Shown here: positions 1-56,468 of the stretch, one piece after another
Layout of the letters: each line of letters starts with the position of its first letter
Position numbering within the stretch: position 1 is the stretch's first letter
DNA from: a virus
IMG/VR virus record: IMGVR_UViG_3300032050_000168
Span: 1 to 56,468 of that record
Length of the DNA: 56,468 nucleotides
Strand: one strand, 5' to 3'
Made by a program: the position numbers and the translations under genes
The notes under the pieces: model-generated
Databases searched by the model: none
What the model saw: only the letters and a program-made list of their open reading frames with translations
What the model was told of the DNA's origin: nothing

Positions 1-541
1 GATACAGGTTCAACTTTAAGCCGGGGACTGTAAAATCCGTGTCTTCCTTCTGTCGTATTTCATCAAGATCTTCCCGACGTTCTTGTAATTTCGTTAACAA
101 CTTTTCTGCTGACGACGAGAGAGTACTTTGCGGGAAGAGTTTCTTAACCTTGGGAAGATGAACTGCAGGAAACTCCCAACGTTTTTCATCACCATTCCAT
201 TTTCGTCCATCAATCTCATACTTGAATTGTTCTACTAACAGCTTATTATAAGGCATGACAAGATAGGCCGTCTTGGAATCCTTCAGATGGATTTCAATTG
301 GACCTACCTGTTCTTCTTTTTGTTCTTGCGGTTTTTCTGAAAGTTTCGTACGTGGGAGGGATAGATCACTAACATCATCGCCGACAAGGGCACGTTTTGC
401 TGCTTCTACCCATACGTCGGGTAACCCAGGAGTCGTACTAATCCACTGTAGATATTGTGGATCAATTCTCCGCACACTCCCCAACGTAGTTCCTTTATAT
501 TTTCCCCACGTAAATAATACATTATCCAGTGACGGATGCAT
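1..541 (-). CDS. SNF2-family helicase, N-terminal part (3' end runs off the window)
   Basis: About 180 codons are visible, beginning with the ATG at 541 that overlaps the stop codon of the upstream gene (TAATG). Seen: an N-terminal segment with TWGKYKGTTLG followed by DPQYLQWI, the 'GKYKG' module that accompanies some phage nucleases and helicases. A second module (YNKLLVEQFKYEIDGRKW, then RWEFP) resembles the HARP domain of SMARCAL1-type annealing helicases. The visible part ends at FTVPGLKLNLY, the sequence that usually precedes helicase motif Q/I in SNF2 proteins. The ATPase motifs themselves lie outside the window, so the helicase call rests on this architecture. It would remodel forked or annealed DNA during phage replication, like UvsW or SMARCAL1. 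It is the first non-structural gene after the virion block. Confidence 0.6.
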   Translation of the reverse strand, partial: MHPSLDNVLFTWGKYKGTTLGSVRRIDPQYLQWISTTPGLPDVWVEAAKRALVGDDVSDLSLPRTKLSEKPQEQKEEQVGPIEIHLKDSKTAYLVMPYNKLLVEQFKYEIDGRKWNGDEKRWEFPAVHLPKVKKLFPQSTLSSSAEKLLTKLQERREDLDEIRQKEDTDFTVPGLKLNLY

Positions 542-765
542 TATTCCTCAACGACTGTCTCGGATGGACGAACATACATCATATTTTCCATGTCTAACTT
601 CCATCCGGCATCTGGATTTAACTTCAGTATCTGCATCATTTGTGCATTGGCGTCTTCTATTTCTTGCATTAACTGTCGTTGATAGGTTTTTAACAACGTA
701 TTATTTGCTTTAATTAAGTTCTGTAAGGCTAACGGAACGTCTAATGTAACTTGTTTAGTAGTCAT
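541..765 (-). CDS. Small hypothetical protein (74 aa)
   Basis: I do not recognise a family. The protein is mostly helical. Residues 10-50 form a likely amphipathic or coiled-coil helix (LQNLIKANNTLLKTYQRQL), followed by a short acidic tail ending in VVEE. It starts at an ATG 9 nt after the stop of the giant stalk protein, with no strong ribosome binding site. Its stop overlaps the start of the helicase gene by 1 nt, so the three genes are probably co-transcribed and the latter two translationally coupled. It could be a small assembly chaperone for the fibre upstream or an accessory of the helicase; nothing in the sequence decides. Confidence 0.6.
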   Translation of the reverse strand: MTTKQVTLDVPLALQNLIKANNTLLKTYQRQLMQEIEDANAQMMQILKLNPDAGWKLDMENMMYVRPSETVVEE

Positions 766-774
766 AAATAAATT

Positions 775-3708
775 TTAATACATATTATCAAAAGGTGTTG
801 CAAATGTTGAGTAACTAGTTACCGTACCAATGGTGGGCATATAGGAACCTGGATACGCAGTGATTGCAGGCAATGGTGCTGTATTTAAATTAAATGCAAA
901 TGTGTAGTCCTGTGCAAGCCACGATGTTAATTGTGAAAATACGAAAGTCGTGTTACGGGTTGCTGAACCACCATCCCATTTGTGAGTTGTTACTTTGTGT
1001 GCACTACTCGATGATCCTGGGTATGTGTTATATAATGGTAACGCCATGTGCCAGTGAGTTGATGTTCTATGTGCAAGTGGTCCGGTAAAAATATTATATA
1101 ATGCATCCGAAGTGTTTAATCCGCCAGATGGTTCTATTCTGAGTCGTTTACCACCTAGTACCGTTCCATTTAAATCCAGAGTAAAAAATTGCATCGCATT
1201 ATATCGTCGGTCGAAATTGTCCAGTATAACGTTAAACGAAACTTCTATGACACCATTTACGTATTGTAACGATTGTTGTCGTCTTCCTTGCAAGGCTGCT
1301 CCGCCAGACGAGACATATCCAGCTTCGTCAGAGGCGTGATAAGTACTTATAAGGGTTGCCCAAGCACATTGCATTCCTCCTTCAAACGCATATGCACCTG
1401 CTGGATTATAAAACTTTGCTACTATAACTCCACTATCCTGATCAGCATTGCCATAGAGTGACTCACCTCGTCTGAATACTACATACAACTCCGATCCTAT
1501 CATTTTCGTAACTCGGGGTATCCATCCTGTCATCGTTGGATTATACCAACAAGTATGAAAATTTCCGTATCCTAGATAATAATCTCCAAATGCGGGATAG
1601 AAGGTATTAACACCATCCCCCAACATGCCAGCCACCCATAATGTAGCAGGTGCATATACGCCCACTCCGTATGGACGAAACGGCTGGTTATTAGAATTTT
1701 TTCCGAACATAACAACTGCACCACTATTATTTCCAGGATAATCAGATATTTCACTTGTACCCGATCCCCAGTTAATATACCCCCACCCATATCTAACACC
1801 ACCTTGACTCCAATTTGTGAGTCCTGTACGGAACGTATTTTGTCCATCATACAATATTGAAGTTGGATTTGCGGGAGTTCCTCTTGACATAAATGTTTCT
1901 ACGTCTGCATACACTACTCCACTTGTTACATTATAATTAAATCGGAAGGTTACATAAGACAGTCCAACTGTATCATACACTTTTATATGACCAAATATTT
2001 CTGTTCCTGCAATCGGAATCATCGACGTGGATTCATTCTTCTCGTGGTCAAATGTTTGTTCGTTTATAAAAAAGCCTGTAGGTAAGGTTATTCTTGTAGT
2101 TCTCACCAATGTACCATTTGACGTATTCTGTACGACTAATTCAAGAATACTTGCATATTCAATGTAATACGTTGCCGTCACCATATAGTTTCCAACAACG
2201 CAGGTACCTAGTACACGGGAATCTAGATCTCCTTGTGTTCCAAACCCTTTCCCCCAATTTGCAAACACAATTTCCGATGGCGACGGTGTAATTGATGGGG
2301 TAACTGTACGTGTTGGTGTAACTGTAGGAGTAACAGACGGCGTTGTAGTAACCGATGGCGTAGTAGTTGGTGTAAAACTTGGAGTGACCGGTGGGGTAAC
2401 AGACGGCGTTGTAGTAACCGATGGCGTAGTAGTTGGTGTAAAACTTGGAGTGACCGGAGGTGTGATAGATGGTGTGGTTGTAACGGACGGCGTAGTAGTT
2501 GGTGTAAAACTTGGAGTGACCTGTGGGGTAACAGATGGCGTTGTGGTAACGGATGGTGTATTAGTTGGTGTAAATGTAGGAGTAACAGACGGCGTTGGTG
2601 TAAATGTTGGCGTATTAGTTGGTGTAAATGTAGGAGTGACGGTTGGCGTTGGTGTAACGGTACTGGTAATTGTGTATGTAGGGGTTACCGTTGGCGTAGT
2701 CGTGGTAGTTGGTGTATTGGTAGGGGTTGCTGACGGACACTGCTGTACCGTTGGACTAATAATACCCACGGATGATGTATATGCGTAAGGATATAATACA
2801 CTTCCGCTTTCAAAAAATCCAGTAAATCCGGTAGTACAATTACTCTGTAAATAAATTTTACCAAAGCAATCTTTATAAAACTTGGTATTGTTTGTTGGGG
2901 TGTTACAATAATCGGTAAGCGTACCACCGCTACTTTTATATAATCCTGGAACTTCTACGCACGGACACGGTGTTACTGTTGGCGATCTAGTAATCGTCGG
3001 GGTTGTCGTTGGTGTAAATGTCGGCGTAATTGTTGGAGTTGGTGTAAATGTTGGCGTACGAGTAAGGGTGGGAGTAACCGTAGAGGTTGGTGTTACCGTA
3101 AACGTTGGGGTAAATGTTGGCGTAAAGGTTGGTGTTACCGTAAACGTTGGGGTAAGCGTTGGGGTTACTGTTGGAGTTACCGTTGGAGTCGGTGTGTTTG
3201 TGGGTGTATTTGTAGACGTAAATGTCGGAGTTGTCGTTGTGGTTGGGGTAAACGTTGGGGTAAATGTTGGCGTAAAGGTTGGTGTTACCGTAAACGTTGG
3301 GGTAAATGTTGGCGTAAAGGTTGGTGTTACCGTAAACGTTGGGGTAAGCGTTGGGGTAAACGTTGGGGTTACTGTGCTAGATGGTGTGGTGGTTTTAGTA
3401 TGTGTTGGCGTCAACGTAGTTGTTGGCGTAACGGTTGGACTGAATGTACTCGTAGGTGTTGGTGTTGGACTTGGCCCTTTATAACACAGTACATAATTTC
3501 TAACCTTCGGTGCCAGTGATGCGGTATCGGCAAGAAAATATCCCGGTGGACATCCAGTTGCAGCTAATCCTGGAGTTCCGGGGGGAGCGTAATTGGCAAC
3601 TAATGCATGTGCGGCAGTTCCAGCAGGAGCAATTACCTCATGTGCGTAACTGGATGACTCTACATATGAACTTGTTGATGGTATACCAAAAGGAAAAAAT
3701 GTACTCAC
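775..3708 (-). CDS. Giant Thr/Pro-rich (mucin-like) stalk adhesin, 977 aa
   Basis: Probable tail-associated adhesin. Seen: an N-terminal region (1-78) with ASY-type residues as in the neighbouring fibres; a first stalk (about 79-248) made almost only of T-P-T/F/V repeats; a small Cys-containing domain (about 249-325); a second T/P/S stalk (about 326-478) with a 22-residue tandem repeat; and a 500-residue aromatic, Gly-rich C-terminal domain (about 479-977) of beta-rich appearance, a plausible receptor-binding head. The start is GTG, supported by a CGGAG ribosome binding site 6-7 nt upstream. The stalks offer well over 100 Thr residues with flanking Pro, the kind of sequence mucin-type O-glycosyltransferases modify, and the gene lies just downstream of an eight-gene glycan cassette. 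The glycoprotein role is inference. Long open frames on the opposite strand here are artefacts of the repeats. Confidence 0.8.
2326..2559 (-). repeat. 66-bp in-frame tandem repeat inside the second stalk
   Basis: Three full copies and one partial copy of a 22-codon unit ([20 protein letters not shown] plus TT). The plus-strand string ttggtgtaaaacttgg recurs at about 2367, 2433 and 2499, exactly 66 nt apart. The unit is in frame, so slippage or recombination would lengthen or shorten the stalk without breaking the gene. Confidence 0.85.
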
Positions 3709-3724
3709 ACAAAACTCCGATTAT

Positions 3725-3934
3725 TTACACATTAATAATTTGTACTTTAGTTGTATCGTATCCGTCGCCGATAATTTTATATGGAGGGCCTTGCGGTCCT
3801 ATACTTTCACTTGCAAATTGAGCAAATGATGCAGTAATTGGCTTACCACCGGGCGAAGTAGTCATAGTCAATCGTGAACCTATTGAATAAGAACCACTTA
3901 TATAAGTACCACCGGGAGTAAATTCAATCGTCAT
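3725..3934 (-). CDS. Small fibre-associated protein (69 aa)
   Basis: No family recognised. It contains ISGSYSIGSR and ITASFAQFAS, the short G-S/A-S-F/Y repeats that also build the large fibres of this region, and ends in a more polar segment (IIGDGYDTTKVQIINV). The ATG at 3934 is preceded by an AAGAG sequence within the end of the upstream gene. Too short to be a fibre alone; more likely a tip, linker or capping subunit. Inferred structural role only. Confidence 0.6.
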   Translation of the reverse strand: MTIEFTPGGTYISGSYSIGSRLTMTTSPGGKPITASFAQFASESIGPQGPPYKIIGDGYDTTKVQIINV

Positions 3935-3945
3935 ATTTTATACTC

Positions 3946-4185
3946 TTAATCTGAAAAGTCGCACAATTCTACACGGGTTGCTGAGCCAGAAATTTGATAA
4001 TATTGTTCTGTACTAAGAAGACAGATTCCTATTCCTCGTGATCCTGATTGAGGATATAGTACTCGGTCTGCTTTTGATGCTGTAACTACGTTATTTATGA
4101 AACTTGCGGATATTGCATATGATGATGTTATTGCAAATGATGAAGTGTACAGTGAACCGGATGCATACGGGTATACATTAATCAT
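3946..4185 (-). CDS. Small fibre-like protein (79 aa) with ASY repeats
   Basis: The N-terminal half is built of YTSSFAITSSYAISASF, the repeat shared by the large fibre proteins; the C-terminal half (SRGIGICLLSTEQYYQISG) looks like a short beta domain. The ATG follows the upstream stop by one nucleotide (TGA-T-ATG), so translation is probably coupled to the 286-aa protein gene. It may be a mini-fibre or tip adaptor, or a remnant of a larger fibre gene. No catalytic or binding motif is visible. Confidence 0.6.
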   Translation of the reverse strand: MINVYPYASGSLYTSSFAITSSYAISASFINNVVTASKADRVLYPQSGSRGIGICLLSTEQYYQISGSATRVELCDFSD

Positions 4186-4186
4186 A

Positions 4187-5047
4187 TCAACTCTCTAGAG
4201 AAAATACGTGCAACGATACTTTAATATTGGTAGTACCGGGAGTTGATGCAAGATTTTCAAGTATATAATACATTTCATTTTCTCCCATGATTGCCGCTTC
4301 ATTACTTCTAATTGCAACTAGATCGGATCCGATTGTATCTAAATTTGAACCTACAATTTTTGGAACAAAATAGGTAGTTTGACTACCAGATAATATTGCA
4401 TCAATAATTAATCCAGTACTTCCCAAAGATTCTGTGGCAAATGATCTGGAAATTTCTGTAGTATTTGAAAACACATTTGATCTACTATATAGACGTATTC
4501 TTGCTCGGGTTCCCGACCCCGATAGAGATGCACTCACCAATAAATAGGTTCGTGGAACTGTAGGATCACTTAAAGTTCCCGTTACAAATGTTCCCGTGGT
4601 TACCAACGATTGTATATAGGGGACTGTTATCCGATTGATGGTATTTACCGTAGAATCTTCCAATAAATATCTATTAAATACTATTGTTGGAGTACTTGTA
4701 TTATTATCTATTCTATAATAAGTTAATTTATTACTGGCGGTGGCAACCACGCCGTATGTAGCTGGATCAATTTTATATGTTCCTGCTACACTCATACTAA
4801 AATCGCCGATTAGTGCAATATTGTTTGGTACAAAATTGGTGGTAAACGGTCTTATTTTTTCAGTAGCGTCATCCCTACTCTGTAAATTATCGTATAAACG
4901 CAATCTACATGGAATATTTGACTGTAAGGTTAGTAACATATACGCGGAACCTAATTCAATGGATCCTGAATTAGATGCGTTTGCTTGTAATGTTACGTTC
5001 TCTCTAATTAATGAAGCGCCATCCCTAATATGATCTGCTAATCCCAT
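4187..5047 (-). CDS. Virion-associated protein, unknown (286 aa)
   Basis: Not recognised. The sequence is Ser/Thr/Asn-rich and predicted largely beta, with several strand-like stretches (SAYMLLTLQSNIPCRLRLY; TYLLVSASLSGSGTRARIRL; TTNIKVSLHVF) that look like jelly-roll or Ig-like sandwiches. It has no signal peptide or membrane segment. The ATG is preceded by AAAGGAC and, 25 nt further up, by the TATTTATA motif proposed as a late promoter. It is the first gene after the glycan cassette, followed by two mini-fibre genes and the giant stalk. Likely a tail or baseplate decoration protein. Confidence 0.6.
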   Translation of the reverse strand: MGLADHIRDGASLIRENVTLQANASNSGSIELGSAYMLLTLQSNIPCRLRLYDNLQSRDDATEKIRPFTTNFVPNNIALIGDFSMSVAGTYKIDPATYGVVATASNKLTYYRIDNNTSTPTIVFNRYLLEDSTVNTINRITVPYIQSLVTTGTFVTGTLSDPTVPRTYLLVSASLSGSGTRARIRLYSRSNVFSNTTEISRSFATESLGSTGLIIDAILSGSQTTYFVPKIVGSNLDTIGSDLVAIRSNEAAIMGENEMYYILENLASTPGTTNIKVSLHVFSLES

Positions 5048-5071
5048 AATGTCCTTTAAAAAGTATACCTA

Positions 5072-5079
5072 TATAAATA
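5072..5079 (-). promoter_or_regulatory. Candidate late promoter element (TATTTATA)
   Basis: Reads TATTTATA on the coding strand, 24-25 nt upstream of the ATG at 5047, in the 42-nt gap after the glycan cassette. One of about ten such sites at comparable positions in this window. Confidence 0.45.
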
Positions 5080-5089
5080 TTTTGTATGT

Positions 5090-7435
5090 TTAGTTTTCTC
5101 TACGTTCTTCTGCCGGATAAAACTCTACTCGGTCGTGGGTGATTGGACTTGCCACCAATATACCAGGATTAATATTCCCATTTAATGTTTCTTGAAAAAT
5201 GTGACTCATCCACGTTTGTTCATACGGAAATGCCCATCGTGTTTCTAAAAACATCTTTCTATTTCCTTCTTTACTAACAATTTGAGGCCAATTGCTATAG
5301 TATACTTCTCCTGTTGCATAAGCAACCCCGTCTAATACTTTTATATTGTAAAAACGTGTATATGGTGAATTTGGATCCAATCCTGTCTCTGGTAATTTAT
5401 CGTACGATGGCCACGTCTGTGTTCTGATTTCTTGCGGCACATTATACCACGCCCATTGCTTACTGTTATCCCCATAAAATTCTGAAAATGAGAATTTTAA
5501 GAAATCAAACTTTTCTTTGAGCATGATCTTTACAATTGAGGTATACAGATTAGGAACATATTGTGTCAATCCGCACTTACATAATTTATCGGCAGTGTCT
5601 TTGCCATTGACGTGCATATCGTCTTCAAAAAACATAGAAAAATCCGCGTCAGATTCATCAAAGTGTTCTGCAGCAAATTGTCGTCCACCGCACACACCCA
5701 AATTTTCTCTATGAATTTCTTCAAATCCATACATGGTACATAATTCATCATATTCTGGAAATAGTGTCGTGTCAATAGAATTGTTTATTAGTATCTTTCT
5801 ACTTAAGACGAACATATCAGGATCGTTCTGTTTTATTGATTCACACACTGATTTAAACTGATTCGGTGAATTGAATCCCAATACGTATAAATTTGTTTTT
5901 GCTGTTTTTGGTGTAATAACTCTATGAATGCTGTTGGTTAGTTCTTTTACATCTTTTAATTTTTCAAAAAATCTCCAAACTAATCCATCTTCCAGCAATT
6001 CATAACAATATATGAACTCCGGATATTGATGTGCCAGAATAGTAAATATACTTTCTTCTGTCCCCATCAATTGTTTTTGTAAAGTATCTGTCAATACTGC
6101 ATAATATAATCCATTAATTTTGTTGATAAGAGATTTTTTACCACCAAAAAATCCACCACGACACACATAGTTAACGTGGGTTACTTCACAATATTTTGTA
6201 ATTTCTTTTCTGTCAAATCCATGAATCTCGGTTCCATCCGTATATGGATATGACAAAAATAAAAATTGATTTAAGCTCTCCACATAAGTTGATAAATTAT
6301 TTAATACTTTGTCATGTGTAAAATATCCAGGATGTACAGTTGATGTAATTCCCGCATCAAGCCAAAAGAAATATTCCGTGTCAAACGGATTAAATATCGT
6401 GGCATTGTTTAACATAAACATCTTACTCATAACAACAGGATTGTAATACTCCAACGTTGCTTGCGGGGATTCTTTAAGCCAACTTGCTTGAGAATACCAA
6501 GATTCCGTTTTTCTTATCTGTTGTACCGAGTTAAAATGTTCAAACCAAAGTTTAAATTCTTTTAATTCTAATATCTTGACCATAGTATTACTACGTGATC
6601 TATGTTTCCAGATAAACTCTTCGTCTTCCGGTGCAACAAATATAATCATATTGACGGGAGTTTTCAATAGTTCTGCAAATTTTTCTTTGTAATGTTCGTA
6701 TGACCGTTTAAATGCGGCTGATATACTTTCCCTACCCAAATCCCATAACGCAGTAACTATCGTAACATTTTGAGGTATTTCCTCTGTAAATATTTCATCA
6801 ATCGTATGTAATGTAACTTGTTTATAAGTGTCAATTAATTTTTTATATGGAAATGCCAACTGCAATTTTTCAATTATAGTATCTTCAATTTGATCATAAA
6901 ATACAGGTGTATATTCGGTACGTTTAGTATTTTTTATAAAAACCCCATAATCATATCTAACGCACAATGGAATAAGTTTTTTATGTGTTCTTAAGAAGGA
7001 AGTTAATGTAAGTTTTGGTTGCAAATGAATTTCATGCACGTTTTCATTTACTGTACCCTGCGGTGCGTTAAATGGGACTGTAATAATCAATTCAGCCGAA
7101 GTATTTAGAAGTTTTTGTATAAGACTTCGTGAATCGTTTAAATTCAGATGCTCCAGTATATCTCCCAGAATAATAAAGTCATACTGGGAAAAATCTACCG
7201 AGGTGTGCATTACGTTTTCTATAAACACATTTTTATATTTTTCCCGTAAATTATACTGCTCTACGTAGGGAAAAAATACTTCCATTGCATCAATATTAGT
7301 AAACTGCGGGGATAGTAAATCTGCATAGGTACCACATCCCGCACCAATGTCTAATATTTTAACATCTGTATTGTTGGCCGATTTTGTTATGAACTCTAAA
7401 ATTTGTTGTTTAAAAATTGTAGTACTAAATGGCAT
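5090..7435 (-). CDS. Three-domain fusion: SAM methyltransferase - HtrL/YibB-like - glycosyltransferase-like
   Basis: Seen, in order: a class I methyltransferase domain (about 1-200) with SAM motif I ILDIGAGCGTYADLL at 27-41 and FIILGDILEHLN near 89-100; an HtrL/YibB-like domain (about 223-500) opening with VTIVTALWDLGRE and containing FFWLDAGI (356-363) and a GGFFGG loop (427-432); and a C-terminal GT-A-like domain (about 512-781) with NLYVLGFNSP at its start and an acidic cluster FFEDDMH (602-608) suitable for metal/nucleotide-sugar binding. Known: HtrL/YibB proteins occur in lipopolysaccharide loci and are presumed glycosyltransferases. Inference: the enzyme adds and methylates a sugar, perhaps as a terminal cap, on the glycan made by the cassette. 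It is the last gene of the cassette, 50 nt after the carbamoyltransferase fusion. Substrates are unknown. Confidence 0.7.
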   Translation of the reverse strand: MPFSTTIFKQQILEFITKSANNTDVKILDIGAGCGTYADLLSPQFTNIDAMEVFFPYVEQYNLREKYKNVFIENVMHTSVDFSQYDFIILGDILEHLNLNDSRSLIQKLLNTSAELIITVPFNAPQGTVNENVHEIHLQPKLTLTSFLRTHKKLIPLCVRYDYGVFIKNTKRTEYTPVFYDQIEDTIIEKLQLAFPYKKLIDTYKQVTLHTIDEIFTEEIPQNVTIVTALWDLGRESISAAFKRSYEHYKEKFAELLKTPVNMIIFVAPEDEEFIWKHRSRSNTMVKILELKEFKLWFEHFNSVQQIRKTESWYSQASWLKESPQATLEYYNPVVMSKMFMLNNATIFNPFDTEYFFWLDAGITSTVHPGYFTHDKVLNNLSTYVESLNQFLFLSYPYTDGTEIHGFDRKEITKYCEVTHVNYVCRGGFFGGKKSLINKINGLYYAVLTDTLQKQLMGTEESIFTILAHQYPEFIYCYELLEDGLVWRFFEKLKDVKELTNSIHRVITPKTAKTNLYVLGFNSPNQFKSVCESIKQNDPDMFVLSRKILINNSIDTTLFPEYDELCTMYGFEEIHRENLGVCGGRQFAAEHFDESDADFSMFFEDDMHVNGKDTADKLCKCGLTQYVPNLYTSIVKIMLKEKFDFLKFSFSEFYGDNSKQWAWYNVPQEIRTQTWPSYDKLPETGLDPNSPYTRFYNIKVLDGVAYATGEVYYSNWPQIVSKEGNRKMFLETRWAFPYEQTWMSHIFQETLNGNINPGILVASPITHDRVEFYPAEERREN

Positions 7436-7465
7436 AAACTATTTTGTCCTGTAATAAACGTATGA

Positions 7466-7473
7466 TTTAAATA
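7466..7473 (-). promoter_or_regulatory. Candidate late promoter element, variant (TATTTAAA)
   Basis: Reads TATTTAAA on the coding strand, 30 nt upstream of the ATG at 7435, in the gap between the two fusion genes. It matches seven of eight positions of the TATTTATA element seen before other genes. Weakest of the set. Confidence 0.25.
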
Positions 7474-7485
7474 TTACTCCTGGTA

Positions 7486-10077
7486 CTACAAACCTCCCAT
7501 TTTTCTATGAAAATAGAAATCTTCCACATAAACCCCACTCAGTTCGGTGGATTCAAATACTTTAAATGCGTCACCTAACGTTGATAAAATGGGTTTACCG
7601 TCTACGTTAAACGACGTATTCAGTAACACACCAATGCCAGTTAGTTTTTTAAACTCGGTAATTAAATCATATAATTTCTGATTCTGTTCTCGTGTAACTG
7701 TTTGTACCCGCGCAGTTCCATCTACATGAACAATTGCAGGTATGATATTTTTATATTTTTCTTTTACTTTAGGACAAAAACTCATCCACCTGGATTCACC
7801 CTCCCATTCAAAATATTCTGACACATCTTCTAAACGAACTACAGGAGCAAATGGTCTGTACCATTCTCGGTGTTTTACTTTTAAATTCAATGTGTCTTTC
7901 ATATCGGACAGTAACGGACTACATAAAATACTACGATTACCTAACGCACGAGGACCGTGCTCCGACCGTCCGGTAATAAATCCAAGTATTTGACCCTGCA
8001 TAAGTAACGTAGCTAATTTATCTAACTCAATTGATTCTCCAAGATAACGTTCAACATATTCAGATAACCGATGTTTGTCAAGTAATTCTGGTCCTGCGTA
8101 TGTTACGTCAATTGAATCCGGTGGCATGATCATATTTGCCAGCATACCCACCGCTAACCCACAATCATTTGGATTTGGTCCAACAAACACGGGTCTATTA
8201 TATTTTTGGTTTATTTTTGTATTTAATACAATATTCAATCCACACCCACCCGTTATACAAATAGGAAGTTCTGTGTGAGATTGTATTTCCTCGTCCACGT
8301 ACTCAAAAAATAATTCTTCAAATACGTGCTGTGATGTAGCAGCTACATCATATGCAACTTGATCAATCAATCTATTCTGTATATCAAATGGTATAGAAAT
8401 TTCTTCAGATAAAATTTTAAAATGCTCTTCGTAATTCCCGCCAGAAATATTAGAAGTATATAATTTTTTAAATGCATTTACCCAATCTGTTCTTACATTA
8501 CCATATGATTGTAGTCCTAGAATTTTTCCAGCATATACCAAATTACCCAAACTTAGTGCATTTTCTTTTTTAATGTCGCCAAGATATTCACCAAATATCA
8601 TATATGGAAATCCCAAATCCAGTCTATGTTCTCGTAAAACAGTAAGTGGTTTTCCTCGTTCTGCTAGATAAATTTTAAAAAATCCATCATTACCGCCACC
8701 ATCAAACGAGATTACCAATGCTTTTTGAAATGGTGATTGATAAAATGTACCTGCCGCATGTGATTCGTGGTGCTTACACTCAACGTGAATTTTTGCAGGA
8801 AATCCTTCCCAATAGTTAACACTGCCGTGGTGTTCAATTGTTTCACAGTGTTGATGTAAACAATAACCGTATTCGGTGAAACCATATTTATTCTGAAAAT
8901 AGTCTACTATCAGTTTTGATAAGTTTTTTCTTGAATGTGCCACGTAATATTGCGTATAACCTGCGTTCTTTACATTCAAGAATCTTTCAATTTCCAACAC
9001 TTCCAAAATTTTTCCACCATATTCAACTGCAACTGATGCGTTATGGGAGCCATATACTGCTATATTTGGTAAATCAAATTTCTCATATACAAATGGTGCA
9101 GGTGACTTATACACAGGCACCAAATATTTTTCCACGTTAGTTAATCTTGACTCTTTTTCTTCTATTAAATTAAAAAATGATTTATAAAAAGACCGTGCTG
9201 AATTATCTGAGTGTAGAAAATAACATGGATCCGTTGGAACATCGTGATACCAAGTATCAAACGTATTTAAATAAAATAGTTCAGGATGAGTTGTATGTAC
9301 CACGGACATAATTCCTTCTTCCAACGGAACAACATCAGCATTCAATATAGTATCCACGAGTGCATAAAATTTTTCTGCAAACGTATGAATTACACTCGGT
9401 ACTCCTCCAAAAAAACCACCAATTAAACTTGCAGTTAATTCGGTTGGAGCTACTTCTTTAGTCCACTCAACAGGAAGTCGTATCACTTGAGTTGCATATC
9501 CAAATATTTTTGATTCACTGACAAGTAAGTCGTATAACTTATCACCCAAGTCTTCATTAAATTTTGCTGTACTTTTATTTGGATAATAGTTTTCCAAATC
9601 AAATCTTGCCAATTCAACACCACCCAATGTTTCTGGAAACAACGCATGGTGAAACAGTCCCGCATCAATCCATACTACAGGAGTTTCTTCTATTTGACGA
9701 TGTTTAATAGTATCCAGTAAAAACCATAACTTTGACAAGCACAGAATATGTAACCTATTATTATGTTTATATAATTCTGATGCGTCATTATTGAATAAAT
9801 TAACATATCGTTCTTTTAAAGAATAAACTTTTTGATAGTTTGGAAGATCTTCTAATTCCACGTGTCGTAATTCAAAATTTATTAAGTTATATTCTTGAAC
9901 GAATTTTGTTAATTCCGGTTCTTGAAATTTATCGTGATAAACCACAACTTTTTGCGTACCCAATCGTGAAATTGCATATAATGTTGGTTTATAATAAGAA
10001 AAATTCCATCCTCTACCGCCCATTATAGATAAAGGATTTGAGTAATATACTGCAGTAACTATTGTTGTATTATTCAT
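7486..10077 (-). CDS. Fusion: HtrL/YibB-like domain + NodU/TobZ-type O-carbamoyltransferase (863 aa)
   Basis: Residues 1-340 resemble HtrL/YibB proteins (TIVTAVYY at 5-12; VVWIDAGLFHH at 134-144; GGFFGG at 220-225). Residues about 338-863 are a full carbamoyltransferase: metal-binding HHESHAAGTF (437-446), CITGGCGLN (607-615), and a C-terminal YrdC/Kae1-like part with GRSEHGPRALGNRSIL (703-718), WYRPFAPVV (739-747), TARVQTV (788-794) and LLNTSFNVDGKPI (818-830). Known: NodU/TobZ enzymes transfer a carbamoyl group from carbamoyl phosphate, via carbamoyl-AMP, to a sugar hydroxyl. Free-standing members are about 550-600 aa, so the N-terminal 340 residues are an added domain. Inference: glycosyl transfer and carbamoylation of a sugar on the cassette's glycan are coupled in one polypeptide. 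All the key motifs appear intact. Confidence 0.85.
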   Translation of the reverse strand: MNNTTIVTAVYYSNPLSIMGGRGWNFSYYKPTLYAISRLGTQKVVVYHDKFQEPELTKFVQEYNLINFELRHVELEDLPNYQKVYSLKERYVNLFNNDASELYKHNNRLHILCLSKLWFLLDTIKHRQIEETPVVWIDAGLFHHALFPETLGGVELARFDLENYYPNKSTAKFNEDLGDKLYDLLVSESKIFGYATQVIRLPVEWTKEVAPTELTASLIGGFFGGVPSVIHTFAEKFYALVDTILNADVVPLEEGIMSVVHTTHPELFYLNTFDTWYHDVPTDPCYFLHSDNSARSFYKSFFNLIEEKESRLTNVEKYLVPVYKSPAPFVYEKFDLPNIAVYGSHNASVAVEYGGKILEVLEIERFLNVKNAGYTQYYVAHSRKNLSKLIVDYFQNKYGFTEYGYCLHQHCETIEHHGSVNYWEGFPAKIHVECKHHESHAAGTFYQSPFQKALVISFDGGGNDGFFKIYLAERGKPLTVLREHRLDLGFPYMIFGEYLGDIKKENALSLGNLVYAGKILGLQSYGNVRTDWVNAFKKLYTSNISGGNYEEHFKILSEEISIPFDIQNRLIDQVAYDVAATSQHVFEELFFEYVDEEIQSHTELPICITGGCGLNIVLNTKINQKYNRPVFVGPNPNDCGLAVGMLANMIMPPDSIDVTYAGPELLDKHRLSEYVERYLGESIELDKLATLLMQGQILGFITGRSEHGPRALGNRSILCSPLLSDMKDTLNLKVKHREWYRPFAPVVRLEDVSEYFEWEGESRWMSFCPKVKEKYKNIIPAIVHVDGTARVQTVTREQNQKLYDLITEFKKLTGIGVLLNTSFNVDGKPILSTLGDAFKVFESTELSGVYVEDFYFHRKMGGL

Positions 10078-10107
10078 CTGAATCCCGTGGTGTGTTTGTA
10101 AGATAAC

Positions 10108-11031
10108 TTATTTTATAACTTCTTGAATTTTATTTAGTATGTTGTATTTTTCCAAAAATATATTTTTATTTTCTAGCATGTACGGGAACATTTCGTCATA
10201 CAATTTTTCTGCGTTGTTATTTATGTCTAATATAAGAGAACGCACGGCATCCAAGTCATCCAAGTCTGGCATCTGTATATATCCTCGGGAATCATAATAT
10301 TCCGCAATATTCGTACTTCCATAATAGATCGGAATTGTGTTAGTTAACAAATTATCTGTAAATTTTTCTGTGGTATAAAATGGTTCCGCTGTATTTTCTA
10401 TTCCTATAGAAAACCGATATGATTTAAGTGCAATGTATTTATTCCATGCTTCCCCTTTACATCTACCGGTGGCGGTCCATTGTTTACCGTATACATCAAC
10501 CGGTAAATCATTGTCTATAATTAGATTTGCCACGTTCATACGTTTACGATAAATGTGAGGTGCGTCAGAAGGAACCCACCACATATTATCCGGGGAGTTT
10601 GATACCACCATACTAATATTTTCTGTTTTGGACAAGTCCCACTGATTTATGTGTTCAAGTCCCCACTCAGAATCACCACCGCCACCATACAGCATATAAT
10701 TTGGACCTTCAATTACTTTCTCATTATCATGATCAAAAATATTACGGTTTTGAACGAATACCCAATCAGAATAATCAACCGCATTGCGATCTATATTATG
10801 TGACCACGACGGTTCCATTCCAAAAAATATGGTGTGTTGTTTATCGGTTTTAAGTACGTTGTCACCCAACCTACCGAATACTATTGCCCATTCATAAGAA
10901 TCGTCGGTAACAAATTCAAAATTTTCAAAATGGTACTCATTTAATTTTAATTGTGCTAATACTCGTCCAATAATACTAACAGAAGGTTGATCGTGTGTCC
11001 ACCAGCAAAAAATTCTAATTTTAGTTTTCAT
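10108..11031 (-). CDS. GT10-family (alpha-1,3-fucosyltransferase-like) glycosyltransferase
   Basis: Residues 203-243 contain the GT10 signature: KSYRFSIGIENTAEPFYTTE, then KFTDNLLTNTIPIYYGS, matching the pattern K-F-x-[LI]-x-x-E-N ... [YD]-x-T-E-K ... N-[AL]-[LI] ... P-[VI]-x-[YF]-[GW] that binds GDP-fucose. Length (307 aa) fits bacterial FucTs of the short type; I see no heptad repeats or membrane tail. Its partner is the GDP-fucose synthase gene three genes upstream, so donor and transferase are encoded together. The start ATG overlaps the previous stop (ATGA), giving translational coupling. Acceptor unknown; another GDP-sugar donor cannot be excluded. Confidence 0.8.
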   Translation of the reverse strand: MKTKIRIFCWWTHDQPSVSIIGRVLAQLKLNEYHFENFEFVTDDSYEWAIVFGRLGDNVLKTDKQHTIFFGMEPSWSHNIDRNAVDYSDWVFVQNRNIFDHDNEKVIEGPNYMLYGGGGDSEWGLEHINQWDLSKTENISMVVSNSPDNMWWVPSDAPHIYRKRMNVANLIIDNDLPVDVYGKQWTATGRCKGEAWNKYIALKSYRFSIGIENTAEPFYTTEKFTDNLLTNTIPIYYGSTNIAEYYDSRGYIQMPDLDDLDAVRSLILDINNNAEKLYDEMFPYMLENKNIFLEKYNILNKIQEVIK

Positions 11032-11801
11032 AATTTATCTCTGTTTATTAAATAAAAATGTTCGTACGGATACTGCGGCAAATCTTCCATTACTTTGGTA
11101 TAAGGTTGTCCAAACATACCAACAATAGTAGAAGATTCAGTTTGTATATATTTTCCAGTTCCATGATTCCAAAATCCAATAAATTCTCTATTAAATCTTG
11201 AATATTTTCCAACGCCAGGTGTTATATTATCATCACGAACGTCGGATACAATATTATGAATTCCTGGTAAATAATACTCTGGGAATGCTTCATTATATTT
11301 GTCGATGTACCTATACGTTATGTCCCCGTCTTCTTCTCCAATACCCAGCAATCGTTCATCCAACCATCCTATATCAATCATTCCGTCCTTTGTATAACAT
11401 GCATGACTAAATGAACCATTGAATTTACACATTCGTGTGATGGACGAATTTATAGACTCAAACGTATCAAAAAAACTTTCATTTAAAATATCAACATCAT
11501 CGTTTAAACATAATAATAAATTAGTGGGTGAATGAATTACCAACGTATTGACTAATTTAGCGTATCCACGAAATGATGGGAAAAATATAGGATATACATT
11601 ATTTGTAGTTCCAATCAATTCCAATACCGATGTACGATACGTTTCATCAAATTCCGTATTATTTAGTCCATTTATTGCTACTAGTATAGGTATATTTTTC
11701 CTATATTCACGAATAGCTAATAATGTTTTCTTAAACATATCAAATCGTTTAGAAAACGTTGTAATACCAATACTATACGGCAAGATTGTTGTTTCTGACA
11801 T
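11028..11801 (-). CDS. GT2-like (GT-A fold) glycosyltransferase
   Basis: I chose the ATG at 11801, which has an AGAGAAG ribosome binding site, over a GTG 78 nt upstream that would extend the overlap with the previous gene. The protein (257 aa) opens with a GT-A nucleotide-binding strand (YSIGITTFSKR), has PILVAINGLN in the second strand, and an acidic metal-binding motif LCLNDDVDI at about 97-105. Known: GT2 enzymes use nucleotide sugars and build chains one sugar at a time. Sugar and linkage cannot be read from sequence. It overlaps the upstream GT7C-like gene by 29 nt and the downstream FucT gene by 4 nt. Confidence 0.7.
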   Translation of the reverse strand: MSETTILPYSIGITTFSKRFDMFKKTLLAIREYRKNIPILVAINGLNNTEFDETYRTSVLELIGTTNNVYPIFFPSFRGYAKLVNTLVIHSPTNLLLCLNDDVDILNESFFDTFESINSSITRMCKFNGSFSHACYTKDGMIDIGWLDERLLGIGEEDGDITYRYIDKYNEAFPEYYLPGIHNIVSDVRDDNITPGVGKYSRFNREFIGFWNHGTGKYIQTESSTIVGMFGQPYTKVMEDLPQYPYEHFYLINRDKL

Positions 11802-12471
11802 ATTCTTCTCTATTAAAATATAAAATGTTTTCTCTGTCTTGAAAATGCGGTAGATGTAATGGCAACACACGATCCTCACTGACCCCGGTTCGTATGAATT
11901 TATAATTCCATCTATCCATCAAATGTCCATCTTCCCCTCCCCACGTAGTAAATTTTTCATCAAAAAATCCAATGTCTTTTATAGATTTGATTGATGTTAA
12001 ATGAAATCCACCGAATCCACCAACACATCCTTTTGTAAATACTAATGGATGTGTTCCGTGCGGATCAACTTGATCTAATGGTATATTTCCATCGTCAAGT
12101 TTTGCAAAATTAAAGAAAAACCCAATTTCATATGTTACGTTTGATGCGAGAGTGGCTAACGCATCCCATTGTGTCCGATGTATAAATACATCGCAGTCCA
12201 TCAAACAAATGTTATCTTCCTCTGGAAATGTATTTATTATTCCGTTAAGTTTTTCTGATCGTTTATATGTTCCAATTGGGTATGGAATATGTGTTGCGTC
12301 GTCAATTATTTTTTCTGGTGAATAGTCAAATATATTGGCAGTAGCGGGTACCGACTTACTGTTTAGATATCGTACCATATCCTTTAAATATGGCCACGTT
12401 AAGTGTACATTTCGTTCTCTGCTACTATTTTCTTGGCCATCTGTCCAAAAAGCCATGCAGAAATGTATCAT
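11773..12471 (-). CDS. Galactosyltransferase-type (GT7 C-terminal domain) glycosyltransferase
   Basis: 232 aa. Seen: DCDVF (92-96), a DxD metal motif; GCVGGFGGFHLTSIKSI (148-164), then FFDEKFTTWGGEDGHLMDRW (169-188). The last block, W-G-G/E-E-D at the end of a G-G-F/V-x-x-F/x segment, is the hallmark of the Glyco_transf_7C family of beta-1,4-galactosyl/GalNAc-transferases and of bacterial relatives with this fold. Inference: it extends the primer GlcNAc made by the GT60-like enzymes, perhaps with a hexose, before fucosylation. Its start overlaps the stop of the GDP-fucose synthase gene (ATGA). Confidence 0.75.
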   Translation of the reverse strand: MIHFCMAFWTDGQENSSRERNVHLTWPYLKDMVRYLNSKSVPATANIFDYSPEKIIDDATHIPYPIGTYKRSEKLNGIINTFPEEDNICLMDCDVFIHRTQWDALATLASNVTYEIGFFFNFAKLDDGNIPLDQVDPHGTHPLVFTKGCVGGFGGFHLTSIKSIKDIGFFDEKFTTWGGEDGHLMDRWNYKFIRTGVSEDRVLPLHLPHFQDRENILYFNREEYVRNNNLAV

Positions 12472-13391
12472 AACCTAATGGTTCCCGTTTCATAATGTTG
12501 AGTAAACCAAGAAATTGTTTGAGATAATCCGATTGGTAACTCTGTGTATTTTATAGGATATACTAGTTGGAGTTTACTCGTATCACTTGGTTTTCTTTCT
12601 TGTCCGTTATGTTGTGTACTATCTTCAAACACAATCTTTCCCGTGAAATTCATTTCCTTTGCAATTAGATGTACCACATCACGTATTTCGTACTGAGTCG
12701 GTGATGATACTACCAATGGTTCTACATCTTCATAATTAAATATTGCCCATGCAATAACTTTTGCTAAATCTTCGGCATAAATAAATTCACGATACACTTT
12801 TCCATTTCCCATCACATTTAATGGAGTATTATTTATTTTTGCCAAATAACATTTATGAATTAATGCAGGAATTACGTGAGCAGATTCTAAATTAAATTGA
12901 TCATATTTACCATATACATTTGTAGGTATTATGGTTGTCCATTTTTTATTATATTGTGTTTGATATGCCCGAGTTTGAACTTCTAACATTCTTTTTGCAT
13001 AAGCATATCCAAAATTTGAATCATGAGGTTCTCCATCGTGGATTTTATGTGGCTGTAATGGATACGTTGTTTTATCGGGAAATATGCAAGTTGACATCAT
13101 CCCTAGTAATCGGTTCACATTGTATTGATGAGCATATTGCAATACATACGTATTCATTATGACGTTTTGTTCGTAAAATCCTACGGGATCTCTACTATTA
13201 GCCATTACCCCACCAACCTTGGACGCTAAGTGAATAACATGTGTTGGATTGTATATAGAAAACATACTTTCTACATCAGTTTTATTTGTTAAATTAAATT
13301 GAGTAGACGATATGTAGTTGGCAGAGGGTAAATATTTCTGTAAGTTTCTACCCACTAAACCCGACCCCCCAGTTACCAATATTTTGTTCAT
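12468..13391 (-). CDS. fcl: GDP-L-fucose synthase (NAD-dependent epimerase/reductase)
   Basis: Short-chain dehydrogenase fold: Rossmann loop VTGGSGLVGRN (6-16), catalytic Ser/Cys in MSTCIFP (about 99-105), and Y129-x3-K133 in FGYAYAKRM. The downstream HVIPAL (172-177) places the catalytic His as in the E. coli enzyme. MGNGKVYREFIYAEDLA matches the family's substrate-binding stretch. Length 307 aa against about 320 in bacteria. It converts GDP-4-keto-6-deoxymannose to GDP-L-fucose in the cytoplasm. No GDP-mannose 4,6-dehydratase (gmd) is in this window, so the substrate must come from the host or from a gene elsewhere in the phage. The ATG has an AGGAG site and overlaps the previous stop by 4 nt. 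Confidence 0.88.
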   Translation of the reverse strand: MNKILVTGGSGLVGRNLQKYLPSANYISSTQFNLTNKTDVESMFSIYNPTHVIHLASKVGGVMANSRDPVGFYEQNVIMNTYVLQYAHQYNVNRLLGMMSTCIFPDKTTYPLQPHKIHDGEPHDSNFGYAYAKRMLEVQTRAYQTQYNKKWTTIIPTNVYGKYDQFNLESAHVIPALIHKCYLAKINNTPLNVMGNGKVYREFIYAEDLAKVIAWAIFNYEDVEPLVVSSPTQYEIRDVVHLIAKEMNFTGKIVFEDSTQHNGQERKPSDTSKLQLVYPIKYTELPIGLSQTISWFTQHYETGTIRL

Positions 13392-14629
13392 AGTTCTCCT
13401 GTCAACCGTTCACCCCATCCATGTTCTCTTGAGTGTGGCCACACAATCCATCGTTTTGGCTGGTCTAATGTGTGAAATATTCTCCAGAGTTTACAATATC
13501 CGGCGGAGTCGTTTTTCATCATCAAAATTTCTTGTTCATTGGCATCTTCTCTATGAATTTCTACCCCTTCTTTATTTTCAAATGCCACTGCCCATACATC
13601 ATAATCATTGTACGGTACCCATGATATTGGTATATCAATACAATGTTTGAATACACGTAGATATGGTTCTCCTGGAGGATTAGGAGGTTCTTTGTGATCT
13701 AACGTATATTGTTGCACAGATCGTGTATCAAATTTAATACCTGCATAATTTTCATAATCTTCAAGCGTTCTAATAGTTCCAAATCCAAAATCACCGAAAT
13801 CTTCTGCCGGATCATGTTCTCCGTCAATGCGGAGTAATCGTCTATTTCTTGCCAAAGAAGCATTATCCCAACGTCCCCATTCTGCTATATCATCCCACGA
13901 CTTTCGTGGACGATGTTCCCGAGAATATTCATGATATACTACTGGTTTATGAGGAGAAAACAAATCATAACCCCATGTATAGGCTCGGGCAGCAATAGAA
14001 ATTTCTTCGCCATGAAATAAATAATTGGGATCGTGAGGAACTTCTTTACAGAATTGTCCAAGGGTAAATCCAAAGTGTGCTGAATAGAATCGACTCGGAT
14101 ATGGAAGTGTTCTATTTTGCCAATCTGGAATTACGGATGGAATAAAAAATACTGCTCCCTGTGGCGTAAATCTGTCAAATGTCAAAAACCACGGATCTGT
14201 TGCTCTACCAGTAGGATCATTGTGTGGTTCGTAACTTGATACATATGCAGTCAGTAATGGCTTTTTGTGTCCTACTTTTTGTAAATCCTTTACCATTTTA
14301 ATTAGTGTATCATCCCAATCTTTTGCAAATCGGTGATGTGAATCTAACTGTAACGTGTAAGCTTCATCAGTCCAATGCTTTTGAATTTGGTATCGTGCCC
14401 AACACGTTCCTCTAGTTTGTAAATGAGGTATATCAAGAATTTTAAAACGAGCATCGTTTTTAAATTCATCTAACGTATCCCAATCATCCTCGGTTGCATG
14501 TTGCCACGCAATACAAAAACGTAAATTTTTGGGTTTCTTTGCATTTGCAATACAACTACGAATCGTTGGTAATAATTCTGGATCTCGGTATGCGGCAATT
14601 TGAATAAAAATGTTTTGATTCTTTTTCAT
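13388..14629 (-). CDS. GT60-like polypeptide GlcNAc-transferase, copy 2 (413 aa)
   Basis: Same architecture as the gene just upstream and clearly its paralogue: IFIQIAAYRDPELLPTIRSC at the N-terminus, CIAWQH near 40, LQLDSHHRF (DSHH about 96-99), YLFHGEEISIAARAY and YDLFSPHKPVVYHEYSRE, the conserved blocks of the Pfam family Glycosyltransferase (GlcNAc), CAZy GT60. Known: members attach GlcNAc to hydroxyproline of Skp1 (Dictyostelium) or to Thr in mucin-like proteins (trypanosomes). A C-terminal 110-residue extension (NDYDVWAVAFENKEGVEIHR ... WIVWPHS) is shared by both copies. Inference: it initiates glycosylation on a phage protein. ATGA overlap with the previous gene. Confidence 0.78.
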   Translation of the reverse strand: MKKNQNIFIQIAAYRDPELLPTIRSCIANAKKPKNLRFCIAWQHATEDDWDTLDEFKNDARFKILDIPHLQTRGTCWARYQIQKHWTDEAYTLQLDSHHRFAKDWDDTLIKMVKDLQKVGHKKPLLTAYVSSYEPHNDPTGRATDPWFLTFDRFTPQGAVFFIPSVIPDWQNRTLPYPSRFYSAHFGFTLGQFCKEVPHDPNYLFHGEEISIAARAYTWGYDLFSPHKPVVYHEYSREHRPRKSWDDIAEWGRWDNASLARNRRLLRIDGEHDPAEDFGDFGFGTIRTLEDYENYAGIKFDTRSVQQYTLDHKEPPNPPGEPYLRVFKHCIDIPISWVPYNDYDVWAVAFENKEGVEIHREDANEQEILMMKNDSAGYCKLWRIFHTLDQPKRWIVWPHSREHGWGERLTGEL

Positions 14630-15903
14630 ATGTTAAACTCTCCAGATAATCTAGTCATCCATCCTTTACTCAAACTATGAGGCCATACTATCCATTTTGC
14701 TGGTAGGTCGTCGTGATAAAAATTTCTCCAGATGTGTGAAAATTTATCTTGTTCATACGGAACACTTAAAATTCTCTGAATTTCCTGTTCATATGCGTCT
14801 TCTCTATGAATTTCTACCCCTTCTTTATTTTCAAATGCAATTACCCAAACATTATAATCATTTTCTGTAAATTCTGGTCTATGTACGTCTATACACATTC
14901 TATGGTATTTTGCCAATCCCTGTGCATGATATACTTCATCTATTGACACGGGAGGTAATTTCTTGGTAATCGTATCTCTATGTACTTGTCGTGTACTAAA
15001 CTTTAATCCCGCATACAATTCATATTGTTCTAATGATCTAACTTGTTTTTTTACTAATTTATTTGATGGTGAGATTACATCAATACCTAGTAAAGTTCTA
15101 TTATGTTTGTGGGATGTAGTATCTAATTCTTTCCAATCAGTATGGTCATCCCAATGTTTCTTTTTACCTTCTCGTGTATATTCATGCCAAATAACTGGTC
15201 TATGTGGAGCAAATAAATCATACCCCGCCATATACGCTCGTACAGACAGATTGATCTCTTCTCCATGAAAATAGTACGTGGGGTCATATTCCACTTCTTT
15301 ACAAAATTTCCCATCGGCAAAAATAAAATGACCCGAAATAAATCGTGACGGCATTGGACGATCTAGTTCTTTAAAATTATCTATGGTGTGCGGTAAAAAG
15401 TGTACGGGCCCTTCAGGAGCAAACCGGTCAAATTCCATAATCCACGGTATCATCATTCTACCAGCGGGATCGTTTTTTGGATCAAAACTGGGAAGATAGG
15501 AACTTAATAGTGGTTTTGGGCAATCTTTTGAACGAAGACTTTCCAGCATCTCAATAACTGTAGTATCCCATCCCTTACTAAACCTGTGATGGGAATCTAA
15601 CTGCATTGTATACGTTTCTTTATTATAGGCTTTATTTAGTTGATGTCTCGCCCAACACGGACCCTTCGCATCACGATAATCAATATCAATAATATCAAAA
15701 CGAGAATCATCTTTAAACTCGTCTAAGTTATCCCACTCTTCGTATGGGGAATGTTGCCAGGCAATACCAAATCGTAATCTATCAGGATGATCAGCATTTG
15801 CTAAACAATCCCGTAATGTATTTAATAATTCAGGATCTCGGTATGCGGCAATTTGTATATAAATCGTTGGATTAGAAACTTTTTTCTTTTTTCTTGGAGC
15901 CAT
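14626..15903 (-). CDS. GT60-like polypeptide GlcNAc-transferase, copy 1 (425 aa)
   Basis: N-terminal basic stretch (APRKKKK), then the GT60/PF11397-type blocks: IYIQIAAYRDPELLNTLRDC, FGIAWQH, MQLDSHHRF (DSHH 103-106, the metal/UDP-sugar site), PKPLLSSYLPSF, YYFHGEEINLSVRAY (HGEE 213-216) and YDLFAPHRPVIWHEYTRE. The C-terminal extension (NDYNVWVIAFENKEGVEIHR, later WIVWPHS) is shared with the next gene; such an extension could recognise the acceptor. First gene of the glycan cassette, preceded by a GAGGG ribosome binding site. Family relatives transfer alpha-GlcNAc to hydroxyl groups of proteins, not to lipid carriers. The Thr/Pro-rich stalk and Ser/Thr-rich fibres encoded nearby are therefore the natural candidate acceptors (inference). 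Confidence 0.8.
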   Translation of the reverse strand: MAPRKKKKVSNPTIYIQIAAYRDPELLNTLRDCLANADHPDRLRFGIAWQHSPYEEWDNLDEFKDDSRFDIIDIDYRDAKGPCWARHQLNKAYNKETYTMQLDSHHRFSKGWDTTVIEMLESLRSKDCPKPLLSSYLPSFDPKNDPAGRMMIPWIMEFDRFAPEGPVHFLPHTIDNFKELDRPMPSRFISGHFIFADGKFCKEVEYDPTYYFHGEEINLSVRAYMAGYDLFAPHRPVIWHEYTREGKKKHWDDHTDWKELDTTSHKHNRTLLGIDVISPSNKLVKKQVRSLEQYELYAGLKFSTRQVHRDTITKKLPPVSIDEVYHAQGLAKYHRMCIDVHRPEFTENDYNVWVIAFENKEGVEIHREDAYEQEIQRILSVPYEQDKFSHIWRNFYHDDLPAKWIVWPHSLSKGWMTRLSGEFNI

Positions 15904-15969
15904 ATAACCCTCGTGAGGAAACCTTTAACTTACCAATATACATATTATTCACTTTGTTGTCAAGTGGGT

Positions 15970-16179
15970 TTAATACGGTGTTACCGTCCACTGAGTTCCA
16001 TCCCAATACTTGACGGGTTTTATTACCCATGCAGCACCCGTCCACACTTTCATGGGTTTTGCCGTCCATGCAGCACCTGTCCAGACTTTAATTTGTCCAG
16101 TGTTTCCTGCCGCCGACGATAGTGCAACGTCAAAGGTACCGGCTCCACCGTCTCGTAGTACAATTGTATCAAACGCCAT
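15970..16179 (-). CDS. Small tail protein with repeated KVWTGAAW motif (69 aa)
   Basis: Three tandem copies of a 14-residue beta-hairpin-like unit: IKVWTGAAWTAKP, MKVWTGAAWVIKP and VKYWDGTQWTVTP, after a 28-residue N-terminal segment (MAFDTIVLRDGGAGTFDVAL). Similar short Trp repeats occur in phage tail and adhesin proteins that present carbohydrate-binding surfaces. The start overlaps the previous stop by 1 nt (TAATG), which suggests it works with the 642-aa protein. Function inferred as structural or adhesin; not recognised as a named family. The 66 nt to the next gene show no hairpin. Confidence 0.65.
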   Translation of the reverse strand: MAFDTIVLRDGGAGTFDVALSSAAGNTGQIKVWTGAAWTAKPMKVWTGAAWVIKPVKYWDGTQWTVTPY

Positions 16180-18107
16180 TATGGACTACCCGTTGCAGTT
16201 CCATTACCCGACCGTCCGACCAACGCATCAGTTTCACGGGCCTCAACAAACACTTCGTCCACATTATCATACCATGTAAATGTGACATCACCATTTCCGA
16301 CACGAGTTGTGCTCTTGAGTAAGGTTCCATCCGAGACGCGACACAATCTTGCCGTAACCGTTCCACCAGACGACCCAGAAATAGTTGAGGTGACGGTGTA
16401 GATGATATTATGTACCGTTGTCCACACTGCCAATGGAAGAGTAGAAGTCACTCCATTGATAATACGCCATCTACGTGACGCAGTAAGACTCATTCTGGTC
16501 GTGTCTGGGTCATCGGTCCATCGGTCCCAATCGTTCGGGGATTGTAATCCGACATTGGTTGACGCTGGATACCAACCCAATTCCGTTTCTGCAACCAACG
16601 GAATGGCTCCTTGATTTTCCCAGCCACCTCCCGACAATTCCCCTACAGCCGATTCACATTCAAACTGCGTAAAAGTAATTGACGGAGCATTTATAACTTG
16701 ATTACTCAAAAACCCGAGATTAGAACGGAACCAGTGTGTTGATGGTAAGAAGATGAATTGTGCGGCAGTGATGTTACTTTGGTTACCCGCTGCTTGACTA
16801 TTCTGGATACCGAACAATAGAGATTGATTGTGCGCACCCACTCCCAATGCAGATTGGTCAGATTCGTAATTGAGATACATCATTCCACCAAAGTTACTAG
16901 GTGAAGTGCCTAGTGTACCAATAGATACACCGAAATTGAAGGTATTCTTTCCTCGCGCAAGCGTAATACCCGCACCTTGCGCACCACCACTGTCTACTCG
17001 CTGACACACGAAGGTTACCCCACAATTTAACACGTTGGTATCCGTATACGAACGTTCTGCTTGTGCGCCGAATGCAATACGAGGACCAACTGCGGCGGTC
17101 TGTGAATAGTATATAACTGCTCCCGATTGTCGTAATGTAATGGTTCCAGGTTCTTGCACCCATAAATCAAATGTCTGTTCGTTTGAATCGTTAGCGGTAG
17201 TACCACCCGGTGTGAAGATTGGGGGAAGCACCAATGCCACGGAATTCAATACGCGAGTCGTTGTTGCGGGGTCAAACGTATAGGTGACACATAACAAAAA
17301 GGCAATGTGATTAAATGCTGCACCGTTCGTTACGGCAGATGTACGAGCTTGAATGTTCTGTGCCGTGTTAGTCGCCCAAACTGGCGTTGCCCCTTGGTCA
17401 TACATGTATACCATTGCACGAGCAGATGCAAGGTCGGTAAAGTGAGCACCTGACAACTGTTCTGCACCACCTGCCACGCTGATACCTAACGTAGGGTCGT
17501 TAGTAGCACCCGTGGCTTGGTCGTTGTAGATTGCTTCAATCCATACACGACGATATGTTTTAGATGCTTCTGGAAGGAACGTATCCAATGCAGGAATTTG
17601 CGTGGTACCAATGTTTGCCAACGTGGTCGTTAAGGCACCAGTATTTGATTCAATGGGAATACGCACCGTCTTTACGTGTTCAGTAGACGCATCATCATAT
17701 TCATATGTGATAATAATTTTGGCAGAATGATTAATCGTGGTTGGACCGGTGAACTGCACTCCAGCCCCGACGTTATGTACTTGTGTCGTAAAGTTTGTTG
17801 TAAAATATGCTGTAACATCTCGTTCAAATATATATGCTCCATGTTCACCCGAGTTGGCTGGTGGGTTACCAAGCGTTGCATTACTGAATGCCACTGCCCC
17901 AATCTGAATACCGAGTACTGGGTTTGTCATGGTTGCTGCAGTCGTCTGCGCATCCATCACATGTACGATAAGACGTACCGAACGGAATACTTTTGATGTT
18001 TCTGGTAGACGAACTGCCACTTGTGTAAAGTCACGACGAGTGTTTGATGCCAGTGTCGTGTTACTACCTCCCAGCCAATATTCTACGGTTTTAATTCTTG
18101 TTGCCAT
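16179..18107 (-). CDS. Large virion surface protein, unknown (642 aa)
   Basis: Not recognised. Beta-rich and Thr/Ala/Asn-rich, with two similar modules (about 1-165 and 166-330). Each contains a VRLPETSKVFRSVRLIVHV or FLPEASKTYRRVWIEAIYND block followed by a TNPVLGIQIG or TNDPTLGISV block, so the N-terminal half is an internal duplication. The C-terminal 100 residues (TVTSTISGSSGGTVTARLCR ... GNGDVTFTWYDNVDEVFVEA) resemble a carboxypeptidase-regulatory or Ig-like domain. It has no membrane segment and no GS/ASY fibre repeats, unlike its neighbours. AAAGGA ribosome binding site. Likely a baseplate- or fibre-associated structural protein. Confidence 0.65.
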   Translation of the reverse strand: MATRIKTVEYWLGGSNTTLASNTRRDFTQVAVRLPETSKVFRSVRLIVHVMDAQTTAATMTNPVLGIQIGAVAFSNATLGNPPANSGEHGAYIFERDVTAYFTTNFTTQVHNVGAGVQFTGPTTINHSAKIIITYEYDDASTEHVKTVRIPIESNTGALTTTLANIGTTQIPALDTFLPEASKTYRRVWIEAIYNDQATGATNDPTLGISVAGGAEQLSGAHFTDLASARAMVYMYDQGATPVWATNTAQNIQARTSAVTNGAAFNHIAFLLCVTYTFDPATTTRVLNSVALVLPPIFTPGGTTANDSNEQTFDLWVQEPGTITLRQSGAVIYYSQTAAVGPRIAFGAQAERSYTDTNVLNCGVTFVCQRVDSGGAQGAGITLARGKNTFNFGVSIGTLGTSPSNFGGMMYLNYESDQSALGVGAHNQSLLFGIQNSQAAGNQSNITAAQFIFLPSTHWFRSNLGFLSNQVINAPSITFTQFECESAVGELSGGGWENQGAIPLVAETELGWYPASTNVGLQSPNDWDRWTDDPDTTRMSLTASRRWRIINGVTSTLPLAVWTTVHNIIYTVTSTISGSSGGTVTARLCRVSDGTLLKSTTRVGNGDVTFTWYDNVDEVFVEARETDALVGRSGNGTATGSP

Positions 18108-18119
18108 AATTTATTCCTT

Positions 18120-20207
18120 TTAGTTCGTGTCTACCCATAAGTCATTGACTGCGGGACTGCCTGGTGCGGTAGTTCCTACGGTAAGTTTTAGTGAGACGGG
18201 ATTAAATTGTGCGAGAGAACCCGTAATACCAGCCGATGCGGAAACGATGGATGCAGTTACTTGGTTCACTATTAATCGGTTCCATCTATTACTTGTACTT
18301 CCTAAATTTTCTTCATCAGTTGTTTCAGGATACAGTGATAATCCGTCCCACGCAAATCCGTTAAATCCCAACCCCCCAAATCGGAGTTGTGTATTATTAG
18401 TTTTCAAGAACGATGACCCCTGACCATCGTTTCCAATATATAAAACTTGATTAGATCCAGTAACACGGAGGGTTATTCCTGAAGTCTGTCCAGGCAATTG
18501 ATCAACAGTTAATGACCCGGTGTTTATGGAAATTGAACCAGTGTTTATTGTTAAGGAACTTGATAACAGAGTGAGTGATCCTGTGGCAGTTATTGCTCGT
18601 GATCCAGATACGGTCAATGACCCTGAAATTACTTGATTCCCTGCAACAACCAACCGTTCGTTTGGCGTTGCTGTTCCAATTCCTACATTTCCACTGGCAC
18701 TAATAAATACCCGTGTGTTTGCGGTACTGTTTGGTCCATTGGTAAATAATCGGATATTACTATTTGCGCCAGGATGCGCATGACCGATATCCAATTCACC
18801 GACACTGGAGGTTACATACAAATACGCATCACTTGCCCCACCGACCAACGGACCATTAAACGTAGTACTATTAATACCAAATGACGCATAGTTTCCAAAA
18901 TCCGTGGTATTATTTGATGAAACTACCACATCAGCACTTGCATTGTTTCCCGCAGACGCATTGACAACTTCTAATTCAAAGAAATCATTCACACTACCAC
19001 TAATTGTTACTGGACTATTATTGGAACTAGAAACAATCAACGATCCTGAAAGTGTTGTTGGTCCGTTGACGTTTAATGCTCCTGATACATGTATATTTTT
19101 TTTATTATCTATTTTAAAAATGTCTATACTTGCCGACGAAATGGTAAAGAGTTCACCAGAAGCACTGTCAATCACTTCAAAGAGTGCACCCAAACTTCCT
19201 GACACAGAAAATACTGTAGATCCGCTTCCAATTGCTCGTAATACGTTAGATGATCCTGATACAAGTAGCGAACCGGTGATAACCGCTGACCCGTTAAAGG
19301 GGAACCCTGCTCCACTTCCACCACCGGTTCCCACCGATGAAGTAGTATGAATTTGGTTAGTTGCCGTGTTCAAGACCAAAATTTTATTTGTTGCTGTCGT
19401 ATCCACAATATTCGTTAACTGAGCGTTTGATGCAGTTAATTGGGTTACTGCAATATTCGTTAACTGAGCGTTTGACGCCGTTAACTGTCCCACCGTCAAT
19501 CCATCGGGGAACGATACACTTCCAGAAAAATAAGATGCGGATATTGCGGTTTGTGCGAAACTTGCCGATATTGCTCGTGACGAAGAAACGGCAAAACTTG
19601 AAGTACCAAAGAATCCGACTTGGTTATTGAGGGAACTGGTGTAGGAGGATGCTAACACACTACCACTAACTGCCAATCGGTTAGTTTGGCTTGATTGTAT
19701 TCCAATGCCTACGGACCCCCCATACACGTTAATTGTTGATCTAATATCATTAGCCCAAAATCCAGTTAAATCTTCTGCGCCAACATAGGGAGTTTCACCT
19801 AATATAAAATAATCACCAGTGCCAACGTAAAAGACATCGTTAGTAGTAATACTTGATCCGAAAGCACCACCAGGAGTCTTTTCTATTGTTAATTTATTAC
19901 CTTGATTTTCTAACGTAAAAGAAGATGCTGTAACATTTATTCCGCTCCCACTCACCAACAACGATCCCGTAATAACTGCTGATCCACTGAATGGGAATGC
20001 GGGAGTAGACACAGCATTTGTTGCATACGAGGCGGTTAACGCATAGGACGCACTATCTGCATAACTGGCAGTTCCAAACAACGATCCTGTCAATCCCGAA
20101 GGACCGAAATTGGTCGCACCCGATACAATCAACGAGCCGGAAAGAATCGTACTGCCGGTGACTTCTAAATTGTTAAAACTTCCAGAATCGGTATAAAAAA
20201 ATGGCAT
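18120..20207 (-). CDS. Tail fibre-type protein with GS/ASY repeats (695 aa)
   Basis: Modular fibre. N-terminal LEVTGSTILSGSLIVSG beta-helix-like rungs; ASYADSASYALTASYATNA repeats at about 48-64; GSAVITGSLLVSGS rungs at about 75 and 305; paired LTASNAQLTNI repeats near 240-270; and a domain (about 410-512) ending in SASGNVGIGTATPNERL that recurs twice in the 1143-aa fibre. The C-terminal part (LGSTSNRWNRLIVNQ) resembles the region that precedes chaperone domains in other fibres, but no S74 peptidase domain follows. Likely trimeric, exposed on the tail. The segment SSYTSSLNNQVGFFGTSSFA is nearly repeated in the 1143-aa protein, a sign of module exchange. Confidence 0.78.
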   Translation of the reverse strand: MPFFYTDSGSFNNLEVTGSTILSGSLIVSGATNFGPSGLTGSLFGTASYADSASYALTASYATNAVSTPAFPFSGSAVITGSLLVSGSGINVTASSFTLENQGNKLTIEKTPGGAFGSSITTNDVFYVGTGDYFILGETPYVGAEDLTGFWANDIRSTINVYGGSVGIGIQSSQTNRLAVSGSVLASSYTSSLNNQVGFFGTSSFAVSSSRAISASFAQTAISASYFSGSVSFPDGLTVGQLTASNAQLTNIAVTQLTASNAQLTNIVDTTATNKILVLNTATNQIHTTSSVGTGGGSGAGFPFNGSAVITGSLLVSGSSNVLRAIGSGSTVFSVSGSLGALFEVIDSASGELFTISSASIDIFKIDNKKNIHVSGALNVNGPTTLSGSLIVSSSNNSPVTISGSVNDFFELEVVNASAGNNASADVVVSSNNTTDFGNYASFGINSTTFNGPLVGGASDAYLYVTSSVGELDIGHAHPGANSNIRLFTNGPNSTANTRVFISASGNVGIGTATPNERLVVAGNQVISGSLTVSGSRAITATGSLTLLSSSLTINTGSISINTGSLTVDQLPGQTSGITLRVTGSNQVLYIGNDGQGSSFLKTNNTQLRFGGLGFNGFAWDGLSLYPETTDEENLGSTSNRWNRLIVNQVTASIVSASAGITGSLAQFNPVSLKLTVGTTAPGSPAVNDLWVDTN

Positions 20208-20237
20208 AATGTTATTCTCTTCAAGTTTCCGTCAATC

Positions 20238-20245
20238 TATAAATA
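20238..20245 (-). promoter_or_regulatory. Candidate late promoter element (TATTTATA)
   Basis: Reads TATTTATA on the coding strand, 30 nt upstream of the ATG at 20207, in an 84-nt intergenic gap. A variant, TATTTATG, lies at 20281-20288 in the same gap. Confidence 0.4.
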
Positions 20246-20291
20246 GAGTCTAAAAATAGGTTGTGGTGTAAAAACCATTTCATAAATAATA

Positions 20292-21485
20292 TTAAGTAGT
20301 AACAATTTGAGTATTTTGTAATTGAATTGATGTTGCGTCTATACTACCATCCGCATTTAACCGAATTATTTTTTCAGCGGTGATTGATTTATATGAGCTG
20401 AAAGTTCCACCGACGTATAATTTTCCGCTTGAGTCAATCGCGAGAGATGTAACACTACTATCAAACGCTATAGAATTATCAAAATTGGTATCTTTCGTTC
20501 CATCGGCATTTAATCTGATAATATTATTTGCCGTAACTCCTTTATACGTAGTAAAACTACCACCAACATATAGTTTTTCATTAGTATCAAGAATCAAAGA
20601 ATATACAAGTTCTAAATTTCCAAACGCCGTTGAGTTATCAAACGCTGTGTCTTTGGTTCCATCTGCATTGAGTCTGATGATACTATTTGCTTGAACTCCT
20701 TTATATAATTCAAAAATTCCACCAACATACAGCTTTCCACTAGAATTTAAAATTAATCTTAAAACGGAACCATCAAACCCTGTTGAATTATCAAACCCCG
20801 TATCTTTGGTTCCATTCGGATTCAGACGAATTATACTATTTGCTTCCACTCCTTTATATAAAATAAAATTTCCACCAACATATATTTTTCCGTTGGAGTC
20901 AATCTCAATAGAATTTACTTCCGCGTCAAACCCAGTTGAGTTATCAAACGCTGTGTCTTTGGTTCCGTCTGCGTTGAGTCTAATAATATAATTTGCTTGA
21001 ACTCCTTTGTATGAAGTAAAAAATCCACCAACATATATTTTTCCGTTGGAATCAATTTTTGTGATATAAACCGACGCAGTATCTGCTGGAATAGTAAACC
21101 CTGTTGAATTATCAAACGCTGTGTCTTTGGTTCCATCTGCGTTGAGTCGGATAATACCGTTTGCTGCAACGCCTTTATAACTAGTAAAACTTCCACCAAC
21201 ATATATTTTTCCGTTGGAGTCAATCTCAATAGAATAAACTCCTCCATTAAACCCTGTTGAGTTATCAAACGCTGTGTCTTTGGTTCCGTCTGCGTTGAGT
21301 CTAATAATATAATTTGCTGTAACGCCTTGGTACGAAGTAAAAAATCCACCAACATATATTTTTCCGTTGGAATCTATTACAACTACTTGCACGGTGTTGT
21401 TGAATGCACCTAATATATTACTTCGTAATTTATTAGTAATAATAATTGAGTTAGTTCCCTCTGGTTTAATAACCATCATATTCAT
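20292..21485 (-). CDS. Seven-repeat beta-propeller adhesin (delta-60/DUF5122-like), 397 aa
   Basis: Seven tandem repeats of about 50 residues with consensus IDSNGKIYVGGxFTSYKGV followed by IIRLNADGTKDTAFDNSTGF; the last ends in IRLNADGSID. This is the delta-60 repeat (DUF5122) pattern, predicted to fold as a beta-propeller with one blade per repeat. An N-terminal 37-residue segment precedes repeat 1. The nucleotide repeats are well conserved, implying recent homogenisation. The ATG has GGAGAA about 9-10 nt upstream. Propellers of this type often bind glycans or proteins. In a fibre cluster it is most likely a receptor-binding or accessory subunit (inference). Confidence 0.8.
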   Translation of the reverse strand: MNMMVIKPEGTNSIIITNKLRSNILGAFNNTVQVVVIDSNGKIYVGGFFTSYQGVTANYIIRLNADGTKDTAFDNSTGFNGGVYSIEIDSNGKIYVGGSFTSYKGVAANGIIRLNADGTKDTAFDNSTGFTIPADTASVYITKIDSNGKIYVGGFFTSYKGVQANYIIRLNADGTKDTAFDNSTGFDAEVNSIEIDSNGKIYVGGNFILYKGVEANSIIRLNPNGTKDTGFDNSTGFDGSVLRLILNSSGKLYVGGIFELYKGVQANSIIRLNADGTKDTAFDNSTAFGNLELVYSLILDTNEKLYVGGSFTTYKGVTANNIIRLNADGTKDTNFDNSIAFDSSVTSLAIDSSGKLYVGGTFSSYKSITAEKIIRLNADGSIDATSIQLQNTQIVTT

Positions 21486-21502
21486 GGATCTATATTCTCC
21501 AT

Positions 21503-22267
21503 TTAACGATAACTGATACGAATTAGTCCTTGTGCTCCAACGCCACCAGAACGATTTCCTCCACCTGTTTTAAATGCTCCACTTCCACCGCCGCCATATA
21601 CAGAACCAGGTAGCCCTGTAAAGCTTACTGCCCCATGTCCGTTTGCACCGTTTCCACCATTTTCCGTGGTTCCTAATCCACCCTCAACACCAGCATCACC
21701 ACCATCGCCAGTTGATCCTGCGCCGCCACCACCGGCCCCGTTTAAATTAGATCCTATTCCACCTGCACCAGGACGAGCTCTACCACCACGATACGTTGTG
21801 TCACCTACGTTGGCAGGTCTACTAAAGTCAATATCGCCGCCACCCCGACCAGAGGTTCCTCCGTTAGCCGCAGATATTCCCCCTTGTCCACCTCTACCAA
21901 TTACGTCCGTAGTATTCCAGGTAGTATCACCACCGTCAGTTCCATCACCAGTGCTTGCCGTTCCGCCAGTACCGATTGAATACGATATATTTTGTGATGG
22001 TGATGAATAAAAAATAGTTTTTTTGGCGTATCCTCCTCCTCCACCACCGCCGCCACCTGCGTTATTAACCGTACATCCACCACCTGCACCACCACCACCC
22101 CAACATTCCACCACCACTTCCGTGATTCCTACCGGCTTGGTCCAATTTCCTGCACCGGTCGTAGTAAATGTTTGCACCGTAAATGGAACTTCGGGAACTA
22201 CTACGGGATCAGCAAATCGTATTGTTCCACCTGAAAATTTCACCCCTTGTAAAAACCTGACTGCCAT
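21503..22267 (-). CDS. Glycine-rich tail adhesin (254 aa)
   Basis: Residues 1-55 contain VQTFTTTGAGNWTKPVGITE, the usual lead-in of phage glycine-rich adhesin domains, then VVVECWGGGGAGGG. The rest is a series of poly-Gly segments (CTVNNAGGGGGGGGGY, GGGGAGSTGDGGDAG, VYGGGGSGAFKTGGGNRSGG) separated by variable loops, ending in GLIRISYR. Known: T-even gp38-like tip adhesins form polyglycine-II sandwiches with hypervariable loops that decide host range; this resembles that class in composition, though I cannot show homology. It starts 3 nt after the stop of the 938-aa fibre, so it may be that fibre's tip. Confidence 0.75.
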   Translation of the reverse strand: MAVRFLQGVKFSGGTIRFADPVVVPEVPFTVQTFTTTGAGNWTKPVGITEVVVECWGGGGAGGGCTVNNAGGGGGGGGGYAKKTIFYSSPSQNISYSIGTGGTASTGDGTDGGDTTWNTTDVIGRGGQGGISAANGGTSGRGGGDIDFSRPANVGDTTYRGGRARPGAGGIGSNLNGAGGGGAGSTGDGGDAGVEGGLGTTENGGNGANGHGAVSFTGLPGSVYGGGGSGAFKTGGGNRSGGVGAQGLIRISYR

Positions 22268-22270
22268 ATC

Positions 22271-25087
22271 TTATGTCTCCCCGTATGTCATCGCGGTCCA
22301 ATAGGTCGTTCCTGTCAAGTTCGTATTACTATTAGCGTTGATTACGAAACTTCCTGCTGCCTTACTTTCAATCGTCCAACTTCGTGCATCTTCACCCGTC
22401 ACTGTGACTGCGTACGATGTGTTGGGGAAAGCGGTTGCAAAATTGACTGTAGCTTTTCTTGGATTACCAGCAAACGAGGTATTTGCAACACTTCCTGCTT
22501 TGGTTCGTAATCCCGCGTAGGGTGCGAAACTTGCGGAAGTTGCGAATGATGCGGTAGTAGCAAATGACGCAGATGTTGCAAACGATGACGTGGTTGCAAA
22601 AGACGCCGAGACACCAGTTAACTCATTAATTTGCGTTGAACTGGATAGTATTCCCGAAGGAACGTTGGTAATTCCCGTATATGAGATTTGTCCCGAACTT
22701 GATACCAACGCCGGTTTATTAGCGACATTATTATATTCTACGTAAGACGCAGTTTCTATCGTCGTAGGCTTATTTTGAATCTGCGTATAATCTACTTGTA
22801 AGGAACTACTAAAGATTCCGCTAGGAAGGATTGTGGGTGCGTATGAGGCAGATGTAGCAAATGATGCGGTACTTGGTGTAAACGTGATAGATGTAGCAGC
22901 ACTTGCAGTTGTAGCAAAAGAACTTGTCGTACTAAAGGACGCCGTTGCTGGTGTAAATGTTATACTCGTGGCCGCACTTGAAGTTGTTGCAAATGACGCC
23001 GATGTTGGTATAAACGTAATAGACGTTGCTGCCGATGAAGTGGTTGCAAAAGACGCTGAGACACCAGTTAACTCATTAATTTGTGCTGAACTGGATATTA
23101 ATGCGGGTTTGTTCGCAACATTTACATATTCTACGTAGGATGCAGTTTCTATCGTTGTCGGTTTGTTTTGGATTTGTGTATAGTCAACTTGTAAGGAACT
23201 ACTGAAGATTCCGTCAGGAAGGATCGTCGGTGCATAAGACGCAGAGGTTGCAAAGGACGCAGTAACCGTATAGGATCCTGACGTTGCATACGAAGCAGAC
23301 GTTGCGTTTGCTGGTGTTCCATTAATCCAATTTCCCGAACTATAAATGAGTGCTTGTCCGTTAGATGGTGACGTAACCGTCACATCACTCAAATCATTCA
23401 ACAATTGTGCTGCCGCTCCTCCGCCCACACTACCCGCTGACGTATTACGGAATAATCCCGCACTAATAATATCATTACTTCCCGTATCTGCCAAATTCGT
23501 GGTGTCGCCCTTCATCACCAGATAGCCAACAAACACGGTAAAGAGTGTAGTGGCTGGACCTTCTGCAAATGGATCCGTTAAAATATTGGAAACTGCATTT
23601 GCAAGTGACGTATACTTTGCTTGTCCGAAATAAATGTAGTGAATACCCGTCACCGGTTCTATGAAGACCCGTTGAATACTCCATTCGTTGGACGCAAGTG
23701 AGGCAGTCGTAAGTCCACCATTATCATACCAACCTGGCTTCAAATCAGTATAGAAATTGTTATTATTTGCATCTACCGTATATGCAGATCCCGACCGATA
23801 GATGTAAGCAAGACTTCCTGTACTAACGGAGGGAGATTGATAATCTGACGGGGTTTCGGGATTTTGACTGTAGAATCCCCCGTAAATAAATGCGTTACCT
23901 GCTGCACGAGTAAACTTCAACGATCCCGATTGTGCCGTGATCCCATAACCACCCACTTTGATTGGACCGAAGTTACGTGCAAAGTCGGTGAGTTGGGCTG
24001 TTTGACTATATTGGGTATTGACTTGTTCACCTTTTGCCGCAATGGCTTGTTGATTGAAATGTCCAACGGCACCTAATGGAATCTTGTCATGATAGTCCAG
24101 TGAGGTAAATTTCGTAGAGGAACTTTCCAGAATTCCATTTGCGTTAATAGCAAGATAGGTAACAAATCCTTGAGTGACATCAATACTACCCGTGATTACC
24201 GGCCAGTTTACATATGTAACGGTTGGTGAAGAGGCAGATCCAGTATTTGCTCCGTGGTTGACAATAATACCCGAGCCTGACCGAATATGAACTTCACTAC
24301 CATTAAATCCATTGATTCCACCATGTATTAATCCCGTTTCCAATACGCCTTCAATCCAATCAAAGTTGACCGTGGAATCGGTTTTATGGGTATACCAGAG
24401 ATCGTTACTAGATCCACTGATATAGAAATATGCGGAATCAGGATCGGGACTGATTGCAATGTCAGTGGGATATAATTCCAACCAACGATGAGCCATTAAT
24501 GTTTGTGCATGAATATCACTACCAGATACTTCTGCGGGAGTGATAATTGCACCATTAATACTTGCAGTTACTTGTGCGGAACTACTGATTACACCACTTG
24601 GTAATATTGTCGGTGCATATGAGGCCGATGTAGTAAACGAAGCAGTTCCAATAAACTCACCCGTAAACGATCCTGTGAACGATCCCGTAAATGGTTCGGT
24701 GATATTAGTAAATTGTGTAGAACTGGAAATCAGTGTTGGTTTGTTTGCTATATTGCTAAATTGTACGTATGAAGCAGTTTCAATCGTGGTAGGTTTATTT
24801 TGTATATCAGTATAATCTACTTGTAATGAACTACTAAACAATCCATTCGGTAAAATGGTTGGTGCATAGGAAGCAGTTGTCGCAAAGGACGCAGTTCCAA
24901 TCAATTCTCCAGTAAACGATCCCGTAAACGATCCGGTATTGTCATTTAATATTACAATTGCGGATCCACTTCTCGTATAGAGTTTCCGATCCGCAACGTT
25001 AATAGCAAGTTCTCCCACCGACAAGGATTCTGTCGTGGGGGCAACTCCTGGTGTTAAATTACGTTTGTGTAGTATCGTATCTGGCAT
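22271..25087 (-). CDS. Long tail fibre with GSFTG/ASFATT repeats (938 aa)
   Basis: The N-terminus (LHKRNLTPGVAPTTESLSVG, then ELAINVADRKLYTRSG) is the Mtd-like attachment or start domain seen in many phage fibres. Repeats follow: GSFTGSFTGE, TASFATTASYAPTILP, VDYTQIQNKPTTIETASYV and several copies of TSSAATSITFTP. A globular central part (about 190-580) lies between repeat regions. The C-terminal 80 residues (AGSVANTSFAGNPRKATVNF, then YAVTVTGEDARSW) form a beta-sandwich tip typical of phage fibres. An AGAGAG site precedes the ATG. The same repeat cassette occurs almost verbatim in the 1143-aa fibre. Confidence 0.82.
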   Translation of the reverse strand: MPDTILHKRNLTPGVAPTTESLSVGELAINVADRKLYTRSGSAIVILNDNTGSFTGSFTGELIGTASFATTASYAPTILPNGLFSSSLQVDYTDIQNKPTTIETASYVQFSNIANKPTLISSSTQFTNITEPFTGSFTGSFTGEFIGTASFTTSASYAPTILPSGVISSSAQVTASINGAIITPAEVSGSDIHAQTLMAHRWLELYPTDIAISPDPDSAYFYISGSSNDLWYTHKTDSTVNFDWIEGVLETGLIHGGINGFNGSEVHIRSGSGIIVNHGANTGSASSPTVTYVNWPVITGSIDVTQGFVTYLAINANGILESSSTKFTSLDYHDKIPLGAVGHFNQQAIAAKGEQVNTQYSQTAQLTDFARNFGPIKVGGYGITAQSGSLKFTRAAGNAFIYGGFYSQNPETPSDYQSPSVSTGSLAYIYRSGSAYTVDANNNNFYTDLKPGWYDNGGLTTASLASNEWSIQRVFIEPVTGIHYIYFGQAKYTSLANAVSNILTDPFAEGPATTLFTVFVGYLVMKGDTTNLADTGSNDIISAGLFRNTSAGSVGGGAAAQLLNDLSDVTVTSPSNGQALIYSSGNWINGTPANATSASYATSGSYTVTASFATSASYAPTILPDGIFSSSLQVDYTQIQNKPTTIETASYVEYVNVANKPALISSSAQINELTGVSASFATTSSAATSITFIPTSASFATTSSAATSITFTPATASFSTTSSFATTASAATSITFTPSTASFATSASYAPTILPSGIFSSSLQVDYTQIQNKPTTIETASYVEYNNVANKPALVSSSGQISYTGITNVPSGILSSSTQINELTGVSASFATTSSFATSASFATTASFATSASFAPYAGLRTKAGSVANTSFAGNPRKATVNFATAFPNTSYAVTVTGEDARSWTIESKAAGSFVINANSNTNLTGTTYWTAMTYGET

Positions 25088-25136
25088 CTATTACTCTCTT
25101 GATATGAACTGTATATAACTATTTTGTGATGATTGG

Positions 25137-25940
25137 TTATATTCCAAAACGGTCACGTAACGAAATATAATTTTTAAAAACTTCACCTGCCGTTAAACCA
25201 CGATTATATATTTTTACTGCCGCAATTCTTCCATCCATATAAAACGGTGATGCCGCAGGTGATCGTCTTCCAATTTTTATAGGAACTGCTGGTTCTCCTC
25301 CATATGCTTCAGCCGTGGTAGGTGAGTTGGTTCCAGGTATTTCCACACCATTTAAATATACTTTTGCAGTATTTGATGCTACCGTTGTGGTATTTGTAGT
25401 AATAATTGACGTTAAGTTATACCACGTGTTACTATTCAATAAAGAATTTCCAGAAAACCAATTTAATGGATATCCTCCCGTAGTTCCATTTTTTGCCCCC
25501 ACGAATATTTGTCCATTAAGACCTCCATACACCGCCCAACCCCCAACGTCTAATGCTTTAGTAACAAGCATTCTATTAAAAGTCAACGATGTGAAATTAA
25601 ACCACACATCCACCGTAAATGTTGTATTTGCAAAATCAAATGTAGAATTGGCAGTATTTGCTATATCCGCATAATGTGAACTTGCTGATGTAAACAGTAT
25701 ACTTCCACCGTTTGCACTGTTAAACGTTGGTCCGTTGATTAATGTTGCATTTCTTGAATTTCCTGTCAGGTCTGTCCATGTAGTTCCACTACCGGGGTAT
25801 GATGCTCTATTTCCTGCGTCTAAATTAATAACCAATCCCGCCGTAGTTATTTGTGGAACAGCAACCATACCCCCAGGATTACCCGATGATGCCCCAGAAA
25901 ATCCGCCAGGATTTCCACTACTCGTAAATGACCACGGCAT
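25137..25940 (-). CDS. LamG/concanavalin A-like lectin adhesin (267 aa)
   Basis: After a Gly/Pro-rich leader (SSGNPGGFSGASSGNPGG) residues about 35-260 form a laminin-G-like jelly roll: GLVINLDAGNRASYPGSG, TWTDLTGNSRNATLINGP, FTVDVWFNFTS, NTAKVYLNGVEI and the closing GRIAAVKIYNRGLTAGEV, the characteristic strands of LamG_3 domains. Known: the fold binds glycans and proteins in many phage and bacterial adhesins. The start overlaps the previous stop by 1 nt (TAATG), so it is coupled to the 1143-aa fibre and may be its tip. The duplicated SSGNPGG at the N-terminus may be a flexible tether. Confidence 0.8.
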   Translation of the reverse strand: MPWSFTSSGNPGGFSGASSGNPGGMVAVPQITTAGLVINLDAGNRASYPGSGTTWTDLTGNSRNATLINGPTFNSANGGSILFTSASSHYADIANTANSTFDFANTTFTVDVWFNFTSLTFNRMLVTKALDVGGWAVYGGLNGQIFVGAKNGTTGGYPLNWFSGNSLLNSNTWYNLTSIITTNTTTVASNTAKVYLNGVEIPGTNSPTTAEAYGGEPAVPIKIGRRSPAASPFYMDGRIAAVKIYNRGLTAGEVFKNYISLRDRFGI

Positions 25941-28900
25941 TAGTAGAATCCTCCGTCAATGAAACTGGCACTTAATGCATAGGATGATGTTGCGGGAGTA
26001 AAGGTGATGGAGGTTGCCGCTGACGCTGTTGTTGCGAAAGATGCTGTAGTTGGCGTAAACGTAATACTAGTTGCCGCAGATGCAGTGGTAGCGAATGATG
26101 CACTAGTTGGAGTAAACGTGATAGACGTGGCAGCAGAAGCGGTAGTGGCAAATGAGGCAGTTGTTGTTCTTACTGCCCAACTACTAGTTCCAAAAAATCC
26201 TACTGCATTATCTAGTGAACTTGTATAAGATGATGCTGATACGTTACCTTGGACTTGAAGAGTTGCATTAATCGTTGTTGTTGTTCCAATACCAACATTA
26301 CCTGCTTGCATCCATATATCATAGGCAACTCTATTATAATCAAAAAATCCCCAACCAGTTGAAGTGCCAGGAGAAACTTCTATACCAACATTATTAGTTC
26401 CCCGTTCAATTCTAAATGCACGTGATGCCGTAGATAATACATGTAAATGACTAAGCGGTACTGTTGTACCAATACCAATATTACTTCCAGCTTGAAATAG
26501 ATTACTGGAACTTTGTGCGGTTGCACTACTCCAGAGTGGAACGTAGTTTACGGTACCACCATTTAAACTATTTGCTCTTGTTGCAAATGATGCCGTCGTA
26601 CTGAATGATGCTGAAGCCGGTGTAAAGGTAATGGACGTAGCTGCAGAGGCTGTTGTCGCAAACGAACTAGATATTACATTATTTGCCCAGCTACTCGTTC
26701 CAAATAATGACCCCGTGATTCCATTCGTGACACCCAAACTACCCGATATTGCAAATGATCCTGACGTAGTAAACGATCCACTAAAGACTACGATGTCGGT
26801 AGTTAGTAGTAATGATCCAGTAATTGTCTGGGTTCCATTAAAGGAGTTGGATCCCGTTGTGGCAAATACTGCCGATGATGTATTGTTTAATAATTGTGCG
26901 TTTTGTGCAAACGATGCGGTTGACGGTGTAAACGTAATACTAGTTGCTGCCGAAGCCGTGGTTGCAAATGACGAACTTACAGTAAACGAAGATGTTTGTG
27001 AAAAACTCGCAGTAGTAGCAAACGATGCAGTCGTTATAGAACCACTAAACGATCCCGTATTGATTTGTAGAGAACTGGAGATTAACGTCGGTTTGTTTAC
27101 AACATTATTGTATTCTACATAAGAGGCAGTTGCAATTGTTGTGGGTTTGTTTTGTATTCCATTATAATCTACTTGTGCCGAACTACTAACGGTTCCTATA
27201 GGTAATACCAAACTTCCACTAATTGTACCTAGAACACTTAGTGATCCCGTAAATTGATGTGTGTCATCTGTACTATCACCAAACTTTGTAGAGCCACTTT
27301 CATATATTACCGATGATGATATAAATTCAATATTAAATTGTTGCGCGGTAATCGTGTCGGTGACAATTAAACTACCCGTAATAGTTTGTGATGCTTTAAA
27401 TGCATTGGATCCGGTAGTAGTAAATATATTGTAATTTTGAACTTGTGTAGAACTAGAAACTATTCCGTCTGGTTTATTTGCTAATGTACTCCAATCACTT
27501 GCCGCTCCTTCAACATAACTTGCCGTGATTGCAAATGAAGCCGTTAAATTATTTACCACATTTTGTAGTACATTTAAACTACCAGTGACATTTAATGAAC
27601 CGGATAGTTCGTGTTGATTGTTATCTCGTAATGTTAATTTGGTGGTCATCATCACATCTTCGCCACCAACGAACAACATGATTTCTTCGCCAGGGTCAAT
27701 TGCACCTAAATGTAAATGCCCACCCGTAGAATACACATACGAGTCATTCGGTCCACCAATGGTTCCAGTATACGTTTCACCATTAATTCCCATGTTGACG
27801 AAGTTCGTATTTTCGTCACCATTATTGGCAGTTGCTACGATGTCACTGGATACGGAGTTACCGGTCCCCGTATTTTTCATATTAATTTGTGCGTAATCGT
27901 CTGTTAGACCAAGTGCCGTAATAACGTTAAAGGTTGCAACAGATGGTACTGCTTTTACACGTAGTGCATCTGGAGCACCTGCTATCACTTCTGATGTATT
28001 GATTCCCACACTACCAGACGGGTCAATAAACACCCGAGCATTATTATCGGCATCTCCAGGACCCGTGAATAAAATAATACGTTTGTCTGGAGATAGATTT
28101 CCAATTAGTAAGTCACTTCCTGTGGTGAATAGATATGCGTCTAATGGGTCACCAATTTCGTCAGTTCGCGAATATGTGCTAGAATTGATACCCATGCGAA
28201 TATATCCACCGTCATCAGTACCTGCGTCAGCAGTAGCAATGAAGTTGGTGGACGCAGATACTCCACTACTAATATTCCGAATATTTACACGATACGAATC
28301 ATCAGATGAACCGTGAGCATAGATAACATTTTTAACACCCGTCTCGCCCGAGTGAACGGCAAGAGTTTCACCTACTGCGGAATGAAAATGCGGCGCAGTA
28401 TCATATCCAATAAAAACACCTTTAGTGGTTTGATATATGATACTGGACGTGAGTTCGTTTGCCCCCGAGCCCGTCCACATTGGAATATATCGGGAGGTTC
28501 CGCCCGTTACCTTATCTGCTATTGATGCAGTTCCAATAAATGATCCGCTAAATGATCCCGTATTAATTTGTTGTGAACTAGACACCAGTGCTGGTTTATT
28601 TGCGACATTATTATATTCTACGTAGGACGCGGTTTCAATCGTGGTGGGTTTATTTTGGATCTGCGTGTAATCTATTTGCGTGGAACTACTCACGAGATTT
28701 GGTGGAAGTTCCGTAGAATTTAGTGCATAACTTGCCGTTACTGCAAACGATGAGGTGGTCGCAAAAGATGCAGTACTTGGAATGAACGTAATAGATGTAG
28801 CAGCAGATGCAGTAGTTGCAAATGACGCAGATATTACATTACTTGCCCAACTTGCGGTTCCAAACAAAGATCCCGTTAAAGGTACTGATCCAGAAGAAAA

Positions 28901-29371
28901 TCCTTTTGCGCCAACATATTTATAAAACGAAATATTTGGTGGCATGTTTCCTGGGACCGTACTATAAAACGTTACCAGACCTGCATCCGTATCTACAATC
29001 CAATCACCTTCACCGAATGCAATAGTTCCTCCAATATTATTACGAATGACATAATTATAAGACGACCCATCGCCATAGTTGAATGGAATTGCATCAATTA
29101 ATAAAGAACTCGTAAATGCGTTGGTAGTACCAGGAACAGCACCAAGAGGAGCATTTTGCCAATACTGGACGACGCCACTCGTTTGTCCATTACTTAACGC
29201 AGGTGCAGTACTAGGTATAAGATCGGCTTGAGTCCATATTTGATTCGTATATACCGCAGAACGACCAGGAAACGAAGTTTCATTAAAAAACTCACGTGAA
29301 GAAGTCGTTTGTCCTAATCCTAACCATTTTTTAAATAGTAGTAATGCTTGTTGTGCAGTAGTTAGTGCCAT
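25940..29371 (-). CDS. Very long modular tail fibre (1143 aa)
   Basis: The N-terminal domain (1-160; FKKWLGLGQTTSSREFF near the start) differs from the other fibres and probably anchors it. Then: GSLFGTASWASNVISASF, repeats of TTASAATSITFTP (ten or so, clustered at the C-terminus), two VDYTQIQNKPTTIETASYV-type linkers, and a 95-105-residue domain present twice (about 355-458 and 490-582) and once in the 695-aa fibre. NVGIGTTTIN-type rungs appear near 1030-1050. The C-terminus ends in ASFIDGGFY with no globular tip; the tip may be the LamG protein translated next. Likely a trimeric beta-helical/coiled fibre. Confidence 0.8.
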   Translation of the reverse strand: MALTTAQQALLLFKKWLGLGQTTSSREFFNETSFPGRSAVYTNQIWTQADLIPSTAPALSNGQTSGVVQYWQNAPLGAVPGTTNAFTSSLLIDAIPFNYGDGSSYNYVIRNNIGGTIAFGEGDWIVDTDAGLVTFYSTVPGNMPPNISFYKYVGAKGFSSGSVPLTGSLFGTASWASNVISASFATTASAATSITFIPSTASFATTSSFAVTASYALNSTELPPNLVSSSTQIDYTQIQNKPTTIETASYVEYNNVANKPALVSSSQQINTGSFSGSFIGTASIADKVTGGTSRYIPMWTGSGANELTSSIIYQTTKGVFIGYDTAPHFHSAVGETLAVHSGETGVKNVIYAHGSSDDSYRVNIRNISSGVSASTNFIATADAGTDDGGYIRMGINSSTYSRTDEIGDPLDAYLFTTGSDLLIGNLSPDKRIILFTGPGDADNNARVFIDPSGSVGINTSEVIAGAPDALRVKAVPSVATFNVITALGLTDDYAQINMKNTGTGNSVSSDIVATANNGDENTNFVNMGINGETYTGTIGGPNDSYVYSTGGHLHLGAIDPGEEIMLFVGGEDVMMTTKLTLRDNNQHELSGSLNVTGSLNVLQNVVNNLTASFAITASYVEGAASDWSTLANKPDGIVSSSTQVQNYNIFTTTGSNAFKASQTITGSLIVTDTITAQQFNIEFISSSVIYESGSTKFGDSTDDTHQFTGSLSVLGTISGSLVLPIGTVSSSAQVDYNGIQNKPTTIATASYVEYNNVVNKPTLISSSLQINTGSFSGSITTASFATTASFSQTSSFTVSSSFATTASAATSITFTPSTASFAQNAQLLNNTSSAVFATTGSNSFNGTQTITGSLLLTTDIVVFSGSFTTSGSFAISGSLGVTNGITGSLFGTSSWANNVISSSFATTASAATSITFTPASASFSTTASFATRANSLNGGTVNYVPLWSSATAQSSSNLFQAGSNIGIGTTVPLSHLHVLSTASRAFRIERGTNNVGIEVSPGTSTGWGFFDYNRVAYDIWMQAGNVGIGTTTTINATLQVQGNVSASSYTSSLDNAVGFFGTSSWAVRTTTASFATTASAATSITFTPTSASFATTASAATSITFTPTTASFATTASAATSITFTPATSSYALSASFIDGGFY

Positions 29372-29379
29372 ATATAATC

Positions 29380-31095
29380 CTATACTTGCGTAATAGTTAC
29401 GCCAGAGAACGATCTAGTACTACCAGCCAATGATGATGATGGAATACCCACTCTAATAAATACTCTTCCAGTTCGTGGAGTGCCGCCGAAAGTAACAACT
29501 TTGGTAGTTGCTGTACTACTTCCCACCACTAATGCAGGATCTCCATTGTTGGTGGGGGTTCCGGTTCCAGGATATGCAGTTGAACCATCAATCCACCCAT
29601 TAGTAGGTATTGATCCGGACACTCGTACATATAATCGCATTGATCCAGAAGTTATCACTCCAGTAAATGCAGCATTTGTTCCCGTAAACGCCACACTTAC
29701 GTTTGATGCGGCAGTTACTGAACCACTAAATGTAACCCAACGAACTGCTTCTCCTGGGAATGATGCTGTAGTGTCCCCCGCCAATCCTCTATAATCGGGT
29801 CCGGCTAATGGGTAATTGGATACATAACTACTACCACTTGGATAATGATAGACATTATTACTCATTTGTAATTCTCTACTACCCGTCAAGTTTACCGATG
29901 CAGTCCATAAATTTCCTGCCCCAGAAATATCAGTGGCAATATTTGGATACCAACCAATACCCGAACGACACCGTGCCGTTTCATTACTAATTGTATCTAC
30001 TCTAATTGGTAATGTAGGAGTCCACGTTGCCGTTGCCGTAGTTCCCGCGGAGTTATATGCAGTAACCGTATAAGTACTGGCAACCGTATATACGTTTGTT
30101 GCAACGGTTAATGTGATAGACGAACTAACCAGAGAAGCAGATGTCGGAGGTACTGATGGTAGCGTTGCGTTTACTGACGGTGCTACCGAATTATTTCCTA
30201 CCGCAGAAAATATTCGTGTACCATTATAAAATTGACTAACTGCATTAGACGCAGTTGTGGCAATGAGTACAGTTTCTCCCGTTGCCAACGTAGGAACGCC
30301 AGACACAAATCGGGTAGATCCGCCCGTTGAAGAACCCGTCACTACGGTAACTACTGGGGTTGATGGGTTATCCAAATACCACGTGAATACTGGCGTGTTA
30401 CCTGTGGTGGAATGTAATAATCGGTAGGTGTGTGGTCCAAGTGCTAAACTTCTGGTTGCTGCGACAGATGCAAGAAATCCTTTCCAGAATCCTTGCTGAC
30501 CAAACGTTCCATTATATGGGTCTAAATCGGCGGTCACAATTAAATCACCAAACGTACCAACATCTGATGCAGTTGTAAAGACATCTTGTGATAGAGGTGC
30601 AACCACTCCATCAACTTCTGCTTGTAACGTTCCCGAATCAGCATCAAATGATAAGGTAGTTCCAGATCCACTGGTTGCCGCGGCAAATGTCCAACTTGCT
30701 GTAGGACGTGCGGTTACCGTAATATTACTAAATGATGACGGAGTTGCACCACTTGCAGTAAATGCTGTATATGTGGTTGCGTTCGTCGTTAATGTACGGG
30801 TACTTAAATTAGCAGGCTTTGCTGGAGCTAGTCTTCCCAAAATAGTTTCAATTTTATCAAACGCATCTTCTGCTTTATCGCCAGAGCCAATGCCTGATAC
30901 GTTTCCAGCTGCCCCGCCATATGCCCCATCAGTAGGCAATCCAATTATTACTATTCCGCCTGATATATAGGAGGCTGTTACTGCCAGGGACGCGAATGAT
31001 GCTGTGCCAAAAAATCCACTTGCGGTAACAGATCCAGATACTTCAATACTACCGCTTGATATTAACCCTTTACGGGCAATAAATTCATTCGCCAT
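29380..31095 (-). CDS. Tail fibre or baseplate adhesin sharing the MANEFIARKGLI start (571 aa)
   Basis: The first 12 residues are identical to those of the 719-aa fibre gene upstream (MANEFIARKGLI), followed by GSIEVSGSVTASGFFGTASF, so the attachment module is shared. From residue 60 on it differs: an alpha-helical stretch with DAFDKIETILGRL, then several beta-sandwich (Ig/FN3-like) domains to the end, with a Trp/Tyr-rich segment near 390-430 (WYPNIATDISG). AAAAAGGGA ribosome binding site. It is the first gene after a strong terminator hairpin, so it must have its own transcription start or rely on read-through. Confidence 0.72.
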   Translation of the reverse strand: MANEFIARKGLISSGSIEVSGSVTASGFFGTASFASLAVTASYISGGIVIIGLPTDGAYGGAAGNVSGIGSGDKAEDAFDKIETILGRLAPAKPANLSTRTLTTNATTYTAFTASGATPSSFSNITVTARPTASWTFAAATSGSGTTLSFDADSGTLQAEVDGVVAPLSQDVFTTASDVGTFGDLIVTADLDPYNGTFGQQGFWKGFLASVAATRSLALGPHTYRLLHSTTGNTPVFTWYLDNPSTPVVTVVTGSSTGGSTRFVSGVPTLATGETVLIATTASNAVSQFYNGTRIFSAVGNNSVAPSVNATLPSVPPTSASLVSSSITLTVATNVYTVASTYTVTAYNSAGTTATATWTPTLPIRVDTISNETARCRSGIGWYPNIATDISGAGNLWTASVNLTGSRELQMSNNVYHYPSGSSYVSNYPLAGPDYRGLAGDTTASFPGEAVRWVTFSGSVTAASNVSVAFTGTNAAFTGVITSGSMRLYVRVSGSIPTNGWIDGSTAYPGTGTPTNNGDPALVVGSSTATTKVVTFGGTPRTGRVFIRVGIPSSSLAGSTRSFSGVTITQV

Positions 31096-31124
31096 ATTAT
31101 CCCTTTTTCACATTTCCAAAGGTT

Positions 31125-31161
31125 AAAAAAAAGGGGTGGGTAGGATTAGTACCCACCCCTT
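31125..31161 (-). terminator. Rho-independent terminator after the 719-aa fibre gene
   Basis: Perfect 12-bp inverted repeat (aaggggtgggta / tacccacccctt) with a 7-nt loop. On the minus strand the stem is followed by an eight-T run. It begins 16 nt after the stop codon at 31177. The strongest terminator in the window. Confidence 0.92.
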
Positions 31162-31176
31162 ATATGTAAGTAGTTC

Positions 31177-33336
31177 TTAGAGTAACTTCGTTGATGTTTT
31201 AATCGTCCACGTGCCGGAGGTAACAGTAAACTTTAATCGCACATTTCCAGAGTTGGTATCTACAGTGAAATCTGCATTTCTAGTATTTCCGATATCGTTT
31301 GTTGATGTATCGGTAAATTCTATTGAACCACCCGTCCATATTGACATGACCGTTCCTGTACGGAGATTTGCTCCACTCTTGAGAACATAATCAAAATGTG
31401 CTGCATCAAAACTTCCGGTGGCCAAACTTAATACAACTTCATTTGTTGTGGGACCGGCAGCAACATAAGTACTAGACGTTTGAAATGCACTTCCAATGGT
31501 TGCTCCACCACTTAACGTGACTGCATCAGTGGTAGTTGCACCTTGTGTTGTAATTTGTGCAAGAGTAATGTTACGTGTACCACCAAGTGTAACGGTTCCG
31601 CCATTGATGGTAATATTGTTGGATGTAACTTCACCACCAGTAACCGTAAAGTTTGTACTGTTAAATGATGCAACACCCTTTGTTGTTGTTGTTGCATTAC
31701 TACCACTGATGGTGAGAGTTTGTCCATTGGCGGTTGCTACAACGCCGTTGGTTCCACTGACAATTAATCCTTGTGTTTTAAGATTAATTGTACCGGTACC
31801 ACTTTCTGATCCTGTGACACTTAATGTACTAACAACACCGGTAAGATTACTACCATCCCCAGAGAATCCCACCGAAGACGTAATTGCTCCAGTAACATAT
31901 AATCCCGCTTCAACGTGTGTCCGTCGTGAAGGAAATTCCACATACATGGAACTTGAGGCAAGACCCGTATCAATATGATCACCGCCTGATGCTACTGGAA
32001 TACGACCTGTTATTAATTCTGCTTCGTTTCCTAAAGCACCCGTATTTTTTGGACCCGCTATAATTACTGCGCTATTGTATGCCGATCCACTAAGATTTTC
32101 GTAAATGAAGTGATGCGCTAAACTATCCCAGTATATGGATGCAGTGGTCGGAGAAGAGGATCCCGAGTCAATTACCGACAATCCACCGAATCGTACTAAA
32201 TCATTCGTATTAACAACAATCTTATTATCTGCTACATTTAATTGCGATGAGGTTACGTATTGTACCGACGTTGATACTGCGGTGAGTAATCCCGTGACGG
32301 TTAAACTACCCGAAATATTTACGTCTTTAGCAATTCCTACTCCACCTGCGACAATTAATGCACCATTATTAAATACAGTACTATTTGTCGTGTTGGATAT
32401 AGTTTGTACACCAGTAAAGGTATTAGACCCAGTTGTTGCAATAGTAGCAATTCCTGTTGTGTTACGTACATCAACTTGTACCGAACTACTGAAGACACCT
32501 TCTGTATTAAGTTTGGTTTTTACACCGTTTGTAAAATGGGTTGATCCCGTATCAAGAGATAATGTACGGGTAGTTGTAATATCGCCACCACCACTTAAAC
32601 CATTACCGGCACTAATTGATACGGAACTGTGATCAATGTGTTCGTTTGCTACGAAGTTGGTTGTTAAATCGTGATCAATTTGACTTGATGCGGATACTAA
32701 TGCTGGTTTATTAAGAACATTTGCATATTCTACGTTTGTTGCAGCAACGCCGGTTAATTGACTACCGTCTCCCTTAAATGACCCTGTAAATGATCCTGTA
32801 AATGGTGCGGCAAGATTGGTGAATTGTGTAGAACTGGATACTATGCCGTCTGGGATGTTTGATAATCCCGAATATGATATTTGACTTGATTGTGAAACAA
32901 GACCCGATACTCCAATCGTAACAGTATTATTTGTTACAGTTGCCGTAACATTACTGGATCCACTGAATACCAATCCTTCCGTTTTAAGGTTTACCGAATC
33001 AGTTCCTGATGTAGAACCCGTGACCGATAGTGTGGTAGCAATGCCTGTTAGTTGACTACCATCTCCAGTAAATGAACCCGTAAATGATCCGGTGAATGGA
33101 TCCGTGATCGTATTAAACTGCGTTGATGATGAAACTAATGTTGGTTTATTTAAAACGTTTGCAAATTGTACACTGTCTGCTGCTATATTTGTGAGGTACT
33201 GACCACTACCTCGGAAATTCACTGCTACGACATCGCCGGAAGCAGTAATATCACCATTGACACTAGTAGACCCAGTGGCTACTATACCATTGGCTAATAC
33301 TATTAAACCTTTTCTAGCTATAAATTCATTCGCCAT
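31177..33336 (-). CDS. Tail fibre with GSFTGSFTGDGSQLTG repeats (719 aa)
   Basis: Begins MANEFIARKGLIVLANGIVA, sharing the first 12 residues with the 571-aa protein. Contains repeats GSFTGSFTGDGSQLTG and GDGSNLTGV, linkers FANVLNKPTLVSSSTQ, and long VTGSxSGTxxVNLKTxGL stretches typical of trimeric beta-structured fibre shafts. The C-terminal domain (about 650-719: RTGTVMSIWTGGSIEFTDTS ... GTWTIKTSTKLL) is related to the end of the 350-aa fibre encoded next upstream. GGAG site before the ATG and TATTTATA 25 nt further up. A strong terminator follows, making this a short transcription unit of its own. Confidence 0.82.
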   Translation of the reverse strand: MANEFIARKGLIVLANGIVATGSTSVNGDITASGDVVAVNFRGSGQYLTNIAADSVQFANVLNKPTLVSSSTQFNTITDPFTGSFTGSFTGDGSQLTGIATTLSVTGSTSGTDSVNLKTEGLVFSGSSNVTATVTNNTVTIGVSGLVSQSSQISYSGLSNIPDGIVSSSTQFTNLAAPFTGSFTGSFKGDGSQLTGVAATNVEYANVLNKPALVSASSQIDHDLTTNFVANEHIDHSSVSISAGNGLSGGGDITTTRTLSLDTGSTHFTNGVKTKLNTEGVFSSSVQVDVRNTTGIATIATTGSNTFTGVQTISNTTNSTVFNNGALIVAGGVGIAKDVNISGSLTVTGLLTAVSTSVQYVTSSQLNVADNKIVVNTNDLVRFGGLSVIDSGSSSPTTASIYWDSLAHHFIYENLSGSAYNSAVIIAGPKNTGALGNEAELITGRIPVASGGDHIDTGLASSSMYVEFPSRRTHVEAGLYVTGAITSSVGFSGDGSNLTGVVSTLSVTGSESGTGTINLKTQGLIVSGTNGVVATANGQTLTISGSNATTTTKGVASFNSTNFTVTGGEVTSNNITINGGTVTLGGTRNITLAQITTQGATTTDAVTLSGGATIGSAFQTSSTYVAAGPTTNEVVLSLATGSFDAAHFDYVLKSGANLRTGTVMSIWTGGSIEFTDTSTNDIGNTRNADFTVDTNSGNVRLKFTVTSGTWTIKTSTKLL

Positions 33337-33361
33337 AGCAGAATCTCCAAAAGAATATATC

Positions 33362-33369
33362 TATAAATA
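33362..33369 (-). promoter_or_regulatory. Candidate late promoter element (TATTTATA)
   Basis: Reads TATTTATA on the coding strand, 25 nt upstream of the ATG at 33336 (minus-strand context AATATTTATAGATATA). Confidence 0.5.
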
Positions 33370-34422
33370 TTATAATAGGTTAGGAAACAGTTTAAATAAG
33401 AATTGAATACTCCAAGTTCCAGTTCCGGATCCTATACTTAATGCTCGCAATCTTATATTATCTCCTATTCTAATAAGATTAAACGATAAATCTTCAGTAC
33501 TTCCTATATCTGTGTTAGAAACGTCGGTATATGTCGTAGTACTTCCGCTCCATGATCCTATGATGAATCCAGACCGAATTCCCGATGTTCTCTGAGCGGT
33601 ATATTCAATTGATACACCTGAAAAGCTCTGTACTGATATTGGTGGATCAATTACTCTGGTTTCGTCATATACTCCGGTGACTACCGACGAACTTAGATAC
33701 ACATTTGATGTATCTGATTTTACTTGAATTTGCGTTGACTGAATTGATGCGGTTACACTTGATGGAGTTATTATCTGATTGTTGATATACTCTACCGTTT
33801 GCACCGAACTTGACACAATTCCTGTCGGTTTATTAATAACCTCATTCCATCCAACGATAGCTCCACTTACATACGAAGCCGTTATTGCATATGACGAAGT
33901 TATTGCTTCTGTTACGGAACCCGTGATGGACGGGATAGTTGCCGAAGTTCCTACCGTTAGATTATTACCAACAAATAAATCATTTGATGCACTTAAATTA
34001 GTATATACCGAAGAAGCACTTGCCGCCACACTTAATGCAAATAATGCATATGACGCAGTATTTGCTGTATTAGAATTTAACGCAAGTGATGATGTAACTG
34101 CTCTTGTTGCAAAACTTGATGTAGTTGCTTTTAATGCGTATGAAGCACTGATTGTAGATTGTGCTGTTTGTACATATGAGGCAGTGTTTGCTGTGTCTGC
34201 TGTTTGTACATATGAAGCAGAATATGCAGATATAGCAATTGCAGGTAACGAGCCTGTTCTATATACTACCAAATCCGGTGGTTGTATTTCTACAGTATAG
34301 TTATTTCCCTGCTGAACATTGACACTTACATCAGGAAGTGCTAATGCAATTTTATTTGTGTCAGTATTTTCTCTGACAACAACCGTTATATTTGGTATTC
34401 CTAGATTAAGTGAACCACTCAT
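33370..34422 (-). CDS. Short tail fibre with dense ASYV/ASYA repeats (350 aa)
   Basis: I use the ATG at 34422, which overlaps the previous stop (TGATG); a TTG one codon upstream is less likely. The N-terminal 60 residues form a small beta domain (LGIPNITVVVRENTD). Residues about 65-150 are near-heptad repeats (ADTANTASYVQTAQSTISAS, NTANTASYALFALSV), suggesting a trimeric coiled or spiral shaft. The C-terminal 70 residues (GFIIGSWSGSTTTYTDVSNT, then GTWSIQFLFKLF) are homologous to the end of the 719-aa fibre. So the two genes share a tip domain but have different shafts and bases. Confidence 0.75.
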   Translation of the reverse strand: MSGSLNLGIPNITVVVRENTDTNKIALALPDVSVNVQQGNNYTVEIQPPDLVVYRTGSLPAIAISAYSASYVQTADTANTASYVQTAQSTISASYALKATTSSFATRAVTSSLALNSNTANTASYALFALSVAASASSVYTNLSASNDLFVGNNLTVGTSATIPSITGSVTEAITSSYAITASYVSGAIVGWNEVINKPTGIVSSSVQTVEYINNQIITPSSVTASIQSTQIQVKSDTSNVYLSSSVVTGVYDETRVIDPPISVQSFSGVSIEYTAQRTSGIRSGFIIGSWSGSTTTYTDVSNTDIGSTEDLSFNLIRIGDNIRLRALSIGSGTGTWSIQFLFKLFPNLL

Positions 34423-34775
34423 CAATCATTTCTCGTAGCAGTAGGACGGACGGTCAACGTACCTTCTAATATTCTTCGTGTTATTGGTGCAACGGATCCG
34501 CTAGTCATATTTACATCGTACACGTATTTTCTTGAACCGAGATTCATTGTTTGCGTTGGTGTTAATTCCACCATAATACTACCAGACGTATACGGTAAAT
34601 ATTTTGTAATATTTAATGTAGCTGCAATTTCTTCCGTTGTATAATTTTCTCTTACTTGACCAATAAATGTATAATCTGTTATATTGAATGCCGTAATTCC
34701 GTCATCGCTAATAATTGTGGCAGCAAACCGAAACGTTTCACCTTGGCCAAATTGAAAATCTGTAAATTCTGCCAT
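34422..34775 (-). CDS. Small tail/baseplate accessory protein with Ig-like fold (117 aa)
   Basis: Recognisable as a widespread phage tail-region type: FGQGETFRFAATIISDDG, FNITDYTFIGQVREN, PTQTMNLGSRKYVYDVNM and a closing ILEGTLTVRPTATR, which gives a seven-strand beta-sandwich. Family members sit between tail tube and fibre genes and are thought to be baseplate or fibre-adaptor subunits; function is not proven. It has its own upstream TATTTATA motif, and its stop overlaps the ATG of the short fibre gene. Confidence 0.65.
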   Translation of the reverse strand: MAEFTDFQFGQGETFRFAATIISDDGITAFNITDYTFIGQVRENYTTEEIAATLNITKYLPYTSGSIMVELTPTQTMNLGSRKYVYDVNMTSGSVAPITRRILEGTLTVRPTATRND

Positions 34776-34800
34776 ATATTTCTCGTTACAAGGACTCTAG

Positions 34801-34808
34801 TATAAATA
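34801..34808 (-). promoter_or_regulatory. Candidate late promoter element (TATTTATA)
   Basis: Reads GATATTTATAC on the coding strand, 25 nt upstream of the ATG at 34775 and just downstream of the gp19 terminator, as expected for the promoter of a new unit. Confidence 0.5.
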
Positions 34809-34830
34809 TCAAAAGTTATGTTATTAATAT

Positions 34831-34863
34831 AAAAAAACTCCCGCAGGTTAATGCGGGAGTTTT
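34831..34863 (-). terminator. Rho-independent terminator after the tail tube gene
   Basis: 11-bp inverted repeat (aaactcccgca / tgcgggagttt) with the 6-nt loop ggttaa. On the minus strand it ends in a run of seven Ts. It starts about 20 nt after the gp19 stop codon. Confidence 0.9.
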
Positions 34864-34881
34864 AATACAACTAATATAATA

Positions 34882-35370
34882 TTAGTAGTTGAGTACGCAG
34901 TAATCTGGTTGGATTGTTACGGTAAATTCTACTTGTTCATCTGCTCCCCAATCCATTTCAGCAAAATTAACTTCTGTAATTTGTGCTCCTTTAATGATCC
35001 ATTCTTCTACCTTATCACCTACTGGTCCAAGAACGTTGAGAGTTAAATCCTTTTTATAGAACTCAAGGTAACCATCACGGCCAGTTACTGATTCATGGTG
35101 AAGACGAACCCATTCCATCACTGCTTGTGCACCAGAAGGAACGATTGGATCATATAGTGTCATCTGCATGGTACCCCACTTACTTTTGCCCTTTACATAT
35201 CTTTGAACATTGATATGATCAAGTGGCTTTGCTTCTTGTGTTAATGTAGGACGAGCAACCTTTTTGACGATATATGAAGGAATTCCATCCATGTATAGGA
35301 TGAAACGATTCTTCATCTTTGGTTCAAATGCTGTGAAGAACAGCTCTTGTTCAGTTACTAGATTTGCCAT
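34882..35370 (-). CDS. 19: Tail tube protein (T4 gp19-like)
   Basis: 162 aa (T4 gp19 is 163). Seen: FTAFEPKMKNRFILYMDGIP near the N-terminus, VARPTLTQEAKPLDHINVQR, MTLYDPIVPSGAQAVMEWVR, then WIIKGAQITEVNFAEMDWG and a closing EQVEFTVTIQPDYCVL. This is the order and pattern of T4-type tube proteins, which polymerise as hexameric rings to form the channel for DNA ejection. It follows the sheath gene with its own TATTTATA motif and is followed by a strong terminator, a monocistronic layout that suits a protein needed in high copy. Confidence 0.93.
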   Translation of the reverse strand: MANLVTEQELFFTAFEPKMKNRFILYMDGIPSYIVKKVARPTLTQEAKPLDHINVQRYVKGKSKWGTMQMTLYDPIVPSGAQAVMEWVRLHHESVTGRDGYLEFYKKDLTLNVLGPVGDKVEEWIIKGAQITEVNFAEMDWGADEQVEFTVTIQPDYCVLNY

Positions 35371-35396
35371 GTATAATCTCCGAAAGGATTTCTAAC

Positions 35397-35404
35397 TATA
35401 AATA
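35397..35404 (-). promoter_or_regulatory. Candidate late promoter element (TATTTATA)
   Basis: Reads ACATATTTATAGTT on the coding strand, 26 nt upstream of the gp19 ATG at 35370, between the hairpin that follows gp18 and the gene. Confidence 0.5.
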
Positions 35405-35421
35405 TGTAATATTTTGAAATT

Positions 35422-35449
35422 GTGGAGGGAGGTTTTACGCTCCCTCCAC
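35422..35449 (-). terminator. Hairpin after the sheath gene, possible terminator
   Basis: 9-10-bp inverted repeat (gtggaggga / tccctccac) with an 8-10-nt loop, 9 nt after the gp18 stop. The T-run on the minus strand after the stem is poor, so it may be an inefficient terminator or an mRNA-stabilising hairpin. Confidence 0.5.
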
Positions 35450-35458
35450 GTTTTCAAT

Positions 35459-38113
35459 TTATGCCGTTGGGAATGTAGCGCCCGTTGGAAGTACGTTGAA
35501 ATCAAGGATGATGAATTCAGCGGTACGGGTTGGTTGGAGATAGAGTTGTCCGTAAAGGATATTTCTATCAATCAAGTCCGGTGTATTATTGGTTTCATCC
35601 ATAATGACACGGAATGCGTACAAACCAGAACGTTCTTGGACACTTGCCAAATATGGGTTGACGATGTTCAAGAAACGATTGCGTGTGGATTCTACGTTTT
35701 GTTCAAACACGAGGTAACGTGAAGCACTTGCAATATATTTCTTCACAGCAATTAACAACCGGCGGACATTGACACGATCAAGTGCTGATGGACGACGTTG
35801 TAGTGTCTTTTGACCCCACACACAGATGCCCTGTCCAGGGAACTGTGCGATTGGGTTAACCTTACCTTCATAGAGAGTATCACGACTTGCTTGTGGGAGA
35901 CGGACCTTCACACCCACTGCACTTGCAATACCACCACGGTTCAACCCTGCTGGTGCAAACCATTCTGCTGCAACGTTGTCGTTGTATGCATAGATTTCCG
36001 GAAGGATAACTGACGGTGGTACCCAAATTAATTTATTGGTATTAACATCAATTACTCTCAACCACGGATAATAAGTTGCTGCATAGTTACTATCAATTTC
36101 CCCTGCTTTTGCTGTTGCCGTTGCAAGTGTAGCATTTAATCCAGTCGTGTCCATGATGTAGAATGCGTCACCACGATCTTCACAAAGACTTAACGCTTCA
36201 TTTGCAACATATGAATGGAAATCATAGATAACACCAGGTAATACCAAGAGGTTAAAATCCCATTGATCTGGATTACTGATAGCGTTTAGTGCTTTCTTAT
36301 ATGCCTTTGATCCGGCTGCAACCGACGTTGATAAATCAAATCCTTGTGAATTATTTGACAATATGTCACCACCTAACTTAATATCACGTGCTGGATTTAG
36401 TCCGTCAAACCCGCCAAAGAACGGTACAGAAAATTTACGGTAAATGAACGAATTATCATCGGTAAGTGAAATTGATGCAGAGAACTGTGATGATGATCCA
36501 CTTGGAACTTCAACCAAATTTTCTAAGTTAAACGCAGTTCCAACTATAATTGGGTTGGTGTTATTTGGATCCGATACTGGATTTAAATACGATTCGTTTG
36601 TACCATTTGCTACAGAGAAATCCCATCCATAATAATATCTCTTATCAATAGACTCCGTAGTATATCCTTCCGTTGTACCACTAAGCCAACGTGATGTTAC
36701 ATAATTTGGTGATGCAAGATTTATTGCAGGTAGTCTTATACTTGATTCCAATGTTCCAAATCCAAATGGGAGAGCACTATCTGGAATTACCGAATCATTC
36801 ATTTCTACGTATACGTACTGTGAATTATTTGGGAAATCACCTTGATAATACATTTCACCCGTGACTTGATCTTCTGTTGGCGCACTATTACCAATCACTC
36901 GTGCAATATATTGTGGACTATCTGGGTCCAGTGTTAGATTATCGTATTGTTCAAGTATTTCTTGACGTGCATCCGTATCATCATATTTACGGATTACAAG
37001 AGAAAATGTTCCCCACGCATATTCAACATCGCTACTTGGTTTCATGTTTAACAAGGATACTTTAATTTCTCTGTTTGCACTGTTTCCATCACCCAATGTA
37101 TGAAGTTTAAATAGATCAACATTTAAATTTGCAATTGTTTGTGATTGAATCCAAGGTGTATGTGCGTTAGAATATCCCGCATCAAGAAAGTTTAATGCCG
37201 TACTGGACGTAGTTGCGGATACTATAACATCTTGAAATACCCCAGTTGATGTTTTTGGATATGTGGTTACTGTCGTAAGTGTTCCCGTTGAACTTGAACT
37301 TACGATAAACATGATATTTGATGCAGACGTTGCCGTATATTGTGTTAGTAACAATGAGGCAAAATTTACACCAGATCCAGTAACAGCTACGCTAGATAAC
37401 TTAGTAGTATCTAGATTGGAAAATGATGTAGTTGGTATAACATACTTAACAAGACTTCCCGTAGAAACACCAGCCGGAACGTCACTTGCATTCAATGATT
37501 GTGATGCAACTGATAATCCCCCTATAGTACCGTATGATCCTACTTCTGTAACTGCATCTGGGAATATTGCGTAGATATAGGAGTTTTTCGTTGTAACGGG
37601 ACTGTATCCCAGTAAATTTCCTAGATATCCATTTGAATCAGGATTGACACTCAATCCTGATTGGTTTGAAATATCCGTTCCTGCTGCAGTATCTACCGAT
37701 AATGTGAAACTAGTTCCAGATCCAGTTGCAGTAACACTGTTGATTGTATTCCCAGTACTACTTGGGTGGATAACTGCAAATAATTTATTTCCACCGGATC
37801 CTGACACATAAACAAGTGCGGGGATTGTGGTTGTATTACTGTATCCTTCCGTTCCAAGAACACGAACGATGGTTGCTACACCAGATTCACGTAGATAATT
37901 TTTTACCGTTAACCCTGTGTAGTGATTTGCATCGGCTTCACCAAAACGGGTAACATATTCTTGTTGACTTCTTACAATTGTCGGGATAAATGCTGGACCC
38001 TTTGGTGTTGGTCCAATAAATGCGCCCCCAATTTCACTGATACCCTGGGTTAAGAAACTTAAGTCTCTTTCCCGTGTGAAAACTCCAGGGGAAACAATTC
38101 TTTCATTTGCCAT
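35459..38113 (-). CDS. 18: Contractile tail sheath protein (T4 gp18-like), 884 aa
   Basis: N-terminal ERIVSPGVFTRERDLSFL and IGGAFIGPTPKGPAFIPT are the conserved opening of T4-type sheath proteins. The C-terminal domain contains GQGICVWGQKTLQRRPSALD, RVNVRRLLIAVKKYI, VFEQNVESTRNRF and a final TAEFIILDFNVLPTGATF, the conserved fold that forms the sheath core. At 884 aa it is longer than T4 gp18 (659 aa). The extra length lies in the central surface-exposed insertions (about 100-560), which are Ser/Thr-rich and the variable part of the family. GGAGG-type ribosome binding site. The sheath surrounds the gp19 tube and contracts on infection. Confidence 0.93.
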   Translation of the reverse strand: MANERIVSPGVFTRERDLSFLTQGISEIGGAFIGPTPKGPAFIPTIVRSQQEYVTRFGEADANHYTGLTVKNYLRESGVATIVRVLGTEGYSNTTTIPALVYVSGSGGNKLFAVIHPSSTGNTINSVTATGSGTSFTLSVDTAAGTDISNQSGLSVNPDSNGYLGNLLGYSPVTTKNSYIYAIFPDAVTEVGSYGTIGGLSVASQSLNASDVPAGVSTGSLVKYVIPTTSFSNLDTTKLSSVAVTGSGVNFASLLLTQYTATSASNIMFIVSSSSTGTLTTVTTYPKTSTGVFQDVIVSATTSSTALNFLDAGYSNAHTPWIQSQTIANLNVDLFKLHTLGDGNSANREIKVSLLNMKPSSDVEYAWGTFSLVIRKYDDTDARQEILEQYDNLTLDPDSPQYIARVIGNSAPTEDQVTGEMYYQGDFPNNSQYVYVEMNDSVIPDSALPFGFGTLESSIRLPAINLASPNYVTSRWLSGTTEGYTTESIDKRYYYGWDFSVANGTNESYLNPVSDPNNTNPIIVGTAFNLENLVEVPSGSSSQFSASISLTDDNSFIYRKFSVPFFGGFDGLNPARDIKLGGDILSNNSQGFDLSTSVAAGSKAYKKALNAISNPDQWDFNLLVLPGVIYDFHSYVANEALSLCEDRGDAFYIMDTTGLNATLATATAKAGEIDSNYAATYYPWLRVIDVNTNKLIWVPPSVILPEIYAYNDNVAAEWFAPAGLNRGGIASAVGVKVRLPQASRDTLYEGKVNPIAQFPGQGICVWGQKTLQRRPSALDRVNVRRLLIAVKKYIASASRYLVFEQNVESTRNRFLNIVNPYLASVQERSGLYAFRVIMDETNNTPDLIDRNILYGQLYLQPTRTAEFIILDFNVLPTGATFPTA

Positions 38114-38136
38114 ACGAATCCTCCAAATGGGTTATA

Positions 38137-38397
38137 TTATTCTGTTATTTCTCCGGTATCAAAATCAATATCACCGGTTCCATATTTTTGCTGCAACTTT
38201 TCGTATAAAACCCTTTCTTTTTCTTGGAATTCTGTAAACCGATTTTCTTGCGTTTCAACAAGTAGGGATAACTCTTTTAGATTATTTTCTAGTATTTTTT
38301 TACTTAAATGAAGTTCACCCAGTGTGGTTATTATTTCCAAGTATGTTTCCCGAAGACTCTTCAATTCTTGTAATTCTTCATCCAAAACCTTTTTCAT
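38137..38397 (-). CDS. Small coiled-coil protein before the sheath gene (86 aa)
   Basis: The ATG at 38397 has a GAGAG site 5 nt upstream; a GTG two codons earlier is less likely. Residues 1-65 form a continuous coiled-coil (LDEELQELKSLRETYLEIIT, KKILENNLKELSLLVETQEN), followed by a short acidic tail with KYGTGDIDFDTGEI. I do not know a family name. It lies between the tail-completion gene gp15 and the sheath gene and may be an assembly chaperone or neck component; nothing catalytic is visible. Confidence 0.65.
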   Translation of the reverse strand: MKKVLDEELQELKSLRETYLEIITTLGELHLSKKILENNLKELSLLVETQENRFTEFQEKERVLYEKLQQKYGTGDIDFDTGEITE

Positions 38398-38427
38398 AAA
38401 CACTCTCTTTTAAAGTTCTATACATAT

Positions 38428-38435
38428 CATAAATA
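38428..38435 (-). promoter_or_regulatory. Candidate late promoter element, variant (TATTTATG)
   Basis: Reads GTATATTTATGATATG on the coding strand, 30 nt upstream of the ATG at 38397; one mismatch from TATTTATA. It would drive the coiled-coil and sheath genes. Confidence 0.35.
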
Positions 38436-38456
38436 TACAAAACAAATCTCAAAATA

Positions 38457-39251
38457 TCATTTATTTATTGGACCCGTGATGACTTCGGTGTCAAATACAA
38501 CCTTTTTTGGCGAGTATTGCAGTTTTGTGGTTTGTTCTCGGTTGCCGTTTTTATCTAACGTACTCTGTGGAAGTATATATGCTTTTACGTCAACGGTAAA
38601 TTTACTTCTGACCAATCGTGAACTATCCGCCGGTAATTGAACCGTATTTTCAAATTGACCAATCTTTGAAATAAATTTATAGTTATTTATCTCGCCCCAA
38701 TATTCGTTGCTTTCAAACGACAAATTTTCTATTACTTTATTCATTTGTTCTGTGAATTCTGTCCACACAACCCCTTCATATGTTATATCATAAAAATCTG
38801 GCATGACCGATGAGTGATACACCTGACTAGGAGTTATGCCATTTACTAACGCAAACCTGTCATAAATATTTCTTGAGTTCCATCCGGTTTTAAATGTATA
38901 TGTTTGATATTTGTTTGTTGGATTATTGATGCTATTTTCTTTTAGTCCTGTTCGTGCAATCATCATGATAGGTAACATAATCATCCCGTTCTTATCTCGC
39001 AACGCTCCATCTTGTTGTGCACTTTTCCATCGTTCTGGATTTCCATATATGACTGGAACGGGTATTTGTTTACCTTGTTGTGACACCACTGGTTTTATAT
39101 TATTTTGCAGATACCGTAATATTGCAGTATCTATTGTTTGTAATCCAATCTCAACTTGTTTACTCACTCCCGGTTCGTGTTTTGTATCAAACCCACGATT
39201 ATATCTGTTACGTACTGTAGAATTGTTTACGTCAAATGTTGGACGGTTCAT
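38457..39251 (-). CDS. 15: Tail completion/terminator protein (T4 gp15-like)
   Basis: 264 aa (T4 gp15, 272). Matching features in the same order as gp15: a hydrophilic N-terminus, QIPVPVIYGNPERW (T4 has RVPITYASKEHF), MIMLPIMMIARTGL, SSVMPDFYDITYEGVVWTEF followed by a helix NKVIENL, and a final beta part RSKFTVDVKAYILPQ. gp15 caps the sheath and tube end and connects the tail to the neck. Gene order (gp13, gp14, gp15, then sheath) supports it. The ATG overlaps the previous stop (ATGA). Similarity is at the pattern level, so the call is good but not certain. Confidence 0.8.
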   Translation of the reverse strand: MNRPTFDVNNSTVRNRYNRGFDTKHEPGVSKQVEIGLQTIDTAILRYLQNNIKPVVSQQGKQIPVPVIYGNPERWKSAQQDGALRDKNGMIMLPIMMIARTGLKENSINNPTNKYQTYTFKTGWNSRNIYDRFALVNGITPSQVYHSSVMPDFYDITYEGVVWTEFTEQMNKVIENLSFESNEYWGEINNYKFISKIGQFENTVQLPADSSRLVRSKFTVDVKAYILPQSTLDKNGNREQTTKLQYSPKKVVFDTEVITGPINK

Positions 39252-39709
39252 ATATGCGTATCCTCAAGATTAATATTACTTTTACGAGTTAAGTGCGATT
39301 GGCATATAATGGCTTGATTATATTCTGGTCTACCGGCAATTAGTTGTGCCTCGTTAATATTATCAATTGTATAATAATTTTCATTATATTTGATGATATC
39401 TCCAACATCAGGATATACATTTACATCTTGTAATATTTGTCTTACAAACCTAAATTCAACGTTTTTTTGGGTAATATCATATCCAAATCCATCGTCAGTT
39501 GCTGCAGTCTTTTTTGGGTATTTAATTAATCCATTCAAACTAATGCCTTTGTAATATGTTTTTTCAGTTGATTCCCCGTATATGTTTACGTTGACTACAT
39601 CATTTATTATTTTATATAATATGACTTCAACGTCAATAACATCAACTACGATTTCTCGGTTGATATGTTGAAAAAATTGATAATCTCTTGCAGAAACGAA
39701 TCTTGGCAT
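39248..39709 (-). CDS. Neck protein, probably gp14-like (153 aa)
   Basis: Lies exactly where T4 gene 14 lies, between the gp13 and gp15 homologues. Seen: IDVEVILYKIINDVVNVNIY, VEFRFVRQILQDVNVYPDVG, then DIIKYNENYYTIDNINEAQL. In T4 gp14 the corresponding part contains 'PKEGDLIYFPMDNSLFEI', a 'P-x-x-G-D-x-I-x-[FY]' strand followed by an interface strand, as here. T4 gp14 is 256 aa, so this is a shorter version. It would bind the gp13 ring and seal the filled head before tail attachment. The assignment depends on position and one motif. Confidence 0.6.
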   Translation of the reverse strand: MPRFVSARDYQFFQHINREIVVDVIDVEVILYKIINDVVNVNIYGESTEKTYYKGISLNGLIKYPKKTAATDDGFGYDITQKNVEFRFVRQILQDVNVYPDVGDIIKYNENYYTIDNINEAQLIAGRPEYNQAIICQSHLTRKSNINLEDTHI

Positions 39710-39710
39710 G

Positions 39711-40895
39711 TTATCCTATAAAAATTTGAGTAGGAACGTGTACAAAAATACTTTGCATTGCTTGTGCATTTTCCATCTGTTTTTTCAACTGTGCTTGCAT
39801 ACCAGTTTGTTCTAAGGTTTCACGAATTTCTTCTATCAATCCTTTCTTTTCTTCAGACGCTTCTCGGCGAAGTGTTTCTCCATCCATTCGTATTGTTGCG
39901 TCTGGTATTGGAATTTCTTGATATTTTGATCGTACGTTACCTAGTAATTCTTTTGCCAAAGCTAGTGTGTACCGATAAATCCACAACCGTCCAATGCTAT
40001 TGATATTTTTATATTGAATGTTTTCATATGGAATATTAGATAAATCTGAAACCACACTATTTTCTGATCCCGATTGAATTACTCCGCCAATTCCATTATT
40101 AGACGATCCATTTTGTTTATCACCTACTACCATATAATCAAACCAAATAGTTGTATTTTTTGTAAATATGGGGGTAAATTTAACAACGTTATTGGATACA
40201 CTAAAACTATATTGACTTTTACGAATCATATCATTCACTTCAATTGCTTGAATACGGAGTAAATCTTCGTATGCAGGCATCATCACGAATGTCACGGGCG
40301 GTGAATATCCATCAAATCCAAATTCACTCATCAAGTTAGTTAATCCAAGACCCGTCGTTGCAAATGGGTCATAGTAACGAGCAATGGCAGGTGGCATATA
40401 GTGATAGATACGACGAATTTCTATAGCAGACCCGCTTTCATATGGATCTGCCCACAATGACTTCAAATCATATGTTTGTTGATACGCAGACGCACTGATA
40501 TATCCTCGTTTTATTGTAACATTTCCACCGCTTTCTGCTTCTGTTCCGTATTGAGCGGATAATTTAACCAATTGAGGTAGTGGCGTTGCTAATATATTTC
40601 TTTGAGTAATATTAATACTTGTGTTCATTCCCTGCAAAGCAAACATATGTTCACGTGCATTGAATTGATTTACCTGATTACTGTATGTTGTAATTGCTTC
40701 CTCTAAGCATGCATAAATTTGCTTATGTGTTAATTCTACATCAACGACAGGATATCCCAGTCGTCTAGCAACAAACGTGGCAACTTCTGGCGCTTCTTGT
40801 TGAAATTCCACATCCCCGTCATAAAAACCAAACGGAGTTGCATTAACAGGACTAATTCGTGTTTCTTCAAATATTATAGGTTCACGATTCTGCAT
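39711..40895 (-). CDS. 13: Neck/head completion protein (T4 gp13-like), 394 aa
   Basis: RRLGYPVVDVELTHKQIYAC (about 44-63) matches T4 gp13 [20 protein letters not shown]. Near the C-terminus, RLWIYRYTLALAKELLGNVR followed by IRMDGETLRREASEEKKGL matches the gp13 helix-plus-loop (YATALAKELNGQ ... IDGQRLIEEARLEKEAL). Length 394 against 309; the extra residues are in the middle and in a C-terminal tail. gp13 forms the ring under the portal. The gene follows the capsid-gene terminator and carries its own TATTTATA motif; gp14- and gp15-like genes follow with 1-4-nt junctions, a neck operon. Confidence 0.87.
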   Translation of the reverse strand: MQNREPIIFEETRISPVNATPFGFYDGDVEFQQEAPEVATFVARRLGYPVVDVELTHKQIYACLEEAITTYSNQVNQFNAREHMFALQGMNTSINITQRNILATPLPQLVKLSAQYGTEAESGGNVTIKRGYISASAYQQTYDLKSLWADPYESGSAIEIRRIYHYMPPAIARYYDPFATTGLGLTNLMSEFGFDGYSPPVTFVMMPAYEDLLRIQAIEVNDMIRKSQYSFSVSNNVVKFTPIFTKNTTIWFDYMVVGDKQNGSSNNGIGGVIQSGSENSVVSDLSNIPYENIQYKNINSIGRLWIYRYTLALAKELLGNVRSKYQEIPIPDATIRMDGETLRREASEEKKGLIEEIRETLEQTGMQAQLKKQMENAQAMQSIFVHVPTQIFIG

Positions 40896-40918
40896 ACATG
40901 CCCTCTATTAGAGACATA

Positions 40919-40926
40919 TATAAATA
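40919..40926 (-). promoter_or_regulatory. Candidate late promoter element (TATTTATA)
   Basis: Reads GATATTTATATATG on the coding strand, 23 nt upstream of the gp13 ATG at 40895, just after the terminator of the capsid gene. Confidence 0.5.
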
Positions 40927-40962
40927 TCAAATACCACATGTTAACCATGACTTATAGATAAT

Positions 40963-40987
40963 AAAAAGGGTGGTCCGAAGACCACCC
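40963..40987 (-). terminator. Rho-independent terminator after the major capsid gene
   Basis: 8-bp GC-rich stem (gggtggtc / gaccaccc). On the minus strand it has a UUCG tetraloop and is followed by five Ts. It lies about 28 nt after the gp23 stop. Confidence 0.92.
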
Positions 40988-41014
40988 AATTTATTAACCA
41001 CGTTACGAATTGTA

Positions 41015-42589
41015 TTAGACTTGTGCAAGCTTGTCGATGTAGATCTTGCCGAAGAATTCTGGACGGACGATCTTCTTTGCGTAACGTGTCATCACACCAC
41101 GGCGTGGCGTGAAGTTGTTTGGATCGTACACAAGTGGTGTCATGATCAATGGAATGTATGGGGCATAGACTGCACCAGTTTCCAAGAATTGTGAACCACG
41201 GAAGCCCATAAGAAGAACATTTTCCTTCATATATGGGTTCTTGTATACGGTGTAACGGTTTTGGAATGAACCAATCTTGGTTACACCAGCAGCAAATTCC
41301 ATCTTGTCACCATCTGTTCCAGCTTGGAAGCCAGGGATGGTTTCGAGAATTGTTGCAACCGTTGGTGAAACCACTGCAAAGTTTGCACCACCACGCATTG
41401 TGAGTTGGTGGATACGGTTACTGACCTTTTGCATCTTCTGACCAAGTGTTTGGAACCAGGTCATGTTGGTCCATGCTGTTCCTGTGAAGGATGAAGCGGC
41501 AAATGCTGAACCGTTCCATGTTGAACCGATTTCTGCTGACCAGTATTCGGTTGTTTGTGCTGCATTGATCAACATGTCAAGAATTTCAAGGTCAATTTCT
41601 GTTGCAACATAGTCTGACAACATACTGGTCAATTCTGCTTCTGCATCAACTGAGTGGTATGCATTCAAGTCTTGTGCAAGTTCTGGTGACCATACCGCCT
41701 TCAACTTACGTGTCTTGGCAACGATGGTTTCACTCTTGAGTTCCAAATCAATTTGTGGAATGTTCAAATCAGTTGAACCATCACGATCTTCAAAATCACC
41801 ACGTGTTGTATCGGTTGGTTGCTTGACCCATGTTACTGCTTGGAGAGGGGCAACACCACCGAATGAACTATTGACGATGAAGGTTACGTTTGTTCCATCA
41901 TACTTGGTAAATTCAGGAAGAACCAATGCACCAAAATCAATTCCTGAACCACTTGGTACGAATGTACGTACTGCTAACCAATCAGCATTTGGTAATACAC
42001 CTGCACTTACTGTGTATTTCTTCAATGAACCGGTTGCAACGTATGTATCGTTGAAATTTACATCAGCAAATGAAACCGATGCTGAAGTTACTGCAAGTGA
42101 ACTTGTTGTTGCGTTGTTAATGGAGTATCCAAACCGTCCTGCACCATACAAACCACCCGCATCCGTGTTTCCAAATCCACCCCACGTTGAACTTGCAGCT
42201 GTTCCATAGAGTGATGTAGCAGACGTTTGTCCGTTACGTGTGTTGCCATACTTGAAATCCATGTAGAAAACAAGTCCGGCTGGGAGGTTCATTGGTTGAA
42301 CTGAGACGAAGTTCTTACTTGCAATGCTTCCGAAAACCTTACGAACTAATGGAAGTGCAACACCTGCCCATTGTTCACCACTTGTTCCGGCTGAGTTTGT
42401 CTTACTGTTTTCTTGGAGAAGTTGCGTTGCTTGGTTTTCCAACATAACCGCCATACCTTGACGATCATATCCCTTCAACCCTTCCAAAAGACCTGAACGT
42501 TCCCACTTACCTGCTAATTTGCGGGTTTGATCAATGACGTGCTTATGTGCACTACCTGCTTCGTTGATAAATTCTTGTACATCTGACAT
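41015..42589 (-). CDS. 23: Major capsid protein (T4 gp23-like), 524 aa
   Basis: ALPLVRKVFGSIASKNFVSV followed by QPMNLPAGLVFYMDFKYG is the signature of T4-type gp23. Length 524 (T4, 521). The N-terminus (MSDVQEFINEAGSAH) would be removed by the prohead protease. The best (L/I)-x-E site is LLQE at 57-60 just before NSKTNSAG, close to the T4 cut at residue 65. Other recognisable blocks are LKAVWSPELAQDLNAYHSVD, MRGGANFAVVSPTVATIL and the C-terminal RRGVMTRYAKKIVRPEFF. Strong GGAG site. Codon use by eye favours C/G-ending codons more than the fibre genes do, in keeping with high expression. No vertex protein (gp24) paralogue is in this window. Confidence 0.96.
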   Translation of the reverse strand: MSDVQEFINEAGSAHKHVIDQTRKLAGKWERSGLLEGLKGYDRQGMAVMLENQATQLLQENSKTNSAGTSGEQWAGVALPLVRKVFGSIASKNFVSVQPMNLPAGLVFYMDFKYGNTRNGQTSATSLYGTAASSTWGGFGNTDAGGLYGAGRFGYSINNATTSSLAVTSASVSFADVNFNDTYVATGSLKKYTVSAGVLPNADWLAVRTFVPSGSGIDFGALVLPEFTKYDGTNVTFIVNSSFGGVAPLQAVTWVKQPTDTTRGDFEDRDGSTDLNIPQIDLELKSETIVAKTRKLKAVWSPELAQDLNAYHSVDAEAELTSMLSDYVATEIDLEILDMLINAAQTTEYWSAEIGSTWNGSAFAASSFTGTAWTNMTWFQTLGQKMQKVSNRIHQLTMRGGANFAVVSPTVATILETIPGFQAGTDGDKMEFAAGVTKIGSFQNRYTVYKNPYMKENVLLMGFRGSQFLETGAVYAPYIPLIMTPLVYDPNNFTPRRGVMTRYAKKIVRPEFFGKIYIDKLAQV

Positions 42590-42610
42590 AATGGTAAATC
42601 TCCTATAATA

Positions 42611-43735
42611 TTAGATAATTCCTGCGAGTTCTTGTAAACGACGAGCTACCGTATTTTCAACGATAACTTCTTTCTTTGGTGCCGTTGTTGGAGTTGCCTT
42701 AGAGGCTAATCCTTCGGTAACAACTTTCTTGCGTGATGTGTTGAACGTCTTTGCTGCTGTTGCAAGATTTTCAACTAATGCTGTGTATACTAACTTCACT
42801 TCACGAACCGTTGTTGCACGATCAAATGATTCCACAATGCGAATCTTTTGTTCGTTGGTCAAAGAGTCCTTACGGAACATCTTGTTTGTGAAGAGTAACT
42901 TAGCATTTAATAAGTTAACTTCTTGTAAACGGCCTCGGAGAATATTGACTGCTTCCCGATATTGTGCCAATTCGTTCTTGAGTCCCGCAAGTTTAGCAGC
43001 CATTGCTTTTTTGGCGTCATGAGCATCTGGCTTTGCGCCCATTTCGTCTTCGTCGGCTTCAAGTTCTGCAAGAATTGCTTCAAGATCAAGTTCTTCTTCA
43101 CCTTCTTCACCAGCTTCCATATCGTCTTCAACGACTGGTGCTTTGGCAAACTTTGATGGATCTGCATCTTGAGTTTCGTGTGAAACTTCATTTTTCTTCC
43201 ATCCTTCCTTCTTCATTTCTTCCTCTGCTTCTGGAGCCTTTTCAGCTTCTGGAGCTTCTTCCTTCTCTTCTGCTTCGTCTTCGTGTTCTGCTTCTGAAAG
43301 ACGTGCAATATCTTCTTCTAATTCCTTGATTACTTCGTCAAGGTCAAAATCACTTTCGGACCAATCATCGTACCAATCCGTGTGACTATCTTCTTTATTT
43401 TCACCACCGTCGCCAATTGCCGATGTGTCAAATGCATCATCAGATGGTTCCTTGTTATCGGAAGCGCCAACTGTTGATGAATCGGCTGGGAAGTCTGCAC
43501 CTCCTTCTGCCTCAGCGTCTTGGTGTGGAAGTTCTTTTACTGATTCTTCTTTCACTTCTTCCTTTTCTTCCTCGCCTTCCATTGCTTCAACACGAAGACG
43601 ACGGGCAATCATATCACGAATTTGTGGTGTAATTGCTTCTTCTAAAACGAGCTTTGCGTTCGCAACAGCAGTTTCACGAACTGCTTCTGCGTCGGCAATG
43701 GCTTCTTTTAAAAGCTTGTTGGTAATTTGTGCCAT
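42611..43735 (-). CDS. 22: Prohead core scaffolding protein (T4 gp22-like), 374 aa
   Basis: Very acidic: Glu/Asp-rich tracts from about residue 50 to 235, an N-terminal helix (LLKEAIADAEAVRETAVANA) and a C-terminal helical region (DSLTNEQKIRIVESFDRATT, TVREVKLVYTALVENL, final VARRLQELAGII). It lies directly before gp23, as in T4, and has the low-complexity acidic helix composition of gp22. It forms the core on which the shell assembles, and is degraded by the gp21 protease. Longer than T4 gp22 (269 aa) because of the acidic middle. AGGAG site. Probably co-transcribed with gp23. Confidence 0.9.
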   Translation of the reverse strand: MAQITNKLLKEAIADAEAVRETAVANAKLVLEEAITPQIRDMIARRLRVEAMEGEEEKEEVKEESVKELPHQDAEAEGGADFPADSSTVGASDNKEPSDDAFDTSAIGDGGENKEDSHTDWYDDWSESDFDLDEVIKELEEDIARLSEAEHEDEAEEKEEAPEAEKAPEAEEEMKKEGWKKNEVSHETQDADPSKFAKAPVVEDDMEAGEEGEEELDLEAILAELEADEDEMGAKPDAHDAKKAMAAKLAGLKNELAQYREAVNILRGRLQEVNLLNAKLLFTNKMFRKDSLTNEQKIRIVESFDRATTVREVKLVYTALVENLATAAKTFNTSRKKVVTEGLASKATPTTAPKKEVIVENTVARRLQELAGII

Positions 43736-43832
43736 ATTATGTTACTCCTATAAGGATTAGAAACAGATATTAGGATCTGTTATTAAAATGTAATAAAATA
43801 CCACCAATATTAAAAAATTAGTGTTTTACTAT

Positions 43833-43840
43833 TATAAATA
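43833..43840 (-). promoter_or_regulatory. Candidate late promoter element (TATTTATA) before the gp22-gp23 unit
   Basis: Reads CTATATATTTATAATAG on the coding strand in the 126-nt gap between bS21 and gp22. Its distance to the gp22 ATG (about 97 nt) is larger than for the others, so either a long leader exists or it is not the start used. The rest of the gap is AT-rich, with no gene. Confidence 0.4.
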
Positions 43841-43861
43841 TATAGTTGGATTTTTAAAATA

Positions 43862-44077
43862 TCAATTATCGTAATGTTTTTGTCGTGCCGCTCGTCTTTC
43901 TTCACGTTTTCTGCGGCGTAATGCTTCTTGGCGTTTAAAAATACGCTTCTTAGAGGGTTTTAAGAAATGTTCACGATTTCTGAGTTCTTGTATTAACTCT
44001 GACTTTTTTACCATTTTAGTAAACTGTTTTAATGCCTTTCCTAATTCATCCTTTCCTTCATTGACCTTTACGTACAT
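43862..44077 (-). CDS. rpsU: Ribosomal protein bS21 homologue (71 aa)
   Basis: Small, strongly basic, full length for bS21. VKVNEGKDELGKALKQF at the N-terminus, KSELIQELRNREHFLKPSKK in the middle, and an Arg-rich tail (RRRKREERRAARQK). This follows bS21: a beta strand, two helices with the R-N/R-R-E-x-F/Y-x-K-P motif, and a basic C-terminal helix. bS21 sits next to the anti-Shine-Dalgarno end of 16S rRNA in the 30S subunit and helps initiation. Known: bS21 is among the ribosomal proteins found in some marine and large phages. Here it sits inside the head operon with a strong AAGGGGG site. It could bias ribosomes towards phage mRNAs (inference) or be packaged. Confidence 0.87.
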   Translation of the reverse strand: MYVKVNEGKDELGKALKQFTKMVKKSELIQELRNREHFLKPSKKRIFKRQEALRRRKREERRAARQKHYDN

Positions 44078-44086
44078 GTAACCCCC

Positions 44087-44476
44087 TTAATACGTTAATA
44101 TTTTATATGAAATTGCCACCATTTCAGTCAGTGGCTTTTGTAACAACATAGTTTTATTATGTTCATTTAACTTCTTGAGTACAGTTGTAAGCATTTGTGC
44201 AGTAAATGTATCTACCAATTCTCCCTTCACATAGGTTGGCGTTTTCGTATTCACAATTTCTTGTAATGTTTCGTGAACATATGTTGGTGAATTAAATACT
44301 TTTTTTACTTCATCAATACTAACACGAGAAGACGCAAACTTTTTTGCGTCCTCTGGTGAGATACTCTTGGCAATTTTTTTAATTTTATCGTTCACTTTAT
44401 CAGAAGAAACTTTTCCCATCTGATACGCGTGAACTAGTCCAAATAGTTTTTGTTGTTGCTTACTAACTGCTGGCAT
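44087..44476 (-). CDS. DUF3008-like small protein (129 aa)
   Basis: The opening (MPAVSKQQQKLFGLVHAYQM, then GKVS) is the DUF3008 signature (P-A-x-S-K-x-Q-Q-x-x-F/M-x-x-V-x-A), found in many phages next to head genes. SPEDAKKFASSR fits the second half of that domain. Residues 60-129 are an extra helical region with no recognised motif. The family has no established function. Located between a membrane protein and bS21 in the prohead protease operon; the ATG lies 3 nt after the previous stop. A core or internal head protein is plausible. Confidence 0.7.
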   Translation of the reverse strand: MPAVSKQQQKLFGLVHAYQMGKVSSDKVNDKIKKIAKSISPEDAKKFASSRVSIDEVKKVFNSPTYVHETLQEIVNTKTPTYVKGELVDTFTAQMLTTVLKKLNEHNKTMLLQKPLTEMVAISYKILTY

Positions 44477-44479
44477 GTG

Positions 44480-44755
44480 TTAATCCGTTTTCTTTTTACG
44501 GCCACGTGTCTTCTTAACCTTTTCTACTACCGTCTTTGCTACCTTCTTTGTCTTTTTAGCGACAATTTTAGCGTCGGCAACAGTGACTACTCCGTCTTTA
44601 TTGACATCGGCAACTTTTTCAACTACCGTTTCAACTTTATCTTCTACTTTCTTTGCAGCAGTTGCAAGTTTATCTGCCAGTGGTTGATTCATATCTTTAA
44701 TGACAAACCATGCAATAACACATGCAACGACAAGAACTACCGATAATAGTAACAT
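44480..44755 (-). CDS. Small membrane-anchored basic protein with a dockerin-like Ca-binding loop (91 aa)
   Basis: N-terminal hydrophobic segment (LLLSVVLVVACVIAWFVI, 2-19). Then a helical, Lys/Ala/Val-rich region (KLATAAKKVEDKVETVVEKV), a perfect EF-hand/dockerin-type loop DVNKDGVVTVADAK (about 50-63), and a Lys/Arg-rich tail (VKKTRGRKKKTD) resembling histone H1-like tails. The mixture of a membrane anchor and a basic tail is unusual in a capsid operon. Role unknown: a prohead-membrane assembly factor or a DNA-binding core protein are both possible. AAGGAG site. Confidence 0.7.
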   Translation of the reverse strand: MLLLSVVLVVACVIAWFVIKDMNQPLADKLATAAKKVEDKVETVVEKVADVNKDGVVTVADAKIVAKKTKKVAKTVVEKVKKTRGRKKKTD

Positions 44756-44765
44756 ATAATTCTCC

Positions 44766-45350
44766 TTATTTAACTTCGCTTAAGAAATCGTGAACCAATT
44801 TATCAATTGCATCATATGGTGTAACAATCTTAGACTGTACATTTTCGTTAATGAATGCCCCAATTGTTGAGGGATTACTTACAATATCAAAGCAAATTAG
44901 TGAGAAATCTTCTTGAACTTCTACCGTATTTTCTCCCATTTGGCGCACCGATCCCATACCTCTGGATGATACTCCGAGACGAATATTGTTCTTGATGAGT
45001 TCCCGTACAATATTACCGGTTGGTGTGGTCAAAATTTCAATGTCGCCTTTAACATCATCACCGTCCGTCCACAACCCCACCACGTTACAGCACACATTCT
45101 TGAGGTTGACGACGGGACTTTCAGGATGGTCCAGTTCACCTAATGCACGACGACTATCTACGAAGTTTTTCTTGTAAACTGCTGCCTCACGCATCAATAC
45201 TTCTTTTGGATACACACGACCATTTTGATTTTTTGCATTAGCCCGTTGTAATACGACGTTTTTTAGGATGAAAGGTTTACTTCCATCTAACGCTTCCGTT
45301 AGAATGTTACGGTCATAATGTAATTCGGTATATTCACAGAGAAGTCCCAT
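44766..45350 (-). CDS. 21: Prohead maturation protease (T4 gp21-like), 194 aa
   Basis: I use the ATG at 45350 directly after the previous stop. Seen: LQRANAKNQNGRVYPKEVLM (34-53), the conserved start of phage prohead proteases, catalytic His in GELDHPES (His75), catalytic Ser in LGVSSRGMGS (Ser128/129), and DFSLICFDIVSNPS (148-161). T4 gp21 is 212 aa and cuts after (L/I)-x-E in the scaffold, capsid and internal proteins, then destroys itself. All three catalytic regions are intact. It lies between portal and scaffold, as in T4. Candidate substrates in this window are gp22, gp23 and the small leader-bearing proteins encoded at 48.6-52.2 kb. Confidence 0.93.
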   Translation of the reverse strand: MGLLCEYTELHYDRNILTEALDGSKPFILKNVVLQRANAKNQNGRVYPKEVLMREAAVYKKNFVDSRRALGELDHPESPVVNLKNVCCNVVGLWTDGDDVKGDIEILTTPTGNIVRELIKNNIRLGVSSRGMGSVRQMGENTVEVQEDFSLICFDIVSNPSTIGAFINENVQSKIVTPYDAIDKLVHDFLSEVK

Positions 45351-45351
45351 A

Positions 45352-45816
45352 TTATCCTCGCATCTCACGAAGGCGACGAGCCATTTCCATGAGTCGTGCT
45401 TCTAATTTAGTCATTTGATGTTGTGTTCGTTTCCACAACGATTCGTTACTGATACCATATTCGTTTTTTAAACGTGTGTTGTAATGTAACGCCTTTTCCA
45501 TTAACTTTAATTGTTTATTAATTGCGGAAATGGCTTCTCCAATCTTTTGATGTGGAAGTTTATTGGGATCGTTACGGTAAGTATAATAATTTTCGTTTAA
45601 CTTATCACCTTTGCCCGTAGCTTCTGCGCCACGCTTAGTTAATGTATATCCAATACGTTTGGCCATTTGTTTGATGTGATCAGTATTTGCTTTCTTATCA
45701 CCAACAAATGCTTTAGGTGTTAAATATCCCGCAACACCAGCAGTGGTACTGATTTCATTCAATTCTTGTTCAATTAATTCCCGAATCATTTCACGAAGTT
45801 TTTCTTCTCTATTCAT
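45352..45816 (-). CDS. Conserved head-region protein with an STTAGVAGY motif (154 aa)
   Basis: N-terminal helix (REEKLREMIRELIEQELNEI, 3-22) running into STTAGVAGYLTPKAFVG, a motif I recognise from small proteins near the prohead protease gene of marine T4-like phages. A basic helical region follows (HIKQMAKRIGYTLTKRG), and a long C-terminal helix (KRTQHQMTKLEARLMEMARR). The N-terminal helix plus LxE-type sites would fit a scaffold/core protein cut by gp21. The exact function is unknown. It starts 3 nt after the 292-aa gene. Confidence 0.65.
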   Translation of the reverse strand: MNREEKLREMIRELIEQELNEISTTAGVAGYLTPKAFVGDKKANTDHIKQMAKRIGYTLTKRGAEATGKGDKLNENYYTYRNDPNKLPHQKIGEAISAINKQLKLMEKALHYNTRLKNEYGISNESLWKRTQHQMTKLEARLMEMARRLREMRG

Positions 45817-45819
45817 ATA

Positions 45820-46698
45820 TTAACTCAACGAATCAAGTTGATGTGAAATTTCGTAGGCAATTAATAACGCAGTAATATAATTGTCTTTTATTGCGGTTTT
45901 TGTTTGAATATTTTGTAATTGAGAAGTGACTTCATTTATTTTAATTCTCGTAACGTCATTTTTAATTTTATGGGAATTTTTCTTGATTCGTTGAGTTAAT
46001 TCTTTTGCTTCTTGAACAACGTACGTACCGAACTTTTCAAGGTCAGTCCCGTTATTAATATATTCACGTAATAATGCTTTCTGCTTATCACTGAAATTAC
46101 TATATTTTTCGTTAAATCGTTCTAATAAGAATTTGTATGAAAGATACCGAATTTCTTCTGGTTGCTCTTTTAATGCCTCCGAATAGTTACTTTCCTTGAC
46201 AATCTTTTCTTCTTTAATTTCACCCTTTAAGTGCTCCACAACAACAAACCGTGCGTTCACCATTTCGTCTATTTGCATAAACATAGATGGGTCAGAATCA
46301 GCACGGGTCATGGATTCAAATAGTTTATATACGGACGCATACACTTTATACGAAGGAACTCGTCCTGACATAAATTGCTTTAAGTCACAGTGTTGTTTGA
46401 TTTCTTTAATTAACAAGAATTTTTGTACGTCCAACATTTTTTCATTTAATGTTTTACGTTTTGCCAATACTAAATCTAACATATCAAGTGCTTTTGTTTC
46501 TGATAATTTAGTGGCGTTAAAAAACGAACGGTATAATTGGAGTTCTTTTCCAAGTTCCGATTTTGAATGAAAATGTTCTCGCATAAGTCTAACCGCAAAG
46601 CTGTCAGATTTATTATCAAGGACATCTGAGGCTACTTTTCTTACCAATAGTTCAAAAAGAATGCCTGTATTACGTAGTTTATTATGTTTGATGTTCAT
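45820..46698 (-). CDS. Conserved portal-adjacent protein, unknown (292 aa)
   Basis: The opening NKLRNTGILFELLVRKVASD is a conserved motif in a protein encoded next to the portal gene in many marine T4-like phages; no function is established. The protein is almost entirely helical, with KKNSHKIKNDVTRIKI and TAIKDNYITALLIAYEISHQ near the C-terminus. It lacks membrane segments and the acidic composition of core proteins such as gp67 and gp68, although it occupies their position. Likely a prohead assembly factor (inference from position). Confidence 0.68.
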   Translation of the reverse strand: MNIKHNKLRNTGILFELLVRKVASDVLDNKSDSFAVRLMREHFHSKSELGKELQLYRSFFNATKLSETKALDMLDLVLAKRKTLNEKMLDVQKFLLIKEIKQHCDLKQFMSGRVPSYKVYASVYKLFESMTRADSDPSMFMQIDEMVNARFVVVEHLKGEIKEEKIVKESNYSEALKEQPEEIRYLSYKFLLERFNEKYSNFSDKQKALLREYINNGTDLEKFGTYVVQEAKELTQRIKKNSHKIKNDVTRIKINEVTSQLQNIQTKTAIKDNYITALLIAYEISHQLDSLS

Positions 46699-46759
46699 AT
46701 GTTATCCGTATTAGACGAGTAAACAACCACCATATATAAGTAAATATCTTGAAACATCA

Positions 46760-48634
46760 TTAACCTTCTAATTTTTCATCACTTAGAATATTTTCGGAGA
46801 TCATTTGTCTGTATTTACTCACTCCTTTTTTCTGTAGTACGTCCAAAAATGTCTTAGTTTCAGCAGAAAGTGTTCTTTTCATGGCTTTTTTATTTTCTTT
46901 ATGTCCCAATGGATCACGTCCCAACGGATGTTTGTCGGTTCCAAACTTTAATCCTTCACGGGGACGACCTCCTTTGTTTTTCATCAACATTTCTTCCAAT
47001 TCAGATTCATCATCTTCCATATCTTCTAGACTAGAAAGGATTTGATCTACGTCATCAATTTGTTGTTCTCCGTCTCCTTCTGGCGGTTGTTCTTCAGACG
47101 GAGTTTCTTCGGGAGGAAGTTCAGCTCCTTCCGGTGGCATTCCTCCGTCCATTCCAGGTTGCCCCGGCATTGGAGGTTGCATTGCCGCCTGTTGTTCCTG
47201 TTGACGTTTCATGTCTTCCATGATCTTTTCACGTTCCTTCACAATTTCTTCATCGGACATTTCCAGGATATTATTATATACCCAGTCTTGTGAGAGAAGA
47301 ACTGCTTGACCACCGGTCATATCCTTGGCAAGAGCAAACTTTTCTTTCCAGATATTAATCTTTTCTTGTTCGTACAGCGTGGATGGATTGGTCAACGATA
47401 ATTCAAAATTGATGAGTTTTTCGTCCGTGAACCCTTGAACATATAGATGGATAATAGCAATCTTCGTGAGTTCCGAAATCATAATCCGTTGGATACGTTC
47501 AATCGTACGAGCAAAACGAACATCTTGTGCCGCTAACGTTGCTTTACCGTTAATATCTTCTTCGTATCCAATAAATGACTTCGGTACTTTGAATGCAGCA
47601 AGGAGTTTCTTACGGAGATATTCAATATCTTCAATAGCATTAAATTGCAGACCTTGCATGGTTTCAATTTCTGTCCCACTGTCCTTACCACGTACCGGGA
47701 GGTAGAAATCTTCCGTAATATTCATCATGTTATAACGGAGATTGTAATCGCCCGTCTTTGGATCCACTAACGGAATCTTCTTCATTCGGTCAATAATCCG
47801 TTGCATGTAAGTTTCCACTTCAGCGGGTGGAATATTTCCGATATCAATCTTGAACTTCCGTTTGTCTGGTGCTCTCATGATACGATGAATTAACATTGCA
47901 TCTTCCATGAGTTGAAGTTGTTTCCATACACGACGACCGCCTTCAATCATTGCTTTGCCATATGGAAGGAAGTTAGTATCGGCTAATAAACGGAAATGGG
48001 CAATTTCATAATTATCAAATTCTGTTTTTCCGAGAGCTAAGAAATCATTTTGAATAGTAAATCTAACGGAAAAAGGATTACCAGGTTCTTCACCTTCTAC
48101 ACGAATCGTTTCATACACGGAGAGTGGAATGGCGTTCACAATTCCGTATTCTGGATCAATGTCCAAGTACAAGAAGAAATCCCCATACTTTGCCATGTTA
48201 CGAATCCACGGCCAAAGATTGAACTCGACGTTCAGAATATCGTAAAATAGGTTATGAAGAATTTCTTGAATTTGTGTGTCGTCGGTTTTAATTGTCAAAA
48301 TACGACTAAATTCGTCCTTTACCGTACTTTCGTCTGCGTAAATATCTAAGATAGAGGCGACAATAGGATCATTATCCATCATGTCATAATCACGGAACAG
48401 TTGAAGTCTAGCCCCTTGAAACGCCGCAGCTGCTTCATAACGACCGTGGTGTGACCCATACCCGCCAGTGCCTGACTGGTATACACGATGATATCGGTCT
48501 ACACCACGACGATTGACAAATGATTGGATTTGATCAGTATCGGCAATTCTTAATTTTTTTCCTCCAACGTTTCTTACAATGGTGTTAGTAGAAAAAAGTT
48601 TTTTAAGTCTTCCGAAAACACTAGTGTCTGCCAT
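46760..48634 (-). CDS. 20: Portal vertex protein (T4 gp20-like), 624 aa
   Basis: GARLQLFRDYDMMDNDPIVA, SILDIYADESTVKDE, then YGDFFLYLDIDPEYGIVNAI, the T4-type portal core. The stem region holds APDKRKFKIDIGNIPPAEVE and YNMMNITEDFYLPVRGKDSG, and the crown side PSTLYEQEKINIWKEKF. These are standard for gp20. At 624 aa it exceeds T4 gp20 (524). The extra length is a C-terminal tail with Met/Pro/Gln/Glu-rich low complexity (about 485-550) and a basic RPREGLKFGTDKHPLG segment. The portal forms the dodecameric DNA gateway, docking terminase and later the gp13 ring. GAGG site before the ATG. Confidence 0.95.
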   Translation of the reverse strand: MADTSVFGRLKKLFSTNTIVRNVGGKKLRIADTDQIQSFVNRRGVDRYHRVYQSGTGGYGSHHGRYEAAAAFQGARLQLFRDYDMMDNDPIVASILDIYADESTVKDEFSRILTIKTDDTQIQEILHNLFYDILNVEFNLWPWIRNMAKYGDFFLYLDIDPEYGIVNAIPLSVYETIRVEGEEPGNPFSVRFTIQNDFLALGKTEFDNYEIAHFRLLADTNFLPYGKAMIEGGRRVWKQLQLMEDAMLIHRIMRAPDKRKFKIDIGNIPPAEVETYMQRIIDRMKKIPLVDPKTGDYNLRYNMMNITEDFYLPVRGKDSGTEIETMQGLQFNAIEDIEYLRKKLLAAFKVPKSFIGYEEDINGKATLAAQDVRFARTIERIQRIMISELTKIAIIHLYVQGFTDEKLINFELSLTNPSTLYEQEKINIWKEKFALAKDMTGGQAVLLSQDWVYNNILEMSDEEIVKEREKIMEDMKRQQEQQAAMQPPMPGQPGMDGGMPPEGAELPPEETPSEEQPPEGDGEQQIDDVDQILSSLEDMEDDESELEEMLMKNKGGRPREGLKFGTDKHPLGRDPLGHKENKKAMKRTLSAETKTFLDVLQKKGVSKYRQMISENILSDEKLEG

Positions 48635-48644
48635 AAAACCTCAC

Positions 48645-48980
48645 TTAATATGTTAATACTTCGTCAAGTGCTTTTACTACAGTCGCCGAATCAATTTTTT
48701 TATCTTCACATACTTTGACTACTTCTTCTTTTAATTCAGTGACTTTTGCCTTAAATGCTGCAGCTAAAATGGTCCATTCAACTAAACTACTCTCTGTTCT
48801 AATATAGGGGATGGTATTCATTTGGGAAGCCATCATATGAACTTCTGTGCACAATTCCATAAGTTTTTTTGATTGGGTATCTGTTAGTTCTGGGTACAAT
48901 TTTTCCATGATGGCTTGAATTTTCATCAAGTTGACCCGACGTTCTGCGTTTTCCATCAATAAATCGGTAAGACGAATCAT
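48645..48980 (-). CDS. Small protein with capsid-targeting-like leader (111 aa)
   Basis: The ATG at 48980 is one nucleotide after the previous stop. The protein begins MIRLTDLLMENAERR, the same leader type as its upstream neighbours (M-I-x-L-x-x-L-L-x-E), and LLME/N is a good gp21-type site. The rest is helical (IQAIMEKLYPELTDTQSKKL, TELKEEVVKVCEDKKI) with no recognised family. Last gene of the leader-bearing run, just before the portal. Probably an internal or core head protein (inference). Confidence 0.65.
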   Translation of the reverse strand: MIRLTDLLMENAERRVNLMKIQAIMEKLYPELTDTQSKKLMELCTEVHMMASQMNTIPYIRTESSLVEWTILAAAFKAKVTELKEEVVKVCEDKKIDSATVVKALDEVLTY

Positions 48981-48981
48981 T

Positions 48982-49260
48982 TTATTTCTCCACATATTGT
49001 TTCAACTTTGTATAATAATCAGGAACCTCTCGGAGATGTGCGGCGGAAATCATCGCAGTTTTGATTAAACTCCCGTCCGTCACATCTTGGTGTTCCAGTT
49101 CTACATTCATACCCAAAACAAATTGGTTGAAGTCAAAATCATATCCCATATAATCATAGATACGTTTTGCTTCATCCGTACTAATATAAGTATCCCCACT
49201 CACATACGGAGTGTCTTTTTTGGTATCGGCCTCGGTCAATAAATCACGAAGTAAAATCAT
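48982..49260 (-). CDS. DUF5661-like protein, copy B, with leader (92 aa)
   Basis: Begins MILLRDLLTEADTKKDTP; FDFNQFVLGMNVELEHQDVT and IKTAMISAAHLREVPDYYTK match a small family I believe is DUF5661 (G-M-x-x-E-L-E-H ... A-x-x-H-L-x-E-x-P-D-Y-Y). By my count it differs at 10 of 92 positions from the N-terminal 92 residues of the gene at 50175-50585, so the two are recent duplicates. This copy lacks the 44-residue C-terminal tail. The leader's LLTE/A closely resembles the T4 gp23 cut site (FLTE/A). No function known. Confidence 0.72.
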   Translation of the reverse strand: MILLRDLLTEADTKKDTPYVSGDTYISTDEAKRIYDYMGYDFDFNQFVLGMNVELEHQDVTDGSLIKTAMISAAHLREVPDYYTKLKQYVEK

Positions 49261-49261
49261 G

Positions 49262-50008
49262 TTAGAACGATGAACCCCCGCCGCCGCCACTGAACCCGCC
49301 TCCGCCGCCGAATCCGCTACCTCCAGAACTTGACGCTCGGGAACCTTTACGGCCCCGGCGCGTACCTAAAACAAATGCGGTAACTAAATCTCTTAAAAAA
49401 GATTTTATCTTACCTTTATCATTGGTACCAGTTTCAGCTGACTTTAGTTTATCAAGCGTAGGTTTTAGTTCCTTTGATAATTTTTTCATAGAACCATCAT
49501 AATCTTTTACAAAATCATATCCTTTCAATGATTTCCCGTTTGCAAATGCGGCTGCAAATGTGTCGTGTGAAAATGATGCTAATTTTCCATCTGGATTTCT
49601 GGCCACGTATGGATTACCCGCTCCTTTTTCATATGTCACTTCGCCAGGAGGAAGTTTTCTATGTTTTATCTCTCGTTCAGAACCCATCACGGGGCCAATT
49701 GCTCTAATTGCTCTACTTGCGTAATTGTACTGACGTAATTCATCGTCAGTAGTAGATAATTTTGGTTTCCAGTTTTTCCATGCACCCGGACGTTTTTCGT
49801 TAGGTAAACCTTCAATGTCTCTAGTTGGTTGGTCTACTTCAGGGTCAAGTTCATCCTTTGGGACATCCACTAGTTTACCATCCACACTTTTGGCTACAAG
49901 TTTACCAGAAGCATCAGCGTAACGTCCCCAACCTATATGGTGAAGATTACGTTTTTTGGCTTCTTCACCCACGTCTTCCGATAGTAATAACGATGTTAAA
50001 TTTACCAT
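49262..50008 (-). CDS. GWGRY-module protein with leader and Gly-rich tail (248 aa)
   Basis: I use the ATG at 50008, giving MVNLTSLLLSEDVGEEAKK, a leader of the shared type; a TTG start 51 nt upstream is unlikely. Then LHHIGWGRYADASGKLVAKS, a short module also found in the 236-aa protein (MKFGRWGKDGKVTH), a polar middle part, a likely membrane-active helix LRDLVTAFVLGTRRGRKG, and a Ser/Gly-rich end (GGSGFGGGGGFSGGGGGSSF). Middle member of duplicated block B. The gene overlaps the 58-aa gene by 7 nt. The function is unknown; the leader suggests delivery into the prohead. Confidence 0.62.
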   Translation of the reverse strand: MVNLTSLLLSEDVGEEAKKRNLHHIGWGRYADASGKLVAKSVDGKLVDVPKDELDPEVDQPTRDIEGLPNEKRPGAWKNWKPKLSTTDDELRQYNYASRAIRAIGPVMGSEREIKHRKLPPGEVTYEKGAGNPYVARNPDGKLASFSHDTFAAAFANGKSLKGYDFVKDYDGSMKKLSKELKPTLDKLKSAETGTNDKGKIKSFLRDLVTAFVLGTRRGRKGSRASSSGGSGFGGGGGFSGGGGGSSF

Positions 50009-50178
50009 TTTCTGCAACTCCAATAACGAGCTTTTGTGCGTGGACCAGGGTTTGCACAATTATGACGTGCTCTAAATGACTTCCGACGAGCTGGATTAGA
50101 CTTTTTAATTCTCATATTCGGATCACCAAAATTGACTTTCTTGACATTTCCCGACGATGGATCTTTTAGACGAATCAT
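50002..50178 (-). CDS. Small chimeric basic Cys protein (58 aa)
   Basis: Easily overlooked: ATG at 50178 overlapping the previous stop (ATGA), stop TAA at 50002-50004. It starts with MIRL, as the leader-bearing proteins do, then runs straight into KDPSSGNVKKVNFGDPNMRI and RHNCANPGPRTKARYWSCRKW-type sequence. By my count 48 of 54 residues match the C-terminal domain of the 140-aa protein at 51304-51726. So it looks like a recombinant joining a leader start to that domain. Very basic, with two Cys residues (HNC, SCRK) that could bind zinc. Such basic small proteins may bind packaged DNA (inference). Confidence 0.78.
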   Translation of the reverse strand: MIRLKDPSSGNVKKVNFGDPNMRIKKSNPARRKSFRARHNCANPGPRTKARYWSCRKW

Positions 50179-50585
50179 TGATCTTTCTCCTTATTGAGAT
50201 GCTTCCGCATCTTTTTGACATCTTTGGGTTTTGGTGCTCCATTAATATAACCGCCGGGAAGACTTAATCCGATTCCTCCCGTTGGAGCACCATCTTCGGA
50301 AACTTTTTGTTTTTCTACGTGTTGTTTTAATTTCGTGTAATAGTCTGGAACTTCCCGTAAATGAGCAGCAGCTATCATTGCTGTTTTTACTAAACTCCCG
50401 TCCGTTACATCTTGGTGTTCTAATTCCGTGTTCATGCCCAAAACAAATTGGTTGAAGTCAAAGTCATATTCCATATAATCATAGATACGCTTTGCTTCTT
50501 CCTTACTAATATAAGTATCCCCACTCATGTAGGGAGTGTCTTTTTTAGTCTCTGCTTCGGTCAATAAATCACGGAGACGTATCAT
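50175..50585 (-). CDS. DUF5661-like protein, copy A, with leader and C-terminal extension (136 aa)
   Basis: The ATG at 50585 is one base after the previous stop. Begins MIRLRDLLTEAETKKDTP, then the DUF5661-like core (GMNTELEHQDVTDGSLVKTA, HLREVPDYYTKLKQHVE). The core is about 89% identical to the gene at 48982-49260. Unlike that copy it continues with QKVSEDGAPTGGIGLSLPGG and a Lys-rich end (PKPKDVKKMRKHLNKEKDQ). Third member of duplicated block A. LLTE/A is a credible prohead protease site. Function unknown. Confidence 0.72.
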   Translation of the reverse strand: MIRLRDLLTEAETKKDTPYMSGDTYISKEEAKRIYDYMEYDFDFNQFVLGMNTELEHQDVTDGSLVKTAMIAAAHLREVPDYYTKLKQHVEKQKVSEDGAPTGGIGLSLPGGYINGAPKPKDVKKMRKHLNKEKDQ

Positions 50586-50586
50586 A

Positions 50587-51297
50587 TTATTTTTTAAACC
50601 CCCACACATCCTTATTTTTTAATCTACCCGTGCTTCCCACTTCTACTCTATCTCCACGATTAACAAACAACGTTGATCCCAACTTATATACATCATTGTG
50701 TGCGGAAGAACCAAACTGACCTTTAATTTGACCGATTTTCTTGGCACCCGTAGAATCAATATATTGTTGTAGAGACTTTTGTACTACTTGGGGATCTTTT
50801 TCCTTTGCCGAGTCAAATTGTTGCCACTCACTGTTGGGCTCCACGGTTATCCAATCTTTATGTCGTGCTCCATCACCTCTAGACCAACTTTTAGGACTTG
50901 CTGATTTAACAGTCAATGGGACATATCCCTTGTCAAAGGCATCTTTATTACCTAGTCCTGCCGCAGAAATACTACGATATGTTGCGTTATACATTGATTG
51001 TCCGGCATCTTTTTTAAACGACCCCGGAGATTTTATAGTTGGTTGTTGAGAAGTTGCTGGGGTCTGAACTTTATTCATTGGCGTAGGTGTCGTCGTACCT
51101 GCGGTAGGATTAGTACCTACGGCGTTTGTTTTTGCAGGAGTCAGAACTCCGTTTTGTGTTGTGTGGGTAACTTTACCGTCCTTGCCCCAACGACCAAATT
51201 TCATGTAGGTCAATCCCATAGCTTTTGCTTTTTTGGCCGTTTCTGATTCTTCGTCAAGAATTTCTTGTATAAGTTGTGTTAGTGTTAGATCATTCAT
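50587..51297 (-). CDS. GRWG-module protein with leader (236 aa)
   Basis: Begins MNDLTLTQLIQEILDEESE, a longer version of the shared leader, then AKAMGLTYMKFGRWGKDGKV, a module I recognise from small structural-region proteins of marine phages. A Thr/Pro/Ala-rich linker (60-95) follows, and a C-terminal domain with SMYNATYRSISAAGLGNK, WITVEPNSEWQQFDSAKEKD and LGSTLFVNRGDRVEVG that looks like a small alpha/beta fold. The linker suggests two domains. No catalytic motif is recognised. Middle member of duplicated block A; its block B counterpart has diverged strongly. Confidence 0.65.
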   Translation of the reverse strand: MNDLTLTQLIQEILDEESETAKKAKAMGLTYMKFGRWGKDGKVTHTTQNGVLTPAKTNAVGTNPTAGTTTPTPMNKVQTPATSQQPTIKSPGSFKKDAGQSMYNATYRSISAAGLGNKDAFDKGYVPLTVKSASPKSWSRGDGARHKDWITVEPNSEWQQFDSAKEKDPQVVQKSLQQYIDSTGAKKIGQIKGQFGSSAHNDVYKLGSTLFVNRGDRVEVGSTGRLKNKDVWGFKK

Positions 51298-51303
51298 AGT
51301 AGT

Positions 51304-51726
51304 TTACCATTTTTTGCACGACCAAAATCTTGCTTTTGTTCGTGGACCAGGATTAGAACAATTGTGACGTGCTCTGAATGACTTGCGACGAGCAGGATTA
51401 GACTTTTTAATTCTCATAGTCTTATCGCCAAAATTAACCTTTTTGACATTGCCTGTCGAGGGGTCTTTGACAAATACTTTGAATTTTTTTACATCGCCGC
51501 GCATTGGTTTACCTAAAGGAACCTTGCGTCCTTGGTATTCGGCTTCTTCTAAGTATCCTGCTTTTTTGTTTTCTAAGATATACTTGGCAAGACATGCAGG
51601 ACAAAATTCACCGTCATATATACAACTTTCGTCTAAGGGGACACAATTGGGAACCATCTTACCACCCTTTTCTTTCATTCCCACCTGCTTATATCCTTCC
51701 CAACAAGCTTCATTAATATTATCCAT
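51304..51726 (-). CDS. Cys-rich basic protein, conserved two-module type (140 aa)
   Basis: I use the ATG at 51726, preceded by AAAGAG, rather than an alternative start inside the upstream gene. N-terminal module: EACWEGYKQVGMKEKGGKMV then PNCVPL, a short Cys module common in phage head-region proteins; CIYDGEFCPACLAKY adds a C-x6-C-x2-C cluster that could bind zinc. C-terminal module: AEYQGRKVPLGKPMRGDVKK, then VNFGDKTMRIKKSNPARRKS and a basic end SNPGPRTKARFWSCKKW, also conserved in marine T4-like phages. No function established. The C-terminal module is duplicated in the 58-aa gene. Confidence 0.72.
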   Translation of the reverse strand: MDNINEACWEGYKQVGMKEKGGKMVPNCVPLDESCIYDGEFCPACLAKYILENKKAGYLEEAEYQGRKVPLGKPMRGDVKKFKVFVKDPSTGNVKKVNFGDKTMRIKKSNPARRKSFRARHNCSNPGPRTKARFWSCKKW

Positions 51727-51730
51727 AGTA

Positions 51731-52054
51731 TTAACTCTTTTTATATGTTGCGACCATCGTAGGTTTCCCGCCAGGATTTCCCGCTTTACGTTTACGAACA
51801 ACTGCTGATCGTTTTTCACCCTTGCTCATTGCTGCCGCTGAACGAGCTGGACGACATTTCGGATATTTCGCAGAACCACCCTTCCGTTCCTTTTTACCCG
51901 CAGATGCGCCACACGGTGGATGCTTCCCACTTTTATCTTTACGAGAAATATCCACCCATTTTTGACGAAGCCATTTGCCCAAGTTACCCTTGGTTTTATA
52001 TTTTTCGTCAAGTTCTTCTACTACGTCTTCCAACAATTCAGTGAGACTAATCAT
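51731..52054 (-). CDS. DUF5872-like basic protein with leader (107 aa)
   Basis: Begins MISLTELLEDVVEELDEKY (shared leader type). Then WLRQKWVDISRKDKSGKHPP, CGASAGKKERKGGSAKYPKC and ERRSA-like basic blocks ending in RKRKAGNPGGKPTMVATYKK. The W-V-D-I ... K-x-x-P-C-G ... Y-P-K-C-R-P ... R-K-R-x-A-G-N-P-G-G-K-P pattern is, as I recall, the DUF5872 family seen in phages and in large eukaryotic DNA viruses. Two Cys residues and high charge suggest nucleic-acid contact (inference). The ATG overlaps the previous stop by 4 nt. Confidence 0.72.
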   Translation of the reverse strand: MISLTELLEDVVEELDEKYKTKGNLGKWLRQKWVDISRKDKSGKHPPCGASAGKKERKGGSAKYPKCRPARSAAAMSKGEKRSAVVRKRKAGNPGGKPTMVATYKKS

Positions 52055-52206
52055 ACAGATTTGGATTTTGTTGTGCCCCCACGCTTCCGTTTTTTACGAC
52101 CAGCGCAATGAGCTCGTTGGGAAAACCCTTTGGGACTGCTGCAATTAATGGACTTTTTATATTTCTTTGTCCACTTTTCCAAAATAATATCAACTAATTT
52201 AATCAC
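52051..52206 (-). CDS. Small basic Cys protein with leader, GTG start (51 aa)
   Basis: A very short gene with a GTG start that overlaps the previous stop (GTGA), and a stop overlapping the next ATG (ATGA): translationally coupled on both sides, which supports it. The translation begins (M)IKLVDIILEKWTKKYKK, a leader of the shared type with an IxE site (IILE), followed by NCSSPKGFSQRAHCAGRKKR and a basic tail. C-S-x-P-K-G-F-S-Q-x-A-H-C-x-G-R is a motif I recognise from other phage small proteins. Likely DNA- or zinc-binding (inference). Confidence 0.75.
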   Translation of the reverse strand: MIKLVDIILEKWTKKYKKSINCSSPKGFSQRAHCAGRKKRKRGGTTKSKSV

Positions 52207-52535
52207 TTCTTTCCTTTCTTCCATCCACCACCCATACTTTTATATTTCTTAGCTGCCCAGAGATTGGCGTAAGCGGAAGGGTACACTTTGAATTTAGCAC
52301 GAGCTGCGGCTTTTGCTTTTGCCCATTTATCAGGACTTGTTGGAACATTCTTTTCTAATAATGCTACCAACTCTTCAATTTTCTTTTTATGTGGGTCGGG
52401 ATTGTGTGTTGAATACGTATCAAAATCTGGTTGGGGGGCACTAAACGTATCACCCGTGTATTCATTGGTAGTTTCTTCGCATCCACATCCTTCATCACAC
52501 CGACAGATATCTTCGTAAAATTCTTTGTATTTCAT
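52203..52535 (-). CDS. Small protein with YPSAYAN motif and acidic Cys N-terminus (110 aa)
   Basis: N-terminus MKYKEFYEDICRCDEGCGCE: the first ten residues resemble the T4 internal-protein targeting pattern (M-K-x-x-x-E-F/Y-x-x-E/D), followed by four Cys. A middle helix KIEELVALLEKNV, then the conserved block KWAKAKAAARAKFKVYPSAY with ANLWAAKKYKSMGGGWKKGK at the end; the Y-P-S-A-Y-A-N-x-W motif is widespread in phage and virus small proteins without known function. The start lies one base after the previous stop. Probably a head internal protein (inference). Confidence 0.68.
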   Translation of the reverse strand: MKYKEFYEDICRCDEGCGCEETTNEYTGDTFSAPQPDFDTYSTHNPDPHKKKIEELVALLEKNVPTSPDKWAKAKAAARAKFKVYPSAYANLWAAKKYKSMGGGWKKGKK

Positions 52536-52536
52536 T

Positions 52537-52899
52537 TTACTTGAGGAATTTAAGTTTATATAATGTACTGGATATCAATCCTGAAATTTCATCTACGGTA
52601 TTATTCAATTCACCGTCTTGTGGAAGAGAACCGCGAATACCGTCCACAAACTTCTGCAAACCGCCAAAATATTTAATTGCCGTGTCGTCTTCAAAAATTT
52701 GACCTTGCATGACGTATCCACGAATAATCCCGTACCGACCTTGTGCCATTTCTGCATACGAATCAATCAAGTCAGTAATTTGACTATAATAATCATCTAA
52801 CGCTTTATGTGCAGCAAATGATGGAGTTTGAAGATGAAAGATGTGTGCCTGAGTCCGACTTGACATCAAAGTGCCAAGAAACTTTGCAATCTGTTCCAT
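52537..52899 (-). CDS. DUF5856-like, Dps/ferritin-like helical protein (120 aa)
   Basis: MSSRTQAHIFHLQTPSFAAH near the N-terminus, then KALDDYYSQITDLIDSYAEM, a two-helix pattern like Dps and ferritin-like proteins (H-x-x-H-L/W-Q-T ... A-x-H-x-A-L-x-x-x-Y). The family is, as I recall, DUF5856 and is common in T4-like marine phages. The His/Asp residues could bind metal, but the second ferritin half (QKFVDGIRGSLPQDG ... ISGLISSTLYKLKF) lacks an obvious E-x-x-H site, so an enzymatic role is doubtful. Located in the terminase-portal run and co-oriented with it. Confidence 0.68.
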   Translation of the reverse strand: MEQIAKFLGTLMSSRTQAHIFHLQTPSFAAHKALDDYYSQITDLIDSYAEMAQGRYGIIRGYVMQGQIFEDDTAIKYFGGLQKFVDGIRGSLPQDGELNNTVDEISGLISSTLYKLKFLK

Positions 52900-52900
52900 A

Positions 52901-53770
52901 TTATTCGCTCTTGTGGGATTTATATCCCTTGGACTTCATGTAATATGCAAGTGCCCAAGGGTTGTCAATTTCTTTATGTTTTTTCATTGCCTTGACAGTA
53001 CCTTCCCAACCTTCTGGAGCCTTTTCGTTCATTGGTTCTTGTTCCAGTTGATCAGGTTGTGGTTGGTCAGGCGTATTGTACTCGTGATAATTATTTGCTG
53101 CTTGTTGAATGAAATTAGCGGCATTTGTGATATGATCTTGAATCCACGCAGGAATATCTTTTTCTTCTTGTCCTAATTTAGTTTTTAATTCATTAGCACT
53201 TTGAATAATAATATCTAATGAATTGTTTGCCATCGACACTTCATGGTCATTAGATGGCTGTGGATTATCGTCTTCAGTAATCGTTTCGTCAAGATCAGCA
53301 CCCCACAAACCACGTTTGTCTCTTTCATATTCAAACTCGTCATCTGTACCAGGTCTAAAATTATATTTACTGGACTTTCTTGGTGGTGCAAATGTTCGTG
53401 CTGGACGTGCTTGTTGTGGATTCTTGGCACGTGCGTAAATTTGGTCTGCTGCACGACGAGCTGGAGATCCCTTTGGATACGTTTGTGGGCTACCGTAGAT
53501 GGATTTTAATGTTGCTTCATGATCTTTTCCATCTTCGCCCTTCCACTTCACTATCGTTGCCATTAGTTGGTTACGGGCAGAATCTTCGTCAACGTTCTTG
53601 GAAATTGCATCACGACGATTCTTTAAATATTCGTCTGACTTATCCGTATCTCCATCATTATCAACATCACTATCTTCTTTTCCAACCGGATCCAACGCTT
53701 CTTCAATATCTACGGTACTTCGTAATGTTTTTATAGGACGTAAGTCCACTAATCCCATCATTCTAATCAT
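52901..53770 (-). CDS. Multi-module small-protein fusion with EF-hand-like loop (289 aa)
   Basis: Modules seen: an N-terminal segment MIRMMGLVDLRPIKTLR (a degenerate leader); DVDNDGDTDKSDEYLKNRRD (35-54), an EF-hand/dockerin-like loop known from other marine phage proteins; a central basic Pro-rich part (PARRAADQIYARAKNPQQAR); IPAWIQDHITNAANFIQQAA, a conserved 'W-x-x-x-x-I-T-x-A' module; and the end APEGWEGTVKAMKKHKEIDN then PWALAYYMKSKGYKSHKS, another recurrent phage module. Each is found in separate small proteins elsewhere, so this looks like a bead-string of modules. Function unknown; likely virion-internal. GGAGAA site. Confidence 0.7.
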   Translation of the reverse strand: MIRMMGLVDLRPIKTLRSTVDIEEALDPVGKEDSDVDNDGDTDKSDEYLKNRRDAISKNVDEDSARNQLMATIVKWKGEDGKDHEATLKSIYGSPQTYPKGSPARRAADQIYARAKNPQQARPARTFAPPRKSSKYNFRPGTDDEFEYERDKRGLWGADLDETITEDDNPQPSNDHEVSMANNSLDIIIQSANELKTKLGQEEKDIPAWIQDHITNAANFIQQAANNYHEYNTPDQPQPDQLEQEPMNEKAPEGWEGTVKAMKKHKEIDNPWALAYYMKSKGYKSHKSE

Positions 53771-53772
53771 AT

Positions 53773-54063
53773 TTATTCTCCGCCCTTAATGGCGTTATGC
53801 GTTGCGGTTGCCCATAAATAATCTATCCATTCACTACCATATTGCTTTTTAAATTTTGCAACAATTTTTTTATTTTTCTTCATAGCTTTTCCTATCTTGT
53901 CTCTACGAAGAATTTGTGATCTATTCATTCTACGACGATTTTTTCTATCATATGGTTCTGGAACGGATTTTTCGTCAAGTACATGTTCGTTCATAAGACG
54001 TTCTTCGTGCAGTGTCTTATAAATTTCTTCCATAATAATTTCTTCTAATTCACTACGTTTCAT
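53773..54063 (-). CDS. Small basic protein with acidic N-terminal helix (96 aa)
   Basis: The ATG at 54063 has an ACGGAG site; a TTG 33 nt upstream is rejected. N-terminal helix MKRSELEEIIMEEIYKTLHE followed by ERLMNEHVLDEK, then a strongly basic region RKNRRRMNRSQILRRDK and GKAMKKNKKIVAKFKKQYGS. The helix-plus-LxE pattern (YKTLHEE, RLMNE) resembles core-targeting N-termini of other phage head proteins. First gene of the small-protein run, preceded by a TATTTATA motif at 54099-54106. No family recognised. Likely a DNA-contacting internal protein (inference). Confidence 0.65.
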   Translation of the reverse strand: MKRSELEEIIMEEIYKTLHEERLMNEHVLDEKSVPEPYDRKNRRRMNRSQILRRDKIGKAMKKNKKIVAKFKKQYGSEWIDYLWATATHNAIKGGE

Positions 54064-54098
54064 ACAAATCTCCGTAGAGTAGATAAAGTATATCAATA

Positions 54099-54106
54099 TA
54101 TAAATA
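54099..54106 (-). promoter_or_regulatory. Candidate late promoter element (TATTTATA) before the small-protein run
   Basis: Reads TTATATTTATATATTG on the coding strand, 35 nt upstream of the ATG at 54063 and after the terminase stop at 54133. It would drive the run of genes up to the portal. Confidence 0.45.
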
Positions 54107-54132
54107 TAACTCTGTTTCCTAATACTACAAAA

Positions 54133-55710
54133 TTATCCAATCAACCAACTGATATTTTCTGTCCGGTCGTCACCGATGGGCATTTCATAGGGATTTTCTT
54201 GTAATCCACCACGTTGTACGAAGGGAACAGTGTTATACGATGTTTTATCCAACGCCATTTTTGTCAATTCTATTCCTTCCATTCGTAATCGTAAGGCTGT
54301 ATCACGAACCCATAGTCCAATACACAACGCCAACACTAAATCGTCATTATATCCCTGCAATGCTTCTGGACGACCGTTTTTCCAAATAAATGTTTCTAGT
54401 TCAGCAATCATCCGTCCAGACCGAATTGTAAACGAGTTATCCAACATATATTCTTTTAGTCGAGCGATGATTAATGGACGAGTGCGTTGGGAAATCATGA
54501 AGCCTGGTACCATGTTTCGTTCATCACGAGCATATCTACCCGTTACCTGATGTTCTACGTCTACATATTGTAAATCTCGTGACATGTAAAAAAGATTTCT
54601 GTATCCCCGATCAATAATTTGTTGAATACAGTTCCATCCAATAGAACTATTATCAGGTATTAATAGTGCATCATTGTATTCTGTGGCGATAGATACCAAC
54701 ATATTACCGAATTGTTTTGTTTCCACCTTTCCTTTGTATTCGGCAACTTGTACAGATTTTTCAACGTCAATAACATGGAAAGTAGAATAATCTTCGCCGT
54801 CACCTCGTGCAACGTCAGCACATACTACATACGATTTTCCAGCCAACGGATATTCCCAGATCCATAAGTTCCCATCAAATCCTTGTTTGGAGATGGGTTC
54901 TTGCACATAAGTCTTTTTATAAAACTCAATAATATCCGGCGGTATAACTGTGTTACCCGAGAAAATAAAGGATGCATCGTGTTCTTGAGATGCTTCCATT
55001 TCACCCATTAATTCTGTTTGACGATCACGCCATGCTTGATCACGTTCTGGATGGACCCGCCAATCTAGGAGAATGGGATTAAATCCATTTGATTTATTTT
55101 CTGCTTGTTGCCACATCTTATGAAAAAAATTACCAATGCCATTTGGGGTGGATAAAAGAATGGCTTTACCACCCGTAGATAACGTACTGGATGCAGCTGT
55201 CCAAATAATTTCTGCATCGTCAATGAATGCGGCCTCGTCAAGAATAAGGAGAGACAGTGCCTCAGAACGACCCGCATCTTTACTACTTGCCACTGCTTTA
55301 ATTTGTGATCCGTTTGCGAACTGTAAGGAGAGTTTATTATCAGTAGTTACACTTCCCCGTAGCCACACAGGAAGATTTTGATGCATGAATCGTACTTTCG
55401 TTACCAAGTTCTTTGCAGTTTCTTGTTTGGTGGCAATAACGAGAATATTTTTGTCTCGGTGAAATAACAAGAGCCACAGTGAGTATCCAGCAACCAATGT
55501 AGAAATACCAATCTGCCGACCCTTGAGTACAATATTATAATCATGATTGTCAAAATCTTTCAGTGCATCTTTTTGGTAATGGTACAAATCAAACAACATC
55601 CGACCACGGGTTGGATGTTGAATGTAAGAATACTTAGACAAAAAATATGCAGGATTGGTTGCACATTTTTTGTATTCTTGTTTAATAATTTCTTTTAAAT
55701 CTTGCGACAT
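54133..55710 (-). CDS. 17: Terminase large subunit (T4 gp17-like), 525 aa
   Basis: I start at the ATG at 55710 (GGGAG site, one base after the previous stop); an upstream TTG inside the previous gene is less likely. ATPase: Walker A-like GRQIGIST (64-71), Walker B LLILDEAAF (154-162), coupling motif LLSTPNGIG. Nuclease: VVCADVARGDGEDYSTFHVI with the first metal Asp, a second acidic site in LLIPDNSSIGW, and the C-terminal DDLVLALCIG. Length is close to T4 gp17 (610 aa) minus its extra tails. It cuts concatemers and pumps DNA through the portal. The Walker A lacks the usual Lys in G-K-S/T. I see no small terminase (gp16) next to it. Confidence 0.95.
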   Translation of the reverse strand: MSQDLKEIIKQEYKKCATNPAYFLSKYSYIQHPTRGRMLFDLYHYQKDALKDFDNHDYNIVLKGRQIGISTLVAGYSLWLLLFHRDKNILVIATKQETAKNLVTKVRFMHQNLPVWLRGSVTTDNKLSLQFANGSQIKAVASSKDAGRSEALSLLILDEAAFIDDAEIIWTAASSTLSTGGKAILLSTPNGIGNFFHKMWQQAENKSNGFNPILLDWRVHPERDQAWRDRQTELMGEMEASQEHDASFIFSGNTVIPPDIIEFYKKTYVQEPISKQGFDGNLWIWEYPLAGKSYVVCADVARGDGEDYSTFHVIDVEKSVQVAEYKGKVETKQFGNMLVSIATEYNDALLIPDNSSIGWNCIQQIIDRGYRNLFYMSRDLQYVDVEHQVTGRYARDERNMVPGFMISQRTRPLIIARLKEYMLDNSFTIRSGRMIAELETFIWKNGRPEALQGYNDDLVLALCIGLWVRDTALRLRMEGIELTKMALDKTSYNTVPFVQRGGLQENPYEMPIGDDRTENISWLIG

Positions 55711-55711
55711 C

Positions 55712-56371
55712 TCATCTCCCTGCCAACCGATCTCCAATAATGACACCTGCTGCAAATGAAATCATACCAGCGGTCTTCTTACTAATCCATTGACGTGGTG
55801 GTTTTGGCATAGTAATCAATTTAGTAACAACTGTTTGTAAACTATCGCCACGCTGTGTTGCAATTGCTACGGCACTGTCTAACTTGGTGATTTTAAATTG
55901 TTGTGCCGTTATAACTTCTTTTTGTTGTCCGATAACCGATTCTGCGTTGGACACTTGTTCTTTTAAGTTATAAATAATTCCTTCTTGTATTGCTACCATT
56001 TGTGCTGTGTCTTTGGTTACCTCTAAACTATCCTCTAATCTGGAAAGGCTTCCCTTGAGAATAGATCGTTGCTTATTTGTAACATCTATAGTGACCGTCA
56101 ATGATGCAATTTGTTTATCTTTTTGCTGTGATTCTGTTGTTAAGCGAATGACTATATTATTGGTGCTATCCGCAAATTGTTTTGCCGTGTTTGCTTCTTT
56201 TTGTAGTTTTGCAAATTCTTGTCTAAATTGATTAAGTTTGGAATCACTGTTACATTGACCAGTACTAAATGCAGCAACAACCAACACGCACGCCACTATT
56301 AGTTGTGTTGGTTGTGGCATCTTGGCAAAATCTTTTATCAATTTTCTAAATGCATCAATCACTTTGTCCAT
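55712..56371 (-). CDS. Membrane-anchored coiled-coil protein, spanin-like (219 aa)
   Basis: A hydrophobic segment LIVACVLVVAAFSTGQ (about 24-39) after a short amphipathic start, then a long periplasm-type coiled-coil (about 44-185; LNQFRQEFAKLQKEANTAKQ, LKEQVSNAESVIGQQKEVI). The C-terminal end TAGMISFAAGVIIGDRLAGR has a second short hydrophobic stretch. An N-terminal anchor plus a long coiled-coil fits inner-membrane spanins (Rz-type), but the C-terminal hydrophobic stretch is atypical; a small terminase-like or holin-associated role cannot be excluded. The start overlaps the preceding gene by 11 nt. Confidence 0.6.
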   Translation of the reverse strand: MDKVIDAFRKLIKDFAKMPQPTQLIVACVLVVAAFSTGQCNSDSKLNQFRQEFAKLQKEANTAKQFADSTNNIVIRLTTESQQKDKQIASLTVTIDVTNKQRSILKGSLSRLEDSLEVTKDTAQMVAIQEGIIYNLKEQVSNAESVIGQQKEVITAQQFKITKLDSAVAIATQRGDSLQTVVTKLITMPKPPRQWISKKTAGMISFAAGVIIGDRLAGR

Positions 56372-56468
56372 ACATCATCTCCGCTTCACACTCTGCGAGG
56401 TGTTTTGTTAACTCTTCAATATCTTTTTGAAGATCCGTTTTTATTTTGTTTATATCAACATCCCATTT
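56361..56468 (-). CDS. C-terminal end of an upstream coiled-coil protein (5' end outside the window)
   Basis: The last 35 codons of a gene entering from the right edge: INKIKTDLQKDIEELTKHLA followed by ECEAEMMYGQSD and a TGA stop at 56361. It is open from the edge in one frame. The visible part is a charged coiled-coil. It overlaps the start of the spanin-like gene by 11 nt. The identity cannot be judged from this fragment. Confidence 0.6.

Follow-up and report, generated by a model that had tools for sequence, protein, structure and literature searches.

A mucin-like Thr/Pro-rich stalk protein and its association with GT60-type glycosyltransferases in large environmental phages

The window analyzed here, a 56,468-base stretch of phage DNA, encodes on its minus strand (775-3708) a mucin-like protein of 977 residues, in which a conserved N-terminal domain is followed by two long Thr/Pro-rich segments and by an end that changes from phage to phage. 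The same window carries two genes for GT60-type glycosyltransferases, and the linkage between GT60 and Thr/Pro-rich proteins is a recurrent one. Because stalks and GT60 enzymes co-occur across many distantly related large phages, phage-made, sugar-coated stalks are suggested. The reading that we favor, and consider fairly probable from sequence comparison, is that the protein would be a modular virion fiber bearing O-glycans that the phage's own GT60 enzymes attach to its stalk. A search of the open-access literature found no earlier report of phage mucins or of phage GT60.

PHROG matches to a tail sheath, a portal and a major head protein identify the source as a T4-like phage with a contractile tail. 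The closest relatives in culture are Flavobacterium phage immuto and Microcystis phage Mel-JY01, with 51-55% identity in the major head protein and a similar level in the terminase. IMG/VR contig 3300031857_000349 is 100% identical across window positions 38.9-56.5 kb and continues beyond the window. Two other genes of this phage deserve mention. The first (20292-21485) adjoins tail-fiber-like genes and encodes a beta-propeller protein of the DUF5122 type; long tandem repeats inside the gene, of 153 and 321 bp, are a possible source of variation. The second (35459-38113) encodes an 884-residue tail sheath; profile matches are limited to its two ends, which implies a large insertion in the middle.

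The stalk gene begins with a GTG codon that has a GGAG ribosome-binding site directly 5′ of it and an in-frame stop five codons upstream. The first-pass annotation had the coordinates right, and its account of two Thr/Pro stretches of about 170 and 150 residues around a Cys-containing domain is borne out by residue counts and composition tests; what it overlooked is that the first 78 residues (3475-3708) form a separate conserved domain with the motifs CPxGY...RNYFLC. Segment 1 (residues 80-247; 2968-3471) has 85 Thr and 37 Pro among the 169 residues from ∼80 to 248. It is followed by the Cys domain (residues 248-325; 2734-2967), which separates the two stalk segments and has Cys 248, 250, 268, 281, 291 and 324 within or bordering it, and then by segment 2 (residues 326-478; 2275-2733), which has 67 Thr, 37 Pro and 17 Ser in 153 residues and contains internal 66-bp tandem repeats. 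The C-terminal region (residues 479-977; 775-2274) is a putative tip. At 977 residues the protein is large and not, as first described, giant: Thr/Pro proteins of related phages reach 1,549 and 1,690 residues. These latter two are neighbors, rich in Thr, Pro and Ser, in which TTTPSI-type repeats account for over 1,000 residues, and are encoded upstream of two GT60 genes (locus L119, 2950-13237, of IMGVR_UViG_3300031963_000033).

The composition of the segments is exceptional for the protein and for the window. Thr plus Pro peaks at 75 per 100 residues, whereas shuffled versions of the same protein (n = 2,000) never go beyond 54; the fraction is at most 0.32 in all other plausible genes of the window. 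Along each segment Thr keeps to a single register with a period of two residues: 80 of 85 Thr do so in segment 1 and 58 of 67 in segment 2, and none of 10,000 permutations matches this. Codon usage in the segments is mixed, taking in all four codons for Thr and three to four for Pro, so the tracts are not solely a product of DNA slippage. On these tests a composition artefact, or slippage by itself, was rejected as the origin of the signal. The protein is mucin-like in that it has a long, repetitive domain rich in Thr, Ser and Pro. Antisense ORFs at 2384-2788 and 3068-3484 were rejected, since it is the minus-strand frame that is conserved as protein in other phages. Also rejected as a homologue was PHROG 15511: its best match covers residues 313-400, which are mostly Thr/Pro, and does not hold outside low-complexity sequence.

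A glycan gene cluster lies at 5-20 kb of the window, on the same (minus) strand as the stalk gene. Two of its genes encode GT60-type glycosyltransferases of 413 residues (13388-14629; E 2.5e-71, 241 bits) and 425 residues (14626-15903; E 2.1e-69, 235 bits), identified by Pfam family PF11397, which we take to be equivalent to CAZy GT60; both scores are far above the curated Pfam cut-off of 21 bits. The cluster also encodes an NAD-dependent sugar epimerase/dehydratase (12468-13391; PF01370, E 3e-47; nucleotide-sugar epimerase in PHROGs), a Glyco_transf_7C-like protein (11773-12471; PF02709, barely above cut-off), a protein of the GT10 (fucosyltransferase) type (10108-11031; PF00852, E 1e-12), a NolO-like carbamoyltransferase (7486-10077; PF16861/PF02543, PHROG 1601) with an N-terminal extension of ∼335 residues, and a methyltransferase-HtrL/YibB fusion (5090-7435; PF09612, E 1e-18; PF13489, E 1e-6). 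The GT60 motifs D96 S97 H98, G207 E208 E209 and H233 are invariant in 89 phage sequences. A DxH-type metal motif, a further His and a GEE motif are features of the related GT27 enzymes. The hallmark activity of GT60 enzymes is GlcNAc transfer to Thr or hydroxyproline in polypeptides. A sequence search for solved structures related to the GT60 proteins of the window found none.

GT60 is present in every long stalk-bearing contig (G000, G004, G007, G016, G033 and G035): in G004, G007 and G016 it immediately follows the stalk gene, and in G033 and G035 it is near Thr/Pro genes. All eight further stalk-bearing contigs have it too. Among 27 records searched in full, stalk and GT60 are both found in 12 and neither is found in 15, the latter including the complete phages Mel-JY01, immuto, RM378, Milchi, P-SSM4 and GR28A. 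A TPTxTPT codon pattern occurs in 11 of the 27; these 11 all have GT60, as does G048, in which the stalk repeat differs (TPSPVTPSP-type). The chance value for this co-occurrence is 6e-8, or ∼1e-6 with near-identical lineages merged, a figure that serves as a guide given that the records are non-random. Among fragments, six short ones (G008, G009, G015, G030, G034 and G036) carry a Thr/Pro gene but lack GT60, and one of 36 kb (G041) has GT60 with no stalk found. The mucin-like, glycosylatable character that the first-pass annotation had ascribed to the protein thus gains support from the two GT60 genes and glycan cluster of the window and from the co-occurrence in other phages.

The neighborhoods of GT60 genes tell a similar story. 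The 80 phage GT60 loci collected reduce to 59 that are non-redundant at 95% identity, and a Thr/Pro ORF lies within 10 kb of GT60 in 38 of these (same strand in 34), compared with 1 of 43 capsid-anchored clusters (Fisher p 1e-11). In 18 of the 38 the Thr/Pro gene is on the same strand and no more than 300 bp upstream of GT60, where ∼5 are expected. As a further control, an epimerase anchor gave only five loci from one phage lineage, and carbamoyltransferase loci were used in its place: 2 of 11 have Thr/Pro ORFs. The remaining 21 GT60 loci are without a Thr/Pro protein inside 10 kb, six of them having less than 3 kb of upstream sequence. The Thr/Pro proteins beside GT60 have several N-terminal domains that are unrelated to one another; the common feature of the GT60 neighbors is therefore the Thr/Pro stalk. 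At one locus (L134, 12199-16005) a stalk gene and an epimerase-like gene are followed by a gene for a multidomain protein of 1,268 residues that contains two GT60-like regions.

It is conceivable, if unlikely, that the stalk carries no modification and serves as a flexible or extended linker, and that GT60 and the glycan cluster have other targets. Thr/Pro-rich spacers occur in many bacterial surface proteins and enzymes and are often found with no glycosylation known for them; the GT60 genes of the window are separated from the stalk gene by ∼10 kb, and at several loci GT60 adjoins a carbamoyltransferase gene with the stalk absent. The linker reading is nevertheless at odds with the distribution over whole records (12 of 12 against 0 of 15) and with the 18 non-redundant loci at which GT60 is adjacent to Thr/Pro proteins with differing N-terminal domains.

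A full-protein search matched its N-terminus and stalk in several of 46 related contigs. The family members, of 320-668 residues, have the first ∼78 residues in common and differ at their ends. Over this domain the window protein is 41-50% identical to four family members, with 21 invariant columns in the five-sequence alignment, and a scan with the alignment returned 15 viral contigs, in all of which a Thr/Pro stretch lies behind the domain. The family has the make-up of a modular fiber, with a conserved N-terminal part and distal parts that vary between related phages; with the N-terminal domain conserved and the parts beyond the stalk variable, the earlier suggestion that the stalk keeps a tip at a distance from the virion is plausible.

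Upstream of the stalk gene, and in constant order across phages, are three genes on the minus strand: one for a 286-residue protein (4187-5047; 40-50% identity), which is the first gene of this cassette in all stalk-bearing phages examined, and two for small proteins. The small protein of 79 residues (3946-4185), with an SSYAxSAS motif, is syntenic at ∼48-55% identity and resembles the repeats of a large fiber-like ORF (E 0.001-0.003). The other, of 69 residues (3725-3934), is paralogous to the N-terminus of the stalk protein and has syntenic relatives directly upstream of the stalk elsewhere. Because of the conserved cassette and the resemblance to fiber-repeat modules, residues 1-78 are probably a virion anchor. 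It is chiefly the paralogy between anchor and small proteins, combined with the resemblance to fiber repeats, that points, indirectly, to a location in the virion.

Structure prediction, proposed in the first-pass annotation as a check on the Cys domain and the C-terminal region, was informative in part. The AlphaFold model of the Cys domain (48 sequences) has a pLDDT of 69.6 and matched no known fold; a model of residues 479-977, made from a single sequence, has a pLDDT of 34.9 and is unusable. The latter region returned no match in Pfam, PHROGs, the PDB, 50,697 phage records, IMG/VR patterns or the related contigs, and the receptor-binding head placed there by the first-pass annotation is therefore putative. 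Stalks of other phages hold a recurrent interspersed domain of ∼65 residues, of which 51 copies were collected. An iterated HMM of this domain did not detect the Cys domain of the window, and hhalign gave a weak match between the Cys domain and its profile (score 19.3), a score that none of 100 shuffles reached (best 10.7).

Close relatives of the GT60 enzymes are present in only three phage records: XacN1, the Stenotrophomonas phage RAS14 and CM1. ORF334 of the Xanthomonas jumbo phage XacN1 is a GT60 protein that is 43% identical to that of the window and retains the invariant motifs, and Thr/Pro tracts occur in at least 13 XacN1 proteins, several of them encoded next to the tail sheath gene. 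The window-type anchor domain was looked for in XacN1 and not found. In XacN1 a carbamoyltransferase gene follows GT60 (L250, 13418-15715). The paper on this phage lists ORF328 and ORF334 as glycosyltransferases and describes at least two glycoproteins from proteomic analysis (PMC5852040). XacN1 resembles the window in encoding both GT60 and Thr/Pro-tract proteins; it differs in belonging to another phage group, and its authors do not connect the Thr/Pro proteins with GT60 (PMC5852040).

GT60 genes are also found in bacterial genomes. Among 79 such loci, raw Thr/Pro calls were obtained in 29, some of which are wrong-frame artefacts of GC-rich DNA. Three cases are clear (L255, 8519-9664; L256, 2684-3412; L260, 8953-9741): in each a twin-arginine-type leader is followed by Thr/Pro repeats, and the gene is divergent from GT60 at a distance of 200-340 bp. 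These proteins are possible bacterial mucin-like substrates. Elsewhere (L278, 15075-17564, and Burkholderiales relatives) VgrG-like spike proteins with a poly-TP tail are encoded a few kb from a GT60 gene.

That bacterial GT60 genes adjoin apparently Tat-exported Thr/Pro proteins implies a cell-surface role elsewhere, and by analogy the stalk protein could act inside the infected cell or on its surface (as a decoy or a block to superinfection, for example) and be glycosylated there, never entering the virion. We regard this as improbable: the N-terminus has no apparent signal peptide, the small cassette proteins to which the anchor is paralogous are similar to the repeats found in a large fiber-like ORF, and the Thr/Pro proteins of XacN1 adjoin the tail sheath gene. 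The thought that GT60 and Thr/Pro genes are linked merely as frequent cargo of a shared accessory region, with no enzyme-substrate relation, has very little to commend it, since although both lie in variable, glycan-rich regions and some Thr/Pro ORFs are found at carbamoyltransferase loci too (2 of 11), same-strand immediate upstream adjacency (18 of 38 versus ∼5) and the recurrence of the association in bacterial genomes, with different proteins, speak against it.

In a glycosylated virion fiber, residues 1-78 would attach the protein to the particle, probably together with the two small cassette proteins, and the Thr/Pro segments with the intervening Cys domain would form an extended stalk. 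Judging from co-occurrence and enzyme family, the stalk Thr residues would be O-glycosylated in the host cytosol by the phage GT60 enzymes, and the adjacent enzymes of the glycan cluster may then extend or modify the sugars. Coated in this way, the stalk would stay extended and masked and would resist proteases. The C-terminal region, the part observed to vary between phages, would be placed at the tip, where it may serve in binding.

Elements of this scheme have precedents. The modular tail fibers of T4-like phages likewise have a conserved attachment end and changing distal parts, but their shafts are beta or coiled-coil structures whereas that of the window is Thr/Pro-rich and its placement in the virion putative. 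Few phages are known to have glycosylated particles, and the targets are mostly capsid and tail tube. Virion glycosylation is described for mycobacteriophages Che8, Corndog and Myrna (Freeman et al. 2023, cited in PMC12363180); phage-encoded transferases glycosylate virion proteins there, as proposed for the window, but it is proteins of the capsid and tail tube that are modified, whereas for the window a dedicated mucin-like stalk and GT60-type enzymes are proposed. In Dictyostelium and Trypanosoma cruzi, GT60 polypeptide alpha-GlcNAc transferases initiate mucin-type O-glycosylation (PMC8724618). The protist system has the enzyme family (PF11397/GT60) and a Thr/Pro-rich substrate domain in common with the window; it operates in the Golgi on secreted or GPI-anchored mucins, whereas that of the window would be a cytosolic phage system acting on a putative virion fiber.

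The wider proposition, for which we see an even balance, is that large environmental phages share a mucin-type O-glycosylation system in which GT60 acts on diverse Thr/Pro stalks with interchangeable anchors and tips. The apparently Tat-exported Thr/Pro proteins of bacteria, with their neighboring GT60 genes, would be its cellular counterpart, and mucin-type O-glycosylation by the GT60 family would then not be restricted to eukaryotes. If the stalks are GT60 substrates, then many uncultured phages have self-made glycoprotein fibers, which would bear on adsorption, particle stability and masking. It would also mean that there is a soluble system, at work in the bacterial cytosol, for making mucin-type glycoproteins.

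Follow-up and report, generated by a model that had tools for sequence, protein, structure and literature searches.

The window, that is, the whole stretch of DNA analysed here, is the 56,468-base record IMGVR_UViG_3300032050_000168, which is possibly a fragment and belongs to a large water-borne virus of bacteria. Its main genes all lie on the minus strand in the order terminase, portal, head, sheath, fibres, cassette, fib286 and stalk, so the cassette is located inside the structural module, in agreement with the preliminary description, which had placed it in the tail and fibre region. Flavobacterium phage immuto and Microcystis phage Mel-JY01 have capsid proteins 55% and 51% identical, respectively, to that of the window, and a megablast search of positions 3700-25000 against the phage collection gave no match. 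The cassette genes, the putative fibre gene and the stalk gene are as follows.

14626-15903, minus strand: GT60a, ppGlcNAc/GalNAc-transferase-like, a candidate peptide-initiating transferase (PF11397, E 2e-69)
13388-14629, minus strand: GT60b, a paralogue of GT60a, 51% identical (PF11397, E 2.5e-71)
12468-13391, minus strand: GDP-L-fucose synthase (GFS), with the STCIFPD and YxxxK motifs kept (PF01370, 3e-47)
11773-12471, minus strand: GT7C-like transferase with a GGED motif (PF02709 Glyco_transf_7C, 5e-5, barely above the cut-off)
11028-11801, minus strand: GT-A-like transferase (GT2x), with LNDDVDI and GEEDGD motifs found by eye; start probably the ATG at 11801
10108-11031, minus strand: GT10-like fucosyltransferase (PF00852, 1e-12, 48 bits against a curated cut-off of 23.9)
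7486-10077, minus strand: fusion of a YibB-like domain and a TobZ/GdmN/NodU-type O-carbamoyltransferase (C domain PF16861, 2e-62; N domain PF02543, 4e-25)
5090-7435, minus strand: methyltransferase, YibB (GT-A) and second GT-A domain (HtrL_YibB 1e-18, Methyltransf_23 1.4e-6)
4187-5047, minus strand: fib286, a putative fibre protein whose gene follows the cassette; homologues adjoin the cassette in the relatives L005, L006, L008, G002, G069 and G001
775-3708, minus strand: Thr/Pro-rich (mucin-like) stalk with a 429-aa tract, the proposed acceptor

All eight ORFs reported earlier at 5090-15903 exist at these positions, and so do the overlaps described for them, with ATGA overlaps of 4 nt at GT60a/GT60b, GT60b/GFS, GFS/GT7C and GT2x/GT10 and one of 29 nt at GT7C/GT2x if translation of GT2x begins with the ATG at 11801. 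After GT10, the intergenic gaps in the cassette are 30, 50 and 42 nt. Most of the family assignments made previously hold by Pfam or PDB, the exception being the "GT2-like" gene at 11028-11801, for which a Pfam search with E values up to 1 returned no GT family and which is GT-A-like by motif only.

The two GT60 proteins scored 241 and 235 bits with PF11397, against a curated cut-off of 21. PF11397 is also named in the literature on a brown alga. The PDB chain closest to the cassette GDP-L-fucose synthase was the human GDP-L-fucose synthase (E 6e-81), and the GT10-like protein matched PDB fucosyltransferases with E values from 6e-10 to 5e-7. The carbamoyltransferase fusion matched GdmN in PDB (4e-48), while its HtrL_YibB score was 0.013, under the cut-off. 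Alignment of 55 relatives of the 5090-7435 protein revealed that EDDM and EQT-MS are invariant. The structural model of this protein contains a NodS-type methyltransferase and two GT-A domains, whose nearest structures are LH3, ColGalT1 and chondroitin polymerase; the C-terminal GT domain claimed for it is thus backed by the fold search. Rows from annotated phage records were left out of the alignments used as input for structure prediction.

A search of PDB by sequence found no relative of GT60. The AlphaFold (AF2) model of GT60a had a pLDDT of 93.3, and in a Foldseek search with this model the 44 best PDB matches were all ppGalNAc-Ts (GT27), with E values from 3e-10 to 7e-8 and a moderate fold match (TM 0.41-0.50). 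The DxH metal motif of GT27 enzymes is kept in GT60a (D103-x-H105). D103, H105, R107, E216 and H240 were invariant across 53 aligned GT60 sequences, and H240 may be the catalytic C-His of GT60a. A previous GT-A survey grouped GT60 with GT27 and reported that both have the DxH motif and O-glycosylate Ser/Thr of polypeptides (PMC7185993). The proposal that GT60 acts as a polypeptide primer is therefore backed by the predicted fold and the DxH motif.

Our GT60 alignment search identified relatives on at least 591 IMG/VR contigs, of which the best 80 were kept, and at 78 loci in GTDB genomes. Of the 85 viral GT60 loci compared, 75 contained a YibB-type gene and 65 a C-terminal GT, and the second GT60 gene directly followed the first in 27. 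The other components were found less often: carbamoyltransferase in 22/85, GDP-L-fucose-synthase-type gene in 9/85, GT10 in 9/85, methyltransferase in 8/85 and GT7C in 6/85. Among the remaining middle genes (n=123), many had no match in Pfam; those recognised were chiefly transferases and methyltransferases, including FkbM methyltransferase (10), GT2 (9), Methyltransf_24 (6), PLOD GT (5) and GT25 (4). GT60, present in two copies in the window, and YibB-GT are thus the conserved frame, and the genes between them vary by phage. Cassette profiles matched none of the 80 loci around related capsid genes.

Versions of this kit are widespread among aquatic viruses and also occur in some bacteria. A whole pathway of this kind had been regarded as unusual; the number of contigs encoding a GT60 relative, together with the presence of several transferases in most sampled cassettes, speaks against this. 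Four GT groups have been reported in the core genome of aquatic "moraphages" (PMC12619734). In G002, whose capsid protein matches that of the window at 78%, PT-rich genes are followed by GT60a (65%), GT60b (78%), other genes, GDP-L-fucose synthase (65%), and then, with further genes between, GT10, YibB-GT (62%), fib286 and the PT stalk. Beyond this stalk, G002 has a second set consisting of two GT60-like and two carbamoyltransferase genes. G001 (capsid 83%) has another, shorter gene set adjoining its own fib286 and PT stalk. Gene order is permuted between relatives, and the earlier reading of gene order as the order of pathway steps was therefore dropped.

The tract of the stalk at 775-3708 contains 164 Thr, 34 Ser, 81 Pro and 69 TP in 429 aa, and no other of the 33 scored window genes (2-43735) has a tract in which Thr and Pro are both abundant. 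The N-terminal 76 aa of the stalk are common to PT-rich genes of L005, L008, G002 and G069. Of the 73 viral GT60 loci left after de-duplication, 19 had a PT-rich ORF no more than one gene from GT60, with 8.3 expected, and such closeness was equalled in 0 of 10,000 permutations; the PT thresholds behind these counts were set in the course of the analysis, and the loci are the best-scoring ones and not fully independent. PT-rich ORFs made up 61 of 1,487 in viral GT60 loci and 1 of 1,267 near the capsid genes of GT60-less loci. Among contigs that carry PT repeats and span about 35 kb or more, GT60 was present in 10 of the 26 with at least three exact repeats and in none of the 13 with one or two. 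Twelve bacterial GT60 loci had PT-rich genes, and in each of the twelve these lay no more than three genes from GT60 (6.4 expected; 3 of 10,000 permutations). Fibre and stalk genes tend to lie together in any case, so a shared fibre module may account for part of this closeness. Within the capsid lineage, PT repeats were only weakly associated with GT60, occurring in 2/3 GT60-positive and 3/23 GT60-negative records, many of which are fragments.

The co-occurrence survey suggested in the preliminary description was thus positive overall, with exceptions. Roughly every second viral GT60 locus lacks a PT-rich gene within 10 kb, and neither XacN1 nor RAS14 has one adjoining its cassette. XacN1 has glycoproteins all the same, and two window fibres (22271-25087 and 25940-29371) carry Ser/Thr-rich stretches; both facts would fit virion glycosylation whose main acceptor is another structural protein, such as the capsid, the sheath or these fibres. 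We consider this unlikely, as PT genes adjoin GT60 in both viral and bacterial loci. The Thr/Pro-rich stalk is probably the glycan carrier.

Taken together, the idea of a protein-glycosylation cassette serving virion decoration is supported, with the stalk as the likely carrier. We think it likely that the cassette carries out cytosolic, sequential, oligosaccharyltransferase-free mucin-type O-glycosylation and decorates the virion of its phage, chiefly on the Thr/Pro-rich stalk; the acceptor, the donor sugars, the order of steps and late expression are what we infer. According to the GT60 family, the DxH motif and the fold, one or both GT60 enzymes would put the first HexNAc on Thr/Ser of the TP repeats. 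GT7C, the GT-A gene and GT10 would then extend it, and YibB-GT, the carbamoyltransferase and the methyltransferase may add or cap further groups. The phage GDP-L-fucose synthase would finish GDP-L-fucose from an intermediate supplied by the host or by genes outside the fragment. Strong matches to PF16363 (Gmd-type), of at least 367 bits, were found in 10 of 24 GT60 records; because this family is broad, a GDP-fucose supply made by the phage in relatives is likely, not firm. A conserved GT60 and YibB-GT with changeable middle genes could give each phage a different coat.

Another reading assigns the carbamoyltransferase and the GTs to DNA hypermodification, in which they would modify 5-hydroxymethylpyrimidines in phage DNA. 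A phage carbamoyltransferase is known to make 5-carbamoyloxymethyl-dC (PMC8670742). PF00303 was present in 6 of 26 GT60 records of at least 75 kb (the window itself is a fragment); by hand count from the tables, these were 6 of the 13 with a carbamoyltransferase and none of the 13 without. G067, G068 and G075 have an Asp (Asp-177 type) at the position marking dCMP use. However, the 31 cassette-type carbamoyltransferases, including those of XacN1, RAS14, the bacterium Jiulongibacter and the window, grouped in a single clade (100/99), separate from three non-cassette enzymes, of which one is encoded by a phage that also has TS and 2OG-oxygenase genes; a few of the 31 are on short contigs without a visible GT60. 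This separate clade weakens the DNA-modification reading. Furthermore, the XacN1 TS is of the canonical Asn type, and no PF00303 was found in G072 (178 kb), G002 or G069, all of which have cassette carbamoyltransferases but may be fragments. Carbamoyltransferases flanked by GTs have also been found in unmodified contigs (PMC8670742), and GT60 is a polypeptide-transferase family. A link between the carbamoyltransferase and the thymidylate-synthase family, which at first stood at 6/9 versus 0/15, was weakened by the whole-record carbamoyltransferase search and the tree. We therefore hold DNA modification to be improbable and prefer carbamoylation of the glycan, while the carbamoyltransferase may be tied to modified DNA in one lineage.

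Phage GTs have an established use in serotype conversion, and the cassette could likewise alter host LPS or capsule and block superinfection. Hydropathy analysis revealed no membrane segment in the eight cassette proteins of the window, and only 1 of 278 non-GT60 ORFs spanning the sampled cassettes looked membrane-spanning. Neither a GtrA-type flippase nor a Wzy_C-type ligase or oligosaccharyltransferase was found in the records of 22 GT60 relatives. Remodelling of the host surface is disfavoured for these reasons, and with the cassette located in the structural module and PT-rich genes as neighbours of GT60, we rate it as very unlikely.

A route like that of Skp1, in which a prolyl 4-hydroxylase would first act on the TP tract and GT60 would then glycosylate the resulting hydroxyproline, recalls the eukaryotic GT60 Gnt1, which acts on hydroxyproline and whose glycan continues Gal-Fuc (PMC6939170), and the stalk tract is Pro-rich; it has a very slight probability, for Thr is about twice as abundant as Pro in that tract and oxygenases of PF13640, the family searched, were found in only 2 of 24 GT60 records.

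The preferred reading, mucin-type glycosylation of the virion, has partial counterparts in known systems. The Dictyostelium and Toxoplasma Skp1 pathway (Gnt1 GT60, PgtA GT2/GT74) is also cytosolic, with GT60 acting first and hexose and then fucose added; it relies, however, on a prolyl hydroxylase, which our PF13640 search did not find in most relatives, and the cassette has a GT10-like fucosyltransferase and a repeat tract as its predicted acceptor. The cassette shares with the mucin-type ppGalNAc-Ts (GT27) and the protist GT60 polypeptide GlcNAc-transferases the DxH GT-A fold, stepwise extension and, as predicted here, transfer to Thr/Ser of TP-rich tracts. It differs from them in being cytosolic and phage-encoded and in having a GT60 pair together with YibB-GT, carbamoyl and methyl genes. 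The phage 5hmC carbamoyltransferase (PMC8670742) is alike by family, whereas the three non-cassette phage enzymes in our tree form a separate clade. Virion glycosylation in mycobacteriophages (Freeman et al. 2023, as cited in PMC12619734) is likewise phage-encoded and affects virion proteins; as described in that source, it concerns the C-termini of capsid and tail-tube subunits, whereas the cassette is longer, variable and tied to PT-rich stalks.

A further counterpart is Xanthomonas phage XacN1, whose virions contain at least two glycoproteins by proteomics (PMC5852040). The same study suggested that the XacN1 GTs, including ORF334 (a GT60 relative), make these glycoproteins. Like the window, XacN1 has GT60, carbamoyltransferase and YibB-GT in a row (ORF334-ORF330). 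It differs in having one GT60 and no PT-rich neighbour, and the stretch fetched gave no match to the GDP-L-fucose synthase, GT10 or GT7C of the window. As an isolate with a related cassette, XacN1 can be used for testing. Virion glycosylation has been documented in few phages, and the cassette reported here is widespread and modular; a peptide O-HexNAc transferase is its predicted enzyme class, and TP repeats are the predicted acceptor. If true, this would be a prokaryotic parallel to mucin-type glycosylation and would assign a role to TP-rich stalks and to many phage transferases that now lack annotation.

In the bacterium Jiulongibacter sediminis (L109) and in one Saprospiraceae genome (L104), GT60 and YibB-GT adjoin PT-rich proteins in non-phage surroundings. 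By eye, these proteins have Tat-signal-like N-termini (NRRLALRELFLGSS and NRRKALKTILGASS), and Tat export would fit cytosolic modification preceding export. Pfam identified two of the PT-tailed proteins encoded near GT60 in Burkholderiales as VgrG, and their N-terminal sequence recurs in others; the VgrG proteins with TP-type tails are three genes from GT60. We tentatively suggest, with somewhat more doubt than belief, that GT60 and YibB-GT may represent a general prokaryotic mucin-type O-glycosylation, which would act in the cytosol on Thr/Pro-rich tracts of phage stalks, Tat-exported surface proteins and T6SS VgrG tails before export or assembly.

Analysis of upstream motifs identified two further features.

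15935-15963, minus strand: GT60a upstream element TTGACA-N17-TATATT, overlapping TATGTATA, 33 nt before the start
5072-5079, minus strand: copy of TATTTATA, 24 nt before fib286; the motif lies upstream of structural genes

The window has 10 copies of TATTTATA on the coding strand and one on the opposite strand. Six genes, including those of the tail tube and fib286, have an exact copy 23-30 nt ahead of them; counted at 15-44 nt, such copies precede 6 of 53 genes, while chance gives 0.5% of random positions. No exact copy was found before the GT60a gene of the window, where the copy is degenerate: TATGTATA has one mismatch to TATTTATA and is not significant alone (4% of random positions). Late expression of the cassette, to which gene position and the upstream motif point, is therefore plausible at most. 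TTGACA/TATATT was rejected as a promoter before GT60a, as promoter-like matches in the region were no commoner than in shuffles. The same upstream element sequence precedes GT60a in L005, and TATTTATA is located 29 nt before GT60a in L009 and L010 and also just upstream in G002 and L027.

In bacterial contigs, GT60 (PF11397, candidate peptide O-HexNAc transferase) genes were found to adjoin Thr/Pro-rich proteins with Tat-like N-termini:
L109, 8974-9762
L104, 8507-9652
L126, 10042-10521
L178, 4596-6539

In Burkholderiales, a VgrG-type protein with a Thr/Pro-rich tail lies three genes away from the GT60 gene in the following loci and also in L130 and L136, and its VgrG identity was confirmed by Pfam for L122 and L137:
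L120, 16646-18994
L122, 15075-17564
L137, 15123-17498

Single ORFs of the loci L081, L086, and L095 match both the GT60 and the YibB profile, and are possibly GT60-YibB fusions.

Structural gene starts in the window are preceded, 23-30 nt ahead on the coding strand, by TATTTATA at six sites:
5072-5079
20238-20245
33362-33369
34801-34808
35397-35404
40919-40926
This motif is a possible late promoter of the window's phage group.

A second contig, L023 (IMGVR_UViG_3300031758_000671), showed 100% protein identity to the window fibre genes between 29371 and 16179; it stops short of the cassette. The fibre genes at 20292-21485 and 25137-25940 carry DUF5122 beta-propeller and LamG-type domains.

The PF00303 (thymidylate synthase, TS, family) proteins of phages L397, L398, and L399 (G067, G068, G075) carry the Asp that marks the dCMP hydroxymethylase type, at the residue equivalent to position 177 of E. 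coli TS, and these phages may modify cytosine. In L398, a deaminase-like gene adjoins the PF00303 gene.
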